Below are positions 1 to 48,094 of a stretch of DNA of 48,094 bases, in pieces. Origin of the DNA: a virus; IMG/VR virus record IMGVR_UViG_3300036852_000463, positions 1-48,094 of that record. One strand, given 5' to 3'. Every line of letters starts with the position of its first letter. Within the stretch, counting starts at the first letter, position 1. The notes beneath the pieces were generated by a model, which did not search any database, was not told the origin of the DNA, and saw nothing but the letters and a program-made list of their open reading frames with translations. A program made the position numbers and the translations under genes.

Positions 1-795
1 GAGATCGGTTTCGGTGACTGTTGTATTGAAATCGTTTACGATCAGCCCGGCTGCGCTTTGTGTATTGCCAAGAGCATACGACGACACAATTTGAGCAGAG
101 GTCGTGAGCAGGCTACCCAGGACGACAGGGAGCTGGAATGTGATCCCGGTACCGTCGACATTCAAAATGCCCGCATTGCTGACGTAGAACCCGATCGGGG
201 TTCCGAACATCCCATTGGTGAGCGTTAGGATGTACGGCGTGTCGTCCGGCTGCCGCAGATCAAGAATCGTCGTGCCAGTGGAGGCGGAGTTCAAAATGAT
301 GGAATCGGATGCCTTGGTGTAGGTGAAGGCGGAATCGCCGCTGATGACGCCTGCATCGTTAAAGCAGACTTGCGTATTCGTCCCGCATGTCGTGCCACTC
401 GTGCCACCGTTCGCAGCACCAAGCGTGACGAGGGCTGTCCCAGAGGTATAGGCCGAAAACCGCACGCGGAACTGCCCGTAGCCGGCCATGAAGCCGTTCC
501 AGGCCCCGGTGCCGGTCGTCGTCGTCGCCGCGGCGCCGGTCGCGGCGTTCGTTAACAGAATGCTCGTGTAGTTGATCCCGTCGCTCGCGACTTCAAAGGT
601 GAGCGTGCCGACCCACGTTCCGCTGACCGTGACGCCCCCACCGCCCAAGCCTTGGACGCTGATGTTGGCGCACCCAGCGCCCGGGCAGCTCGTTGAGGAG
701 AGTTGCGCCGAGAGGCTCGGCGCTTGCGCATCGGCGCGAACCGCCGAGCCGATCACGAGCAGTAGCGGCACGAGCCAGCGAAGGAATCGCATCAT
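1..795 (-). CDS. Secreted or virion surface protein, 3' end beyond window
   Basis: The reading frame is open from an ATG at 795 to the left edge, so at least 264 residues are seen and the C terminus is missing. The N terminus is a clear signal peptide (MMRFLRWLVPLLLVIGSAVR followed by ADAQA, an AxA-type cleavage site). The rest is Thr/Gly/Ser-rich and beta-strand-like, with few charged residues, as in fibre, adhesin or surface-decoration proteins. The start overlaps the stop of the upstream gene by four bases (ATGA), indicating translational coupling at the end of the leftward late operon. No family is recognised. The exported N terminus on a phage protein next to ejection genes is unusual; a host-surface or envelope role is inference. 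Confidence 0.7.
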   Translation of the reverse strand, partial: MMRFLRWLVPLLLVIGSAVRADAQAPSLSAQLSSTSCPGAGCANISVQGLGGGGVTVSGTWVGTLTFEVASDGINYTSILLTNAATGAAATTTTGTGAWNGFMAGYGQFRVRFSAYTSGTALVTLGAANGGTSGTTCGTNTQVCFNDAGVISGDSAFTYTKASDSIILNSASTGTTILDLRQPDDTPYILTLTNGMFGTPIGFYVSNAGILNVDGTGITFQLPVVLGSLLTTSAQIVSSYALGNTQSAAGLIVNDFNTTVTETDL

Positions 796-1121
796 TTGGG
801 AGTGTCTTTCTTGGAATCCGCCGGCTTGCATTCGCGCGTCTGCCGGTCGAGCGTACAGCCCGCCTCGCGTTCAAGCGCCTTCCACGCCTCATCAATCGAT
901 CGCTGCTCAGTCGGTCCTCGCAGCTGTTCGACTGTCACCTGAGCGGAAATCAGGGACCGCCGCAGCTCGGCATTGGCCTGCCGCAGCTGCAGCACTTCCG
1001 CCTGAGCCGACTGGCAGGACGAGAGCCCCTTGGTCGGCGGATCATCGGCCCTAGCCACGATGCCAACGCAGAGCGTCAGAACGCAGATTGCCGCGAGCAC
1101 GAGGCTGACATGATGTCGCAT
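792..1121 (-). CDS. Exported coiled-coil protein, possibly spanin-like
   Basis: This protein of 109 residues has a hydrophobic N-terminal signal or anchor (residues 5-24) ending in VARADD, a plausible signal peptidase site. A heptad-rich helical stretch follows (about 38-70), then a C-terminal part with two Cys (GCTLDRQTRECKP). It starts four bases after the stop of the giant ejection protein, so it belongs to the late operon. An N-terminal anchor plus periplasmic coiled coil resembles inner-membrane spanins (Rz type), and no other lysis gene is evident nearby. However, the small size and Cys-containing tail would equally suit a periplasmic accessory protein. The spanin call is an inference from architecture only. 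Confidence 0.6.
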   Translation of the reverse strand: MRHHVSLVLAAICVLTLCVGIVARADDPPTKGLSSCQSAQAEVLQLRQANAELRRSLISAQVTVEQLRGPTEQRSIDEAWKALEREAGCTLDRQTRECKPADSKKDTPK

Positions 1122-1125
1122 ACCC

Positions 1126-4100
1126 TTAGTCCTTTGTCGTCGCTACAGGGAGCCGCATCGCCTCCTGGTACTGCTGAAGCAGCTCCTTCCGATCCTCGGC
1201 CGAGCGAGCCTGAGAGAGCGCCGGCCCGACTTTCCGGGCCAGCGAGGTGCGAAGTAATGCGCGTTCTTCTGGAGTCGCTATGGTAATTCCCTTCAGGGCT
1301 TGCCGCCAAGTCGTGCGCTCGAACTGTCCTTGGAGTCCGCCCGTTCTGGCCTCGCGGAGCACGCGCTTCGTTGACTCGACACTCAGGCCGAGCTTCTGCG
1401 CCTCGCGCACGGCTTCGGCCATCTTGCCGCCCCGGGCCAGCGCTCGCACGTCCCGCCGGGCTTGGGCGCGTTTGGCCTGCTCCTGCGTCATGTGCGTCGG
1501 TGGGGCGATGTCCCGAAGGTACTGCTCGAGGTCGGTGCGCGTGACCGTCGCGGGTGCCGGCGTGATGCCGAAGTAGCTCTCGACCTGCGATTCCTGGCTC
1601 CCGCGCTGTTGGGCGCTGCGCACCGAGATGGGCTTGAACTCTTCGATGACGTACCGCATCACGTCGCCGAGCTGCTGGACGAGCGGATCGTCCAGATTGC
1701 GGACTTCGACGCCGAAGTAATCCTCGTTGCTCAGCACGTCGGCGATGAGCGTCAGCATCGGGTTGAGCTTGTGGCCGGCCGTTTCCCAGGCTGAGCGCGG
1801 GAAGGCGTGCGCGACGGCATACAGATCCTTGAAGTAGCCGGCGATCGACACCCGGCGCGGACGGCCCTGCTGGTCGGCTTCGCCCGTGCGCGGAAAGAAG
1901 TAATCGCGGAGTTCCTTCGGCGACTGGTGCGTCCGAAGTTTCTGGTAGACGGCGCCGGCCAGTCCGTAGCTGATGACCATGGCCGCGAACCACGCCATTT
2001 TCCGGTGAAGGCGCTGCTCGGCTTCGGTCTCGTAGATCGGCTCGCCTTCCGCATCCCGGCCGACATTCACTTTCCGCATCGGCGGCTTCATGCCACCGCC
2101 ACCGGTGAGCTGACGGATCTGCGAGACCGGCGCGCCGAACATCTCGCGGACCGTGCCGACGTTCCAGCCGAGCGCGCGCACGCTGCCCATTCCCAGATCC
2201 TTCAGCGCGTTGTGCCAGAACAGGTTGTCGTAGCGCAGCTGGCCGAACCGGTTGTCGATCGAGTCCCACACGCCGCCAAGCACGCGCCGCACTTCCTGCA
2301 GGTCCGGCTCCGGGCCGAGCGTACGGAGCTCCATCGCCGCCATCTCCTGAAAGGCGGCAATCTTCAGCCGCGGCACCCAGAATTCCATGATCGGCTTCGC
2401 CGACATCTCCACAGCAGCCGGAACCGTCTTCAACGCCGCGAGGGCGAGCTTGCCGGTCGCCGTGCCGTAATCCCCGCGCTTGGCCGCGGCGGAGGTCGCC
2501 CGAAGCGCCGCCATAAAGGCGCCGGGCGCGCCGGAGTGTTCGAACAGATCCCAGCCGAACCCCCCGCCGGCCTGAATGATCTCACTCATCACGCCATCGA
2601 GCGCCTGAGCGTTCGCGTCCTCTTTGTAGAATTCCTTCAGCAGCTTGTGTCCACGCACGACGTGCAGGAGTGGCGCAACCGGCACCTCCGCCTGTGCCTT
2701 GACGGCTTCGGCAAATTCCCCGCGGGCCAGGAGCTCGAACGCGAGCGACTGCTTCGAGACGACCGACTCCATGGCGGTCATCATGCCGTGGAAGGCCGAG
2801 AATCCCAGCTGGAGCTGATTCAGGAAGTTGCCCGCCGTGCGGTACAGATCGAACGCGCGGCTGCGTCCGCGGAGCCCGGGCGACAAATGATTCTCGATGA
2901 GCCGCACGACTTCGGCCGGTCCCGCGTACCGACCTGCGACGAGCCGCCCGAACGGCGCCGTGCGCGTTTCCTCGCCGGCTTCGTTTGTCGTCGTTGCCGG
3001 CCCGTAGACGACGCCCGCTGCGTAGTCGGGGTAGTACCGCCAGCCTTCCGGCAACGGACGCCCGATCCGGACGAACTTCCGCAGCCCTTCCTCTTTCAGC
3101 TCCGCGTAGATGTCCCGGCCCGCGATCGACTTGTCCATCTCGAGAAGTTTGCGGAGGAGTTGCGTCGTCGGGTTCCAGCTGACTGGTTCGAGGCCGAGCG
3201 CCAGCCCTTCGCGCATCGTCGGAATGGTGCGCTGCCGCCGGTAGGATTCCGGGCCATGCAGGGGCCGCTTGCCGAGCAGACGGCGAATGGCGTTCTCGAC
3301 CGTCGAGCCCGCCTTCACCCATTCATGGCCCCAATAGTGTTCGAGGTAGCTTTTGAGCAGGTTACGCTTGAGGAGTTCTTCGCGTTTCGTGTCAAGGATC
3401 TGGCGGTAGGTGCGCGCGATCTCCTGGGCGTCCGCCGGCAGCACGCGCGGATCGGCCTGGCCCTCCATCACGTCCCAGAAGACGCGCGACTGGTCCTGAC
3501 TCCAGCCGTCCATCAGCTTTTCGTAGCGACTGAGCGCCCGCTGGGCGCGTTGCGTCCGCTGCGCTCTGGCCGCGAGATTAGCCCGCATGATGCCGGCGCC
3601 TTTGGTCGCGGCGGTGCTGAGGATGTCCGGCGCGAAGAGGTTGACGATGTCGGACCGCTGGCGTTTGGCTTCCTCGGCCAGTTTTCGACCGCCCGCTACG
3701 ATGGCCTCGCCGGCTTCCTTTGCGCCAGGCAGAATCGTTGACTGGAGTGTGATGCCGCCTTCCTCATCCCCGGGCTGCACACCGCCGAAGAGGTCTTCCG
3801 GACGCTCGCGCGCCGTGCGGTCGACTTCAGATTCGAGCGAGAAGGGCACCTCGAATTCAGGCGTCGCGATATTCTGCTCGCGGACCGCGCCGGCTTCAGG
3901 CAAGCGCGGCTGCGTCTCGCCGGTCTCGAGCACGTCTTCTGGCTGCGCTTCAACCGGCTGGATATTCTCCCACCAGCGCTCGCCGAGTCCTTTCCGCAGC
4001 GCGCGTGCTGCCTCCATGTCGGGCTTGGCTGTCGCTGCGGCGCGCACTTCGTCGATCAGATCATTGACCGTCTCCAGATACTCAAATTTCGGATCTTGTC

Positions 4101-5958
4101 GAAGCGCCTCAAGAATGCGCCCGAGTGTCGTGCCTTCCTTCGGCCGAATGACGCCCCGGATCCCGCGCACGGTGTCGGAGGTGACGGGCGGGGCCTTCAG
4201 GTTCTTGCGGGATTGCGAGGCTTTCTGGTCGCGCAGCTGCCGGAGCCATTTGACTTCCGCCGGATAGGTCGGATCGTCGCCAATGCCACCGGCGGCGGCG
4301 ATGGCCTTCAGCAGCGTCTCAGGATTGCGGCCCGAGGATTCGTACTCTTTGTCGAGGTCGCGAATGAGCTGGAGCCGGTCGGTTAGCTCGGCTCGGAGGC
4401 CGGCGGTTGGTCCGGTGTAGCCTCCGGTGACGGCCCGCCCGATGAGGTCGTTGAGGACATCGGCATCGGCGGCTGGAGAGACGGCTCGTTCGGTTGCGCG
4501 GCGAGCAGGCCGACGCTCCGCAGCGCGCCCTTGATCGCCTGCTGGTGGCTGAAGCCCGCTTGGCGGAGCCGCAAGGCGTTCACCCTCGCGACGTGGCGCG
4601 ATTTCCCCGGCAGGAGCGGGGGCATTTTCGGCAGACGGGGCGACCGCACTGACGGACGACGGTGGGCTGACACTCGGGACATTCTGGCCCTCCGGGGCGG
4701 GAGTTGACAAGTCCTGCGGAATCGGCTCGGCCTGGCTTACAGGTTCGGCTGCAGAGAGAGCACTTTCCGGTTCAATCGTCCGAATGCCGTTCTGCTCGAA
4801 CCAGTCCGGGACTTCAACCGCTGGTCGTTCTGGCGGTCGAAGCATCAATTCCTGTCCGGGTTCCACTGGTGCGCTAGCGTCGCGCGCCGCCGGTTCGAGT
4901 CTCGTTCGAGCCTCACGAACGGCCTCTGTCGCTCCACGGCCGACCGGTTTCGCTTCGGCGGGAGGTGCGCCCGGAGCGAGGTCCGGATTCGCCACGTCAA
5001 ACGCACGCACCTGCTCGGCGACAGCCCGAGCATCGCGGGCGACCTTCTCGGCGAACCCCTTCGCGTCGATCGTCCCAGAGAGCAGCGCGCCGACATTGCC
5101 GGCGAATCGGGCGCCTTCCGGCGACGCGCCGACGAGTTCTGCCCCCTTCTCGCCGACCTTGCTCGTCAGCCACGCGCGGAACAACGCGGAGCCGGTGCCG
5201 ATCGGATTCGCGACGAGCGCGCCCGCAATCAGCGGCGTCGCCAGCTTGAAGACGCCCTCGATGACATCGTTTGCCCCGCCAATGGCTTCGCTCGAGAGCG
5301 GACCGAACTGCACTTCGGAAGCGCCAGGACGCGACGGCACGGTCGCAGCTGGCAAATCCGCAGCGCCGAGACGCTTCACGCCCGCGACGACTTGCTGCGC
5401 ACCTTGCGCCGGCAGATTGAACGGCGCTTGGACGGCGATTCGCCCACGCGCAACCCCAGGCTGCAGCACGCGCGGATCGCCAGCGATCGGAATGAACTGG
5501 TCGCCTTGCCAGTGACCTCCGTCGCTCGGCCCCTTCGAGTATTTCGACTCGACCGAGAAGGTCGGATGACCATGTTGCTTGTAGGTATCAGGAAAATGAT
5601 CGACGCCGAATTTCACCGGCTGGTCGCCGTGCTCCTTCCAGTACCCGCGGTAGTCGTAGAAGGAGTTTGGCTTGTCAACGTCGGTGATCTTGTTGGAGCG
5701 CGCCCATGACTGGAAACGCGTTTCCTCACTCGGCGTAAGCGACGTGGTCTCCGGGCTCGTGACGCGGACGCTTTCGGGCTGGGTGAAGCCGGTTGCCTGA
5801 ATGGGCGGAGGATGAATTACCGCGATGTCATCGAACTTGGCGGTGTTGACCTTAGCTGAGATTTTGGGTGGCTCAATGCTCGCGATATCGCCGAAGCTCG
5901 CGACCCCAGACTGCGGCTCCTCGACTTCTGCGATCTCCTCAAACGCAGCGCTGGGCAT
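1126..5958 (-). CDS. Giant internal virion/ejection protein with LPD38-like region
   Basis: With 1610 residues this is the largest gene in the window and closes the run of ejection genes, the place of gp16-type or giant internal virion proteins in podoviruses. Residues 1-65 carry three short repeats (FEEIAEVEEP, FGDIASIEPP, FDDIAVIHPP). Residues about 80-155 match the conserved N-terminal block of phage ejection proteins (YDYRGYWKEHG, then HPTFSVESKY). A Pro/Ala/Glu-rich linker (about 350-500) leads into a long helical region. Residues about 1050-1450 resemble the LPD38-type region of large polyvalent proteins (NFLNQLQLGFSAFHGMM), with hydrophobic stretches (MAWFAAMVISYGLAGAVYQ) that could line a membrane channel. 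I see no obvious lysozyme or transglycosylase motif. Role by analogy: delivery of DNA across the cell envelope. Confidence 0.85.
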   Translation of the reverse strand: MPSAAFEEIAEVEEPQSGVASFGDIASIEPPKISAKVNTAKFDDIAVIHPPPIQATGFTQPESVRVTSPETTSLTPSEETRFQSWARSNKITDVDKPNSFYDYRGYWKEHGDQPVKFGVDHFPDTYKQHGHPTFSVESKYSKGPSDGGHWQGDQFIPIAGDPRVLQPGVARGRIAVQAPFNLPAQGAQQVVAGVKRLGAADLPAATVPSRPGASEVQFGPLSSEAIGGANDVIEGVFKLATPLIAGALVANPIGTGSALFRAWLTSKVGEKGAELVGASPEGARFAGNVGALLSGTIDAKGFAEKVARDARAVAEQVRAFDVANPDLAPGAPPAEAKPVGRGATEAVREARTRLEPAARDASAPVEPGQELMLRPPERPAVEVPDWFEQNGIRTIEPESALSAAEPVSQAEPIPQDLSTPAPEGQNVPSVSPPSSVSAVAPSAENAPAPAGEIAPRREGERLAAPPSGLQPPAGDQGRAAERRPARRATERAVSPAADADVLNDLIGRAVTGGYTGPTAGLRAELTDRLQLIRDLDKEYESSGRNPETLLKAIAAAGGIGDDPTYPAEVKWLRQLRDQKASQSRKNLKAPPVTSDTVRGIRGVIRPKEGTTLGRILEALRQDPKFEYLETVNDLIDEVRAAATAKPDMEAARALRKGLGERWWENIQPVEAQPEDVLETGETQPRLPEAGAVREQNIATPEFEVPFSLESEVDRTARERPEDLFGGVQPGDEEGGITLQSTILPGAKEAGEAIVAGGRKLAEEAKRQRSDIVNLFAPDILSTAATKGAGIMRANLAARAQRTQRAQRALSRYEKLMDGWSQDQSRVFWDVMEGQADPRVLPADAQEIARTYRQILDTKREELLKRNLLKSYLEHYWGHEWVKAGSTVENAIRRLLGKRPLHGPESYRRQRTIPTMREGLALGLEPVSWNPTTQLLRKLLEMDKSIAGRDIYAELKEEGLRKFVRIGRPLPEGWRYYPDYAAGVVYGPATTTNEAGEETRTAPFGRLVAGRYAGPAEVVRLIENHLSPGLRGRSRAFDLYRTAGNFLNQLQLGFSAFHGMMTAMESVVSKQSLAFELLARGEFAEAVKAQAEVPVAPLLHVVRGHKLLKEFYKEDANAQALDGVMSEIIQAGGGFGWDLFEHSGAPGAFMAALRATSAAAKRGDYGTATGKLALAALKTVPAAVEMSAKPIMEFWVPRLKIAAFQEMAAMELRTLGPEPDLQEVRRVLGGVWDSIDNRFGQLRYDNLFWHNALKDLGMGSVRALGWNVGTVREMFGAPVSQIRQLTGGGGMKPPMRKVNVGRDAEGEPIYETEAEQRLHRKMAWFAAMVISYGLAGAVYQKLRTHQSPKELRDYFFPRTGEADQQGRPRRVSIAGYFKDLYAVAHAFPRSAWETAGHKLNPMLTLIADVLSNEDYFGVEVRNLDDPLVQQLGDVMRYVIEEFKPISVRSAQQRGSQESQVESYFGITPAPATVTRTDLEQYLRDIAPPTHMTQEQAKRAQARRDVRALARGGKMAEAVREAQKLGLSVESTKRVLREARTGGLQGQFERTTWRQALKGITIATPEERALLRTSLARKVGPALSQARSAEDRKELLQQYQEAMRLPVATTKD

Positions 5959-5959
5959 C

Positions 5960-7288
5960 TCAGTAGGTGAAACTACCGTCTGGATTGACAGTCTTCACCA
6001 CGACCTTGTTGCCGTTCTTGAGCGTGACGGTCGCGCCAGGCACGAGGCCCTTGGGGATGGCCCGAGCCGGTGCGGCGCCTGGGCGCTTCGTCTCTTTCGC
6101 CGCCAGCCAGTCGTCGTACTCCATCGGCGGTTCGTAGGCCGGCGGAGGAATCGGATTCATGTCCTTGTCGAACCCGCCAGCCAGCGAACTCTTCTGCGCG
6201 TTGTATTGCTGCATTTTCGCAGAAAATTCCCGCTGTTTGTCGGCACGGTAGAAGCCATACTCGCGGAGCTTTTTCTTCTCTTCCGGATCGGCCTTAGCGG
6301 TGTGCTCCTCGATGAACCGCCGATGCTTCGCCTCGTCTCGCCGGGCCGCGTCGAGACTGGCCTGCGCCGCTTTCCGCTGTTGTTCGAGCACGTCGTTGCG
6401 CGCGGCCGTCTCGGTCCGCATGACGATCTGGTCGGGCGTCTCGCTGGCTTCCAGCGCACGGCGCGGACTGGACGCCGGATCGAACTGTTCGGGCGGATCG
6501 AAGTTCGACCGCAGTTCCGCCGGCACGCCCTGGAACGCCTCGGTGTACGCGGCCTTCCCCTTCAATCCCTGCTGATAGAGCTGCCGGGAGAAATTCGCGA
6601 GGCGCTTCGCCGCCGCCTTGTCTTCTTCCTGCTGGTCCCGCAATCGTTTCTGCGCCTCCGTGTCGGCCGTGCGAGCGCGCGTGTTCGCCAGATCGGTCTG
6701 TGCCTTCGAGCTCGCGATGAAGGGAGCACCGATCGCCCTGACGGCATCAGGTGAAGCCGCCTGCTGGATCTGCTGCAACAACGGCACGATGCGGGTCGGC
6801 GCAATCGCGCCCGTCCGCGCGAGCTCCCGCAAGGTCTTGTCGGCGACGCGCGGATCGTTTCCGCCCGCATCGACGAACGCGAAGGTCGCCGCCAGCCGTT
6901 CGTCCTCGCTCGCGGTGTTTTTCTCGATGGTTTCCTTGAGCTTGGCCTGCGCTTCCTTCACCTTCGTGATGGTGCTCTCAACTTCCGGCCAGCGGTTCGC
7001 CATGCCGGCACCGTAGAAATTCTGGCGCAGCTTCGTCTCGTCGAGTCCGCCATCCGGGCCGACCGACTGCTGCATGATCTGATTGATTTTCTGCTGGTCA
7101 GCGATCGCCTGGCGTTTGGCTTGAAGATCGAGCGCCCCGCCCTCGATATGCTGGGCGTTCAATTGCTGCTGCTGCTGGCCGGTCCGCAGATTTTGCTGGC
7201 CAATCTCCAAATTTTGGATCTCGCCGAGCTGCCCGAGGAACGACGGGACAGGACGCGCGAGGTTGAAGACGCTCAAATTTTGAGCCAT
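5960..7288 (-). CDS. Internal virion/ejection protein, coiled coil
   Basis: This protein of 442 residues is rich in Gln, Ala, Glu and Lys, with long predicted helices (about 20-110 and 200-350) and almost no Cys. That composition is typical of podovirus ejection proteins such as the P22 gp7/gp20/gp16 set. It lies between a smaller ejection-type protein and the giant one, with two-base and three-base gaps, so the three form a tight cassette. The N terminus has a poly-Gln run and the C terminus a small beta-like segment (GATVTLKNGNKVVVKTV). The function is inferred from position and composition; no specific family is assigned. Confidence 0.75.
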   Translation of the reverse strand: MAQNLSVFNLARPVPSFLGQLGEIQNLEIGQQNLRTGQQQQQLNAQHIEGGALDLQAKRQAIADQQKINQIMQQSVGPDGGLDETKLRQNFYGAGMANRWPEVESTITKVKEAQAKLKETIEKNTASEDERLAATFAFVDAGGNDPRVADKTLRELARTGAIAPTRIVPLLQQIQQAASPDAVRAIGAPFIASSKAQTDLANTRARTADTEAQKRLRDQQEEDKAAAKRLANFSRQLYQQGLKGKAAYTEAFQGVPAELRSNFDPPEQFDPASSPRRALEASETPDQIVMRTETAARNDVLEQQRKAAQASLDAARRDEAKHRRFIEEHTAKADPEEKKKLREYGFYRADKQREFSAKMQQYNAQKSSLAGGFDKDMNPIPPPAYEPPMEYDDWLAAKETKRPGAAPARAIPKGLVPGATVTLKNGNKVVVKTVNPDGSFTY

Positions 7289-7291
7289 AGA

Positions 7292-8251
7292 TCACGCGGC
7301 TCGTCGTAGCGCAAGCGTGCCGAGGTCCCCGAGCGTCGTCGCCGTGTCCGCCCAATTGTTGCCGCGCGAAATCGCGCCGGCCCCCTGCGCGTTCCCGATG
7401 TTCTCGTACGCGGTGCCCTGCGCTTTCCCGATGCCTTCTGCGGCGCCGGCTTGACCGCCGGCCGCCGACAAGCCTTGGCCAGAGAGCGCGTAATTGCGAT
7501 TGAAGAGATTCGACTGATTCGTGTTGAAAATGCTGAACGCGTTCATGTACTCGCTGAGCGCCCGATCGTAGGATTGGCTGTATGTTTGGTCGGCGAGCCC
7601 GGTCGCGAACTGCGCACGGTCTCTCTGGTTCCCGTAGGTGAGCAGGGTCCCGCGCGCTGCCGCGCCGCTATCGATCGCGTTGAGGCCAGCATCGCGGGCA
7701 AACTGGTAGCCTGGCGTGGCGCGCGCCTGTTCGGCGGTCGGCGCTTGGAATCCGGCCGTGAATCCAGCTGTGAGGTCGTTCGGGCTGTACAGATTGTAGC
7801 CGCCGCCCTGCCCGCCGCCCTGGCGTCCTCCGCCCTGAATGTCGGACGCCAAGCGATCCGTCCACCAGTTCGCGTTGCCGCCCTGCCAGCCACCGGTTTT
7901 TGCGATCTGGTCCGCGTAGTATTCCACGTCGCCCGGGCCGGATCCTCGCGGCCCGGGCTGAATGCCGTGCTGCTGGAGGATGTTCGTCAACTGTTGGATG
8001 ATGTAGCCCCGATCCATCGGGTTGGCCGTCGCACCGCCTGCGAAGGCGCCGGTCAGCGAATTCGGATCGGTCCCGCCGCGAGGAGGGCCCACCGGTTCAG
8101 TCGTCACCCTGCCAAGGCTCGGAAACGCACTGCTAACGCTACCTGTGCCCGGGCCACCCTGCGTTGCACCGTTATAGTCAACGCCGCCCGGATTACTACC
8201 AACAGGTAGTTGATCGCCCGGAAACGGATGCTCGTCGAAGATTGAGGCCAT
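7292..8251 (-). CDS. DNA transfer/ejection protein (P22 gp7-like role)
   Basis: This protein of 319 residues is Gly/Gln/Asn-rich. The central block (TPGYQFARDAGLNAIDSGAA, then RGTLLTYGN and FNRNYALSGQGLSAAGG) matches a pattern recurrent in phage ejection proteins of podoviruses with P22-like heads. I chose the ATG at 8251 because it overlaps the stop of the upstream gene by one base (TGATG), giving MASIFDEHPFPGD; longer forms would run through another gene. It is the second member of the ejection cassette. Assignment rests on motif resemblance plus gene order. Confidence 0.7.
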   Translation of the reverse strand: MASIFDEHPFPGDQLPVGSNPGGVDYNGATQGGPGTGSVSSAFPSLGRVTTEPVGPPRGGTDPNSLTGAFAGGATANPMDRGYIIQQLTNILQQHGIQPGPRGSGPGDVEYYADQIAKTGGWQGGNANWWTDRLASDIQGGGRQGGGQGGGYNLYSPNDLTAGFTAGFQAPTAEQARATPGYQFARDAGLNAIDSGAAARGTLLTYGNQRDRAQFATGLADQTYSQSYDRALSEYMNAFSIFNTNQSNLFNRNYALSGQGLSAAGGQAGAAEGIGKAQGTAYENIGNAQGAGAISRGNNWADTATTLGDLGTLALRRAA

Positions 8252-9444
8252 CAGCCGATCCGCCTTCCCCCAACCGATTCCCAATGCGCTTGCTGTTCGG
8301 CCGGAACCTGCCGACGCTCGCCACTCGCTGGATCGAGCATCGTAATCAGTCGCGGCACGGCCTGCACGCCCGTATCGACACTGCCGGCTGGTGTGCCGAC
8401 TCGTCGCCCAGATGTCGGATCGACGACGGCCGCAGGGGATGCCTGCGCCGGAGCCGCGCTCGCCGGCACGTTCAGGTGCATCAACTCGCCGAGCCGGTTC
8501 ACGGCCGCGCCGCCGACATTCGCCCACGGCGAGAGGAGCCCGATCGCGCGTTCCCCAGCCGCCTGCTGTGCCGCGAGCGATCGTTCCTGCGCCGCGATCT
8601 GCGCGTCGGTTGCTTCGCCAGCCGCTCGGGCTTGGAGCAGGTTGCCGACGACGTTACCGGCTGCGGCCGGTGCGTTGCGGAGTAGAGACCGCGCAACGGG
8701 CGCCGTGCTCGAGGCCGCCGTGGGGGCCAACGCCGCCGGCACGGCGCCGCTCGGTGCGACGGCCGGCGCGAGTGCACCAGTCACCGGCGCGATCTGCGTT
8801 GAGGCCAAGGGCGCCGCGGCGGTTTCCGCTGCCACCGGGGCCGCCGCTTCAGGAGCCATCAGCGCGCCGAGCGTGGGGGCGGTCGCAACAGCCGTCCCGC
8901 CAACCGCCGCTCCGGTGCCGAGTGCCGCAGGGACCGCTCCGGAAGCGGCGACGCCCGGTGCCAGCGTGCCGATCCCAGTCGCGCCGGCCGTCGACGCGAG
9001 CGTACCCCCTGCGGCTTCTCCAGCGCCCGCTGCGCCTCCCGCTCCGGCACCAGCCCCAGCGCCGACCGCGGCAGCCACGAACGGCGCGGCGATGGCCCCG
9101 CCGACTGCCAAGGACATAATGTTGCCCCAGTTGATCGGCTGCGAATATTCACCGGTCTTGCTGTCCCACTCGCTGCGACCGTGAATCAGGCCGCCGCTCT
9201 CGTACATGTCATGCCAGGCGCTCGACGGGTCTGAGGCTGGCGTTCGGAGGGCTCGTCCAGTTGAATTCAGCTGGCCGTTCTCATCGAATTGCTCGATTGG
9301 TAGTGACCCAGCCCAAACCCAAGGCGGTGCATAGCCGCCGCCGCGCTCGGCCACCATTCGGACTCGCCCATCCGGCTCAACGCGATAGACACCAGTCCGT
9401 TCGAGAGCGTCCTTGTACTGGAGCGCGAGTTTATTCGCGTCCAT
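8251..9444 (-). CDS. Ala/Gly/Pro-rich ejection protein
   Basis: This protein of 397 residues starts at the ATG at 9444, preceded by an AGGGA ribosome-binding site; a TTG at 9447 is also possible. The first 100 residues look globular (SEWDSKTGEYSQPINWGNI). They are followed by about 150 residues of very Ala/Gly/Val/Pro-rich sequence with hydrophobic stretches (IMSLAVGGAIAAPFVAAAVG), then a helical Gln/Ala segment (DAQIAAQERSLAAQQAAGER). Such hydrophobic, low-complexity virion proteins insert into or cross the cell envelope during DNA entry. It is first in the ejection cassette, yet it is separated from the preceding fibre-like gene by a rightward homing-endonuclease-like gene, which looks like a late insertion. 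Confidence 0.7.
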   Translation of the reverse strand: MDANKLALQYKDALERTGVYRVEPDGRVRMVAERGGGYAPPWVWAGSLPIEQFDENGQLNSTGRALRTPASDPSSAWHDMYESGGLIHGRSEWDSKTGEYSQPINWGNIMSLAVGGAIAAPFVAAAVGAGAGAGAGGAAGAGEAAGGTLASTAGATGIGTLAPGVAASGAVPAALGTGAAVGGTAVATAPTLGALMAPEAAAPVAAETAAAPLASTQIAPVTGALAPAVAPSGAVPAALAPTAASSTAPVARSLLRNAPAAAGNVVGNLLQARAAGEATDAQIAAQERSLAAQQAAGERAIGLLSPWANVGGAAVNRLGELMHLNVPASAAPAQASPAAVVDPTSGRRVGTPAGSVDTGVQAVPRLITMLDPASGERRQVPAEQQAHWESVGGRRIG

Positions 9445-9488
9445 CAAACATCATTCCCTTCGTGCGTCTTCGATGTTAGGATCTGACC

Positions 9489-10040
9489 ATGAGAGCGGTC
9501 GATCTGACAGGACGAACATTTGCAAGGCTGGTCGCTATCAGCCTCGTTGGGCACAAAGGCCAAAATCGCATATGGAAATGCCAGTGTACTTGCGGAAAAA
9601 TGACGGTCGTTGCCGCCGGCCATCTCGTTTCTGGACACACGAAGAGTTGCGGCTGTCTGCATCTTGAAAACGCACAGAGCGTGGGTCGGAAGCACGGACT
9701 GAGCAAACTTCCCGAATTCAGGGTTTGGACCAACATGCGTCAGAGATGCCTGCACCCAGAGCATCCGACCTATCCGTACTACGGAGGACGAGGCATCACA
9801 ATCTGCGACCGCTGGCGGGACGACTTCGCGGCGTTTATCGCCGACATGGGGCGTCGACCGAGCCCCGACCTGACAATTGAACGCAAGGACAACGAAAAAG
9901 GCTATGAGCCAGGAAACTGCGTCTGGGCGACACGTCTGACGCAATCGCGGAATCGACGGAAACGCAAAACATTGCCGCCTCGCCATCCGTTTAATGGTCG
10001 TTTTCTTCGACATTCTCCGTCAACTCAGACCACGCCGTGA
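9489..10040 (+). CDS. HNH/AP2-type homing-endonuclease-like protein
   Basis: This protein of 183 residues is on the opposite strand to all neighbours. The N terminus is a zinc-ribbon-like module (WKCQCTCGK ... SGHTKSCGCL). The C-terminal half is the NMRQRC ... YYGGRGITICDRW ... ERKDN ... GNCVWATR block known from many phage-borne HNH/AP2-like DNA-binding proteins. Such genes are commonly selfish, inserting between essential phage genes. It converges with the fibre-like gene, overlapping its 3' end by 16 bases, and diverges from the ejection cassette across only 44 bases. Family membership is from motif recognition; nuclease activity is not shown, since I cannot place a complete HNH catalytic triad with certainty. 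Confidence 0.8.
   Translation: MRAVDLTGRTFARLVAISLVGHKGQNRIWKCQCTCGKMTVVAAGHLVSGHTKSCGCLHLENAQSVGRKHGLSKLPEFRVWTNMRQRCLHPEHPTYPYYGGRGITICDRWRDDFAAFIADMGRRPSPDLTIERKDNEKGYEPGNCVWATRLTQSRNRRKRKTLPPRHPFNGRFLRHSPSTQTTP
9993..10020 (-). promoter_or_regulatory. Third copy of the bipartite late element
   Basis: Minus-strand TTGACGG, 11 bases, GAAAACGACC directly after the fibre-like gene, inside the 3' end of the opposite-strand homing-endonuclease-like gene. Two bases differ from the other copies in the first half-site. Its position suggests an ancestral promoter for the ejection cassette, now displaced about 550 bases by the inserted gene. Confidence 0.35.
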
Positions 10041-10675
10041 CTGCTCACGACGAGCCACGCGCTGACCCCGTCCGGTAGGAGCGTGATCGCCGGAAAGATC
10101 GGCGACGCGGCGGCTGGAATGATCGCCAGCGAGGCATTGACCGTGTCGATCGTGTCGGTCCCATCCGGCTCGATTTGCAGCGGTTCGGTCCCCATGTTCT
10201 TGATGGTGAGCGGCCAGCGCGCATCCGCAGCCGGCGGGAGGAAAATCTGTGCGGGGCTCGGGCCACCGGTCGACGCGACCGTGATCGTGTGATCGGTGTC
10301 CGGGTCCACGATGTAGCCGCTCGCGACGTTTTTCGAGCCGAGGAACTGGTAGACGCCGAAATTCTCCCCGAAGACCTGCCCGACATCGACGACGTTATCC
10401 AGCGGGTAGTGCGCCTGAATGACCCCCGCGGCGTTCCTCACCGTGAACTTGTAGCCCTGCGGGAGCAGATAGACCGGATTGGGCGGACACCCGTTGGCGT
10501 CGAGGGTAATCAAGACCGGATTCGCGACCGCGAAATTCGGATCGACGTAGGTCGCGAGCGGCGTCGCGGTGCCCGCCTCAAAACTCTCCAGGGTTCCGAG
10601 CGCGAGCGGCGCGCCGGTAACGGTGACGAACCGCGGCTGAATCCATGGAAGCAAACTGCCGGGGAAAAACGGCAT
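10025..10675 (-). CDS. Tail fibre/spike-like protein with fibre N-terminal module
   Basis: This protein of 216 residues uses the ATG at 10675 behind a strong GTAGGAGGACC ribosome-binding site. Residues 1-95 match the recurrent phage fibre head-binding pattern (QPRFVTVTGAPLALGTLESF, TYVDPNFAVANPVLITLDA, PQGYKFTVRN). A beta-rich C terminus follows (HTITVASTGGPSPAQIFLPP and WPLTIKNMGTEPLQI), like the shaft or tip domains of short fibres. It follows the gp10-like hub genes, as fibre or needle genes do in P22-type clusters. The receptor specificity is unknown. Its last 16 bases overlap the end of the convergent homing-endonuclease-like gene. Confidence 0.7.
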   Translation of the reverse strand: MPFFPGSLLPWIQPRFVTVTGAPLALGTLESFEAGTATPLATYVDPNFAVANPVLITLDANGCPPNPVYLLPQGYKFTVRNAAGVIQAHYPLDNVVDVGQVFGENFGVYQFLGSKNVASGYIVDPDTDHTITVASTGGPSPAQIFLPPAADARWPLTIKNMGTEPLQIEPDGTDTIDTVNASLAIIPAAASPIFPAITLLPDGVSAWLVVSSHGVV

Positions 10676-10683
10676 CGGTCCTC

Positions 10684-10947
10684 CTACAATTCGATCAGAA
10701 TTTGCTGTGCCGCGCCGGTCGGAAACTGCGCCATGAGCTGCGCTTTGCCGGCCCCGTTGTCCTGCGCGAAAATCTGCACCACGCCTGGTAGCGGCACCGG
10801 CGGCGTCGTGAGCTCGCTGAGCGTCAGCACACCCGGCGTCTGCCCGAGGCTCGCCCCAATAAGCTGCAGGAAAAACTTCCACCAGTTGGTCGTGAATCGC
10901 TTCGTGCGCGGGTCGATCGGTTCTTCCTGCGGAAGTGCGAGCGCCAT
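10684..10947 (-). CDS. Small conserved-type virion cluster protein
   Basis: This protein of 87 residues begins immediately after the stop of the upstream hub gene (TAGATG, no gap) and ends nine bases before the next start. It contains an aromatic motif (TNWWKFFLQLIG) and a beta-like C terminus (VQIFAQDNGAGKAQLMAQFP). Small proteins with an xWxxFF core often sit between tail hub and fibre genes in phages, so a minor structural or assembly role is likely. No named family is recognised. Confidence 0.65.
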   Translation of the reverse strand: MALALPQEEPIDPRTKRFTTNWWKFFLQLIGASLGQTPGVLTLSELTTPPVPLPGVVQIFAQDNGAGKAQLMAQFPTGAAQQILIEL

Positions 10948-12912
10948 CTAAAACCGTCCGATGATGGGATCGGGGTCGAAATACGCCCCAATCAGGTTCC
11001 AGTTATTCGGGTCCGACACAATCACCTCGAAGACGACATCGCGCCCGCGCCCGAGGTTGCGCGCGATCACGCGTTTCGCGTACTCGCCGATCTTGCCCGC
11101 ACTCATCCAGATTTCCGGGCTCCACGTTTGCCCCCCGTCCCGCGACATCCGCAGCATGACCTGCGGCTCGACGCCAGGGGGGACGACATTGCCGATCCCG
11201 GGCTGCAGGTCGACCTGGATCGCTGGGTAGAAGATGACGCGCTGTTCCTTCGTCAAATGCGGCGCGCGGCGTACGCGGCGGATCGTCGTTGGGTCAAGCG
11301 TGTAGGCCGCCAGAATCGGCGTGTGCACGACGATGTTGGTCGGCGGCGAGCCGCCACCCGTGGTGTCGACCGTATTGTCGACCGTCGAGGGCGCCGTCGG
11401 CGAGACCGTCACATGCACGATGATCGGCGGATAGCTGTCGCCGGCCGCGAGCGCATCATTCCGCGTGCACACGTTGTCGACACACGTCCAGCCCGTGCCA
11501 CTCATCGAAATCAACGTCAGCGAATCGGGCAAGGTCTCCGTCACTGTGACAGTGCCGCTCGTCGCGCCGTCCCCGACGTTGGTCACGGCCAGTTCATACG
11601 ACCCGGTGCTCTGGCCGCGCCGGAAACTGCCGGTCGCCACTTTAGTAATCTCGAGTTCAGGGCTGGCCGCTACCCGCAGCACAATGAAATTCGTGGCTTC
11701 GGACGGTCCGAAATCCTGCTCGGTGAGGTTGTTCCCAATCCCTTCATCGAAGTTGTCGAGCGTCGGGTAGGCTTCGATGACCGAGAGGTCCGCAGCGAGC
11801 AGATGCCGAAAATGCGACACGCTGAGTGCGGAGTCCTCGGTCCGAATCCACAGCGAATCGGGATCGTCGGCCCCCGGCGCCAATCCGCACACCCACGCTT
11901 CGCCGGCCGGTGCGTCGTAGGTTGCCCGCGTCGTCCCGTTCGATTCGTAGATGACGACCCGCAGGCTTTGATCGGTCGTCTTGAGATAGCCCGCCACCAC
12001 GGCATCATCGGCCAGAACCGCCAAGCTGATGATCTTGTACCCGACAATGCCAGGGGCAAAATCAGGCAGCGCCATATTGGCCACGAGGTCGTAGGCGCCG
12101 ATCGGCGTCGTGACGGAAAAATTCGAGGTGTAAGCGATGAGTCCGCCGACTGAAACCGCAAACGCGTTCAGCGTCACACCGGGCAGGGTCCAGACCGTGG
12201 CGTCGAGCACGCCCGTGCGCGAGACTTTCCGCACCGTGAGCGGCGCGCCCCCAAAGACCGATTTCGCCAGAAAGAAGGAATCGACGTGGTCCTGCGCGAC
12301 AAAGACGTAGCTCGTCCCGATGGGATTCGCCAAGCTCGCGCGCACGGTGCCAAGCGGCGTCGGCTCGTACAGGATGATCGTATCGACGCCCCCGCCGTTC
12401 TTGATCGCCGCAAAACAGATCGTGCCGTCTGGCAAGCTGTCCGCCGTGTCGGCCGCCCGCATCGGCGGTACATCGGTTACGCCCCCTTCGACCAGATTCA
12501 GGACGACCGGCGGGAATCCGTAGTTCGGGTCGGGAACGAGTAAATCACCGACCTGCGGCGCATTGAGCGGCTGCGGCTCGATGCTCAGCGTAATCGTGGC
12601 GTTCGGATCGTCCGGTGTGATGCGGAAGTAGTAGGTCAGCCCGGGCGTGATCGGCTGCTCGATGGGCGCGTTCGGATCGCAGTAGCCGGGATTGAGCGCC
12701 CCCAGCCCAATCCCCTCGAAAATCTCCACGAAGGTGAAATCGCCGCCGACGCTTGAGGTCAGGCGAATGGCTGGGAAAATGTCGGTCGCCAGCGCCACAT
12801 ACGAGAACCACGTCACGGCGGACGCATTGCCACCAAAGTCCCCGCTCGTCGTGAAGGGCAGACTCGCGATCGGCGTCGCCGTGGCCGCCGTGTTATTAGG
12901 GAAAACGGGCAT
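10948..12912 (-). CDS. Tail hub second part: PPC-like, DUF11 and gp10 C-terminal domain
   Basis: This protein of 654 residues is mosaic. Residues about 15-115 resemble a pre-peptidase C-terminal (PPC) beta-sandwich (ATPIASLPFTTSGDF, WFSYVAL, GLTYYFRITPDDPNATITL). Residues about 120-420 are beta-rich and propeller-like. Residues about 425-530 are a DUF11 repeat (LEITKVATG, YELAVTNVGDGATSGTVTVT, LPDSLTLISMSGTGWTC). The last 115 residues match the C-terminal domain of P22 gp10-like packaged-DNA stabilisation proteins (QVMLRMSRDGGQTWSPEIWM, KIGEYAKRVI, LGRGRDVVFEV). It starts on the last base of the upstream gene's stop (TGATG), so the two are translationally coupled. Together they look like a gp10 hub split in two, with adhesin-type domains inserted. 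Confidence 0.75.
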   Translation of the reverse strand: MPVFPNNTAATATPIASLPFTTSGDFGGNASAVTWFSYVALATDIFPAIRLTSSVGGDFTFVEIFEGIGLGALNPGYCDPNAPIEQPITPGLTYYFRITPDDPNATITLSIEPQPLNAPQVGDLLVPDPNYGFPPVVLNLVEGGVTDVPPMRAADTADSLPDGTICFAAIKNGGGVDTIILYEPTPLGTVRASLANPIGTSYVFVAQDHVDSFFLAKSVFGGAPLTVRKVSRTGVLDATVWTLPGVTLNAFAVSVGGLIAYTSNFSVTTPIGAYDLVANMALPDFAPGIVGYKIISLAVLADDAVVAGYLKTTDQSLRVVIYESNGTTRATYDAPAGEAWVCGLAPGADDPDSLWIRTEDSALSVSHFRHLLAADLSVIEAYPTLDNFDEGIGNNLTEQDFGPSEATNFIVLRVAASPELEITKVATGSFRRGQSTGSYELAVTNVGDGATSGTVTVTETLPDSLTLISMSGTGWTCVDNVCTRNDALAAGDSYPPIIVHVTVSPTAPSTVDNTVDTTGGGSPPTNIVVHTPILAAYTLDPTTIRRVRRAPHLTKEQRVIFYPAIQVDLQPGIGNVVPPGVEPQVMLRMSRDGGQTWSPEIWMSAGKIGEYAKRVIARNLGRGRDVVFEVIVSDPNNWNLIGAYFDPDPIIGRF

Positions 12913-14090
12913 CAGGCCATCCGCACCAGCGTATCAATCTGGAAATTGAGATTCAGCTCGTAGATGGCGGCCGAGTCGCGGGCACCGACCAAGTGCTTGC
13001 CGAAGGCGAACGCGTGACACCGCGAGATGTGCTGATGCCAGCGCAGGAGCGTGCTGTCCCACATCGCCCGGTGATGCCACTGCGCCCCCTTCGGGCCGGC
13101 CACGTCGTAGACCGGGCTCCCGATGTGGTCGCGCGTGGCCTCGAGCCCCGGTACGTAGAGATGGTAGAAGGCGTGCCCCTCGTCCTGGTAGGTGTAGGAA
13201 ATCACGTCGTCGAGCTGCTTCGCCTGCGAGAGATAGAACTCAATCGCGTGCGTGCTCACCCGCTGCGCCGCATATCCCTGCGCCCGATACACGACCCGTC
13301 CGCCGGCTTCGTTCTGGCCGATCCAAAAGAGACTATTGTCGATTTCTTCCGCGCAGTAGGGCGACGCGATCCCGTACTCCAACAGCGCCCCTTGAATCGG
13401 CGCCAGCGGGAAATTCGGCGTCCCCACATCGGCCCAGACCTGCGTGTGCTTGCTCCCGAAAAACCACAGCTCCTTGTGGCTGGCCTTCATCGCCCGGACT
13501 TCGTCGCTGAACTGCGAGATTTGCCCGAACCCCGGATTGAAGGCCCCGCTCCACGTCAGCCCATCGAACCGGTCTGAGAGCTGGAAGGCGTGCGAGGCGG
13601 TCGCGGTCGGTGTCGCCGAGGCCGAGCAGAGCGACACAAAGTACCCGTCGATGAAGGCGCCCATGATGGTCGGCAGGGCGAAATTCAGGTCGCTGATTTC
13701 GACCAGTGTGTTCCCGACCAGATCGAAGATGTAGCCGTGACCCCCGCTCGTGATGAACAGCTGATGGCCCGCGGACCCGTTGCTCGAGATCGTCGCCGGC
13801 CGCCCGTCAATCGCTACGCTGCCGTAGGCGACGTGCGTGTGATTCGCCAGTACTTCGTAGAAGATGCCGGCGCCGACCGAAAAACATCGGCCATCCTGGT
13901 AGAACAGCGCCCGAATCGGTCCGTCGTCCAGCACATCCCACGGGTAGATCCCCGGCGTGTGCTGGTCGTAAATCTCGGATTTCGGGTTGCCGCTATCGGC
14001 GAGGCAGGGGTAGAAGTTGATCGCGGCTTCGCGGTTGACCGACCGGACGCGCTCGGAGGCCGATCCTCCACAGAAGCCTTTGAACTCCAT
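12912..14090 (-). CDS. P22 gp10-like packaged-DNA stabilisation/tail hub protein, N-terminal part
   Basis: This protein of 392 residues has the beta-propeller signature of P22 gp10 (Phage_stabilise family): an N-terminal block (EFKGFCGGSASERVRSVNRE, YPCLADSGNPKSE), repeated blades (GHQLFITSGGHGYIFDLVGN, WFFGSKHTQVWADVG), and a W-rich C-terminal region (YQDEGHAFYHLYVP). P22 gp10 is about 470 residues and forms the hub that seals the portal after packaging. Here the usual C-terminal domain is missing and is found at the end of the next gene instead. It sits downstream of the gp4-like gene, although three small genes intervene. Confidence 0.85.
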   Translation of the reverse strand: MEFKGFCGGSASERVRSVNREAAINFYPCLADSGNPKSEIYDQHTPGIYPWDVLDDGPIRALFYQDGRCFSVGAGIFYEVLANHTHVAYGSVAIDGRPATISSNGSAGHQLFITSGGHGYIFDLVGNTLVEISDLNFALPTIMGAFIDGYFVSLCSASATPTATASHAFQLSDRFDGLTWSGAFNPGFGQISQFSDEVRAMKASHKELWFFGSKHTQVWADVGTPNFPLAPIQGALLEYGIASPYCAEEIDNSLFWIGQNEAGGRVVYRAQGYAAQRVSTHAIEFYLSQAKQLDDVISYTYQDEGHAFYHLYVPGLEATRDHIGSPVYDVAGPKGAQWHHRAMWDSTLLRWHQHISRCHAFAFGKHLVGARDSAAIYELNLNFQIDTLVRMA

Positions 14091-14093
14091 GTG

Positions 14094-14369
14094 CTAGACT
14101 ACGTGTCGGCTCTCTGCGGCGTGGAAGGACACGCACGGAAGCGTTGGGCTCGCGATGACGACAGTGGGAGCAGCATGTCGCCTTCTCGCTGCGCCAGAAC
14201 CACAAACGTGCTTGAGCGAATGGGATAGCTCGCACGCGTTAGGCTTGGGTCGATCCGTGGTCGAAGTCTCGCTGGCGAAGATCGATTGAACGGTCAGGCT
14301 GCGCCAACCGCTGAATGCCTGCGAGCTGGGATCGAGCCCGGCCAGAGAGCCAAATCCAGCTACATTCAT
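14094..14369 (-). CDS. Small ORF of unknown function
   Basis: This frame of 91 residues overlaps the upstream cysteine-rich gene by four bases (ATGA) and ends three bases before the gp10-like gene. That spacing suits a genuine gene in this cluster. The protein itself is unremarkable: a Gly/Ser-rich N terminus (MNVAGFGSLAGLDPSSQAFS) and a basic, Cys/His-containing C terminus. The composition is not strongly protein-like, so it could be a spurious frame in a short spacer. No family is recognised. Confidence 0.4.
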   Translation of the reverse strand: MNVAGFGSLAGLDPSSQAFSGWRSLTVQSIFASETSTTDRPKPNACELSHSLKHVCGSGAARRRHAAPTVVIASPTLPCVSFHAAESRHVV

Positions 14370-14617
14370 TTCGGCGTCTCACAAATAACTGGGCAGCTAC
14401 ATTTGTTCTTGTGGCACCACTGATTACAGGTGGCTTGCTCGGTGACGACCTCGCAACTGGTCGCCGGGTCGGCCATGCGCCGACAGTGGCAGGGATGCTC
14501 GGCTGTCTGCCGGCCGCTTTTGATAATGCCCTTGGGCGAGCAGGCCCACCCGCTGGGATATTCCGGCGGCTCCTGCATCATCGCCCCGAGGAGCGCCAGC
14601 ATGAGCAGGACCCTCAC
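14366..14617 (-). CDS. Small secreted cysteine-rich protein
   Basis: This protein of 83 residues uses a GTG start at 14617, just after the stop of the gp4-like gene. A short hydrophobic N terminus (RVLLMLALLGAMM) looks like a signal peptide. The remaining 65 residues contain eight Cys and several His (WACSPKG, HPCHCRR, CNQWCHKNKCSC), suggesting disulphide bonding in the periplasm or metal binding. It lies inside the tail cluster and overlaps the following small frame. Function unknown; superinfection exclusion or a virion accessory role are possibilities, not conclusions. Confidence 0.65.
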   Translation of the reverse strand: MRVLLMLALLGAMMQEPPEYPSGWACSPKGIIKSGRQTAEHPCHCRRMADPATSCEVVTEQATCNQWCHKNKCSCPVICETPK

Positions 14618-14619
14618 GT

Positions 14620-15393
14620 TCAGTCTCCCCTGCGATCGTTGCTTCCAGTTCGCCAGTTGTAGAAAGAACCCGACGCCAGACCGGCCATCCCGCGATCGAC
14701 CCGCAGGAGTGGCGCGCGGGCGTTCGGACGCTGAATCACGCCGAAGGTCGTTCGCGCCAGCTCCGCGAGCTCGGGACTGATAGGTCGACCGAATTCCACC
14801 GCAAGCCGGATCGCGAGCTGATACCGCAGCGCTTCGGCGTAGCCGGGCGGGAACGTGTAGTCGGTCGTCGCCAGATCGACAAATTGCGTGAGCGGGGTCG
14901 GGATGTAGAGCACGAGCGAGAGGGCGTACGTGCCGTCAGGAACCGGATACAGGAAGATTTGCCCGAGGCCCACCGCCGCGCCGGACGTGTCGAATTTCGA
15001 GTTGTAATACAGGTCCGTGCAGAGCGACGAGGTGAGGACTTTGATGCTCGTCCGAAAGTAGGCGTCGTCCTTCAGGATGTTCAGCGGCATTTCGAAGTTT
15101 GGCGTCACGCTGCGATTGAGCACGTTCGCGTTGGGAATCCACAGCGGGCGCACCTGGTTCAGATCGCCGCCCGGGCCGATCGTGTAGGGATTGGACGGGC
15201 TTCCCTTGCCGGCCGTCATCGGGTAGACATTCCGCAGGGTTTGGTAAATCGTCAGTCGAATCGCCGCCCAGGCGTCGAGCATGTCGTTCGACACTTCCTG
15301 GCCGATGGCGAGGTCGTTCGGCGGCACGTCCTCGCCGCCAGCGAAGGCGTTGATCGTGCGCAGCGCCTTCCGAATCAAATCCGCTTGCGTCAT
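14620..15393 (-). CDS. P22 gp4-like tail accessory/head-closure protein
   Basis: This protein of 257 residues starts with an ATG at 15393 that overlaps the preceding stop by four bases. The N terminus (ADLIRKALRTINAFAGGE, then DMLDAWAAIRLTIYQTLRNV) and the later FPPGYAEALRYQLAIRLAVEFG block match the P22 tail accessory factor gp4 family. That family binds under the portal after packaging and begins tail assembly. P22 gp4 is about 166 residues, so this version is longer, with an expanded middle. Its place between capsid and gp10-like genes fits the P22 order, though four genes are inserted between it and the capsid gene. Confidence 0.8.
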   Translation of the reverse strand: MTQADLIRKALRTINAFAGGEDVPPNDLAIGQEVSNDMLDAWAAIRLTIYQTLRNVYPMTAGKGSPSNPYTIGPGGDLNQVRPLWIPNANVLNRSVTPNFEMPLNILKDDAYFRTSIKVLTSSLCTDLYYNSKFDTSGAAVGLGQIFLYPVPDGTYALSLVLYIPTPLTQFVDLATTDYTFPPGYAEALRYQLAIRLAVEFGRPISPELAELARTTFGVIQRPNARAPLLRVDRGMAGLASGSFYNWRTGSNDRRGD

Positions 15394-16574
15394 GAGCGCT
15401 CGCCTCCGACGATCGCGCCGAAAATGAGCCACAGACCGATGAACGGCAGGAGCACCTGATGTTCGTTGATGACTTCCGGCGTCCGCATGACAAACCGCGG
15501 CGCGAACGCCACGACCACCCACAGCCATCCAAATAGGACCACTACCGGGACCCCGACGACTTCAAACAGCCGAGCGCGACGCCCTTGCTCGTCACTGGAG
15601 GTCAGCAACAGCAAACTGGCCGCAAGCGTCACCACCGTCACGCTGACCAGCGCGATCCAGCGAATGATCCACGGCACGAGCTCGAAATCATGATCGATGC
15701 TGAGCCCGTACGGCCAGATAGCGAGGCTGAGATACGAACAGAGGGCTATCGCCTGCGTGGCCGCGTAGCCGAGCGGGCCGATCTCAGAACGGGTCAGGTA
15801 GTCGAACCGGAAGACACTCGCGGCGACGGCGATAATCGGCAGCAGCAGGCAGACGAGCCACCATTTTGACAGCGGGCGCCCGCGCACGATGTCAGCGAGG
15901 ACCATCAGGGGCACGATGACGGCCGCGCTTTCCTTGGCGCAGACCGCCAGCAGCACGCAGAACCACGCGCCCAAAATGTTCCACGTAGCACTTTTTCCGT
16001 GCTCACGAGCACTTTTTTTGTGCTCCCAGAACCAGAAGGCGACGAGGGCAAAGAAGGTCGCCAGCAGCTCCGACCGACTCGCGGCATACGCGACCGCCTC
16101 GGTCTGGAGTGGGTGCAGCAAGAACGCGGCGGTCGTCGCCAAGGCCCCGAACGGCGTCAACCACGCGCCGGCCACGGCGTACACCAGCACGCCGTTCGTC
16201 AGGTGCAGCGTGAGATTCGTCAGGTGTGACGCCTGCGGCGACTGGCTGATGAAGGTGAAGACCAGCCGGTGACTGAGCGCGGTCAGCCAGCGAGCGCGCG
16301 TGATGTCGATGGGTTGCTGGCCCAGCACCGCCGGATTCGCCCACGCGGCGTTGGCATCTTCGTAGACCCAGCCGTTCGTCCGCACGCGGGCATAGGTGAG
16401 GGTCGTCGCGAGCAGCAGCGCGACTACGAGGCCGGCGTGCAGGGCTCGCTCGGCGCGATGAACCCCGGCTCGTAGGCCCTCGCCAGCGCGTAGGATCGCT
16501 CCGCCTCGGCGCAGGCTCCGACCCACCAGAGAATCACCGCCCGGTTGTAGTGCGCGTAGGGGAAATCCGGCCAT
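15390..16574 (-). CDS. TMTC-like multi-pass membrane glycosyltransferase domain (GT-C type)
   Basis: Up to 394 residues with about eight to nine membrane segments. Motifs match the membrane half of TMTC-like TPR glycosyltransferases: an acidic first-loop motif (WVYEDANAAW, about 69-78), HLTNLTLHLTNG (about 117-128), HPLQTEAVAYAASRSELLA (about 154-172), KESAAVIVPLMVL (about 214-226) and NEHQVLLPFIGLW (about 373-385). The protein stops just after this last block, where the family normally continues with a final helix and TPRs. Those parts are in the gene immediately upstream. The start is uncertain: ATG 16574 or GTG 16526, both inside the upstream gene; the first 45 residues look non-native. 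A protein or lipid glycosylation role is inference. Confidence 0.7.
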   Translation of the reverse strand: MAGFPLRALQPGGDSLVGRSLRRGGAILRAGEGLRAGVHRAERALHAGLVVALLLATTLTYARVRTNGWVYEDANAAWANPAVLGQQPIDITRARWLTALSHRLVFTFISQSPQASHLTNLTLHLTNGVLVYAVAGAWLTPFGALATTAAFLLHPLQTEAVAYAASRSELLATFFALVAFWFWEHKKSAREHGKSATWNILGAWFCVLLAVCAKESAAVIVPLMVLADIVRGRPLSKWWLVCLLLPIIAVAASVFRFDYLTRSEIGPLGYAATQAIALCSYLSLAIWPYGLSIDHDFELVPWIIRWIALVSVTVVTLAASLLLLTSSDEQGRRARLFEVVGVPVVVLFGWLWVVVAFAPRFVMRTPEVINEHQVLLPFIGLWLIFGAIVGGERS

Positions 16575-16933
16575 AGGATCAGCGCCTCATCGAGTTGTCG
16601 CATCGCGGAGGCCAGATTCCCGCGCTTCATGTTCAGATGCGCGAGATTGGTCACAGCCGCCGCCCGCGCAAAGCGCCGGTCTCGCGTGGACCGCCGCGGA
16701 TCCGCCGTCAGATCGAACACCGCGCGATACCCCATCTCGGCGCTCACGAAATCGCCTTTGAGCTCGCGCGCCCGCGCGAGATTCAGGACCGGTCGGATTT
16801 TCGTGGGAGTGACGGCGGCGGCAGCGGTCCATAGGCTGAGTTCGTCCTGCCAGACGGCGAGCCGATCGTGCGTCAGGCCCGCCCACCAGCCACAGACGAC
16901 GAGGAGGCCAAGACCTCGTCGCCAGCGCGTCAT
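16424..16933 (-). CDS. TPR protein equivalent to the C-terminal half of a TMTC-like protein
   Basis: This protein of 169 residues starts at ATG 16933, overlapping the upstream stop by four bases (ATGA). One membrane helix (LGLLVVCGWWAGLTH) is followed by the junction typical of TMTC-like proteins (RLAVWQDELSLWTAAAAV), then two to three TPR units (NLARARELKGDFVSAEMGYR, NLAHLNMKRGNLASAMRQLD, YAHYNRAVILWWVGACAEAE). In the usual family this segment follows the multi-pass domain in the same chain. Here it precedes it and overlaps its frame. The two proteins may assemble as a split enzyme, or ribosomal frameshifting near 16425 could join them in reversed order. Confidence 0.7.
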   Translation of the reverse strand: MTRWRRGLGLLVVCGWWAGLTHDRLAVWQDELSLWTAAAAVTPTKIRPVLNLARARELKGDFVSAEMGYRAVFDLTADPRRSTRDRRFARAAAVTNLAHLNMKRGNLASAMRQLDEALILWPDFPYAHYNRAVILWWVGACAEAERSYALARAYEPGFIAPSEPCTPAS

Positions 16934-18132
16934 CGGCAGCCGCTCGCCCAACAGCTGATCGTGAACCAGCCGCCCGACCCGGCGTAGACCGTCAGGCTCC
17001 CGAAGGGGGTCTTCAGCTGGGCGCTGGTCGCGCCGTCGATCGTCCCGAAGATGTTGATGAACGTGGTGGCGCCCACGCCCCCGCTCTCATCCTTCAACAC
17101 CAGCACCTTGCCCGCGAGACCGGCATGCGAGGGCAGATAGAAGGTCGTCACCGGCGCTGCTTTGCCGTTAATAGTGTCGGTGCCGGTGTTGGTGGTCGTC
17201 AGCGCGACAATGTAATCCGTGACTTTGATGGTGTAGCCGCCAGTCACGGCGCTGACGTTGCCGGCGACATTGGCCCGCGGCACGGTGATGAATTCCGGCA
17301 CGAAGCCCCAGGAGGCCCAGATCGAGACCGTGGCCGCCGAGGTGCCGAGCGTGACGGTCGTTGGCGTGCAGGCCCAGATATTCCCCGTGCGCGGATTGAT
17401 TTGCAGCGTGTAGGGCTGCGAGGCCGCCACGCAGACGCCCGAGGGATCGACCGAGACGAAGGGCGACGCCGTGCTCCCGCTCGACGGACCAGCGAAGACG
17501 ATCGCGCCGCTCGCGTGGGCCGCCGACGCCGTGCCGAGTTGCCCGCGCGTGACGGTGAAGGTCGCGCCCGTCACAAGCGACTGGACACGCACGGCTTCCT
17601 TGTCGAAGTAGAGGACCGATCCAGGGCCGGTCGCCGAGGGCGTGCTGATCCCGGTCGCACTGGCCAAGATGACGGTCGTCGCCGGAGCACCAGGCGCCGG
17701 AGCGGCCAAGGCGGCGGCCAAGGTCGTCTGCGTGACGGTCGTCTGCGCCGAGGCCGACCACGCGCCGAACACCGCGAAAAAGGCAACGAGTAGCAACAGC
17801 ACAAAGAGATTCACACGGCCGTCTTCGGCTGTCGGCGCGGGAACGTGTTCGCGCTTCGCTCGAGGCTTCCGACCGCGCTTCGCGCCCTTGGCTGCCTTCA
17901 CCTTTTTGCCCTTGGCCGCCTTGTGCCGATGGCCTGCCACGGCGACCTCTTCGTCAGGGTCCTGCACGACGACTGGATCGCCGCCGCCCTTCGGCGTGAC
18001 CCACTTCGGATATTCGGTGTGGGCTGGCGCTGGCGGACCGCCCGGCATCCCGGGGGACGCGGCCGACTGGTGCGTATAACGGCCATCGTGCGAATCATCC
18101 GCTTTAGCGGTCTGTCGGGATTCTTCAACCAT
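16930..18132 (-). CDS. Membrane-anchored or surface virion protein
   Basis: This protein of 400 residues has an ATG at 18132 behind an AAGGAGC ribosome-binding site. Residues 1-100 are Pro/Lys/Arg-rich and disordered (YPKWVTPKGGGDPVVVQDPD, then a KGKKVKAAKGAKRGRKPRAK basic run). One hydrophobic helix follows (LFVLLLLVAFFAVFGAWSA, about 108-126). The remainder is Thr/Ala/Gly-rich and beta-like, with a C-terminal domain (TTFYLPSHAGLAGKVLVLKD ... GGWFTISC) of the kind seen at fibre tips. The type II topology (cytoplasmic basic N terminus, external beta domain) is odd for a virion gene sitting between capsid and tail genes. It may instead modify the infected-cell surface together with the adjacent glycosyltransferase pair. 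Confidence 0.6.
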   Translation of the reverse strand: MVEESRQTAKADDSHDGRYTHQSAASPGMPGGPPAPAHTEYPKWVTPKGGGDPVVVQDPDEEVAVAGHRHKAAKGKKVKAAKGAKRGRKPRAKREHVPAPTAEDGRVNLFVLLLLVAFFAVFGAWSASAQTTVTQTTLAAALAAPAPGAPATTVILASATGISTPSATGPGSVLYFDKEAVRVQSLVTGATFTVTRGQLGTASAAHASGAIVFAGPSSGSTASPFVSVDPSGVCVAASQPYTLQINPRTGNIWACTPTTVTLGTSAATVSIWASWGFVPEFITVPRANVAGNVSAVTGGYTIKVTDYIVALTTTNTGTDTINGKAAPVTTFYLPSHAGLAGKVLVLKDESGGVGATTFINIFGTIDGATSAQLKTPFGSLTVYAGSGGWFTISCWASGCR

Positions 18133-18176
18133 CGGTCTCGTGCTCCTTCAGAGGAACGGACAACGGATTGACGGCG

Positions 18177-18770
18177 CTACGACTGTGTCGCCGGCGGCGC
18201 CGGCTCACCGAAGGCATCCGCAATGTTTTGCTTTGCCGCACGCAGACGTGAGGGTCGGCGCTTCTTGCCTTTTCCTCGACGCCGCGGCGCGGCCGATCGT
18301 TCGATGACCTCTTCCTGCCGAGATTCTCCGGATGGCGCCTGGAGAACAGGCTCGCCGCGGAGTTCCGCCAGCCGCAGCATGAGGGCTTCGATTTCCTCTT
18401 CGCGCGACATCTTCTGCTGTGCCGCGACGCGCTTGGCTTCCCGACCCACCGGAATTCGCGGATCGATCGCCATGAAGTCGGCCGGTGATTTGCGCCAGCC
18501 ATCCTCGAGGAATTCGGCTTCCTCTTCGGCATCGAAGACAGTCGTCGTCGCGGCCTGCATCTTCTCCGCCGCGACTTTCTTCAGAAGCGGGTCTGGATTT
18601 TCACACCAAGATTTCTGTGCGTTGACGTATTCCTGGTGGAACAGCATCCGCGGGTAGGACTGCCCGCTCGCCGACATCTCGGCGGCCGGCATCTGCTCGG
18701 CGATGAGTGCCCGCACCCGCGCGAGTTCCTGCGGGTCGAGCACTTTCGTGAGATCGGCGCCACGAGCCAT
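18177..18770 (-). CDS. Head-cluster protein, helical and basic-tailed, unknown function
   Basis: This protein of 197 residues starts at ATG 18770 with an AGGAGG ribosome-binding site that overlaps the capsid gene's end. It is mostly helical and highly charged: residues about 10-50 contain DPQELARVRALIAEQM, residues about 115-140 form a Glu-rich helix (SREEEIEALMLRLAELRGE), and the C-terminal 40 residues are strongly basic (RRRGKGKKRRPSRLRAAK) like a DNA-binding tail. It directly follows the major capsid gene, where head-completion or capsid-associated proteins are usual. No family recognised. Confidence 0.65.
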   Translation of the reverse strand: MARGADLTKVLDPQELARVRALIAEQMPAAEMSASGQSYPRMLFHQEYVNAQKSWCENPDPLLKKVAAEKMQAATTTVFDAEEEAEFLEDGWRKSPADFMAIDPRIPVGREAKRVAAQQKMSREEEIEALMLRLAELRGEPVLQAPSGESRQEEVIERSAAPRRRGKGKKRRPSRLRAAKQNIADAFGEPAPPATQS

Positions 18771-18781
18771 GAATGAGCCTC

Positions 18782-20134
18782 CTACGCTGCGATGACGGTC
18801 GCGAGCTCCTGGCGCAGCACGGCCACGCCATAGAGCACATCCAGCCGCGTGATCAGCTGGCCGCTCATGACATCGTACGCGCGCACGAACAGGATGCTGA
18901 TGCCGAGCTGTTTGTCGCTCAGCCGGCCCGACATATCGACGCCACGCGGCATCGGCAGGTCGGCGGTGACGAGGGTGAACGCGTCCCGGTGGAACGCGAG
19001 ATTCTGCGGCGACTGCGTGTTGGCCGCGCCCACGACGGTGATCGCCGCGCCATCGGCAGGCGAGCTGTCGACCGTCTGGTACTGACCGCTCGGGATGATG
19101 GGCGGCGAAATCAGCACGGCCCCATTGCCCGAGGCATCCGACGAGAACTGCGCCGTGACGACGAAGCGCTGCAGGATGCCGGTCGACTGACGGCTCTGCG
19201 GGTTGACCGAGCGCACGCCGGCGATGGTGAACCGATCGCCGACGTTCAGGCGGACGGCGGCGGCGCTGGTCCAGCCCTTGGTGTTCAGCGAGTTCCCGGT
19301 CTGCCCGGCCAGATTGACGAGCGGCGTGCCGCCCTGCGGCCCGACCGTCATCGTCGAGATGTTCTGGTCCATGTACCAGGTGAAGCCGATCGCGGTCCCC
19401 ATCTGGCCCTTGGCGTACTGCTCGGCGATTGCCGTGGCCTGCTGAAAGAGGCCCTTCAGCGCGTCGATGATGTACGCCTGCGAGAGCGGCGTCAGGACGA
19501 GATGCCGATCGCCGTCCATCGGCGTGGCGCTGTTGTCCAGATCGACGCCTGCGAGGAGATACGTCAGCAGCGCGTTCGGCGTGGTCCCCGGCGTGCCTTC
19601 GACGTTGGCGACCTGAATCGCCAGCGCGTTCACATCGGCGTCCATGCGGTTCGCGATGTTGGCGACGCAGGGCTTCAGAATGCGGTCGCCAAAGTCGTCG
19701 ATCGACAGCAGCAGGTCGGCCTGGGAGACTTCGAGATCGACGCCCGCTTGGGTGGTGAGCGGGACCGGCACCGACGTTTCGGTGATGCCTTCGATCTGCG
19801 CCGCCTGCCCGGTGCGGCCGACCACGCGAATCGGTTTGCGCGCGTTGACGATCTGGCCGACCTTCGCGCCTTCGACGCCAAACTTGTCGTCGTACTGGCG
19901 GTTGACGCACTTGGTCGTCGTCAGGTTGTTTTCGAGCACGCGCATCGACTCGCGCGTGATCAGGGTGCTCGTCAGCAGGACGTTGTCGGCAAAGAGCATC
20001 CCGCCCGGGGCCGCGCTGAAGTGGAATTGCAGCCACGTCACGCCGAGGCCGACCGAGAGCGCAATCGACCACATCAGCAGGGCGTGCCACAGCGGCTCGC
20101 CGGGGTCGCGGAAGCGAAAAGTCGATGGCAACAT
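18782..20134 (-). CDS. P22-type major capsid protein
   Basis: This protein of 450 residues (P22 gp5 is 430) carries several P22_CoatProtein signatures: LLTSTLITRESMRVLENNL near the N terminus, TWYMDQNISTMTVG, LNVGDRFTIAGVRSVNPQSR with LQRFVVTA, AFHRDAFTLVTADLPMP, and RLDVLYGVAVL at the end. It forms the HK97-fold shell with an inserted I-domain. The start at 20134 has a good AGGAG ribosome-binding site and adds 45 residues, including a hydrophobic helix (ALLMWSIALSVGLGVTWL), ahead of the usual family N terminus. An internal ATG at 19999 would give the standard length. It follows the scaffold gene by 14 bases. Confidence 0.95.
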   Translation of the reverse strand: MLPSTFRFRDPGEPLWHALLMWSIALSVGLGVTWLQFHFSAAPGGMLFADNVLLTSTLITRESMRVLENNLTTTKCVNRQYDDKFGVEGAKVGQIVNARKPIRVVGRTGQAAQIEGITETSVPVPLTTQAGVDLEVSQADLLLSIDDFGDRILKPCVANIANRMDADVNALAIQVANVEGTPGTTPNALLTYLLAGVDLDNSATPMDGDRHLVLTPLSQAYIIDALKGLFQQATAIAEQYAKGQMGTAIGFTWYMDQNISTMTVGPQGGTPLVNLAGQTGNSLNTKGWTSAAAVRLNVGDRFTIAGVRSVNPQSRQSTGILQRFVVTAQFSSDASGNGAVLISPPIIPSGQYQTVDSSPADGAAITVVGAANTQSPQNLAFHRDAFTLVTADLPMPRGVDMSGRLSDKQLGISILFVRAYDVMSGQLITRLDVLYGVAVLRQELATVIAA

Positions 20135-20148
20135 GAACAGAACTCCTG

Positions 20149-21327
20149 CTACCGACCGCGGCGTGCGCGAATCTCGGCGTCCCGGCGGCGGTTGTATTCC
20201 GCCTGCGAGATATTCGGGTCGTCAAGTTTCAGCGGGGCCGTGGTCGTGGAGCCACCGAGCGCCGTTCCTTGGGGCTCTGGGGCTCGAGATGGGGGACGAC
20301 TGGCTTGGGTCGCAGGCGGCGTGACGGCGGTCGTCGGGCCGGTCTGCGTGGCGCCGGCCGGGGCATTCGCCGGGGGCTGCGCCCTGATCGCGGCCGCGAT
20401 CGTCCCGAGCTCCACCATTGCGGCGTGTACACTGGGCAGCGCTTGGAGGCGCGCCAGTTCCTCGGGATGACTCGCGAGGTGATACACGATCTCCGGTCCC
20501 TGCTCGGAATCGAGAATGGCCTGCTGAATATCGTCGGCGTAGGGCCGTCCCTTGAACGGGATCGCCATTCCGGCCTGCATCACCTGGTCGTAGTCGGCAT
20601 GTCGAGCTTTCGCGGCGGCCACCCGTTCGTTGTAGGTGGTGAACCGCTGCTGAGCCGCACGAGTGGCGTCCTGGGCGGCGATGCTCGCCCGTTCGGCCGC
20701 GCGCTGATGCGCGAAGGTCTCTTCCGCGTCGAGGGCGGCGTGCTTGCGGTCGTACGCCCGTTCGGCGCGGCGAAATTCAGTGAAATCCTCGAAGTCTTCC
20801 TGCTTCGGCTCAGCCCCGAGCGCGGCGCGCCGGGTCTGAAATTGCGCCGTGATAACCGGCGAGCGGAAGTCTTCGGGAGCGATGGTCGGTTCGGCAGCAG
20901 CCGGCTTCGGCGCGGGCTGGCCAGCGGCGAGTTCGTCGAGGCGGCGTTTCAGCGCATCGCGTTCCGCTTCAAGCGCGAGACGTTGCGCGCGTTCCTCGTT
21001 TTTCTCGCGGGTCAGCTCGTCGATGCGGGGCTGTGCGGCGACCGGCTTGCGTTTCGGGGCGGCGACGAATTTCCCGTCAGGGCCGCGCGCTTGCGTGGAT
21101 GCCTCTTCGCCTACGGCCGTTTCGGTCTCGGTTGCGGGCGGTTCGGCGACGGCTTCTGCGGCAGCAGCCGGAGCGGTGGTCGTCGTGTCAGCTGCGGCGT
21201 CAGCGGCCGGGGCTGCGGGTGATTCGGCGGCGGGAGCTGGCGCGGGATCGACTTTCGGCAGCCCCATTCCCTCGCGGATTTGCTCAGGAGTGTCGCTCGT
21301 CGACTCCATTACCAAATCGTCTGACAT
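20149..21327 (-). CDS. Capsid scaffold protein
   Basis: This protein of 392 residues has scaffold-like composition: residues 1-90 acidic and Ala/Pro-rich, residues 90-140 coiled coil (RIDELTREKNEERAQRLALE), residues 165-300 helical with many Arg and Glu. It ends with a basic segment (AEYNRRRDAEIRARRGR), as in P22 gp8, whose C-terminal helix-turn-helix binds coat. Its location between portal and coat genes is the canonical scaffold position. Upstream is a 47-base gap containing a TTGACAC-N11-GAAAACGA element that may be a late promoter. Confidence 0.85.
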   Translation of the reverse strand: MSDDLVMESTSDTPEQIREGMGLPKVDPAPAPAAESPAAPAADAAADTTTTAPAAAAEAVAEPPATETETAVGEEASTQARGPDGKFVAAPKRKPVAAQPRIDELTREKNEERAQRLALEAERDALKRRLDELAAGQPAPKPAAAEPTIAPEDFRSPVITAQFQTRRAALGAEPKQEDFEDFTEFRRAERAYDRKHAALDAEETFAHQRAAERASIAAQDATRAAQQRFTTYNERVAAAKARHADYDQVMQAGMAIPFKGRPYADDIQQAILDSEQGPEIVYHLASHPEELARLQALPSVHAAMVELGTIAAAIRAQPPANAPAGATQTGPTTAVTPPATQASRPPSRAPEPQGTALGGSTTTAPLKLDDPNISQAEYNRRRDAEIRARRGR

Positions 21328-21335
21328 TCCGAAAA

Positions 21336-21367
21336 TGGTCGTTTTCTTTTTCGAATGGTGTCAAGTG
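21336..21367 (-). promoter_or_regulatory. Candidate late promoter element before scaffold
   Basis: Minus-strand TTGACAC, 11 bases, GAAAACGACC within the 47-base gap before the scaffold start. It matches the element before the head genes at 24313-24337 in both half-sites and spacing. A second TTGACA lies just upstream, overlapping the stop of the preceding gene. Confidence 0.4.
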
Positions 21368-21374
21368 GGCCTTG

Positions 21375-21620
21375 TCAAGTCCTATCTGCTGGAGGCTCGG
21401 TTTCTGGCGGATCCTCGTCCGGTTCTTCAACGGTAAAACCGGCGTCGCCAATGGGAAACTGGATCGACAGCCCGTTGTCGAAGTGCAGCCAGATGTAGGA
21501 CTCGTGGGTCTCTTCCCATTCGTCTTCATCATGCTGGGTGATATCGACGAGCCGGCATCCAATGAACCGGCCGAGCTGTTCGATGTCGCGAATGTTGGCG
21601 TACGTGCCGTCGTCACTCAT
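21375..21620 (-). CDS. Small acidic protein of unknown function
   Basis: This protein of 81 residues starts at ATG 21620, overlapping the stop of the small membrane protein gene by four bases. It is very acidic, with a beta-like core (IEQLGRFIGCRLVDITQHDE, SYIWLHFDNGLSIQFP) and an acidic C-terminal tail (VEEPDEDPPETEPPAD). It lies between portal and scaffold. Nothing identifies its role; an assembly-related function is only suggested by location. Confidence 0.6.
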   Translation of the reverse strand: MSDDGTYANIRDIEQLGRFIGCRLVDITQHDEDEWEETHESYIWLHFDNGLSIQFPIGDAGFTVEEPDEDPPETEPPADRT

Positions 21621-21766
21621 TTCCCGACTGGCAGCAACCGCAGCAGTTCGATGAGGTAGAGAAACAGCACCGCGAGCCAGAGTTCTGCCCTTGGCGGATT
21701 CAACCGCGAGGCGATGAGGAGCAAGAACCCGAGCAGCACGAGCACGCCGATGACCGTGAGTATCAT
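21617..21766 (-). CDS. Small two-helix membrane protein
   Basis: This protein of 49 residues has two predicted membrane helices (ILTVIGVLVLLGFLLLIA and LWLAVLFLYLIELLRLL) separated by a short basic loop (SRLNPPRAE). It overlaps the portal gene's stop and the next gene's start by four bases each, so it is translated in the head cluster. Its size and topology resemble small phage holin-like or superinfection proteins, but there is no direct evidence for either. Confidence 0.6.
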   Translation of the reverse strand: MILTVIGVLVLLGFLLLIASRLNPPRAELWLAVLFLYLIELLRLLPVGK

Positions 21767-24039
21767 GTGGGTCCTCCTCCTTGGGCCGGCTCTTGCGCGG
21801 CGGCAGCGGCCTGCTGTTCCAGCGCATGATCGTGTTCCGCGTCGGCGACAGCGAGCGTCTGAATGTGGTCGATCTGCTGCTGGAACCGCTCGAATTCCGC
21901 TTGAAACGCCGCGATGTCCCGGTCGTTCCCGAGCTTCGCGGCGGCCATCGCGAGCTGGGCCTGGGCCTGAATCATCGCGACTTTCACCTTGGCGTCGGCG
22001 GAAATCTTCTGCGTCTTGATCGTCTCGGCCATCGTCGTCACGGCCGCGTGCGCCTTCTGGACGAGCATCTTGAGCTGCTGATTCTCCGCCTGCATCCGCG
22101 GCAGCGCCGTCTCGGGATCGGCCGGGTCTTGGACCTGTAGCGGCAGCATCATCTTGGCGCGTTTGCTGAGCGCCTGTGCGCTGGGGTTGTCGCTCTGCTC
22201 GAGCACGATGTCGACGCCGATTGCGGCGAGCCCCGGCAGCACTTTGAAGAGTTCGAGGAGCTGCGCGAAATTCTCTTGGCGCTCGGTTTGAAACGAGGGG
22301 CCGGTGCTCACCGTGACTTCGTACTGGCCGACCCCAATATCGAAGACATCGGTCACATCCGCCGGCTTCTCGAAATCCGGTCCTGGCTTGTTCTCCGCCC
22401 CAGCGTGGATGACGACCTGCCGCTTTTTGCCGTCCGGCTCGACGAGGTGAATCAGCCGTGCCGTGTCGTAGATCGCCGGGAACCACTGGAGCAGCGACCG
22501 GCCAATTGATCGCTTGGTCCGCTGGAGATTGTCGAGGTAATTGCTGTTGGCGATGAGGCCCTGCTGCTGGACCGCCGTGATCGCCTTGCCCGACTGCTGC
22601 GGGCCGCGCTCCCCAAGGGACGCTTCAAAGAGCCCCATCACCGCCTTGAGATCCTGGTCGGCTTCCTTCAGCCCGAGGACCATGCCTTGAATTGGCGGCT
22701 CGGCGATGTTGCGCTGGGGCGGGGGAATCAGGTTGCCGTCGACGGTCTTCCCGTCGTAGAGCAGGACCGAGAGCGTCTTGCGGTTGGCTTCCTTCCAGTC
22801 GTCGAGGTACTGGCTGACCTGGCTGGCTTCGGCGAGCCACGGGCTTTTCGGCGTCAGGCCGACTGTCTCGGCGATGCTCGAGGCCCAGAAGTTGTACATC
22901 CGCTGCGGGTCGATCGAGTCGCGCACCATGCCGCGGTAGTCGACCTCGCCGTCCAGATCGTACTCGTCGCCGATGACCGGGAAAATCGGAATGCGGGTGC
23001 CGGGGAGAATGCGGCCAGCGGTCCGGTCGGCGTTCCCCTCGAGGATGTCGACCGCGTTGTGCAGGCACCAGCGCACGACGCGTGTTTCGACTGTCCGTTG
23101 CCGTTTGACGGTGGGCGGCGGGACGGCGGGATTGGCGTAGGCAAACGCCTGCTGCCACTCGCCGAGCTTGTCTTCCCAGATGGCCTGCCCGTTGGTGAGC
23201 TGGAGCAGCACCCGCTCTTCGACCTCGACGTAGAAGTACTCGGCGAGGATGACCTTGCCCTCGGGCATCCAGTCGCTCGCGGAGGAATTCGTTTTGACGA
23301 ATTCGGTCAGGCTGGCATAGGAGGCGATTTCCCCCCAGCGCGACTCGTATTCGTCTTTGCCGAGCGCGCCGATGATGTGCAGGAACCGCGCGTCTCTGGC
23401 GTCGGCTTCCTGAATCGTTGGGTCGCAGTAGACCGACAAGGGGTTGCGGATGCGATCGATCGAACAGACCTGCTCGAACCCCTCATCGTTGGCCCATTTG
23501 GACCGCAGTCGAATCCAGGCGAGCCCAATCCGGCACTGATGGTCAACGGCCGTGTCGTAGGCGACATCGGCATCGCTCTCGACCTCGACGGCGCGCGCCA
23601 ACCCTTGCAGGATGGCGGCGAGCTTCGGCGTTGCCCCCCCGCCTCTCGGGTTGAACTGAATCTGCGAGCGGTTGGCTCGGGCCTGATTGGTTACCTGCCG
23701 GATGAATTGCGGGATGCGGTTGATTTCGAGGCACGGACGCCCTTCCTCGCTGCGGAGGGATTTGTCGGCCGCGTCCCATTGGTTGCCACCCCCGGCGGCA
23801 AACTTCTGGTCGATCCGCATCTTCTCGCGGTTTTTCTGCGAGGCTTGGTCGGAGGTGCGCCAGCGGTCTCGGCTGCGTTGGATGAACTCGCGGACGGCGG
23901 GCGAGGGGCCGCGTGGATTTTGTTCGCTGCCGTCGCTCGTGGCGTAGGCGGATCGGGCCGGCAGCGGCGCCGGCACGCCGTCGCTGTCCGAGCCGAAATA
24001 GGCTCGACCCGTCGGAAGTTCGACGACGGACGCGGCCAT
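21763..24039 (-). CDS. P22-type portal protein
   Basis: This protein of 758 residues (P22 gp1 is 725) matches the P22 portal family: an N-terminal helical block (REFIQRSRDRWRTSDQASQK, KFAAGGGNQWD), then PCLEINRIPQFIRQVTNQAR, the Cys-containing wing segment, and a long C-terminal helical barrel ending in Gln/Ala-rich sequence (HALEQQAAAAAQEPAQGG). Portals form the dodecameric ring for packaging and tail docking. Residues 11-18 read GRAYFGSD, the same short motif found near the ends of several unrelated proteins in this window. A small membrane protein gene follows with a four-base overlap. Confidence 0.95.
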   Translation of the reverse strand: MAASVVELPTGRAYFGSDSDGVPAPLPARSAYATSDGSEQNPRGPSPAVREFIQRSRDRWRTSDQASQKNREKMRIDQKFAAGGGNQWDAADKSLRSEEGRPCLEINRIPQFIRQVTNQARANRSQIQFNPRGGGATPKLAAILQGLARAVEVESDADVAYDTAVDHQCRIGLAWIRLRSKWANDEGFEQVCSIDRIRNPLSVYCDPTIQEADARDARFLHIIGALGKDEYESRWGEIASYASLTEFVKTNSSASDWMPEGKVILAEYFYVEVEERVLLQLTNGQAIWEDKLGEWQQAFAYANPAVPPPTVKRQRTVETRVVRWCLHNAVDILEGNADRTAGRILPGTRIPIFPVIGDEYDLDGEVDYRGMVRDSIDPQRMYNFWASSIAETVGLTPKSPWLAEASQVSQYLDDWKEANRKTLSVLLYDGKTVDGNLIPPPQRNIAEPPIQGMVLGLKEADQDLKAVMGLFEASLGERGPQQSGKAITAVQQQGLIANSNYLDNLQRTKRSIGRSLLQWFPAIYDTARLIHLVEPDGKKRQVVIHAGAENKPGPDFEKPADVTDVFDIGVGQYEVTVSTGPSFQTERQENFAQLLELFKVLPGLAAIGVDIVLEQSDNPSAQALSKRAKMMLPLQVQDPADPETALPRMQAENQQLKMLVQKAHAAVTTMAETIKTQKISADAKVKVAMIQAQAQLAMAAAKLGNDRDIAAFQAEFERFQQQIDHIQTLAVADAEHDHALEQQAAAAAQEPAQGGGPT

Positions 24040-24042
24040 GAA

Positions 24043-24285
24043 CTAGCCGACGCGCTTTGACTTTTTCGCAGTATCGGGGCGACCGCCGGCCAGTCGACCG
24101 ATGGCTTTTACGTCGGAGGTCCCGCCCATCGACGGGGATTTGCCCTTCGGCCCGGGATCGGTGAACGATGCGCTCCCGCCGGCTTCACTCGTCATGCTCG
24201 GCGCGTCGCTCTTGCGGTTGCGGGCGGCGTGTTCGTTGTCGATTGCGGTGAACTGGCGCTCGTAGGAGGCGGAATTTTTCGCCAT
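24043..24285 (-). CDS. Small basic protein upstream of portal, unknown
   Basis: This protein of 80 residues is Ser/Gly/Lys-rich and probably disordered (KSDAPSMTSEAGGSASFTDP, C-terminal DTAKKSKRVG). It starts at ATG 24285 after an AGGAG site and ends three bases before the portal start. It is the first gene after the tRNA and a TTGACAC-N11-GAAAACGA element, so it may lead the head transcription unit. No family recognised. Confidence 0.6.
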   Translation of the reverse strand: MAKNSASYERQFTAIDNEHAARNRKSDAPSMTSEAGGSASFTDPGPKGKSPSMGGTSDVKAIGRLAGGRPDTAKKSKRVG

Positions 24286-24343
24286 GGAGATGCACGCTCC
24301 TCAGCCAAGAGGATCGTTTTCTCCGACGGCGAGTGTCAACTGC
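24286..24343 (-). promoter_or_regulatory. Gap with candidate late promoter element
   Basis: This 58-base gap separates the tRNA from the head genes. On the minus strand it contains TTGACAC, 11 bases, then GAAAACGATC (24313-24337). The same bipartite arrangement with identical spacing occurs before the scaffold gene (21336-21367), and a slightly degenerate copy lies at 9993-10020. The first part is a perfect sigma70 -35 box, but no TATAAT follows at the usual distance, so a phage-specific or host alternative recognition is possible. Confidence 0.4.
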
Positions 24344-24418
24344 TGGTAGCGCCGAGGGGAGTCGAACCCCTGTTGTCCGGTTGAAAGCCGGATATCCTAA
24401 CCATTGAATGACGGCGCC
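24344..24418 (-). tRNA. tRNA-Glu (anticodon UUC)
   Basis: The minus strand folds as a standard tRNA: acceptor GGCGCCG paired with CGGCGCT (one G-U), anticodon stem TCCGG/CCGGA with loop CTTTCAA giving anticodon UUC, and T-arm GGGG-TTCGACT-CCCC. The discriminator A and CCA are encoded (24344-24346 is the CCA complement). It sits between a small accessory gene and the head genes, inside the leftward operon. Phage tRNAs usually supplement codon supply during infection. Confidence 0.93.
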
Positions 24419-24422
24419 GAAT

Positions 24423-24635
24423 TCAACGTTCAGGGAGGGGCGCGATCCGCAGCTCCACATGCGGCTGGAGCGCCTTCATCTCGCGCACGAACTCTTCCGC
24501 CTGGTCGTAGCTCGCGAATTTGAACCTTCGGTATTTCGTGACCATGAGCGGCACCCACTCGCGCTCTTCGGCGCGGAGAGCCGCGCTCAAGAGTTCGATG
24601 CCGAATTCGGGGAGGCGATCGACAACCGTTTTCAC
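24423..24635 (-). CDS. Small protein with RRM/ferredoxin-like pattern, unknown
   Basis: This protein of 70 residues uses a GTG start at 24635 that overlaps the preceding stop (GTGA). The alternating helix/strand pattern (VVDRLPEFGIELLSAALRAE, MVTKYRRFKFASYDQAEEFV, HVELRIAPLP) looks like a small alpha/beta domain. It ends five bases before the tRNA. Function unknown. Confidence 0.6.
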   Translation of the reverse strand: MKTVVDRLPEFGIELLSAALRAEEREWVPLMVTKYRRFKFASYDQAEEFVREMKALQPHVELRIAPLPER

Positions 24636-24922
24636 GGAGAAAGCCTTATACCGATGACTCGCCCGTCGTCGACGACCTTTCCAGTAACGACGAACCGCTG
24701 CAATTCGTTCTTGCGAGCACGAGGATTCGTGGCGAAATAGCCGGCAATGGTGAATACGTCGCCCACCTGAAAATCTGCGAGCGTTGCGATTCGTGGAGGC
24801 GGAGGCAGGAAGATCGTTTTCTCGCCAGGCAACCACAGCAGACGGTCCAAGTCGAGCGTCGGCGCAAGGGCCACTCCGGCGGCCGTGCCACCGAGCCAAC
24901 GAAGAAAACCTCGTCGATTCAC
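24632..24922 (-). CDS. Small Tat-signal protein carrying a capsid-like FTIAG module
   Basis: This protein of 96 residues uses a GTG start at 24922, overlapping the preceding stop (GTGA). The N terminus is a textbook twin-arginine signal (NRRGFLRWLGGTAAGVALAP). The C-terminal half (VGDVFTIAGYFATNPRARKN, LQRFVVTG) closely matches a segment of the major capsid protein in this genome (VGDRFTIAGVRSVNPQSRQS, LQRFVVTA). The combination is strange: a capsid fragment apparently directed for folded export. The Tat prediction is by motif; the similarity to capsid is visible directly. Confidence 0.65.
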   Translation of the reverse strand: MNRRGFLRWLGGTAAGVALAPTLDLDRLLWLPGEKTIFLPPPPRIATLADFQVGDVFTIAGYFATNPRARKNELQRFVVTGKVVDDGRVIGIRLSP

Positions 24923-25137
24923 TGCGTGCTTCTCACGAAAAACGGCGTCACGTCGCCGAGCCTCACCGGCCACATATCCGTGGCGGTCGCGGTGCAGTCA
25001 GAGCAGAGCCCGATCGGCAGACCGCGGGCGCGGGCGCGCTCGGCAATCAGCGCCGCGTAGTCCAAGTCCGGCCGGGCGAACCGGTGATGGCAGTGGGGAC
25101 AGTCCCACCAAGTGAAATGATGCGGAGGCCCGTGCAC
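24919..25137 (-). CDS. Small zinc-ribbon protein
   Basis: This protein of 72 residues uses a GTG start at 25137, directly behind the stop of the upstream gene. Two Cys pairs (WWDCPHCHHRF and GLCSDCTAT) spaced by about 30 residues form a likely zinc ribbon. Such small proteins often bind nucleic acid or modify host factors. It overlaps the Tat-signal gene by four bases. Function unknown. Confidence 0.6.
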   Translation of the reverse strand: MHGPPHHFTWWDCPHCHHRFARPDLDYAALIAERARARGLPIGLCSDCTATATDMWPVRLGDVTPFFVRSTQ

Positions 25138-25138
25138 C

Positions 25139-25630
25139 TCAATCCTCGAAGTAGGCGCGGCTCGGCGCGATCACCGGCGGCGGCAATTCCTTCCTGCGAG
25201 CAGGAGGATTGACGCGGAACTCGCCAGCAATGGTGAATACGTCGCCGACCTCTAGCACCGGCTGCGGGAGAGAATCGTAATTGCGATTGAAGCGAGTGGG
25301 GATTTTCGCGTATTGGGACAAGATCCCCATCATCTCAGCCACCGCAGCATCGGCGCTCAGGAACTTGTTCGGCATCTGGTTCGTGTTGTCGCCATTTCGG
25401 ATAATCCATTGATTCTGCTGTCGCTCAGCGTTCGGGTTCTGCCATCCGATGGCTTCCATCGCGCGACCGAGTTCCGAGACAACGGTCGCGATGTAGGGAC
25501 CCACGCCAGCATACCCTTCGGGGTCGAGTGCCAACGGGCCACTTGAGCAAGTATACGGGACGCCTGCGCGACGGAAACGATCAAATTCCTCGTTGCTCAG
25601 GTTCGCAAGGATGACCTGCGTGTCGTTCAC
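25139..25630 (-). CDS. Accessory protein with capsid-like FTIAG module and RAYFED tail
   Basis: This protein of 163 residues most likely starts at GTG 25630, which overlaps the upstream stop (GTGA); an upstream ATG would run 60 bases into the neighbouring gene. The N-terminal part is helical (VILANLSNEEFDRFRRAGVP). The C-terminal 40 residues contain VGDVFTIAGEFRVNPPARRK, again like the capsid protein, and end in PSRAYFED. The DNA around the FTIAG module (25190-25253) is clearly related to that in the Tat-signal gene (24711-24775), indicating duplication. Function unknown. Confidence 0.65.
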   Translation of the reverse strand: MNDTQVILANLSNEEFDRFRRAGVPYTCSSGPLALDPEGYAGVGPYIATVVSELGRAMEAIGWQNPNAERQQNQWIIRNGDNTNQMPNKFLSADAAVAEMMGILSQYAKIPTRFNRNYDSLPQPVLEVGDVFTIAGEFRVNPPARRKELPPPVIAPSRAYFED

Positions 25631-25920
25631 GATCTCCAGTCTTTCCTCTTTCGTAGATACGCGCCCTTTCGCGCGAGGCTTTTCACCCATTCGCACAAGT
25701 GAGCATAGACCTCGCCGAGTTGGGCATCGGTCAGACCGGCCGCGATGCTCTGCGGGTTTTCGTTCTTCCGCATGACCGCAATGAAGGCAGGTTCTCCCAT
25801 GAGAAACAGTTCATGGGCCAAGATGCCATGATCGCCATCGCGCAGGAACTTGATCAGGCCGGCAGCGGTCCCGTAGACGCGCTGCTTGTCGGTGAGGAGT
25901 TCGACGGGCCGCGAGAACAT
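25627..25920 (-). CDS. Accessory protein of unknown function
   Basis: This protein of 97 residues is helical (AAGLIKFLRDGDHGILAHEL, GLTDAQLGEVYAHLCEWVKS) with a basic C terminus (RKGAYLRKRKDW). It starts on the last base of the preceding stop (TGATG) and ends in a GTGA overlap with the next gene. No family recognised. Confidence 0.6.
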   Translation of the reverse strand: MFSRPVELLTDKQRVYGTAAGLIKFLRDGDHGILAHELFLMGEPAFIAVMRKNENPQSIAAGLTDAQLGEVYAHLCEWVKSLARKGAYLRKRKDWRS

Positions 25921-26231
25921 CAGGCCCCCTTGGCCGTCGGCATCTCCTCGACGCCCTCCTGGTTCGAGGCCCGCTTGTCGGCCTGCTCCAGCGTCTCGCC
26001 GAACGATTTCGCGTGGTGAGCCACGGCTTCGGTGTACGAGCCAAAGGCGTGTTCCTCGTCCGGCTTGTGACTGCCAGGACTGTAGGGATCGCGGCCATCC
26101 TTCGGCCGGAAGCTCACCCGATTGATGTAGCCCCCGTTTTTTGCCTTTGTCGTATGGACGCCATCGATGACGTGCTTGACGGTGTGATGTTTCTTCGCTG
26201 AGACCTTGGCCGGCGTCGCGGAGGTTTCCAT
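25920..26231 (-). CDS. Accessory protein of unknown function
   Basis: This protein of 103 residues is His/Lys-rich (KKHHTVKHVIDGVHTTKAKN) with a central region containing YINRVSFRPKDGRDPYSPGS and an acidic, helical C terminus. It starts at ATG 26231 after a GGAGCG site and is coupled to the next gene by a one-base TGATG overlap. No domain recognised. Confidence 0.6.
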   Translation of the reverse strand: METSATPAKVSAKKHHTVKHVIDGVHTTKAKNGGYINRVSFRPKDGRDPYSPGSHKPDEEHAFGSYTEAVAHHAKSFGETLEQADKRASNQEGVEEMPTAKGA

Positions 26232-26244
26232 GGGTCGCTCCTAA

Positions 26245-26697
26245 CTACTGAATTCTGTCGAAAGTCAGCTGCGTCAACAGCCGGACCGGGATCGGCTCGC
26301 CGGACGACAAACACTGAAACGTAATCTGCCGCCAGATGTCATCGGTCATCAGGTCGCGCACGCCCATTTCCTTTTTACAAGTCTCACAGAAACGAACCTC
26401 GATCGGTGCCCAAATAGGCGCATCATCGGGTCGCTTTCGAACGACGAGTACCGGCTGCCAGATCGGCGGCAATCCCGATTCACAGCTCGGCGAATGGCAC
26501 CGCGGCTTGCGAAACGGCAACAGTGGCCCGAGGACGCGCTCAAGCTCGGCGCGCGATTCGTCACTCTCCGCGCTCGCCAGCAATCGTGACCAATGGGCTT
26601 CATCTTCCACCTTCGAGGCGAATTCGCGTAGCTGCTCCAATTCCTCGGCCCGCGGCGTCTCCTTCGTCACGAGCCGCAGGCGCGCCTCGTGGCCCAT
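26245..26697 (-). CDS. Zinc-binding accessory protein
   Basis: This protein of 150 residues has a helical N-terminal half (EELEQLREFASKVEDEAHWS). Two Cys pairs (PRCHSPSCESG and RFCETCKKEMG) then probably hold one zinc. The start shares a base with the preceding stop (TAATG). It lies in the string of small genes after the terminase. Function unknown. Confidence 0.65.
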   Translation of the reverse strand: MGHEARLRLVTKETPRAEELEQLREFASKVEDEAHWSRLLASAESDESRAELERVLGPLLPFRKPRCHSPSCESGLPPIWQPVLVVRKRPDDAPIWAPIEVRFCETCKKEMGVRDLMTDDIWRQITFQCLSSGEPIPVRLLTQLTFDRIQ

Positions 26698-26879
26698 TAT
26701 CGTTTTCTCTTCCCTTGCCCTGGCAAGATGGCCCGCTTTTCACCGGTCCGTTGGCGCTGTTCGCTGAGCGCGATCGCGATGGCCTGCTTTCGACTCTTGA
26801 CGACCGGACCGCTCGACGAACCGCTGTGGAGTTCGCGATTCTTGAACTCGTGGAGAACGCCGCGGACGGACTTCGGCAT
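26697..26879 (-). CDS. DUF6496-like small basic protein
   Basis: This protein of 60 residues matches the pattern of DUF6496 proteins: an MPKS N terminus, VLHEFKNRELHSGS, then GPVVKSRKQAIAIALSEQ. These short basic proteins of unknown function are common in phages and bacteria. ATG 26879 starts three bases upstream of the preceding stop region, and the stop is coupled to the next gene (TAATG). Confidence 0.75.
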   Translation of the reverse strand: MPKSVRGVLHEFKNRELHSGSSSGPVVKSRKQAIAIALSEQRQRTGEKRAILPGQGKRKR

Positions 26880-26881
26880 TG

Positions 26882-27061
26882 TCAGAACCTCACATCTTGG
26901 CCACGTCGCACGCCGAACACGCGTCGCCACTGATTCTCGAGCTGTTCCTCGCGGAACTCCGCTTCGAGCTCGGCGACCCGTTCGCGCGCCGCCAGCAGCC
27001 CACCCGCGATCACGAGCAGGCCGATAATCTCGAACGCCTGCAGGAGCGTCGAGGGCGTCAC
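26882..27061 (-). CDS. Small membrane/coiled-coil protein
   Basis: This 59-residue protein uses a GTG start at 27061, overlapping the upstream stop (GTGA). One membrane helix (AFEIIGLLVIAGGLLAA) is followed by a charged helix (RERVAELEAEFREEQLENQW), a signal-anchor plus coiled-coil layout seen in small spanin-like or membrane regulatory proteins. It ends two bases before the next start. Function unknown. Confidence 0.6.
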   Translation of the reverse strand: MTPSTLLQAFEIIGLLVIAGGLLAARERVAELEAEFREEQLENQWRRVFGVRRGQDVRF

Positions 27062-27261
27062 CGCTTCGTCCCCTGCGCCGTCTTTTTCGGCCCCGCGCCG
27101 GGCAGCAGCGGCGCGACCTTCCGTTTGACGGCGTCGGCCGCATCCATCACCATCTGGCCGCCCTTGGCCATCGCGTCGCCCAACATCACGAACGGCGTCG
27201 CGTGTGCGCCCTTCTCGACGGCCGCGCGCATTTTCTCTCCGACATCATTATTTTTCGGCAT
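27058..27261 (-). CDS. Small basic protein of unknown function
   Basis: This protein of 67 residues starts at ATG 27261, overlapping the end of the upstream gene by 14 bases. It has an amphipathic helix (MRAAVEKGAHATPFVMLGDA) and a basic tail (KRKVAPLLPGAGPKKTAQGT). Coupled to the following gene by GTGA. No family recognised. Confidence 0.6.
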   Translation of the reverse strand: MPKNNDVGEKMRAAVEKGAHATPFVMLGDAMAKGGQMVMDAADAVKRKVAPLLPGAGPKKTAQGTKR

Positions 27262-27862
27262 CGGCTGGTTCTCCGAAGAGTTCATCGACGCGCTTCTGCA
27301 GCATCGCAGCGCGTGCCTCGTCGCCGCCGGTGGCATCGAGGACTTCCTGCCGTGTCGGCCGAGTCGGCATCACGACCGTCTTGTCGCGCTGCGAGGCTTC
27401 GATGCTCTGAATTTCGCTCGTCAACCCGCTGACGGTGCGCGCGTCCTTGAATTCCTGTGGCGTCAACTCCGGCTGAAGTGGCTGCAGGCCCGTCACGTTC
27501 GCCCGCGCCATCTCGAATTCCACATCGTAGGCGATGTCGTGTTCGAACTCGCCAGTCTCTCTGTTGATCTTTCCAAACCGCGGCGTGTATTCGCCCTTCT
27601 CGAACAAGGCGGTCCGGCGCGCCATCTCGTCGTCGTAGTCCTTCGCAATCTGGGCGTTGCGGGCGGTGATGTCCTGCGTCCACGGCGCGGACGGCTGCGC
27701 GGGCGAGTAGGTGCGCTGCGCGCGCTGTTCTTCGACGATCGGCGGAGGCGGACTGAAGGTGCCGCTTTTCAGCGGATCGCGGACGGTCGGCCGGCGCAGC
27801 TTCAGCCAGGCGACGAGTTCTTTCACCGTGAGCCAGCGCGGCATTCCAGGTCTCGGCATCAT
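27248..27862 (-). CDS. Protein of unknown function downstream of terminase
   Basis: This protein of 204 residues starts at ATG 27862, in a four-base overlap with the terminase stop. The N terminus contains a short helix (LTVKELVAWLKLRR) and a Pro-rich linker; the rest is helical and acidic (PELTPQEFKDARTVSGLTSE, DEARAAMLQKRVDELFGEP). It could be a packaging or head-assembly accessory protein given its position, but no motif proves this. Confidence 0.6.
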   Translation of the reverse strand: MMPRPGMPRWLTVKELVAWLKLRRPTVRDPLKSGTFSPPPPIVEEQRAQRTYSPAQPSAPWTQDITARNAQIAKDYDDEMARRTALFEKGEYTPRFGKINRETGEFEHDIAYDVEFEMARANVTGLQPLQPELTPQEFKDARTVSGLTSEIQSIEASQRDKTVVMPTRPTRQEVLDATGGDEARAAMLQKRVDELFGEPADAEK

Positions 27863-29379
27863 GACGACCACCCTCGCTTCACCGCCGGCATGCCGGTGTA
27901 GATGCTTCGTCGCGTGCTGGCGAGTGGCTGCGCTTCGAGTTTCGTTTTCATCCGGTTGCGCGCCCGCACGCCCATTCTGAGCGCGTCCATCAGATGGTCG
28001 TTCTCTTTGGCGATTTTGCCGCGCTCGTCCCGATGATAGGCCAAATACTCTTTGAACACTTGCTGGCACGACGCGAAGACCTTCAACCGGCCCGTGCTCA
28101 GGAGTTCCCACACGTCCTGAATCCCCGCCTCGACCGCCTTGTCGGCCAGCACGATGTCCAGCCCTTCCCGCCGATAGAGTTGCAAAAACTGCGTGCCGTC
28201 GGCTTGGACAACACCGGCCACGTCGCCGACGCCAGGAATCCACGAGCCCATCGCCCGAATCGCCGCGGCGTGAATCGGCACCTCGGCACCGGCCCGCTTG
28301 TATTCCCGGTGGAGATACAGCATGTCGGCTTCCCGGTCGAGCGCCAGCCAGACGGCGGCCGTGTAGCCGGAGGTAGCCGCGTCGAGCGAGAACAGCCGCG
28401 GCCAGTGCGGCGGCAGGATGAAGTCGGCGATCCTGATTTCTGACGCAGGAATCGGGTAGATCGCGCCGGCCCCGAGGCTCGGTTCGCCTTCGGTCCGCGC
28501 CTTGAGCTGGTAGGGCGGCGTCGTCGCAATAACCGCTTTGCGCTCGGCGAGGTCGATGTGGGGCACATCGTCCCAGCCGACCTGAATGTACCACTTGGAC
28601 TCGCGCGCGGCTTCGTTTTCCGGATCGAGGAAGCTGTTGACAACCTTGCTCCGGCCCTTCAGCGGCGTGAAGGTCACGATGACAATGCCCTTGGTCGTGA
28701 CGGTCCGATAGAGCATTTCGGTGTAGCAGTCTTCCGGGCACTCTTCGTCCTGCCAGATGACATGCTTGGCGGTGCCCTCGAACGCTTCCCGGCCCTGCTC
28801 GTAGGACTTCAGCCCGATCGTGCTCGTGCCCCCGCTTTTGTGCTGCACCCAGATTTGCTCGAGCGCGCCCTGGAGGCCGTGAATGCGGCGGGACGTGTGG
28901 CGCACGAGATGCGCCGGAATCATGCCCTCTTCGTTCCGGGGAATGTCGGGCACGCCAATCGATCCCACGAGCTGGACCTGGACGATGTTGCGCGTGGTCT
29001 CGCTCGTCGTGCCGCAGGCCCAGATTTCCACTGGATGATTGAAGCGGCGCCCTTTCCACCACGACGGATAGAGGCCCGTCGCGTGACAGGTCGTTTCATA
29101 GGCGCCGAGCGTGGTTCCCCCGACACGGTTCGCCTTCATCAGCAGCCGTTCTTTGTAGATCGCGCCGGCTTCGATGAACTCCATGTGCTTCTTGTAGAAG
29201 CGGCGCGCGAACGGCCCGCTGTCGGGAAAGAGGGTCGCGAACTTCGACGGCGGCGCACCCTCGGGCTCCTTCATCGCTTCCCGGTCGACGCCGACCGCGT
29301 ATTCCATCGCGCGCTCGACGTGCTGGAACATGCGCTCGAGGGTCAGCGGCGGATCCTGCGCGCCGCCTTTAGGAAGCAT
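27859..29379 (-). CDS. Terminase large subunit
   Basis: This protein of 506 residues is the packaging motor ATPase and nuclease. The ATPase part has a deviant Walker A (K82-ANRVGGTT-90), Walker B (HVIWQDEE, 206-213) and the coupling motif (GIVIVTFTPLKG, 231-242). The nuclease part has LFSLDAATSG (D332), VLADKAV (D412) and NDHLMDALR (461-468). The YPSWWKGRRF block (104-113) is typical of the NRVGKT podovirus terminase group, but the usual P-loop lysine (K of GKT) is Gly here. A lysine at the first position (K82) may replace it, as in lambda gpA (KSARVGYSK). Start at ATG 29379 overlaps the small subunit by 11 bases. Confidence 0.93.
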   Translation of the reverse strand: MLPKGGAQDPPLTLERMFQHVERAMEYAVGVDREAMKEPEGAPPSKFATLFPDSGPFARRFYKKHMEFIEAGAIYKERLLMKANRVGGTTLGAYETTCHATGLYPSWWKGRRFNHPVEIWACGTTSETTRNIVQVQLVGSIGVPDIPRNEEGMIPAHLVRHTSRRIHGLQGALEQIWVQHKSGGTSTIGLKSYEQGREAFEGTAKHVIWQDEECPEDCYTEMLYRTVTTKGIVIVTFTPLKGRSKVVNSFLDPENEAARESKWYIQVGWDDVPHIDLAERKAVIATTPPYQLKARTEGEPSLGAGAIYPIPASEIRIADFILPPHWPRLFSLDAATSGYTAAVWLALDREADMLYLHREYKRAGAEVPIHAAAIRAMGSWIPGVGDVAGVVQADGTQFLQLYRREGLDIVLADKAVEAGIQDVWELLSTGRLKVFASCQQVFKEYLAYHRDERGKIAKENDHLMDALRMGVRARNRMKTKLEAQPLASTRRSIYTGMPAVKRGWSS

Positions 29380-30100
29380 TCGACGGCTCCGTGGCCGGCG
29401 GCGCCGGCACGTCGATCGCGTCGGCCTTCGGCAGCGCATCGAGCATCGACGCGTTGGCGAGTTGGTCGGTCGGGCGCCCGGAGAGCGCGCGAATCTTGTG
29501 CAGGAACGCCGATTTCTGCCGCGGGTCGGTCACGAACTCAAAGACCAGATTGACCATCGCGTGCATGAAGGCCAGCACGCGCTCAACCGGCACGACGGCG
29601 GAGGTGTTCTTGTGCTTGCTGTCGACGAGTTTCCGGCGCGCGTTGATCGTCGCGAGGAGTTCCTTGCGGGTTTTCTCGGTGTCCGTTTTCGCATTGCGGC
29701 GTAGCGCTTTTTCGATCTGGATGTCAACGAGCGCGATTTCAGTATTCAACTCGGCCAGCTCTGGATCGTCGCGGAAATTGGCGAACATCTCGGCGATGCC
29801 CAGATCGCGCAGCACCTTCGATTGCCGGCCGTGTTTGAACGTCGGACTGGCGACGCCGGCCGGCACTTTCCCGCCGTGCATCTTGCAGCGGCCGTTCGTC
29901 AACATCCCGGGCTGGTGACACAGCCAGTCGCCTTTCGAGCCGGGCGTGCGGAGCACGGACCCGCAGAGGCGCGCGCCCTTCGGCGTCCGCAGCGTCGTCA
30001 CCGATTTGATGTGTTCGGGACGCTTCGGGCGTTCCGGCCACGGACCGAGCTTCGGTTCGGTCTTCCCGAATTTGATTTGCGTGTCGGTGGGCGCGCTCAT
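29369..30100 (-). CDS. Terminase small subunit-like protein
   Basis: This protein of 243 residues starts at ATG 30100 in a four-base overlap with the upstream stop and overlaps the large subunit start. It has the Cys/His module often found in phage small terminases and HGG-type proteins (RLCGSVL ... DWLCHQPG ... GRCKMHGGKVPAG, about 44-82), then a long helical region (AEMFANFRDDPELAELNTEI through TINARRKLVDSKHKNT). These proteins bind the packaging site and regulate the motor. The call rests on the module plus its place directly before the large subunit. Confidence 0.78.
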   Translation of the reverse strand: MSAPTDTQIKFGKTEPKLGPWPERPKRPEHIKSVTTLRTPKGARLCGSVLRTPGSKGDWLCHQPGMLTNGRCKMHGGKVPAGVASPTFKHGRQSKVLRDLGIAEMFANFRDDPELAELNTEIALVDIQIEKALRRNAKTDTEKTRKELLATINARRKLVDSKHKNTSAVVPVERVLAFMHAMVNLVFEFVTDPRQKSAFLHKIRALSGRPTDQLANASMLDALPKADAIDVPAPPATEPSNAS

Positions 30101-30840
30101 ACGGAGACTGCCTCGGCGCGATTCCGGTAGAACGCCGTCAGATTGCCCGGCTTGCCGTGCGCCATGATGGCCACGTTTCGAGCGGGCGACGAGGTGCCAG
30201 CGCAGAGCTGACAGTCCGTGCACGTCACGCGATGGCCGGATTCATTGCTAGCCGGACACACGAATTCGTTGCGGAGCAGGACATCGGATCGCCCGCGCAC
30301 GCGAAAGGTCCGCCAGCCGGCGCGCGCCGCTTCGAACTGCTCGCGTGGTGTGTCCACGCTCGCCATGAGGATCGTCTTGAACCGCTCGTCGCAGGTTCGC
30401 CATTGATGCGTGTAGCCGATCCAGCCCGAGGCCGTGCGGAGCAGCCGACGCCAGGTCTGGAACGGAATCGCCGCCGGATCGCCGTAGGCGCCCAAACGAA
30501 GCACCGCGCCACGAACCGCTGCGCTCGGCTCAACGCGAGCGTCATCGTAACCGCCCGCGAGGAATTTCTTGTAGACCTGGTTCGGACCGAGCCACCACGT
30601 CACGTAGCACACCGCCCCGAATCCACCATCCCCGCGCAGTTTGCAGTCGCCGCAGATCGCATCGTCGGCGTTCCGGCGAATGGCGTCGATCGGCGACATG
30701 TCCGATCGGAGCATCCAGACTTGCGCCATCTCGCCGGTCTTGGCGTTGTGCGACGCGTGTTCCAAGCCGGTGACGATGCCGACGATGGGATCGCCGGTCA
30801 GGAGTGACGGCCCCCGATAGAACACGATGTCGCGCGTCAT
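30097..30840 (-). CDS. DUF7227-like phage protein
   Basis: This protein of 247 residues starts at ATG 30840, overlapping the upstream stop (ATGA). It matches a recurrent phage family: FYRGPSLLTGDPIVGIVTGL, NAKTGEMAQVWML, a metal-binding-like CGDCKLRG, the CYVTWW motif and the late GWRTFRVRG ... CTDCQLCAG block. Two further Cys clusters near the C terminus suggest a second zinc site. Function of the family is unknown. It is immediately upstream of the terminase genes. Confidence 0.7.
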   Translation of the reverse strand: MTRDIVFYRGPSLLTGDPIVGIVTGLEHASHNAKTGEMAQVWMLRSDMSPIDAIRRNADDAICGDCKLRGDGGFGAVCYVTWWLGPNQVYKKFLAGGYDDARVEPSAAVRGAVLRLGAYGDPAAIPFQTWRRLLRTASGWIGYTHQWRTCDERFKTILMASVDTPREQFEAARAGWRTFRVRGRSDVLLRNEFVCPASNESGHRVTCTDCQLCAGTSSPARNVAIMAHGKPGNLTAFYRNRAEAVSV

Positions 30841-31223
30841 TTGTCCCAGCCCATCGCCGCGGCGCGCGCCCGCGCTTCTTCGGCGAATCGCGCATCCTCG
30901 ACGAGCCACCAGGAGCCGCGATCGACATGCGCCGTGCGCGATTTCTTGCGCCGTTCCTTCTGCGCGCGCTTCGGCACGCGCCCGCGCCACGTCGCGAGCG
31001 CCCATTGGCTCGACGCGCGCACGCCGAAGCGTCGCACGAGCCGTTCGCGGCGCATCCGGTTCAGCACCCGCCAGATCGCTATTGAACTCGCCCCGAGTTG
31101 ATCGCAGAGAGTTTTCATCGGCTGCGGCGGCCGACTGTTGAGCACGATGAGTAGGCGTTCTTGGAGACCAATCGAAAGCAGGACCGTGGGCAGGCGCGTT
31201 GGGGCAACGGTCTGCGTCTCCAT
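30837..31223 (-). CDS. Winged-helix DNA-binding protein
   Basis: This protein of 128 residues shows a winged-helix pattern at about 20-72 (RLLIVLNSRPPQPMKTLCDQ, ASSIAIWRVLNRMRRERLVR). A strongly basic stretch (PKRAQKERRKKSRTAH) and an acidic helical C terminus follow. It may regulate the late operon or act in packaging; it sits two genes before the small terminase. Coupled at both ends by stop/start overlaps. Confidence 0.65.
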   Translation of the reverse strand: METQTVAPTRLPTVLLSIGLQERLLIVLNSRPPQPMKTLCDQLGASSIAIWRVLNRMRRERLVRRFGVRASSQWALATWRGRVPKRAQKERRKKSRTAHVDRGSWWLVEDARFAEEARARAAAMGWDK

Positions 31224-31438
31224 TAGGCCAGCCCCACCCGAACGACTTCAGAGAGCCATGCGGCGCGATTGATGGGCAGGTTGCGAAGCACACGCTGAAT
31301 GACGAGCCCGAGGACGGCGCCCGCGAGCTGGGTCTGCTCGTTCGCGTCGCTCGTCTGCGAGAGAATATCCATCGCGAGGCGCGCTTGGAATTCCTTCGCC
31401 ATACGGATCGCCGCGTCGGCGCGGGCTTCGTCGGTCAT
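31223..31438 (-). CDS. Small helical protein, unknown
   Basis: This protein of 71 residues is all-helical by appearance (ADAAIRMAKEFQARLAMDIL, GAVLGLVIQRVLRNLPINRA). It starts at ATG 31438, 54 bases after the methyltransferase gene, and is coupled to the winged-helix gene by TAATG. No family recognised. Confidence 0.6.
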   Translation of the reverse strand: MTDEARADAAIRMAKEFQARLAMDILSQTSDANEQTQLAGAVLGLVIQRVLRNLPINRAAWLSEVVRVGLA

Positions 31439-31492
31439 GAGATGGAGAGCAGGCTTAGCACAGTGCGGAGAGGGAATGCAAGCGAAATCGTC

Positions 31493-32275
31493 TTACGCGA
31501 TCACTAAACTTCGCTGACTCGTGCGCTTCGCCGCCAATTCTTGATACTCGAGGTCTAGCCCGACCCACCGACGATTCTGCTGTTCCGCTACGAGGCCGAC
31601 CGTTCCGCTTCCAATGAACGGGTCTAGGACGAGCTGTCCCGGTCTCGAGCTGACGGCGATACACCGACGAACCAATTCACGCGGCATAATCGCCGGATGC
31701 GTGCCGTTGGCATCTGAGCGAATATCCCAGACCGAATGTCCCCACCAGGGCTCGCCAGGATTCTCGGCTTGGTAGATTTCTGCGAGTGCCAACAGGAAGA
31801 GATATTCATGGGAGACGGCCGGCCGATCCCGGCGCATCGGTTCGACGGCTGCGGACTTCCGCCACACGATCGTAGAACGTAAATACCACCCGTCTTCGCG
31901 CAGCGCTGAGGCGAGGAGGAATGGAACGAGCGTGAGATCCTTCATCTTGAAGCCAGGCGGAGGCATGCGGAAGCCTTTTCGCTCGCGCACGGTATCCCAG
32001 CACGATCGTCTGGCCGTGCCACCGCCGCCTTTTCCGCTTGCCGCATACACGTCGCCGAGATTGAGCCACAGCGTGCCGTCCGGCCTAAGCACTCGACGCA
32101 CTTCGCGGAAAACATCGACCATCGCCATCACGTAGTCTGCCGGCTGCCGCTCGAGGCCTAGCTGTCTCGAATTGCCGTAGTCGCGGAGCCCCCCCCAATA
32201 CGGAGGACTCGTCACGACCGTTTGCACGCAGGCATCGCGCAGAGGGATCAGCCGCGCGTCGGCTCGAATCAGCAT
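31493..32275 (-). CDS. Solo beta-class DNA methyltransferase (N4-C or N6-A)
   Basis: This protein of 260 residues has the catalytic motif TSPPYWG (22-28) near the N terminus and the AdoMet-binding motif DPFIGSGT (218-225) near the C terminus, the beta-class order. A TSPPYW motif is more frequent in N4-cytosine enzymes, but N6-adenine activity cannot be excluded. A short target-recognition region (about 75-175) lies between. There is no neighbouring restriction enzyme, so it probably protects the phage DNA or marks it for regulation or packaging. Confidence 0.88.
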   Translation of the reverse strand: MLIRADARLIPLRDACVQTVVTSPPYWGGLRDYGNSRQLGLERQPADYVMAMVDVFREVRRVLRPDGTLWLNLGDVYAASGKGGGGTARRSCWDTVRERKGFRMPPPGFKMKDLTLVPFLLASALREDGWYLRSTIVWRKSAAVEPMRRDRPAVSHEYLFLLALAEIYQAENPGEPWWGHSVWDIRSDANGTHPAIMPRELVRRCIAVSSRPGQLVLDPFIGSGTVGLVAEQQNRRWVGLDLEYQELAAKRTSQRSLVIA

Positions 32276-32284
32276 GTCAGGCTT

Positions 32285-32614
32285 TCATCGCGAGAGATGC
32301 TTGATGGCGCCGCTCAGCGCGCGCACGCCCTGCCAGTCGCGCGGATCGCGCGTCTGGCCGTAGCTCATAATCAGGGACGCCCGCAACGAGTAGAGCCGAC
32401 CGAGCGCTTCGCCGGTCGTCCAGTTGGGCGGGCGCTGAGGCACACCGGGCGCGAGCGAGGAATGGCCCACATGAAAACATCCATGGACATTGCAGAAATA
32501 CGGTTTAAGCTTTCGCGTCCGGAGCGGGTGATCGTGCCAGGCGAGTTCTCGAATGGTCGCCTCGGCGTCGGCTTTCGTCGCGAAGCGCTGTTTGTTCTTG
32601 CAGAGCAGCCCCAT
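32285..32614 (-). CDS. Small zinc-finger-like protein
   Basis: This protein of 109 residues begins with the pattern CKNKQRFATKADAEATIREL, followed by YFCNVHGCFHVGH. That is a Cys/His layout common in phage and actinobacterial small proteins (C-x-K-x-R-F ... C-x2-C/H-x-W/F-H-x-G). The C-terminal half is helical. It lies between the methyltransferase and the RAYFED-tailed genes. The molecular role is unknown. Confidence 0.65.
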   Translation of the reverse strand: MGLLCKNKQRFATKADAEATIRELAWHDHPLRTRKLKPYFCNVHGCFHVGHSSLAPGVPQRPPNWTTGEALGRLYSLRASLIMSYGQTRDPRDWQGVRALSGAIKHLSR

Positions 32615-32616
32615 AG

Positions 32617-32922
32617 TCAGTCTTCAAAATACGCCCGAGGACCGAGCGCGACGACTGGCGCCGCCGGCACGACAATCGAAGGGCCGTACGTAATGGCCAA
32701 ATCCGGCGCCTGCCGCGTGACGACGTAGTTATAGCCCGCAGGGTCCAGCACTTCAAGATCGTAGACCTCGCCACCAGCGCAGATGATGTTCAAGGTCGCC
32801 GGCCGATCAAGTCGCTGGCGCACGACTTCGATAACCCGCGGCAGGGTCACGATCCGCCACGCGTTGACCTCAGCTGCGTCTGGCCGAAACCGAATGTCGC
32901 AGCCGTTGAAGAGCCATACCAT
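32617..32922 (-). CDS. Unknown protein with C-terminal PRAYFED
   Basis: This protein of 101 residues has a beta/alpha pattern (WRIVTLPRVIEVVRQRLDRP, ATLNIICAGGEVYDLEVLDP) and ends in GPRAYFED. The first residues (FNGCDIRFRPD) share CDIRF with the next upstream gene (TQCDIRFDDA). It is three bases from the RAYFDE-tailed gene. No family recognised; the shared tail is the most notable feature. Confidence 0.6.
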   Translation of the reverse strand: MVWLFNGCDIRFRPDAAEVNAWRIVTLPRVIEVVRQRLDRPATLNIICAGGEVYDLEVLDPAGYNYVVTRQAPDLAITYGPSIVVPAAPVVALGPRAYFED

Positions 32923-32925
32923 CGG

Positions 32926-33399
32926 CTACTCGTCGAAGTAGGCGCGGGGACCACCGAGGACCGCCGGCTGAAGCCGCGACAGACGCGTCGGGCCACCGGC
33001 GGTAGAACGCACCGCATATCGGCGGGGCGGGCGGACCGTGACGGTGTCGCCAACTAGGTTATCCTTCAGTGTTCCCACGCCGTAGAGCACATCGAGACGC
33101 GCCGGATATTGCTCGCGCCACGCCTCGCCCTTCGTGTTGATTTCCGCGTTCTGCTGATTGCGGATTCTCGCCGCTTCCGCCGCGATCGGCGCATTCGCGC
33201 GGCCGGATTCGATGGCCGGCACGATCTCCCCGTTCCAGCGCCACGAGCCGGGCAGCCTGTCGACACCCATCGCCTCGCAAAACGCCTCTGTCGTCAGCGG
33301 GAGATCCGGTTCTCGAATGAAGCGCTGGATTGCATCATCAAAGCGAATATCGCACTGGGTCTGCGAGAGCTGCTCCATCTTTTTAAATTCCCAGCTCAC
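32926..33399 (-). CDS. Unknown protein with capsid-like RLDVLYGV and PRAYFDE tail
   Basis: This protein of 157 residues uses a GTG start at 33399, overlapping the upstream stop (GTGA). The N-terminal 90 residues look helical (DDAIQRFIREPDLPLTTEAF, ARIRNQQNAEINTKG). The segment YPARLDVLYGVGTLKDN then matches the C-terminal end of the major capsid protein (ITRLDVLYGVAVLRQE). The protein closes with GGPRAYFDE. It adjoins the PRAYFED-tailed gene. Function unknown; capsid-derived sequence in a non-capsid protein is the point of interest. Confidence 0.62.
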   Translation of the reverse strand: MSWEFKKMEQLSQTQCDIRFDDAIQRFIREPDLPLTTEAFCEAMGVDRLPGSWRWNGEIVPAIESGRANAPIAAEAARIRNQQNAEINTKGEAWREQYPARLDVLYGVGTLKDNLVGDTVTVRPPRRYAVRSTAGGPTRLSRLQPAVLGGPRAYFDE

Positions 33400-33776
33400 C
33401 GGACCCTCCAGTACACCCAGCGCGGTTGCCCGTTGATGGGCTGCTTCTGCCGGCGCACTTTCCCTTCGGCGATCAGATCGATGAGCGCCCGGGAAATATG
33501 CTCCATGTCGTTCTGGCCGGTGCTCTCCATCGCGTCGCAGATCGCCCGCAGGCCCAACGGGCGCACGGGCTGCGGCGCTGGCAATTTCGCGAAGACCAGA
33601 TCCCGCAGACGGAACCCGGGGGCCCGGAACCCGCGTGTCGATCGCTGGATGCGCATCTCCTTCACAACCTCGCCTTGCGCCGCCGCACGCGCCGCCGTCG
33701 AGACCATCGGCCCCATCGCCGAGAGGCTGAAGCGACCACCGGCGCCGGACCACACGGTTTCGAGATCGTCGCTCAT
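33396..33776 (-). CDS. Winged-helix-like protein
   Basis: This protein of 126 residues starts at ATG 33776, overlapping the upstream stop (ATGA). The C-terminal half (LGLRAICDAMESTGQNDMEH, ISRALIDLIAEGKVRRQ, RWVYWRV) has the helix-helix-wing pattern of a winged helix, and the N-terminal half is basic and Ala-rich. Probably a DNA-binding regulator of unknown target. Confidence 0.6.
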   Translation of the reverse strand: MSDDLETVWSGAGGRFSLSAMGPMVSTAARAAAQGEVVKEMRIQRSTRGFRAPGFRLRDLVFAKLPAPQPVRPLGLRAICDAMESTGQNDMEHISRALIDLIAEGKVRRQKQPINGQPRWVYWRVR

Positions 33777-34201
33777 GAGCACGCCTTCATCTTGTCAGCG
33801 GTTTCACTGCCGACATACTCGCGCCAGCCAATGAATTTGCCCTGATGCCAGAAGCCCCACGGACGCACGGCCTTGAGGACAATCACGAGCGTCCAGCATG
33901 GCCGTCCATCCTGAAGCCGCAAACGATGGATGTGTGTCGGCGGGAAACTCCGAATCCACGGGGCGACATATTCGCGTTCTCCCTGCGGCGTCTCTTCAAA
34001 ATAGCGGCCCCATAGACCGATGCTGATGAAGCGTTTCGGGTGGTCATGTAGATCGCGTGACCAGTCATCGCCAACGAACTGGTGCAGATACAGGCTCCAG
34101 TTCTTCGCCTTCCAGAGCGTCCAACGGAACAGATATGTCGGACATCGCATCCGTCCGTTGATTTCCTCGACCTGAAACAGACGATCGAACCACTTACGCA
34201 T
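33773..34201 (-). CDS. Cupin-like phage protein
   Basis: This protein of 142 residues starts at ATG 34201 behind a GGAGG site five bases upstream, better than the earlier ATG at 34222. The pattern LYLHQFVGDDWSRDLHDHPK, RFISIGLWGRYFEE and THIHRLRLQDGRPCWTLVIV is that of a small cupin: the HDHP motif and later His/Glu residues could bind metal, and family members often share D-x-D-x-x-L-H-D-H-P-x-x-F. The substrate is unknown. The gene lies near the start of the leftward operon, so it may be expressed early. Confidence 0.7.
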   Translation of the reverse strand: MRKWFDRLFQVEEINGRMRCPTYLFRWTLWKAKNWSLYLHQFVGDDWSRDLHDHPKRFISIGLWGRYFEETPQGEREYVAPWIRSFPPTHIHRLRLQDGRPCWTLVIVLKAVRPWGFWHQGKFIGWREYVGSETADKMKACS

Positions 34202-34394
34202 CGACGCCTCCGAGATGGTCATCCGGCCGGGCGTGCTCTCGCGCCTTGTGCGCCTCCAGCAGCGATTGCGCCGCTTCGGCGGTGCGCGCCGCGAAGAAAC
34301 TATCGCACGCGAAACAGCGCGCGGTAATCAGTCTCGGCGTCAGCGTCCATGGACGCCAGTGTGCCATGTGCACGCGTTCATCGTGGCTCGGCAT
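34194..34394 (-). CDS. Small C2H2-like zinc-finger protein
   Basis: This protein of 66 residues starts at ATG 34394, sharing one base with the preceding stop (TGATG). It has a single finger-like motif (CFACDSFFAARTAEAAQSLL then EAHKAREH): two Cys and two His with a helical C-terminal half. Single C2H2-like fingers are frequent in phage regulatory proteins. Function unknown. Confidence 0.6.
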   Translation of the reverse strand: MPSHDERVHMAHWRPWTLTPRLITARCFACDSFFAARTAEAAQSLLEAHKAREHARPDDHLGGVDA

Positions 34395-34720
34395 CAGAGT
34401 TCCACGCGGTGCATCACGCTCAGAATCCGGTTGCACAGCGCATCGAGGGCCGCGCCCTGACGCGCGAGCCGCGCCGTCACCATCGGCGACTCGGGCGCCT
34501 CGCCAGCCCCCACCGCGTTGGATGGCGGTGGCCCGAGAATCAGATGCAGCCGCTTCTCGAGATCGTTCAGCAGCTCGTGCGCCTTCACAATTAGGCCATC
34601 GTTCACGTCGATGTGCCCGAGCACGCTTTGGGGCGGCGGGGCAGCAACAGGGTCCCGCCCGACCTGCACCTGTCCGCCCTGAATGCTTCGTGTCCCCGCC
34701 TGTGCGTTCGCATACTCCAT
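34394..34720 (-). CDS. First gene of the leftward operon, unknown helical protein
   Basis: This protein of 108 residues starts at ATG 34720 with a strong AGGAGG ribosome-binding site. It is Gly/Gln-rich at the N terminus and helical at the C terminus (NDGLIVKAHELLNDLEKRLH, RLARQGAALDALCNRILSVM). It is the first gene read from the leftward promoter at 34740-34768. No family recognised. Confidence 0.65.
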   Translation of the reverse strand: MEYANAQAGTRSIQGGQVQVGRDPVAAPPPQSVLGHIDVNDGLIVKAHELLNDLEKRLHLILGPPPSNAVGAGEAPESPMVTARLARQGAALDALCNRILSVMHRVEL

Positions 34721-34739
34721 GAGTCCTCCTGTGTCGCGC

Positions 34740-34768
34740 ATCGTAGGCCCGCGGCGAGCACTTGTCAA
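34740..34768 (-). promoter_or_regulatory. Leftward sigma70-like promoter
   Basis: Minus strand: TTGACA, 17 bases, TACGAT, which is a perfect -35 and a four-of-six -10 at ideal spacing, ending 20 bases before the AUG of the first leftward gene. The -35 lies in TTGACAAGTGCT, a 12-base string found again at 36813-36824 in the palindrome-rich region, so a shared regulator is likely. A perfect CCACT-GGT-AGTGG inverted repeat (34774-34786) lies immediately upstream. Confidence 0.6.
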
Positions 34769-34839
34769 CTCCCCCACTGGTAGTGGTCTTCCCGGCGACG
34801 AACAGACGGGTGTATGGTGCGGCTTTTCAAGGAGCCGCC

Positions 34840-35061
34840 ATGCCGCCCGACCCTGCGGATGTCCACCTGATCGACGAATTGTACGAGAAGATTTTCACCC
34901 TGAAGGACACGCAGCGCGTCCTCGTCGACGAACTCGCTGAACAAACCTATCGGCGCTACATCGCCGAACGGCTCGCCGAGGAACAATGCCTGCTGCGCCT
35001 GCACACCGAGGCGCTGATGGCCCGGCGCGCTCGCCAGCGCCGGGATGCCTTGACCGTGTGA
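34840..35061 (+). CDS. First rightward gene, small helical protein
   Basis: This protein of 73 residues starts at ATG 34840 with the leader AAGGAGCCGCC that recurs before other rightward genes. It is acidic to neutral and helical (DVHLIDELYEKIFTLKDTQR, YIAERLAEEQCLLRLHTEAL). A hairpin-forming sequence follows about 35 bases after the stop, before the helicase gene. It may be an early regulator; nothing specific is recognised. Confidence 0.65.
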   Translation: MPPDPADVHLIDELYEKIFTLKDTQRVLVDELAEQTYRRYIAERLAEEQCLLRLHTEALMARRARQRRDALTV

Positions 35062-35095
35062 CTGCGGAAATGTACCCTATGTGGAGTCAAAGAAA

Positions 35096-35125
35096 AGGCC
35101 CGTGAACCGGCAGATTCACGAGCCT
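35096..35125 (+). terminator. Hairpin between first early gene and helicase
   Basis: AGGCCCGTGAA and TTCACGAGCCT pair with one mismatch around an eight-base loop. It has no T-tract on either side (A-rich upstream), so it may be an attenuator, an mRNA stability element or a bidirectional terminator rather than a strong intrinsic terminator. Confidence 0.4.
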
Positions 35126-35234
35126 GAATGCCGAGAGGCTTCGGCGATCCGGCGAGCGGTTTCGACGCGCTCGCTGCCCGCCATTCTAGTGTCCTCGTCG
35201 ACATTCCGCAAGTCTTCCAGTCGATGAGGATGTG

Positions 35235-36608
35235 ATGGCGGCACCCGTCTACGAACGCCTGTTCACCTGTCTCGGTCCCGGTCGCTATCGACTCGCGATC
35301 CTTGAGCTCGGCGTCGTCCTCGACATTGACCGGCTGCGCCTCGAACGCGACCAGTACCACGGTGAACTCTCGGTCATGTGCGAAGCCGCGGCGGCGCGCA
35401 GTGTGGACGGCGGCTACCTCTCGATCGCGGATTTCAACCTCTCCTCGGCCCGCGAGCGGGTCATCCGGGCCAAACTCCTCGGCGACAAGGCGCGCGTCAA
35501 CGGGATTGACTGGAGCGCCCTCCTTGAAGAACTCACCCAAAAGGCGCTCACCGCCGAACGCGTCGGCCAACCGGCCGTCGATCTCCGCAGCCTGGACCCG
35601 CCCACCCCCGCCGACATCTGGACCGTGGACGGGCTCGAGCTCCTGAAGCGCCATCCGATGATTCTCTTTGGCGACGGCGGGACGGCGAAAAGCTACTTAG
35701 CCTTGTATTTGGCTGGCGCCCTCGCGCGGCAAGGGATCCCCGTCCTGTACGCGGATTGGGAGCTCGCGGGTGAAGAACACCGCGACCGGCTCGAACGCCT
35801 GTTCGGCCTGTCAATGCCCCGCGTGCTCTACGCCCGGTGTGAACGCCCGCTCGCGACCGAGGTCGACCGCCTGCACCGCATCATCCGCGAGGAACGGGTC
35901 GGCTATGTCGTGTGCGATTCCATTGCCTTCGCCTGCGATGGCCCCCCCGAGGCCGCCGAAACGGCTGGGACGTATTTTCGCGCCCTCCGCCAATTCGGCG
36001 TCGGCAGCCTGCATATCGCGCACGTCAACCGCGGGGAACAGGCCGACCAGAAACCGTTCGGCTCGAGCTTCTGGCACAACGGCGCCCGCTCCACCTGGTA
36101 CGTCAAAAAATCAGAAGACGGCCCCGTCAATCTCCTCACCGTCGGGCTCTTTCATCGCAAAGCCAACCTCGGCCCCCTGAGTCGACCGCTCGGCTTTACG
36201 CTGAATTTCGCCGAGCGCACGACCGATGTCATCGTCACCGACATCCGCAGCATCGCCGATCTCGCCTCAAGCCTCCCCTTGTGGCAACGCGTGGCGACCG
36301 TCCTCAAGAACGAAGGCCCGAAAACCACCGCCCAACTCGCCGCCGCGCTCGATACCAAAGAACCGACCATCGCCCGCACCGTCCGCCGACTCGCCCGCAA
36401 ATTCCGCCGAGCCGCCGATCCCACAACCGGCATTCTAACCGTCAGCCTGAACGCACCCCGTGCCTACTTCGGCGATGACCCGCCCACGAACCCCACCCCA
36501 ACCCTCCCCCTCGACGACGACCCGCCCCCGCTGACCGACGAGGACTTGTCAACTCCGGACAAGTTGTCCGCAACGGGGCGGACAAGTTATCCGAAATCTC
36601 GTAAGTGA
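35235..36608 (+). CDS. RepA/RecA-fold replicative helicase-like ATPase
   Basis: This protein of 457 residues has an AAA_25/RepA-like core: Walker A GDGGTAKS (146-153), Walker B VGYVVCDS (222-229) and a polar sensor motif (SLHIAHVNRG, 258-267). A winged-helix-like segment follows (about 346-390), then a disordered acidic Pro-rich tail. It is probably the hexameric helicase that opens the origin; the palindrome-rich region begins inside its 3' end. Residues 408-415 read PRAYFGDD, the motif shared with several other proteins here. A GTG at 35232 is an alternative start. No separate primase or DNA polymerase gene is visible in the window. Confidence 0.85.
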   Translation: MAAPVYERLFTCLGPGRYRLAILELGVVLDIDRLRLERDQYHGELSVMCEAAAARSVDGGYLSIADFNLSSARERVIRAKLLGDKARVNGIDWSALLEELTQKALTAERVGQPAVDLRSLDPPTPADIWTVDGLELLKRHPMILFGDGGTAKSYLALYLAGALARQGIPVLYADWELAGEEHRDRLERLFGLSMPRVLYARCERPLATEVDRLHRIIREERVGYVVCDSIAFACDGPPEAAETAGTYFRALRQFGVGSLHIAHVNRGEQADQKPFGSSFWHNGARSTWYVKKSEDGPVNLLTVGLFHRKANLGPLSRPLGFTLNFAERTTDVIVTDIRSIADLASSLPLWQRVATVLKNEGPKTTAQLAAALDTKEPTIARTVRRLARKFRRAADPTTGILTVSLNAPRAYFGDDPPTNPTPTLPLDDDPPPLTDEDLSTPDKLSATGRTSYPKSRK

Positions 36609-36825
36609 TTGAGCGCGAGACACATCTAGCACCGGACAAGTGCTAAATGTTTTATAAAGGACCCCCGCTAAGTGAGGCACACATTTTTCAACGACGCCAA
36701 AATGACCACTTGTCAATTCCGGACAACTGTGTCAAACCAGGGCGGACAACTTGTCCGCATCCCCGTAAGTGATTGAGCGCGTAAGCTCTTTGAATTGACA
36801 AGTTGTCCGGAATTGACAAGTGCTT
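36543..36825 (+). repeat. Palindromic operator/iteron cluster (candidate origin)
   Basis: Three 15-base palindromes of the form CGGACAA-S-TTGTCCG occur at 36556-36570 (perfect), 36579-36593 (one mismatch) and 36743-36757 (perfect). A shorter GACAA-G-TTGTC is at 36797-36807, and single TTGACAAG or GGACAAG half-sites lie near 36545, 36633, 36709, 36719 and 36813. A longer direct repeat (about 42 bases) joins a palindrome to GTAAGTGATTGAGCGCG at 36576-36617 and again at 36740-36781, an offset of 164. TAGCAC/GTGCTA forms a stem at 36627-36645. This is typical of an origin with initiator sites or a multi-operator control region next to a RepA-like helicase. Confidence 0.7.
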
Positions 36826-37172
36826 TGCGTCGCATAAGAAGAAAGAACAAATACAAGAAGAACCGTTCTTGCTAATTAGCACCGCCGGTGAGAATTTGCC
36901 CCAACCGTTCATCTCACAAATCCCCCAACTAGCTTTTTCCTCCAAAATTCAACCGCTCCGTTTCTGGATGGATGGGACCCAGAGAGGCCGGGGCCGGCGC
37001 CGTTGCTTAAAGGGTGGGGGTGGGGTGGTCACGGGCCGGATCTGGCTGGATGGTGGGTCCAGCGCTTGAGAGGGAGACCAAGGCAAGCGATGATGGGACT
37101 AGAGCTCGTGCGATCGAGGTAGCTACCACGGCTCGAGGGCGACATCTGCGGCCGGTCGGTCGACGTGATCGC

Positions 37173-37248
37173 GACTTTCGCCTGATGCTCGGATCGGTTA
37201 CGGACCTTCGCCCGCTCGTAAGTCACTGATGGGTGTAAGGCGAAAGTC
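37173..37248 (+). ncRNA. Candidate structured RNA with 11-bp closing stem
   Basis: GACTTTCGCCT (37173-37183) and AGGCGAAAGTC (37238-37248) are perfectly complementary over 11 bases with 54 bases between. The region has no gene and lies upstream of the early operon. It may be a regulatory RNA, a leader structure or an origin-associated RNA. Strand is not certain; transcription is not shown. Confidence 0.3.
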
Positions 37249-37422
37249 CCGCCAAATGAGTAGGTTACGCCTCCTGGTGTCTGATAATGGCGGTTATGGT
37301 AAGTCCAGCGGTCGCGTGCCAGGTGCCGCGGGCGCTCGCCTTGTGGCCTGCTCTCCGTCCGGCCGGCGAGCTCGAGCGATGAAATTCGCCGGCGACGGCG
37401 GAAGGATGGTCGAGGGAATGCG

Positions 37423-37459
37423 ATTTACGTATTACGTAAGCCTTACGCTTTACGTAAAT
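37423..37459. repeat. ACGTAA imperfect palindrome
   Basis: A 37-base near-palindrome with ends ATTTACGTA and TACGTAAAT and inner TTACGTAAG and CTTACGC units; four TTACG/CGTAA elements in total. It looks like a cooperative operator. A possible -10 (AATAAT) lies 15 bases to its right, so it may control rightward transcription. Confidence 0.5.
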
Positions 37460-37615
37460 GGGTGTATGGGAATAATACAGCATGGGCCATGTGGTCAGTC
37501 GGCGATAGGGCGGCCGAGGTGCGCGATTGGGCGGTTGGTGAGCTGTCGGTGATTCATGTGTGGAGCGAATGGGAGCGGGCGACCGATAGAATGTTTGCAT
37601 GGATGCGGATTGCGC

Positions 37616-37644
37616 TTGACACTCGTGTGTCACGAGTGTAAGGT
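37616..37644 (+). promoter_or_regulatory. Early promoter with embedded operator
   Basis: TTGACA (37616-37621), 17 bases, TAAGGT (37639-37644). The spacer is filled by a perfect nine-base inverted repeat, ACACTCGTG-TGT-CACGAGTGT (37619-37639), overlapping the -35. This is the classical arrangement for a dimeric repressor that blocks polymerase. It lies 37 bases upstream of the first gene of the early operon. Confidence 0.65.
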
Positions 37645-37680
37645 GAGCGCTCGGGTGGGATTTGAGAGGAGGAAGCCGCG

Positions 37681-37890
37681 ATGAGACATCGGTGGCAGGA
37701 GTGGCCGTTGGACGCGTCAAATGAACTCGAGGCGCGGCCGGCGGCGGTGCTGAATCTGAAATTGTCGGTGGCGCGGGTATTGGGCGGGGTGCGCGAGATG
37801 GCGATCGAGGCGACGCCAGCCTGCGAGTGCTGCGGGGAACCGAGCGGCGAGGGCAATGCCTTGTGCCCGGCGTGTGCGGAGAGCCGCTGA
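37681..37890 (+). CDS. Small zinc-ribbon protein, first of early operon
   Basis: This protein of 69 residues starts at ATG 37681 after GAGGAGGAAGCCGCG. Its C terminus has two Cys pairs (CECCGEPSGEGNALCPACAE), a compact zinc ribbon. The N-terminal half is helical. Being first behind an operator-controlled promoter, it may be an early host-takeover or regulatory protein. The next gene starts on the last base of its stop (TGATG). Confidence 0.65.
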   Translation: MRHRWQEWPLDASNELEARPAAVLNLKLSVARVLGGVREMAIEATPACECCGEPSGEGNALCPACAESR

Positions 37891-38018
37891 TGGACAACGG
37901 CGCTTGGTGGGTCCTCGGGTTTGGCCTAGGCTGGGCGTGGGGCGCCGTCTTCGGGGGCATCGTGGGGTTTGTCGGGCGCCAAGCGTGGACGGAGCGGAAA
38001 GCGAGGGCGGGACGATGA
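37890..38018 (+). CDS. Small membrane protein
   Basis: This protein of 42 residues is one Gly/Trp/Ala-rich membrane helix (WWVLGFGLGWAWGAVFGGIV) with a basic C terminus (RQAWTERKARAGR). It is coupled to both neighbours (TGATG before, ATGA after). Its size suits early membrane effectors such as superinfection-exclusion proteins, but this is speculation. Confidence 0.6.
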   Translation: MDNGAWWVLGFGLGWAWGAVFGGIVGFVGRQAWTERKARAGR

Positions 38019-38209
38019 AGACCACAGCGAAGCCGATCGACGTGTCCGCCTTTGAGCCGGTCTGGGTGGGCGCGGAACGCGAAGCGATCGCCCGGGATTT
38101 GCTGGCGTTCATCCGGAAATACCCGAATTGCTGGATTGAGCATGGAAAGCTGGTTATCCGGCCGAGTGCGGATGCGCCGAAGCGTGGAAAGGCTCAGGAA
38201 CGGCCCTAG
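38015..38209 (+). CDS. Small early protein of unknown function
   Basis: This protein of 64 residues starts at ATG 38015 in an ATGA overlap. It has an alpha/beta-like core (REAIARDLLAFIRKYPNCWI, EHGKLVIRPS) and a basic tail. No family recognised. Confidence 0.6.
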   Translation: MKTTAKPIDVSAFEPVWVGAEREAIARDLLAFIRKYPNCWIEHGKLVIRPSADAPKRGKAQERP

Positions 38210-38308
38210 CAGGCCCTAGGAACGATTTGGACCCTTCCAACCGTAACCGTGCATGGTCTTTTGCTGGAGAGCGTTTGCACGCAGTTAACCGATAAAGGAG
38301 AAGCCGCT

Positions 38309-38452
38309 ATGGAAGTCCGAGCCCATCACGAGACGATCCTACAGACAGTCGAGACCTTGGCGATCTTGTCCCCGGCGATTGCGGTCGTTGGGCGGCAGAC
38401 GGTCGCGGCGGTGAAAGCGGCGATCAAGGCGCTGCGGGAGGGGACGCTATGA
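38309..38452 (+). CDS. Small helical early protein
   Basis: This protein of 47 residues starts at ATG 38309 after the leader AAAGGAGAAGCCGCT. It is entirely helical (HHETILQTVETLAILSPAIA, VAAVKAAIKALREG). A 99-base gap precedes it and a four-base overlap follows. Function unknown. Confidence 0.55.
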   Translation: MEVRAHHETILQTVETLAILSPAIAVVGRQTVAAVKAAIKALREGTL

Positions 38453-38619
38453 AGGCCGACACTGTTGATCAACTCGCGCGAGACCGCGTGACGATCATCC
38501 GGTGGTTGGTGGATTCGCGCGATCATCGGCCGTCCGAAGCACTCGCCAAGGTCGAGGCCATGACGGGGCGGGAAGTCCGGCGCATCGTGAAGGCGCTCGA
38601 GGTGCTGGGGAAACTGTAA
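38449..38619 (+). CDS. Small helix-turn-helix protein
   Basis: This protein of 56 residues starts at ATG 38449, overlapping the previous stop (ATGA). The sequence TIIRWLVDSRDHRPSEALAK, TGREVRRIVKALEVLG reads as a minimal winged-helix/HTH domain. Likely a DNA-binding early regulator or an ATPase partner, given that it precedes the AAA+ gene by 26 bases. Confidence 0.6.
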   Translation: MKADTVDQLARDRVTIIRWLVDSRDHRPSEALAKVEAMTGREVRRIVKALEVLGKL

Positions 38620-38645
38620 GACAACCACAAAGGAGCCGCTACACC

Positions 38646-40208
38646 ATGAAAGACCAATCGCTGATTGACCAACTGAAAGCGGCACGCAAGGTCTCAACGC
38701 CCTTGCTCGCCATCACGACGGCCGATCCGCCCGCGACCGTCGCCAGTATCCTGCGGGCGTTCAAGGGCGCGAGCGAACCGCCGATCCTGCAGCATGACAT
38801 CATCCGCGGCCTAGTCGGGCTGACTGACTTGGGCGTGGCGGCGCGAGCTGAGCTCGTGCCGGATGATGGCGTGATGGGGGCGGGTGATGCCGTGCTGCAA
38901 TCGCCGGCGGAAGCGCTGGCGGCCGCCACGAAGCTGCCGAAGCGCGCGCTACTCCTGGTGCACAACGCGAATGTTCTGCTCCAGAATGAGGCTGTGATCC
39001 AAGCCGCCTGCAATCTCCGCGATGCGTTCAAGGCGGACGGGCGGACTGTGGTGTTTCTCGATTGTCAAATCAGCCTGCCGGCGCAGCTGGTCCAGGATGT
39101 GTTGATTCTCGACGAGCCGTTACCCTCTGAGGCGCAGATTGCCGCCATCATCGATCAAGAACTCAAGAATGCCGTGGCGTCGATGAAGCCGGCGCCGACG
39201 ATGCCGGACGAGGCGACGAAACAGCGCGCGGTGGAGGCGTTGTCGGGGCTGGCGGCCTTTCCAGTGGAGCAAGCCGTGGCGTTGTCACTGCTCAGCGGCG
39301 CGCTCGAGCCCGAGCAACTATGGGCGCGCAAACGGAAGTTCATCAGCCAAACGCGCGGGCTCTCGATCGACAACGGGCGCGAGACCTTTGATGACCTCGG
39401 CGGACTCGAGAACGCCAAGACCTTTGGCCGGGCGCTCTTCGAGGGGCGCGCGCGACCGCGGGCGATCGTGCGCATCGACGAGATCGAAAAGATGCTCGGG
39501 GGTGCGAGCTCGGATACCTCGGGCGTCAGTCAAGATGCTCTCGGGACCATTCTGCGCGAAATGGAAGATCGAGAATGGGCCGGGCTGATTGCCGTCGGGC
39601 CGCCCGGGTGCGCCAAGTCGCAGTATTCGAAAACGCTGGGGCACACACACGGCGTGCCGACGTTCGCGCTTGACCTGGGGGCCGCCAAGGGCTCACTGGT
39701 CGGCCAGTCCGAGGAACGGATCCGGGCCGCCATGAAGGTGATTCTTGCCGTCGCGGGGTCCGGGGCGTTCTTTGTGGCGACGTGCAACAAGCTCGATGCG
39801 TTGCCGCCCGAGCTGCGGCGCCGCTTCCGGTATGGCCTGTGGTTTTTCGATTTGCCGACGGCGGACGAGCGCGCGGCAATTTGGGCGATCCATCTGGCGC
39901 GGTTCGAACTGTCCGAGGCGGACGCCGGGCCGAAGCCGAGCGATACCGATTGGACGGGGGCTGACATCCGCAACGTGTGCGAGCTCGCGTGGCGCATGCG
40001 CAAGCCGCTGATTGACGCGGCGCGGTTCATTGTGCCGGTCGCGGTGTCTGATCCGCAGTCGATCGACAAGCTGCGGACGACGGCGCACGGCAAATTCTTG
40101 AGCGCGAGTCACGCAGGAACCTACAAGCACGCCAAGGCTCAGAATGTGCCGGCGGCCGGGGTGGTGCAGTCGGTCGCGGTCGGGCGATCGTATGGAGGGG
40201 ATAGCTAA
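38646..40208 (+). CDS. Ycf46-like AAA+ ATPase with circularly permuted core
   Basis: This protein of 520 residues starts at ATG 38646 after AAAGGAGCCGCT. Residues 95-170 (ALLLVHNANVLL, RTVVFLDCQISLPAQL, VLILDEPLPSEAQIAAIID) match the N-terminal domain of Ycf46-type ATPases, and 195-255 (ALSGLAAFPVEQAV, DDLGGLENAK) the family's linker. In the AAA+ core, Walker B (IVRIDEIEKMLGG, 274-286) comes before Walker A (GPPGCAKS, 318-325). Sensor 1 (ATCNKLDALP, 378-387) and the Arg-finger region (RRRF, 391-394) follow directly, with no second Walker B between. WTGADIRNVC (436-445) is a sensor-2-like element. DUF1257-like and DUF2997-like genes follow. Substrate unknown. Confidence 0.88.
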   Translation: MKDQSLIDQLKAARKVSTPLLAITTADPPATVASILRAFKGASEPPILQHDIIRGLVGLTDLGVAARAELVPDDGVMGAGDAVLQSPAEALAAATKLPKRALLLVHNANVLLQNEAVIQAACNLRDAFKADGRTVVFLDCQISLPAQLVQDVLILDEPLPSEAQIAAIIDQELKNAVASMKPAPTMPDEATKQRAVEALSGLAAFPVEQAVALSLLSGALEPEQLWARKRKFISQTRGLSIDNGRETFDDLGGLENAKTFGRALFEGRARPRAIVRIDEIEKMLGGASSDTSGVSQDALGTILREMEDREWAGLIAVGPPGCAKSQYSKTLGHTHGVPTFALDLGAAKGSLVGQSEERIRAAMKVILAVAGSGAFFVATCNKLDALPPELRRRFRYGLWFFDLPTADERAAIWAIHLARFELSEADAGPKPSDTDWTGADIRNVCELAWRMRKPLIDAARFIVPVAVSDPQSIDKLRTTAHGKFLSASHAGTYKHAKAQNVPAAGVVQSVAVGRSYGGDS

Positions 40209-40513
40209 TGCCTTGCGATCAGGTCATTTTGAATCAGATCGAACTCGGCAAGATGAACGATGCGCTACTCCGCAAGGCGCTCGAGGCGCTGGGCGCGCGC
40301 GGGCTGTCGGTCGGCAGTGGCGCGGCGTGGTTCATTCTCGACGGCGTGCGCTGTCAGATCGTCGGCGGGAAGCTCCAGGTGCCTGAAGGGTCCGAACATC
40401 TGGCCGACAAGCTGAAAGTCGCCTATTCGCGCGAGACCGTGAAATACACGGCGAAGCGCAACGGCTGGACGTTGAAAGAAACGCGCCCGAATGTCTTCGC
40501 GGTGATCAAGTGA
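40208..40513 (+). CDS. DUF1257 (Ycf35)-like small protein
   Basis: This protein of 101 residues starts on the last base of the ATPase stop (TAATG). The N terminus (ALLRKALEALGARGL) and the C-terminal KVAYSRETVKYTAKRNGWTL segment fit the DUF1257/Ycf35 pattern, with a beta-rich middle (GVRCQIVGGKLQV). Family members are commonly encoded beside AAA+ ATPases and DUF2997 proteins. Its biochemical role is unknown; by gene order it is likely an adaptor or partner of the ATPase. Similarity is moderate and by eye. Confidence 0.65.
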   Translation: MPCDQVILNQIELGKMNDALLRKALEALGARGLSVGSGAAWFILDGVRCQIVGGKLQVPEGSEHLADKLKVAYSRETVKYTAKRNGWTLKETRPNVFAVIK

Positions 40514-40761
40514 AAGGGCCACTGCGCCAAATCGTCGACCGCGAGCAGGTCTTTCGATCGACGCACGACTACCCGGACGGTTGGATCAAAGAGACGCTCA
40601 GTTGCGGCCACGTTCATCTGATGCGTATTTCTCCGCATTCGCCAGCGGTCATTGAAGGGAACGACGGACAAAAACGGATCGTTCGCGAGCAAGTGAACAG
40701 TCGCCGCTGCGTGGAATGCCTGTACGGAATGCGCCTGAAAGGAAAAAGCCGCTATGCCTGA
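40510..40761 (+). CDS. Small zinc-binding protein
   Basis: This protein of 83 residues uses a GTG start at 40510 in a GTGA overlap. SCGHVHLM and RRCVECLYG give a CxH ... CxxC metal site, probably one zinc. It sits between the DUF1257-like and DUF2997-like genes, so it may belong to the same complex. No named family. Confidence 0.6.
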   Translation: MKGPLRQIVDREQVFRSTHDYPDGWIKETLSCGHVHLMRISPHSPAVIEGNDGQKRIVREQVNSRRCVECLYGMRLKGKSRYA

Positions 40762-40954
40762 CACAATGACAATCGAAATTCTGCCGGATGGGACGGTGAA
40801 GACAACGACCGATCCGATCTCGCCGGCCAACCACCAATCGGCTGAAGCGTTCATGAAGGATCTGCAGACGTTGACCGGCGGCCTGGTGAGCCGCAAGGCG
40901 CGCGGGAAGCACGCGCATGTGCATCACCAGGAGCACGCCGACCACTCGCACTGA
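40754..40954 (+). CDS. DUF2997-like small protein
   Basis: This protein of 66 residues starts at ATG 40754 after AAAGGAAAAAGCCGCT. The N terminus (TIEILPDGTVKTTT) followed by a helix (NHQSAEAFMKDLQTLTGG) fits the DUF2997 pattern (beta hairpin with PDG, then helix). The His-rich tail (GKHAHVHHQEHADHSH) could bind metal and is not typical of the family. With the ATPase and DUF1257-like genes it completes the triad known from bacterial genomes. Assignment is by short motif. Confidence 0.55.
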   Translation: MPDTMTIEILPDGTVKTTTDPISPANHQSAEAFMKDLQTLTGGLVSRKARGKHAHVHHQEHADHSH

Positions 40955-41029
40955 GCGATCGTCGTTTGCGGTCTGGGCTACCGCAGTCCAGACCGGAACC
41001 GATGAACGGTTCCAAGGAGAAAAGCCGCT

Positions 41030-41989
41030 ATGAACGGAACGACGTTGTTTGAAGATCGGACGCTCGAAGACCGATCAACGCAACCGTGGGAGATTGACCA
41101 GCCGGAAGACGTGAAGCCGCCGATCGATGTCTTTGCGCGTGCCGTGGTCCTGCAGCTGCAGTTTCGGCGCCTGGGGACCGCGCGCAAGGTCTCGACCGAT
41201 ACAGTTGAAGTGCGCGGGGAAAGCGAAAGCCGGAAGACCGACAAGGACCTGCTCGGGATCACGGCGCGGATTCTGGATTCTCCGGAACTTGAGGCGATCC
41301 GCAAGCACGACGGCCAGACAGAGCGATTCATCGACTCAAAAAAATCCGGGCCGGCATTCGCCAATCAAGGGGGTTTCTACCTGCTCGCCATTGTGCTGCA
41401 AGGCGAGATCGAGGCGTGGCTGGACACCAGGGAAGCCGAACGCTGGATCTTGATTGAGCGGTTGCTCGATGTCTTTGACGCGCGAGTCGAGGATACCAAG
41501 CGGCGGCTGGGGCCGCTGGCTGCCACCATCACGTTTCCGACGCGTGATCAGGCGCGCGCGGCGTTTGGTCTCACGCGGCGCTATATGTCCTTCGGATTCG
41601 AGCGGGACCCGCAAGCGGCGGCCGAGTGGCGCTCTGAGGCACTCGGCGAGTGCCGCCAAGCGTTGCGCGCGGCGTTTGCTGATGTGGTCGCCCATCTCGC
41701 CGATCGGCTCGAGCCCGGGCCGGAGGGCAAGCCGAAAACCTTCCGCGATTCACTCATCGCGAACTTCAATGAATTCGTGGAGAGCTTCAACGCGCGGAAC
41801 CTCGCGGATGATGGCGAGCTCGCCGAGCTCGTGGCCAAGGCGCGCGGCGTGCTGTCGGGGGTCGACGCGACCGACCTGCGGAAGCGTGACGGACTCCGGG
41901 CCGCGGTCGCGCGCTCGATGGCCGCGATCAAGCCGGCGGTCGATGCGCTCGTGATGGACAAGCCAACGAGGCTCTACGGCGATGATTAG
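41030..41989 (+). CDS. Helical early protein, unknown, downstream of ATPase cassette
   Basis: This protein of 319 residues starts at ATG 41030 after CAAGGAGAAAAGCCGCT. It is almost entirely helical and charged (FARAVVLQLQFRRLGTARKV, VFDARVEDTKRRLGPLA, TFRDSLIANFNEFVESFNAR). The position directly after the ATPase triad and the all-helical character suggest a substrate or partner of the ATPase, as seen for uncharacterised proteins next to phage MoxR-like or Ycf46-like ATPases. No domain can be named with confidence. Confidence 0.7.
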   Translation: MNGTTLFEDRTLEDRSTQPWEIDQPEDVKPPIDVFARAVVLQLQFRRLGTARKVSTDTVEVRGESESRKTDKDLLGITARILDSPELEAIRKHDGQTERFIDSKKSGPAFANQGGFYLLAIVLQGEIEAWLDTREAERWILIERLLDVFDARVEDTKRRLGPLAATITFPTRDQARAAFGLTRRYMSFGFERDPQAAAEWRSEALGECRQALRAAFADVVAHLADRLEPGPEGKPKTFRDSLIANFNEFVESFNARNLADDGELAELVAKARGVLSGVDATDLRKRDGLRAAVARSMAAIKPAVDALVMDKPTRLYGDD

Positions 41990-42119
41990 GCGGGGACGGA
42001 GGCAACTGCAACTATGGGCGGAGAGTCACCCGACCGTATCGGCATTCGGCGCGGCGATGGCGCTCTGGATCGTCCTGGCCGAAGTCGTGATCATCTTCTG
42101 GCTCTTGTCCGGCTCGTAA
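41982..42119 (+). CDS. Small membrane protein
   Basis: This protein of 45 residues overlaps the preceding gene by eight bases. A basic, Gln-rich N terminus (MIRRGRRQLQLW) leads to one membrane helix (AMALWIVLAEVVIIFWLLSG). The topology is predicted cytoplasmic N terminus. Function unknown. Confidence 0.55.
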   Translation: MIRRGRRQLQLWAESHPTVSAFGAAMALWIVLAEVVIIFWLLSGS

Positions 42120-42221
42120 GATTCAACCTGGGGGCTCGATGGGACGAACATCGGGCCGCCCACCTTGAGCGCCGAGACGGCGCCGCGGCTGATGTCGCGA
42201 AAGGGATTGAAGGATTGACCT

Positions 42222-43016
42222 ATGAAACCATTCGACGAACTGACGGACGCGGAACTCCTCGAGCTGACGGCTGACCAGATCGAGCGCTATGTGGATCTGG
42301 CGTGCGCTGAGGCGGGCGTCGCGCTGCCGCCGGTCTTGCCGGCGCCGCCGGACACGAGCGGGCCGAAACCCGACATGACGGTGTACGCGGTCGGGGGCTT
42401 CGAGTTCTCCGACAAGGCCGATGCGCTGCGGGTGGCCGATGCGGTGAACGCCGCGCGCAGTTACGGCGATGCGCGCTGCATCGGGCACAACTACAACGCG
42501 CCGTACAAATGGGTGCCGCGCGAGACGCCCGACCAGCAAGTCAGCGAGCGCGCGTGCTTCAAGCTGGAAACGGCCGCTGGGCTCACCGCGGAGCTGAACC
42601 GCCGCGCGCAAGAGAAGGCGGATTACGACAAGGCGCGCCAGGAGTACGACAGCATCGAATACAAACGGGGCGAGTTGCGCCGGGAGATTGCCTCCAAGGT
42701 GCAGACCGTTCAGGCGACCGAGCGACGCCGCGCGCGCCTGCGAGCCGATTACAAGCGGTATCTCGAACTCGCGGACGGCCGACGGCGGATCGCCGCGCGC
42801 TTTCTCAAGAGCGCACAGGAGGACGCCGACACGCTCTGCCCGGAACTCTTCGTCTTCACGCAGGCGGACCCGCCCGACCCGAAGCCGCGCGCCTACCACG
42901 GCGACGAGCCCGATCTGTCTGTGACGATCACCAATATAGGGACAACGCCGATCGGCGTGACGGAACAAGCAGACGGCGCGCTGGTCATCACCCGAAGCGA
43001 CGACATTCAGTTCTGA
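42222..43016 (+). CDS. Coiled-coil early protein, unknown
   Basis: This protein of 264 residues begins with an acidic helix (FDELTDAELLELTADQIERY), has a central beta-like segment (DMTVYAVGGFEFSDKADALR), then a long coiled coil (about 125-205, containing RREIASKVQTVQATERRRAR). A C-terminal region contains PRAYHGDE, a close variant of the PRAYF motif. It is separated from the preceding membrane-protein gene by 102 bases that hold no clear feature. Function unknown. Confidence 0.65.
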   Translation: MKPFDELTDAELLELTADQIERYVDLACAEAGVALPPVLPAPPDTSGPKPDMTVYAVGGFEFSDKADALRVADAVNAARSYGDARCIGHNYNAPYKWVPRETPDQQVSERACFKLETAAGLTAELNRRAQEKADYDKARQEYDSIEYKRGELRREIASKVQTVQATERRRARLRADYKRYLELADGRRRIAARFLKSAQEDADTLCPELFVFTQADPPDPKPRAYHGDEPDLSVTITNIGTTPIGVTEQADGALVITRSDDIQF

Positions 43017-43024
43017 GCCCGCAC

Positions 43025-43282
43025 ATGCCTGCGAAGCGGAAACCGCCCCGCGCATCGACGAACGGCAACGTCCGGTTGGTGCTGCAGTTGTACAATCTGC
43101 GGCTGCATCAGTATCGCGAGGGCGGGATGTCGATCTCGGCGATCAAGGTGCAAAATCGCCGAGAGCTCGATCGGCTGTGGGGGATGCTGCAGGAAGTCAT
43201 CGAAGATCGATGGTGGACGGACCGCCGGCAGGCGACGGCCGCGGCGCCGGTGCCAGTTGATCAGCAGTTGAAGATGGATTGA
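43025..43282 (+). CDS. Small basic early protein, unknown
   Basis: This protein of 85 residues starts at ATG 43025, eight bases after the previous stop. It has a basic N terminus (PAKRKPPRASTNGNVR), then helices (LVLQLYNLRLHQYREGG, RRELDRLWGMLQEVIEDRW). No family recognised. Confidence 0.55.
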   Translation: MPAKRKPPRASTNGNVRLVLQLYNLRLHQYREGGMSISAIKVQNRRELDRLWGMLQEVIEDRWWTDRRQATAAAPVPVDQQLKMD

Positions 43283-43284
43283 CC

Positions 43285-43485
43285 GTGAACTGGTTTGAGC
43301 GGCATCGAATCGAATGGATCGCAGAAAGCCTGCGCGTGTTCGGCTTCATCAACCGTGTACACCTTGAGCGGAAGTTCGGCATTTCTAGACCGCAGGCGTC
43401 GGCGGATCTGGCGACATTCGCTCGGCTCTACCCGAAGGCGATGGGCTACGATACGTCACGAAAGTGTTACATGAAAGCGGATTGA
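43285..43485 (+). CDS. Winged-helix DNA-binding protein
   Basis: This protein of 66 residues uses GTG 43285 (a TTG at 43279 overlapping the previous stop is an alternative). The pattern RIEWIAESLRVFGFINRVHL, ERKFGISRPQASADLATFAR, then AMGYDTSRKCYM is a compact winged helix common in phages, where the N-terminal region of WYL-type regulators looks similar. Probably a transcriptional regulator or DNA-binding accessory. Confidence 0.7.
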   Translation: MNWFERHRIEWIAESLRVFGFINRVHLERKFGISRPQASADLATFARLYPKAMGYDTSRKCYMKAD

Positions 43486-43491
43486 CCGTGT

Positions 43492-43578
43492 GGCGATCCT
43501 GGAGGCCCGGCGGTGCGTGGTTGCTGTAGCGGCTTCCCACGCGGCCCGGTGGGGTCGGTTCGAGTCCGACCCTCGCCA
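43492..43578 (+). tRNA. tRNA-like sequence, degenerate class II-sized
   Basis: The 3' part is tRNA-perfect: T-arm GTCGG-TTCGAGT-CCGAC (43554-43570), then CCTCGCC and a discriminator A. The 5' GGCGA (43492-43496) pairs with TCGCC, but the lowest two acceptor pairs are mismatched. Length (87 nt) suits a class II tRNA, and CTGTAGC stands where a Tyr GUA anticodon loop would be, but its flanks do not pair. A strong GCGTGG/CCACGC stem with a 16-base loop is present instead. No CCA is encoded. It could be a decayed tRNA, a tRNA mimic or a remnant attachment site. Confidence 0.4.
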
Positions 43579-43597
43579 ACTCCTTTGTGAGTGAACG

Positions 43598-44272
43598 ATG
43601 CGGCGAGCGATCGACAACGAGACGTGCCAGGTGAGCGGGTGCCCGCGCGTGCGGCAGTTTCCGTCCTGGTATTGCGAGGAGCATCGCGGCGAACGTCAAC
43701 AGAAGACGCGTCAGACGGTCCCAATCGTCAGCGTCGACGGCGAACGTCGCGATGTGGAGATTGCCGGCGCGGCATCGGGTTATGCAGTGTTCAAGCGAGA
43801 GCAAGACATCGCACTGATGGAAGAACAGCAACGAGGATTGGCCGAGCAGCGTCGTCAGCTCCAAGAGCAGGTGAACTACTGGCAATCAAGAAAAGCTGAA
43901 CTCGCCCAACTTGCGCCGTATGGCCCATTTCAGGTCACGCCCGAGCAGGAGGAGCTGATTCGCCGGAATGACCGCATGATCGAACTTGAGTATTGGCCGC
44001 GCGAAGAGTACGAGAGCCGTCGGGAATATCGGGAAGCGGAGGAAGCACGGCGCCGCGAGGCAGAAGTGAGGCAGGTCGCGATCGACCGAGAAACCGGCAT
44101 CAGCCTGAGATATATTCGGCAATTCGACGCCAAGACCGATCGGCTTCAATTCAATCGGGACGCTTTCAAGATCGCGATGGCGCCGCTGGAGACCATGAAG
44201 CCGAAGCCGAAACAGAAAGAGAAAGTCGCCCCGCTCAACGTCGACCTGAAACGCCAGTATTTCGAGGATTGA
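43598..44272 (+). CDS. Coiled-coil early protein with zinc-like N terminus and capsid-like C terminus
   Basis: This protein of 224 residues begins with a Cys/His cluster (CQVSGCPRVRQFPSWYCEEH), probably a zinc site. A long charged coiled coil follows (about 70-160, EEQQRGLAEQRRQLQEQVNY). The C-terminal part contains GISLRYIRQFDAKTDRL and QFNRDAFKIAMAPLE, both resembling capsid segments of P22-type coat proteins (GISILFVRAYD and AFHRDAFTLVTADLP in this genome's coat). It ends in KRQYFED, a variant of the PRAYFED tail. Function unknown. Confidence 0.65.
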   Translation: MRRAIDNETCQVSGCPRVRQFPSWYCEEHRGERQQKTRQTVPIVSVDGERRDVEIAGAASGYAVFKREQDIALMEEQQRGLAEQRRQLQEQVNYWQSRKAELAQLAPYGPFQVTPEQEELIRRNDRMIELEYWPREEYESRREYREAEEARRREAEVRQVAIDRETGISLRYIRQFDAKTDRLQFNRDAFKIAMAPLETMKPKPKQKEKVAPLNVDLKRQYFED

Positions 44273-44276
44273 CCCG

Positions 44277-44645
44277 ATGGCCCGACAGCCCGCGCGCTAC
44301 ATCTGCGATCTGTGCAAAGAGGAAATCGCCGATCTAGAAACCAGCGGACGGCTCGCCTACCCGTTCAATGGCGACGACCTCGCGCAGATCATGGAGATGA
44401 TCGCCGGCGACAACCCGATCGCGCACCGCATTCTAGGCATCGTGCCGCTCCCGAGCCATCACGAATTCCACTTCTGTAAGCGCTGTATCGACGGCTTCCT
44501 GCCGATGGCCGATGCGATGAAGGCCCTCGCGATCAGCCTGCAGTCGGAAGAATGGAAAGCGCGGCGCGCGAAGTACGAGGCCAAGCGCATCAAGGACGAC
44601 GAGCCCGGCGAAATTCGGATCGACGACGACGGGCGGATTCACTGA
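44277..44645 (+). CDS. Zinc-binding early protein
   Basis: This protein of 122 residues has an N-terminal CDLCKEE and a later HFCKRCIDG pair that would form a split zinc ribbon, and an acidic C-terminal tail (KDDEPGEIRIDDDGRIH). It starts four bases after the previous stop and shares one base with the next start (TGATG). No family named. Confidence 0.65.
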   Translation: MARQPARYICDLCKEEIADLETSGRLAYPFNGDDLAQIMEMIAGDNPIAHRILGIVPLPSHHEFHFCKRCIDGFLPMADAMKALAISLQSEEWKARRAKYEAKRIKDDEPGEIRIDDDGRIH

Positions 44646-44956
44646 TGGCCATTTTACTTTCATTGTTATTGGCCACGTCATTCAATTCGGAGACCTGTGT
44701 GTCGCTGCGCGGGAGGTGGGTCGGAACAGCCGCTTTCGAAGCGTCGATTGACAGAGTTCATTACGTAGAAGTGTCACTCGTCAGACAGCTGAGTCTAACC
44801 CGGTTCTTGTTCGCGTCGCGAACGACGACGAACGGCGTCTGGAGAGTGCCGCCATCCGTGGCGATGCAGTTCACGGACATGCGCGTGAGTTTCGCATCGT
44901 TCACTTCCGGTCGCGCAATTATCCTGTTTCGGCCGTGCTCAGCAAGGACTCACTGA
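44645..44956 (+). CDS. Small exported protein, unknown
   Basis: This protein of 103 residues begins with a short hydrophobic N terminus (MAILLSLLLATSFNS), a probable signal peptide, followed by beta-like sequence (CVSLRGRWVGTAAFEAS, HYVEVSLVRQLSLTRFLFA). It is coupled at both ends by TGATG overlaps. GC content is lower than in neighbours in the first 100 bases. Function unknown. Confidence 0.5.
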   Translation: MAILLSLLLATSFNSETCVSLRGRWVGTAAFEASIDRVHYVEVSLVRQLSLTRFLFASRTTTNGVWRVPPSVAMQFTDMRVSFASFTSGRAIILFRPCSARTH

Positions 44957-45120
44957 TGGAAATTGATGATATTTTGCTCGACAAATTGGTCGACCTGATT
45001 TATCGACGGCTGCGTGATGGCGCGTGGCTCTACTGGCCGGTAGGCCCGATGATCAATCAGGTGTTCGACAAGACACAGTGCAAAAACGAATTACGTCGAT
45101 TCATTGAGGCCCAGCCCTGA
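44956..45120 (+). CDS. Small early protein, unknown
   Basis: This protein of 54 residues starts at ATG 44956 (TGATG overlap). It is helical with aromatics (DDILLDKLVDLIYRRLRDGA, WLYWPVGPMINQVFDK). The next gene starts at the base after its stop. Composition is less GC-rich than its neighbours. No family recognised. Confidence 0.55.
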   Translation: MEIDDILLDKLVDLIYRRLRDGAWLYWPVGPMINQVFDKTQCKNELRRFIEAQP

Positions 45121-45840
45121 ATGGCGTTCGTCAGCGGGCCGCCGAAAGGGTGTCTCGATCCGTCGTGCGCCTCCCCACGCATCGTGCTCGTGCGCGAACG
45201 GTGGGACGCCATCGACAAAGTCTTTGCCGGCGAAGTGCGGTGCCAAGCATGCGGCGGAGGTTCTCTTTACAGTCGCCGGGACCCACAGCCCCGGCCGAAA
45301 GGACCGACAATGTTCCAGCCTGATACGGCGCTCTACCTCAAGAAGATCAAGACCGGTGTCGAAACGCTCGACCAGGAGACGCGCAAGCTCCTGATTCTGG
45401 AGTTCGAGGCGCAGCCCTTCACGCGCGAGATGGCCGACGAGCTCGGCATCACATTCGAACTCTTCGAGGGCTCGACCGGCAACCCGAACGATCTGCTCGT
45501 GGACGCCAAGCTCAAGATCAACGTGCCCCTGCAGCGCATGTCCTTCAAGATGGCGCCAGACGCCACCGGTGGGCGCGTGGTGATTCCCGACGTGTCGATC
45601 AAGAACACGATCAAGGTGCGGAGCGACAAGGAAGGCCCGGTGCTCGCCGCGCGCATCACGGCCACGCTGCGCTACCCGACCGCCGATGATCTGCTCTACA
45701 TCATGAACGGGGTGTGCGAGCAACATTGGATCACCTTCGAGGAACAACAGGCGAGTCTGCCGATGGGGGACAGTGACCAGAGACCACGCCGCGGGCGCAA
45801 GCCGAAGGCGAACGGGGCAGCCGACGAGGCCAACGCGTGA
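45121..45840 (+). CDS. Early protein with zinc-ribbon N terminus, unknown
   Basis: This protein of 239 residues starts directly after the preceding stop. Residues about 11-50 hold CLDPSC and CQACGG, a likely zinc ribbon. An internal ATG at 45310 with an AAAGGA site could make a shorter product of 176 residues (MFQPDTALYLKKIKTG onward). The main domain is alpha/beta (LLILEFEAQPFTREMADELG, LKINVPLQRMSFKMAPDATG) with a basic, Arg/Lys-rich tail (PRRGRKPKANGAADE). Such tails suit nucleic-acid binding; no family is named. Confidence 0.65.
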   Translation: MAFVSGPPKGCLDPSCASPRIVLVRERWDAIDKVFAGEVRCQACGGGSLYSRRDPQPRPKGPTMFQPDTALYLKKIKTGVETLDQETRKLLILEFEAQPFTREMADELGITFELFEGSTGNPNDLLVDAKLKINVPLQRMSFKMAPDATGGRVVIPDVSIKNTIKVRSDKEGPVLAARITATLRYPTADDLLYIMNGVCEQHWITFEEQQASLPMGDSDQRPRRGRKPKANGAADEANA

Positions 45841-46130
45841 GTGCGGCCGAGCGGCCGATCGTGTCGATGGTGCTGAAGACAACGCCGCGCATCCAAGACC
45901 TCTGTATGAAGCTCGACGCGGCGCTCCGGCTCGAAGATGCTGAGAATGGCGAGGCATTGTGTGCGCTGTTCGCCGTTCTCCTGCATGTGCTCAGTCAACT
46001 CGAACCGATCGATCAGGCCCGCATCATGGACATGACATTCGGCCGAGCCGTCCAAATGTGCTTCAACGAGGCTGGATTGAAAACAGAAATCCAGGGACCG
46101 CTCAGCGCCGGACCCATGAGGCCCTCATGA
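45837..46130 (+). CDS. Small helical early protein, unknown
   Basis: This protein of 97 residues uses a GTG start at 45837 in a GTGA overlap. It is helical (PRIQDLCMKLDAALRLEDAE, ALCALFAVLLHVLSQLEPID). It overlaps the next start by four bases. No family recognised. Confidence 0.6.
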   Translation: MSAAERPIVSMVLKTTPRIQDLCMKLDAALRLEDAENGEALCALFAVLLHVLSQLEPIDQARIMDMTFGRAVQMCFNEAGLKTEIQGPLSAGPMRPS

Positions 46131-46444
46131 GCGATCCGGCGGACACCTTCGAGGAGTGGGCGATAATTGATCTTTTTGGACATCAGCGCATCGCCGGCAA
46201 GGTGACAAACCAGAACATCGGCTCGGCGACCTTCATCCGCGTGGATGTCTACGAAGACAGCAACAAGGTGGCCTTCACGCGATTTTTCAATCCGAGCGCA
46301 GTCTACGGAATCTCGCCGGTCAGCAAGAAAGTGGCGCTCGCGGCAGCAAAAGCGATCGATGCGAAACCGGTTCAAGCGTGGGACCTGCCCGTGCCGGCCG
46401 CGCAACGGCAACTGATGGCCACACGGAGTTACGACGATGAGTGA
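46127..46444 (+). CDS. Conserved-type phage protein of unknown function
   Basis: This protein of 105 residues starts at ATG 46127 (ATGA overlap). The pattern EEWAIIDLFGHQRIAGKVTN, IRVDVYEDSN, FNPSAVYGISPVSKKVALAA is a compact beta-barrel-like domain that I recognise as recurrent in phage and bacterial genomes, without a known function. It ends eight bases after the next gene's start. Confidence 0.65.
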   Translation: MSDPADTFEEWAIIDLFGHQRIAGKVTNQNIGSATFIRVDVYEDSNKVAFTRFFNPSAVYGISPVSKKVALAAAKAIDAKPVQAWDLPVPAAQRQLMATRSYDDE

Positions 46445-47852
46445 CGCGCCGCTTGTTACCCTGAAAGCCAACAACGACTGTTACGTGTCGGCCGAATACG
46501 GCGGCGGCATCGACCCGCGCCGCGACCCGGCCGCGATTGCGTTCACGGCCAACCGAGATGCCGCCGGCATCTACGAACATTTCGGCTGGCTCGAGAACCA
46601 GGACCGAACCATCAGCCTCCAAACGGCGCGCGGGACATTCATGACGGCCGAAGGCGGCGGCGGCTCGTTTCTCCGGTCCGATGCAACCGACATCGGTCTC
46701 TGGGAAAAGTTCACGCCGGTCCCACAACCGGACGGGAAAATCGCCTTGCGGTGTTGGGATGGGCACTACGTCTGCAACGAGGAGCTGACGCCGCTCGTGC
46801 CGCTGAACGCCACGCGCATTGAGGCGTACGCCTGGGAAGTCTACGGCATCGAGGGATTGCGGACGGTCTTACCGCCACGCCCCGACCGTCTCACGCTCTG
46901 CGGCGTGCAAACGCACTTCCAGGGCCTTCCGGTCACACTCCCATCGACCGGTCAAACGATTCGGCTGTGGGATCCGAATCTGCTCTTCACCGGCTTCAGC
47001 CCGGGCGACCGCACGGCGATCTACGCGACGAAACGAGCGCTCGGCGACACACACATCAATCTGAGCTTGGACCTTCGCGGTCTTGGGAGCCTTGCGGACG
47101 GGCGCGCGCTCATCACGGAATACCTGACTGTGGGCGGGGGCACCGGTGTGCTGCTCTGCTGCATGGGCGACGGCCAGACGAGCCCGGGCGGCGGCTATGA
47201 TCCTGGCGCGCGTGGGCGGGAATGGCTGATGGCGAACTTCCAGACGATCTACCTCACAATGGCCGGCGACGGATCGGCGTCAGCGCCGAACCTGTGTCCC
47301 TACATCGTCTTCTGCCCCGGATACGACGGCGTCGTGCCCGCGTGGCAACCGCCATCGGCGGTCGACGACTTTGCGCTGATGGCTCGGCGCGTTCTTGAGG
47401 AGCACGGCAAGGGCGGCGCGCTCGCGATGTATCTCTCGGCCGGCTATCCGACGTGGGGGAGCGACCCGCGCCGGGAGACGAACAATTGGAAGACGCCAGC
47501 CGGCCGCGCGATCGATGTGATCGTGTACGAAGGGCCGATCGACATGGCGCTGCCGGCGATTCCCGCGAATTGGTCGACGCTCACCAACGACCAGCGCAAG
47601 CCCTGGACGCAAGCCTGGCAGATCATCGGGCGGATGGTGCGACCGTTCTACCCGTCAGCCGCCCAGATCGTGACCGGCGACGATCCGAATCCGCCGTTTC
47701 TGCTTGAGGAAGGCACGCCGCGGGGACCGTTCACCTTCGTGTTCTTGGAGTACGACACCTGGAGAGAGCAGAAGGGCGGCGGAATCGATCTGTCGACCGT
47801 CGAGATCCACCGCCAGGCGGTGCGCGACATGGGCGTGACCTATGTCGGATGA
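46437..47852 (+). CDS. Fascin-like beta-trefoil fused to glycanase-like domain
   Basis: This protein of 471 residues has an N-terminal beta-trefoil (about 6-135) with fascin/actin-crosslinker-type repeats (LKANNDCYVSAEYGGG, IYEHFGWLENQDRTISLQTA, WEKFTPVPQPDGKIALRCWD, GHYVCNEEL). The C-terminal part (about 150-471) looks like a TIM-barrel or glycan-active domain (GDTHINLSLDLRG, LCPYIVFCPGYDGVVPAWQP, FTFVFLEYDTW). Together they suggest carbohydrate binding and processing, such as a receptor-binding or depolymerase protein. It lies on the rightward strand, away from the tail genes, and I see no clear catalytic residue set. Confidence 0.65.
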   Translation: MSDAPLVTLKANNDCYVSAEYGGGIDPRRDPAAIAFTANRDAAGIYEHFGWLENQDRTISLQTARGTFMTAEGGGGSFLRSDATDIGLWEKFTPVPQPDGKIALRCWDGHYVCNEELTPLVPLNATRIEAYAWEVYGIEGLRTVLPPRPDRLTLCGVQTHFQGLPVTLPSTGQTIRLWDPNLLFTGFSPGDRTAIYATKRALGDTHINLSLDLRGLGSLADGRALITEYLTVGGGTGVLLCCMGDGQTSPGGGYDPGARGREWLMANFQTIYLTMAGDGSASAPNLCPYIVFCPGYDGVVPAWQPPSAVDDFALMARRVLEEHGKGGALAMYLSAGYPTWGSDPRRETNNWKTPAGRAIDVIVYEGPIDMALPAIPANWSTLTNDQRKPWTQAWQIIGRMVRPFYPSAAQIVTGDDPNPPFLLEEGTPRGPFTFVFLEYDTWREQKGGGIDLSTVEIHRQAVRDMGVTYVG

Positions 47853-48051
47853 ATACGTGCACGTCTGGGAGATTCCCATCGGCTCAGCGTGGATTCGCGT
47901 CACGCTCTCTGCGCCGAACGATGGGAAGAAACATTCTGGGAAGCGGCTCACAGCGCAGGGCCGAGCAATTGCGAGCTTGGGACGCGCGATCACCAAAATT
48001 CGTGCTGAATTCGATTCCGATGACGTGATAGCGGAGCAAAAGAAACCATGA
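47842..48051 (+). CDS. Small protein of unknown function
   Basis: This protein of 69 residues starts at ATG 47842, inside the last 11 bases of the previous gene. A beta-like N terminus (YVHVWEIPIGSAWIRVTLSA) is followed by a helix (AIASLGRAITKIRAEF). It overlaps the next start by four bases. No family recognised. Confidence 0.55.
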   Translation: MSDEYVHVWEIPIGSAWIRVTLSAPNDGKKHSGKRLTAQGRAIASLGRAITKIRAEFDSDDVIAEQKKP

Positions 48052-48094
48052 AGTTCCTGATCGCATTCATCCTCGGGTTCATCATCGTGGTCGC
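48048..48094 (+). CDS. Start of a membrane or exported protein, cut by window end
   Basis: The ATG at 48048 overlaps the previous stop (ATGA). The 15 residues seen (MKFLIAFILGFIIVV) are a hydrophobic helix, a signal peptide or membrane anchor. It continues beyond the right edge. Confidence 0.6.
   Translation, partial: MKFLIAFILGFIIVV

Follow-up and report, generated by a model that had tools for sequence, protein, structure and literature searches.

An internal block exchange in the core of Ycf46-like AAA+ ATPases that are encoded with DUF1257-, DUF2997- and DUF3150-like partners in phages and bacteria

To our knowledge, the motifs of AAA+ proteins are regarded as having an invariable succession, with Walker A first, then Walker B and then sensor 1. 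This is also the order seen in the described Ycf46-like ATPases of phages (profile phrog_8638), e.g., EVC24_084 of Rhizobium phage RHph_I4, where Walker B lies at +59 relative to Walker A. The ATPase family analyzed here resembles these proteins in its N-terminal domain, linker, core sequence and lid but differs in the order of its motifs. The genomic setting is similar as well, since RHph_I4 has annotated DUF1257 and DUF2997 genes near its ATPase, like the loci described below. Members of the p97-like clade of AAA+ proteins assemble into rings, and these rings exert a pull on proteins.

The window, i.e., the whole stretch of 48,094 nucleotides that was analyzed, represents a tailed phage, since it encodes a portal protein, the large terminase subunit and a DNA methyltransferase-like protein (Table 1). 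A 1610-residue protein encoded at positions 1126-5958 on the minus strand is without any PHROG match. In the ATPase, the Walker B motif RIDEIEK spans residues 276-282 and the Walker A motif GPPGCAKS follows ∼40 residues later at residues 318-325; sensor 1 starts at residue 378 (ATCNKLDALP, with ATCN at 378-381). The interval from Walker A to sensor 1 was searched for another Walker B, and none was found. The sole acidic stretch in this interval, QSEERIR, was rejected as a candidate because it does not fit the hhhhDE pattern. Our analysis thus bears out two proposals of a first-pass annotation made from the sequence alone, namely that Walker B stands ahead of Walker A with sensor 1 behind, an order that recurs in 167 loci, and that no acidic Walker B lies between the latter two.

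Despite this unusual order, the protein is matched by the Pfam AAA profile (E 1.4e-11, in two stretches) and by phrog_8638 (E 4.6e-42, in four stretches). Canonical members align to phrog_8638 in one or two stretches and permuted members in four, with no colinear match over the whole protein. A permuted-family profile also aligned to solved p97/VCP-type sequences in crossed order: profile positions 301-361 correspond to chain residues 320-380, 259-309 to 377-429, and 343-437 to 402-501. Homology to AAA+ proteins is shown by these Pfam and p97/VCP matches, and we read the motif order as something that the known members have in common and that homology does not require.

Comparison of the consensus sequences revealed that two blocks have changed places, block A (b1, Walker A, a1, b2 and a2) and block B (b3, Walker B and a3). 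Everything on either side of these blocks is unmoved, namely the N-terminal domain and linker before them and sensor 1, the arginine-finger region and the lid behind them. The N-terminal domain is homologous, with phrog_8638 positions 21-288 matching residues 3-274 of the permuted protein of phage Tunturi_3. The first-pass annotation had called the N-terminal domain and linker Ycf46-like and suggested a search with a Ycf46-type profile; this search, with its match in four pieces, and the position of both regions in the permuted consensus agree with that description. It had also termed the ATPase circularly permuted. The core is indeed rewired, but the ends of the AAA+ domain are unchanged and only an internal pair of segments is exchanged, so that "circular permutation" is imprecise. 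The domain has undergone an internal block swap, from AB to BA, and is not circularly permuted in the strict sense.

Table 1. Coordinates of the ATPase, its partner genes, proteins with the shared C-terminal tail, and phage marker genes. Positions refer to the window unless locus L089 is named.
Feature	Position	Strand	Basis or remark
Permuted Ycf46-like AAA+ ATPase, 520 aa	38646..40208	+	Translation (ATG at 38646, stop ends at 40208), Pfam AAA, phrog_8638, AlphaFold2
Displaced block B, residues ∼269-311	39450..39578	+	Strand b3, Walker B (276-282), helix a3; precedes Walker A
Block A, residues ∼312-372	39579..39761	+	b1, Walker A (318-325), a1, b2, pore-loop-1 region, a2
Sensor 1 strand, arginine-finger region, lid and tail	39762..40208	+	RRF at 392-394; C-terminal tail GRSYGGDS
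DUF1257 (Ycf35)-like protein, 101 aa	40208..40513	+	Divergent short form; iterative HMM, hhalign
Small Cys/His protein of 83 aa, possibly zinc-binding	40510..40761	+	Only 2 matches
DUF2997-like protein, 66 aa	40754..40954	+	His-rich tail; relatives, hhalign
DUF3150-like helical protein, 319 aa	41030..41989	+	C-terminal tail TRLYGDD; relatives
Tagged window protein 1	25139-25696	-	
Tagged window protein 2	32617-32922	-	
Tagged window protein 3	32926-33753	-	
Tagged window protein 4	43598-44272	+	
Tagged L089 protein 1	3548-4438	-	
Tagged L089 protein 2	10110-11135	+	
Tagged L089 protein 3	11207-11503	+	
Tagged L089 protein 4	11493-11732	+	
Tagged L089 protein 5	11878-12192	+	
Tagged L089 protein 6	12962-13513	+	
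Tagged L089 protein 7	13302-14366	+	
DNA methyltransferase-like gene	31496-32275	-	
Terminase large subunit gene	27859-29436	-	
Portal gene	21766-24039	-	

Scans of viral contigs and bacterial genomes, in which all fetched loci were classified by a motif rule, yielded 167 permuted, 60 canonical and 20 unclassified loci. The first of these numbers counts loci (at least 167), some of which were fetched twice, and corresponds to ∼140 distinct permuted proteins after de-duplication. The offset from Walker B to Walker A is about −40 residues in permuted loci (between −39 and −47 in the set examined first) and +58/59 residues in the canonical Ycf46-like ATPases of phages. The permuted order was found in viral contigs, in bacterial genomes and in gp103 of the cultured phage Tunturi_3; its bacterial carriers include Acidobacteriota, Nitrospira (with N. 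moscoviensis represented by a complete chromosome), Armatimonadetes and Deltaproteobacteria, besides others. Hence the module is not restricted to phages, as the wording "phage-encoded" of the first-pass annotation would imply. A repeat scan of the viral contigs returned no loci beyond those already found.

The ATPase gene is followed by a conserved set of partners. Based on iterative HMM searches, relatives of the 101-aa DUF1257-like protein are present in 151 of the 167 permuted loci; the 66-aa DUF2997-like and the 319-aa DUF3150-like proteins have relatives in 145 and 155 of them, respectively. All three occur together on the strand of the ATPase in 139 loci, and the commonest gene order, ATPase-DUF1257-DUF2997-DUF3150, is that of the window. 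None of the window's own three proteins has a direct Pfam match to DUF1257, DUF2997 or DUF3150, and their assignment relies on relatives. For the 101-aa protein, 5 of 16 relatives match DUF1257 (PF06868; best E 2.9e-8) and hhalign of the family gives a probability of 54.8 (E 1.2e-4), which lends moderate support to its membership in DUF1257. The other two partners belong, through their relatives, to DUF2997 (PF11211; 7 of 18 relatives, best E 1.6e-15; hhalign probability 92.7) and DUF3150 (PF11348; 10 of 22 relatives, best 8.3e-8). An AlphaFold2 model of the DUF3150-like protein has a pLDDT of 85.6, and a fold search with this model retrieved generic helical bundles and nothing that matched with confidence.

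Much of this gene cluster had been anticipated from the window alone: the DUF1257- and DUF2997-like neighbors hold up by way of their relatives, and the survey of gene order shows that they recur with the ATPase. The possible zinc protein placed between them and the long helical protein behind them are both there, the latter being the DUF3150-like partner. However, the small Cys/His protein is not conserved, as only the window and one other locus carry it, and it was dropped as a part of the module. Replication-initiation matches in one alignment stemmed from a single member, probably an unrelated Rhizobium phage protein, and the alignment was rebuilt without it. A conserved protein of ∼98 aa is encoded in 54 permuted loci (e.g., L032, 9236-9487), at a distance of ∼1.7 kb downstream from the ATPase gene; the window's cluster has no member of this family. 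Moreover, gp96 of Tunturi_3 (L003, 7621-8649; PP885686), annotated as an HNH endonuclease, corresponds to the DUF3150-like partner by HMM comparison, and its annotation is probably wrong.

Chromosomal copies of the module were examined in three loci, L189, L195 (Nitrospira moscoviensis) and L206; genes for MerB and MerT adjoin the module in L189. The neighbors in Nitrospira and acidobacterial genomes include mercury-resistance genes, helicases (one of SNF2 type), a primase-like protein with a CHC2 zinc finger, ribonucleotide reductase and a DUF6094 methyltransferase. The helicase, CHC2, mercury-resistance and DUF6094 genes suggest that the bacterial copies examined sit on integrated mobile DNA. 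Helicases, the CHC2 protein, ribonucleotide reductase and the methyltransferase would also fit a module that acts in the replication or maintenance of mobile DNA, rather than as the general protein remodeller that we propose below. Yet these neighbors differ from one genome to the next, whereas the four-gene core is constant, and we consider such a dedicated replication role possible but somewhat unlikely. It would also be compatible with remodelling if the protein acted upon were one that takes part in replication.

All AAA+ hallmarks, i.e., Walker A, Walker B with its catalytic glutamate, sensor 1 and the arginine finger, are present and conserved in the permuted ATPases. Of 131 permuted sequences, however, 88 have alanine, serine or cysteine in place of the glycine that precedes the Walker A lysine, whereas all 56 canonical ones keep this glycine and read GK[ST]. 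Because most permuted members have lost this glycine, their ATP turnover could be altered, and at the extreme the protein might bind ATP or only scaffold its partners without hydrolysis. Such a degenerate ATPase appears quite improbable given that K324, E279, E281, K282, T379, N381 and R393, which include the catalytic glutamate, the Walker A lysine, the sensor 1 asparagine and the arginine finger, are invariant among 29 aligned relatives, and that the acidic pair of Walker B is DE or EE in 131 of 131 permuted sequences. In addition, a close relative with 67% identity to the window's ATPase (L001) retains GPPGSGKS. Pore loop 1 frequently has an MKGSLV-like form in permuted proteins and an LFGSLV-like form in many canonical ones.

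AlphaFold2 predicted the window's ATPase with a pLDDT of 87.2 (>90 over most of the core) and a pTM of 0.76. The modelled elements follow each other in the order b3 (273-277), a3, b1 (312-317), a1, b2 (339-342), a2, b4 (374-380) and b5 (398-400), and the core superimposes on p97 D2 (6g2v) with a Z score of 16.9 and an rmsd of 2.6 over 200 residues. As the aligned range of p97 D2 alone is silent on residue pairing, we used covariation among 131 permuted sequences, a set of modest depth (Neff 88). Among parallel strand pairings, b1-b4, b3-b4 and b3-b2 had the three highest scores; they are the neighbors in a normal AAA+ sheet, although the b3-b2 score is barely above that of the non-neighbors b2-b5 and the single enrichments are weak (best p ∼0.002-0.02). 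The end of a2 (365-371) also covaries with the start of b3 (272-275); these segments adjoin in the canonical order and lie ∼97 residues apart in the permuted one. Together, the modelled elements and the covariation favor a normal AAA+ fold, in which Walker A and the displaced Walker B are likely to form one active site.

The new connections would in principle also permit a domain swap, in which the displaced Walker B block packs into the neighboring subunit of a ring and two chains contribute to every ATP site, and covariation is blind to the difference between contacts within and between chains. However, the AlphaFold2 monomer places all elements with high confidence, and the join between the blocks, WAGLIAVGPPG, is short and seems to resemble a normal turn from a3 to the next strand. 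We thus regard trans-complemented sites as highly unlikely and keep to a site formed within a single chain as the probable arrangement.

For the phylogeny, four blocks were aligned separately and then concatenated in one order for 131 permuted and 55 canonical sequences. All 131 permuted sequences fell into one clade apart from the canonical ones, indicating that the swap probably happened once; the tree is midpoint-rooted and shows a clean split of the two groups, not a rooted origin. An assembly or sequencing artefact can be set aside with near certainty, as the order recurs in 167 loci that stem from many projects, and also in a complete chromosome and in a cultured phage, and no support for an artefact was found.

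The module itself may be older than the rearrangement. A plasmid of Candidatus Manganitrophus (CP114554, MPW17_22100 to 22120) carries annotated AAA, DUF1257, DUF2997 and DUF3150 genes in the same order as the permuted loci, and its ATPase shares 29% identity with a permuted query, of which the alignment covers 85%. This ATPase differs, however, in being canonical, with GLQGCGKS followed by CVLFIDELDK and then ATSN. Because this four-gene set occurs there with an ATPase of canonical order, the module probably predates the swap. We propose that the permuted protein is a phage Ycf46-like AAA+ ATPase and that its core underwent one internal block exchange, for which the likeliest and simplest route would be a tandem duplication to ABAB, from which the outer halves were then lost to give BA. 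The permuted chain would still fold as a five-stranded sheet of order 5-1-4-3-2 and bring Walker A, Walker B, sensor 1 and the arginine finger into one predicted ATP site. By analogy with the p97-like family, it could work as a ring-forming protein-remodelling machine, with the DUF1257 and DUF2997 proteins as putative small co-factors, adaptors or regulators, which the helical DUF3150 protein would join. Taken as a whole, a block-exchanged Ycf46-like AAA+ protein with one ATP site that probably remodels proteins as a ring together with these three partners is the explanation we hold to be probable. Such a machine would serve mobile elements, i.e., phages and probably prophages or integrative elements.

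Eleven proteins without detectable mutual homology, four from the window and seven from locus L089, end in R-x-[YF]-F-[DE]-[DE/N], e.g., PRAYFDE or SRAYFED. Internally, this strict motif occurs once in ∼58,000 positions. The ATPase and DUF3150-like proteins of many relatives, including those of the window, carry looser, genome-specific forms of the tail. With internal positions as control, an R-x-hydrophobic tail was observed 32 times in other ORFs of permuted loci versus 11.1 expected (P 2.6e-7), a test which treats ORFs as independent although related loci are not. An earlier, looser test against shuffled tails, with a somewhat different motif, gave a weaker excess (32 versus 17-18). The tail may mark clients, mediate docking or have another role; proteins that share it are candidate clients or complex members and offer a lead to possible substrates of the machine. 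A more detailed version of our proposal, in which the swap alters the mechanical coupling of the Walker B strand, pore loops and P-loop in the block-permuted clade, thereby relaxing the Walker A glycine, and in which tag-addressed phage proteins are the clients, is tentative and in our view unlikely.

A permuted AAA+ core is a structural change that would surprise specialists. Among the open-access papers searched, none described a permuted AAA+ domain or this family, none gave biochemical data on the family and none mentioned DUF3150 by name, which does not imply absence elsewhere. A large clade with a fixed internal permutation means that the AAA+ fold tolerates rewired connectivity, and provides a natural experiment on how ATP hydrolysis is coupled to pore-loop motion. 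It also calls for caution with colinear HMMs, which split such proteins into pieces. Furthermore, DUF1257, DUF2997 and DUF3150, all families of unknown function, are tied into one module, for which the cultured phage Tunturi_3 with its permuted ATPase offers a test system.

Among proteins of solved structure, p97/Cdc48 D2 and related classic AAA domains are the nearest sequence relatives of the permuted family and share its core fold, but they have the canonical block order, form double rings and carry other N domains. A rearranged motif order that still yields one site is familiar from the circularly permuted GTPases of the YlqF/RsgA type, which are likewise P-loop NTPases. In contrast to the ATPases described here, where two blocks are swapped internally, these GTPases belong to another superfamily and are circularly permuted over the whole domain.
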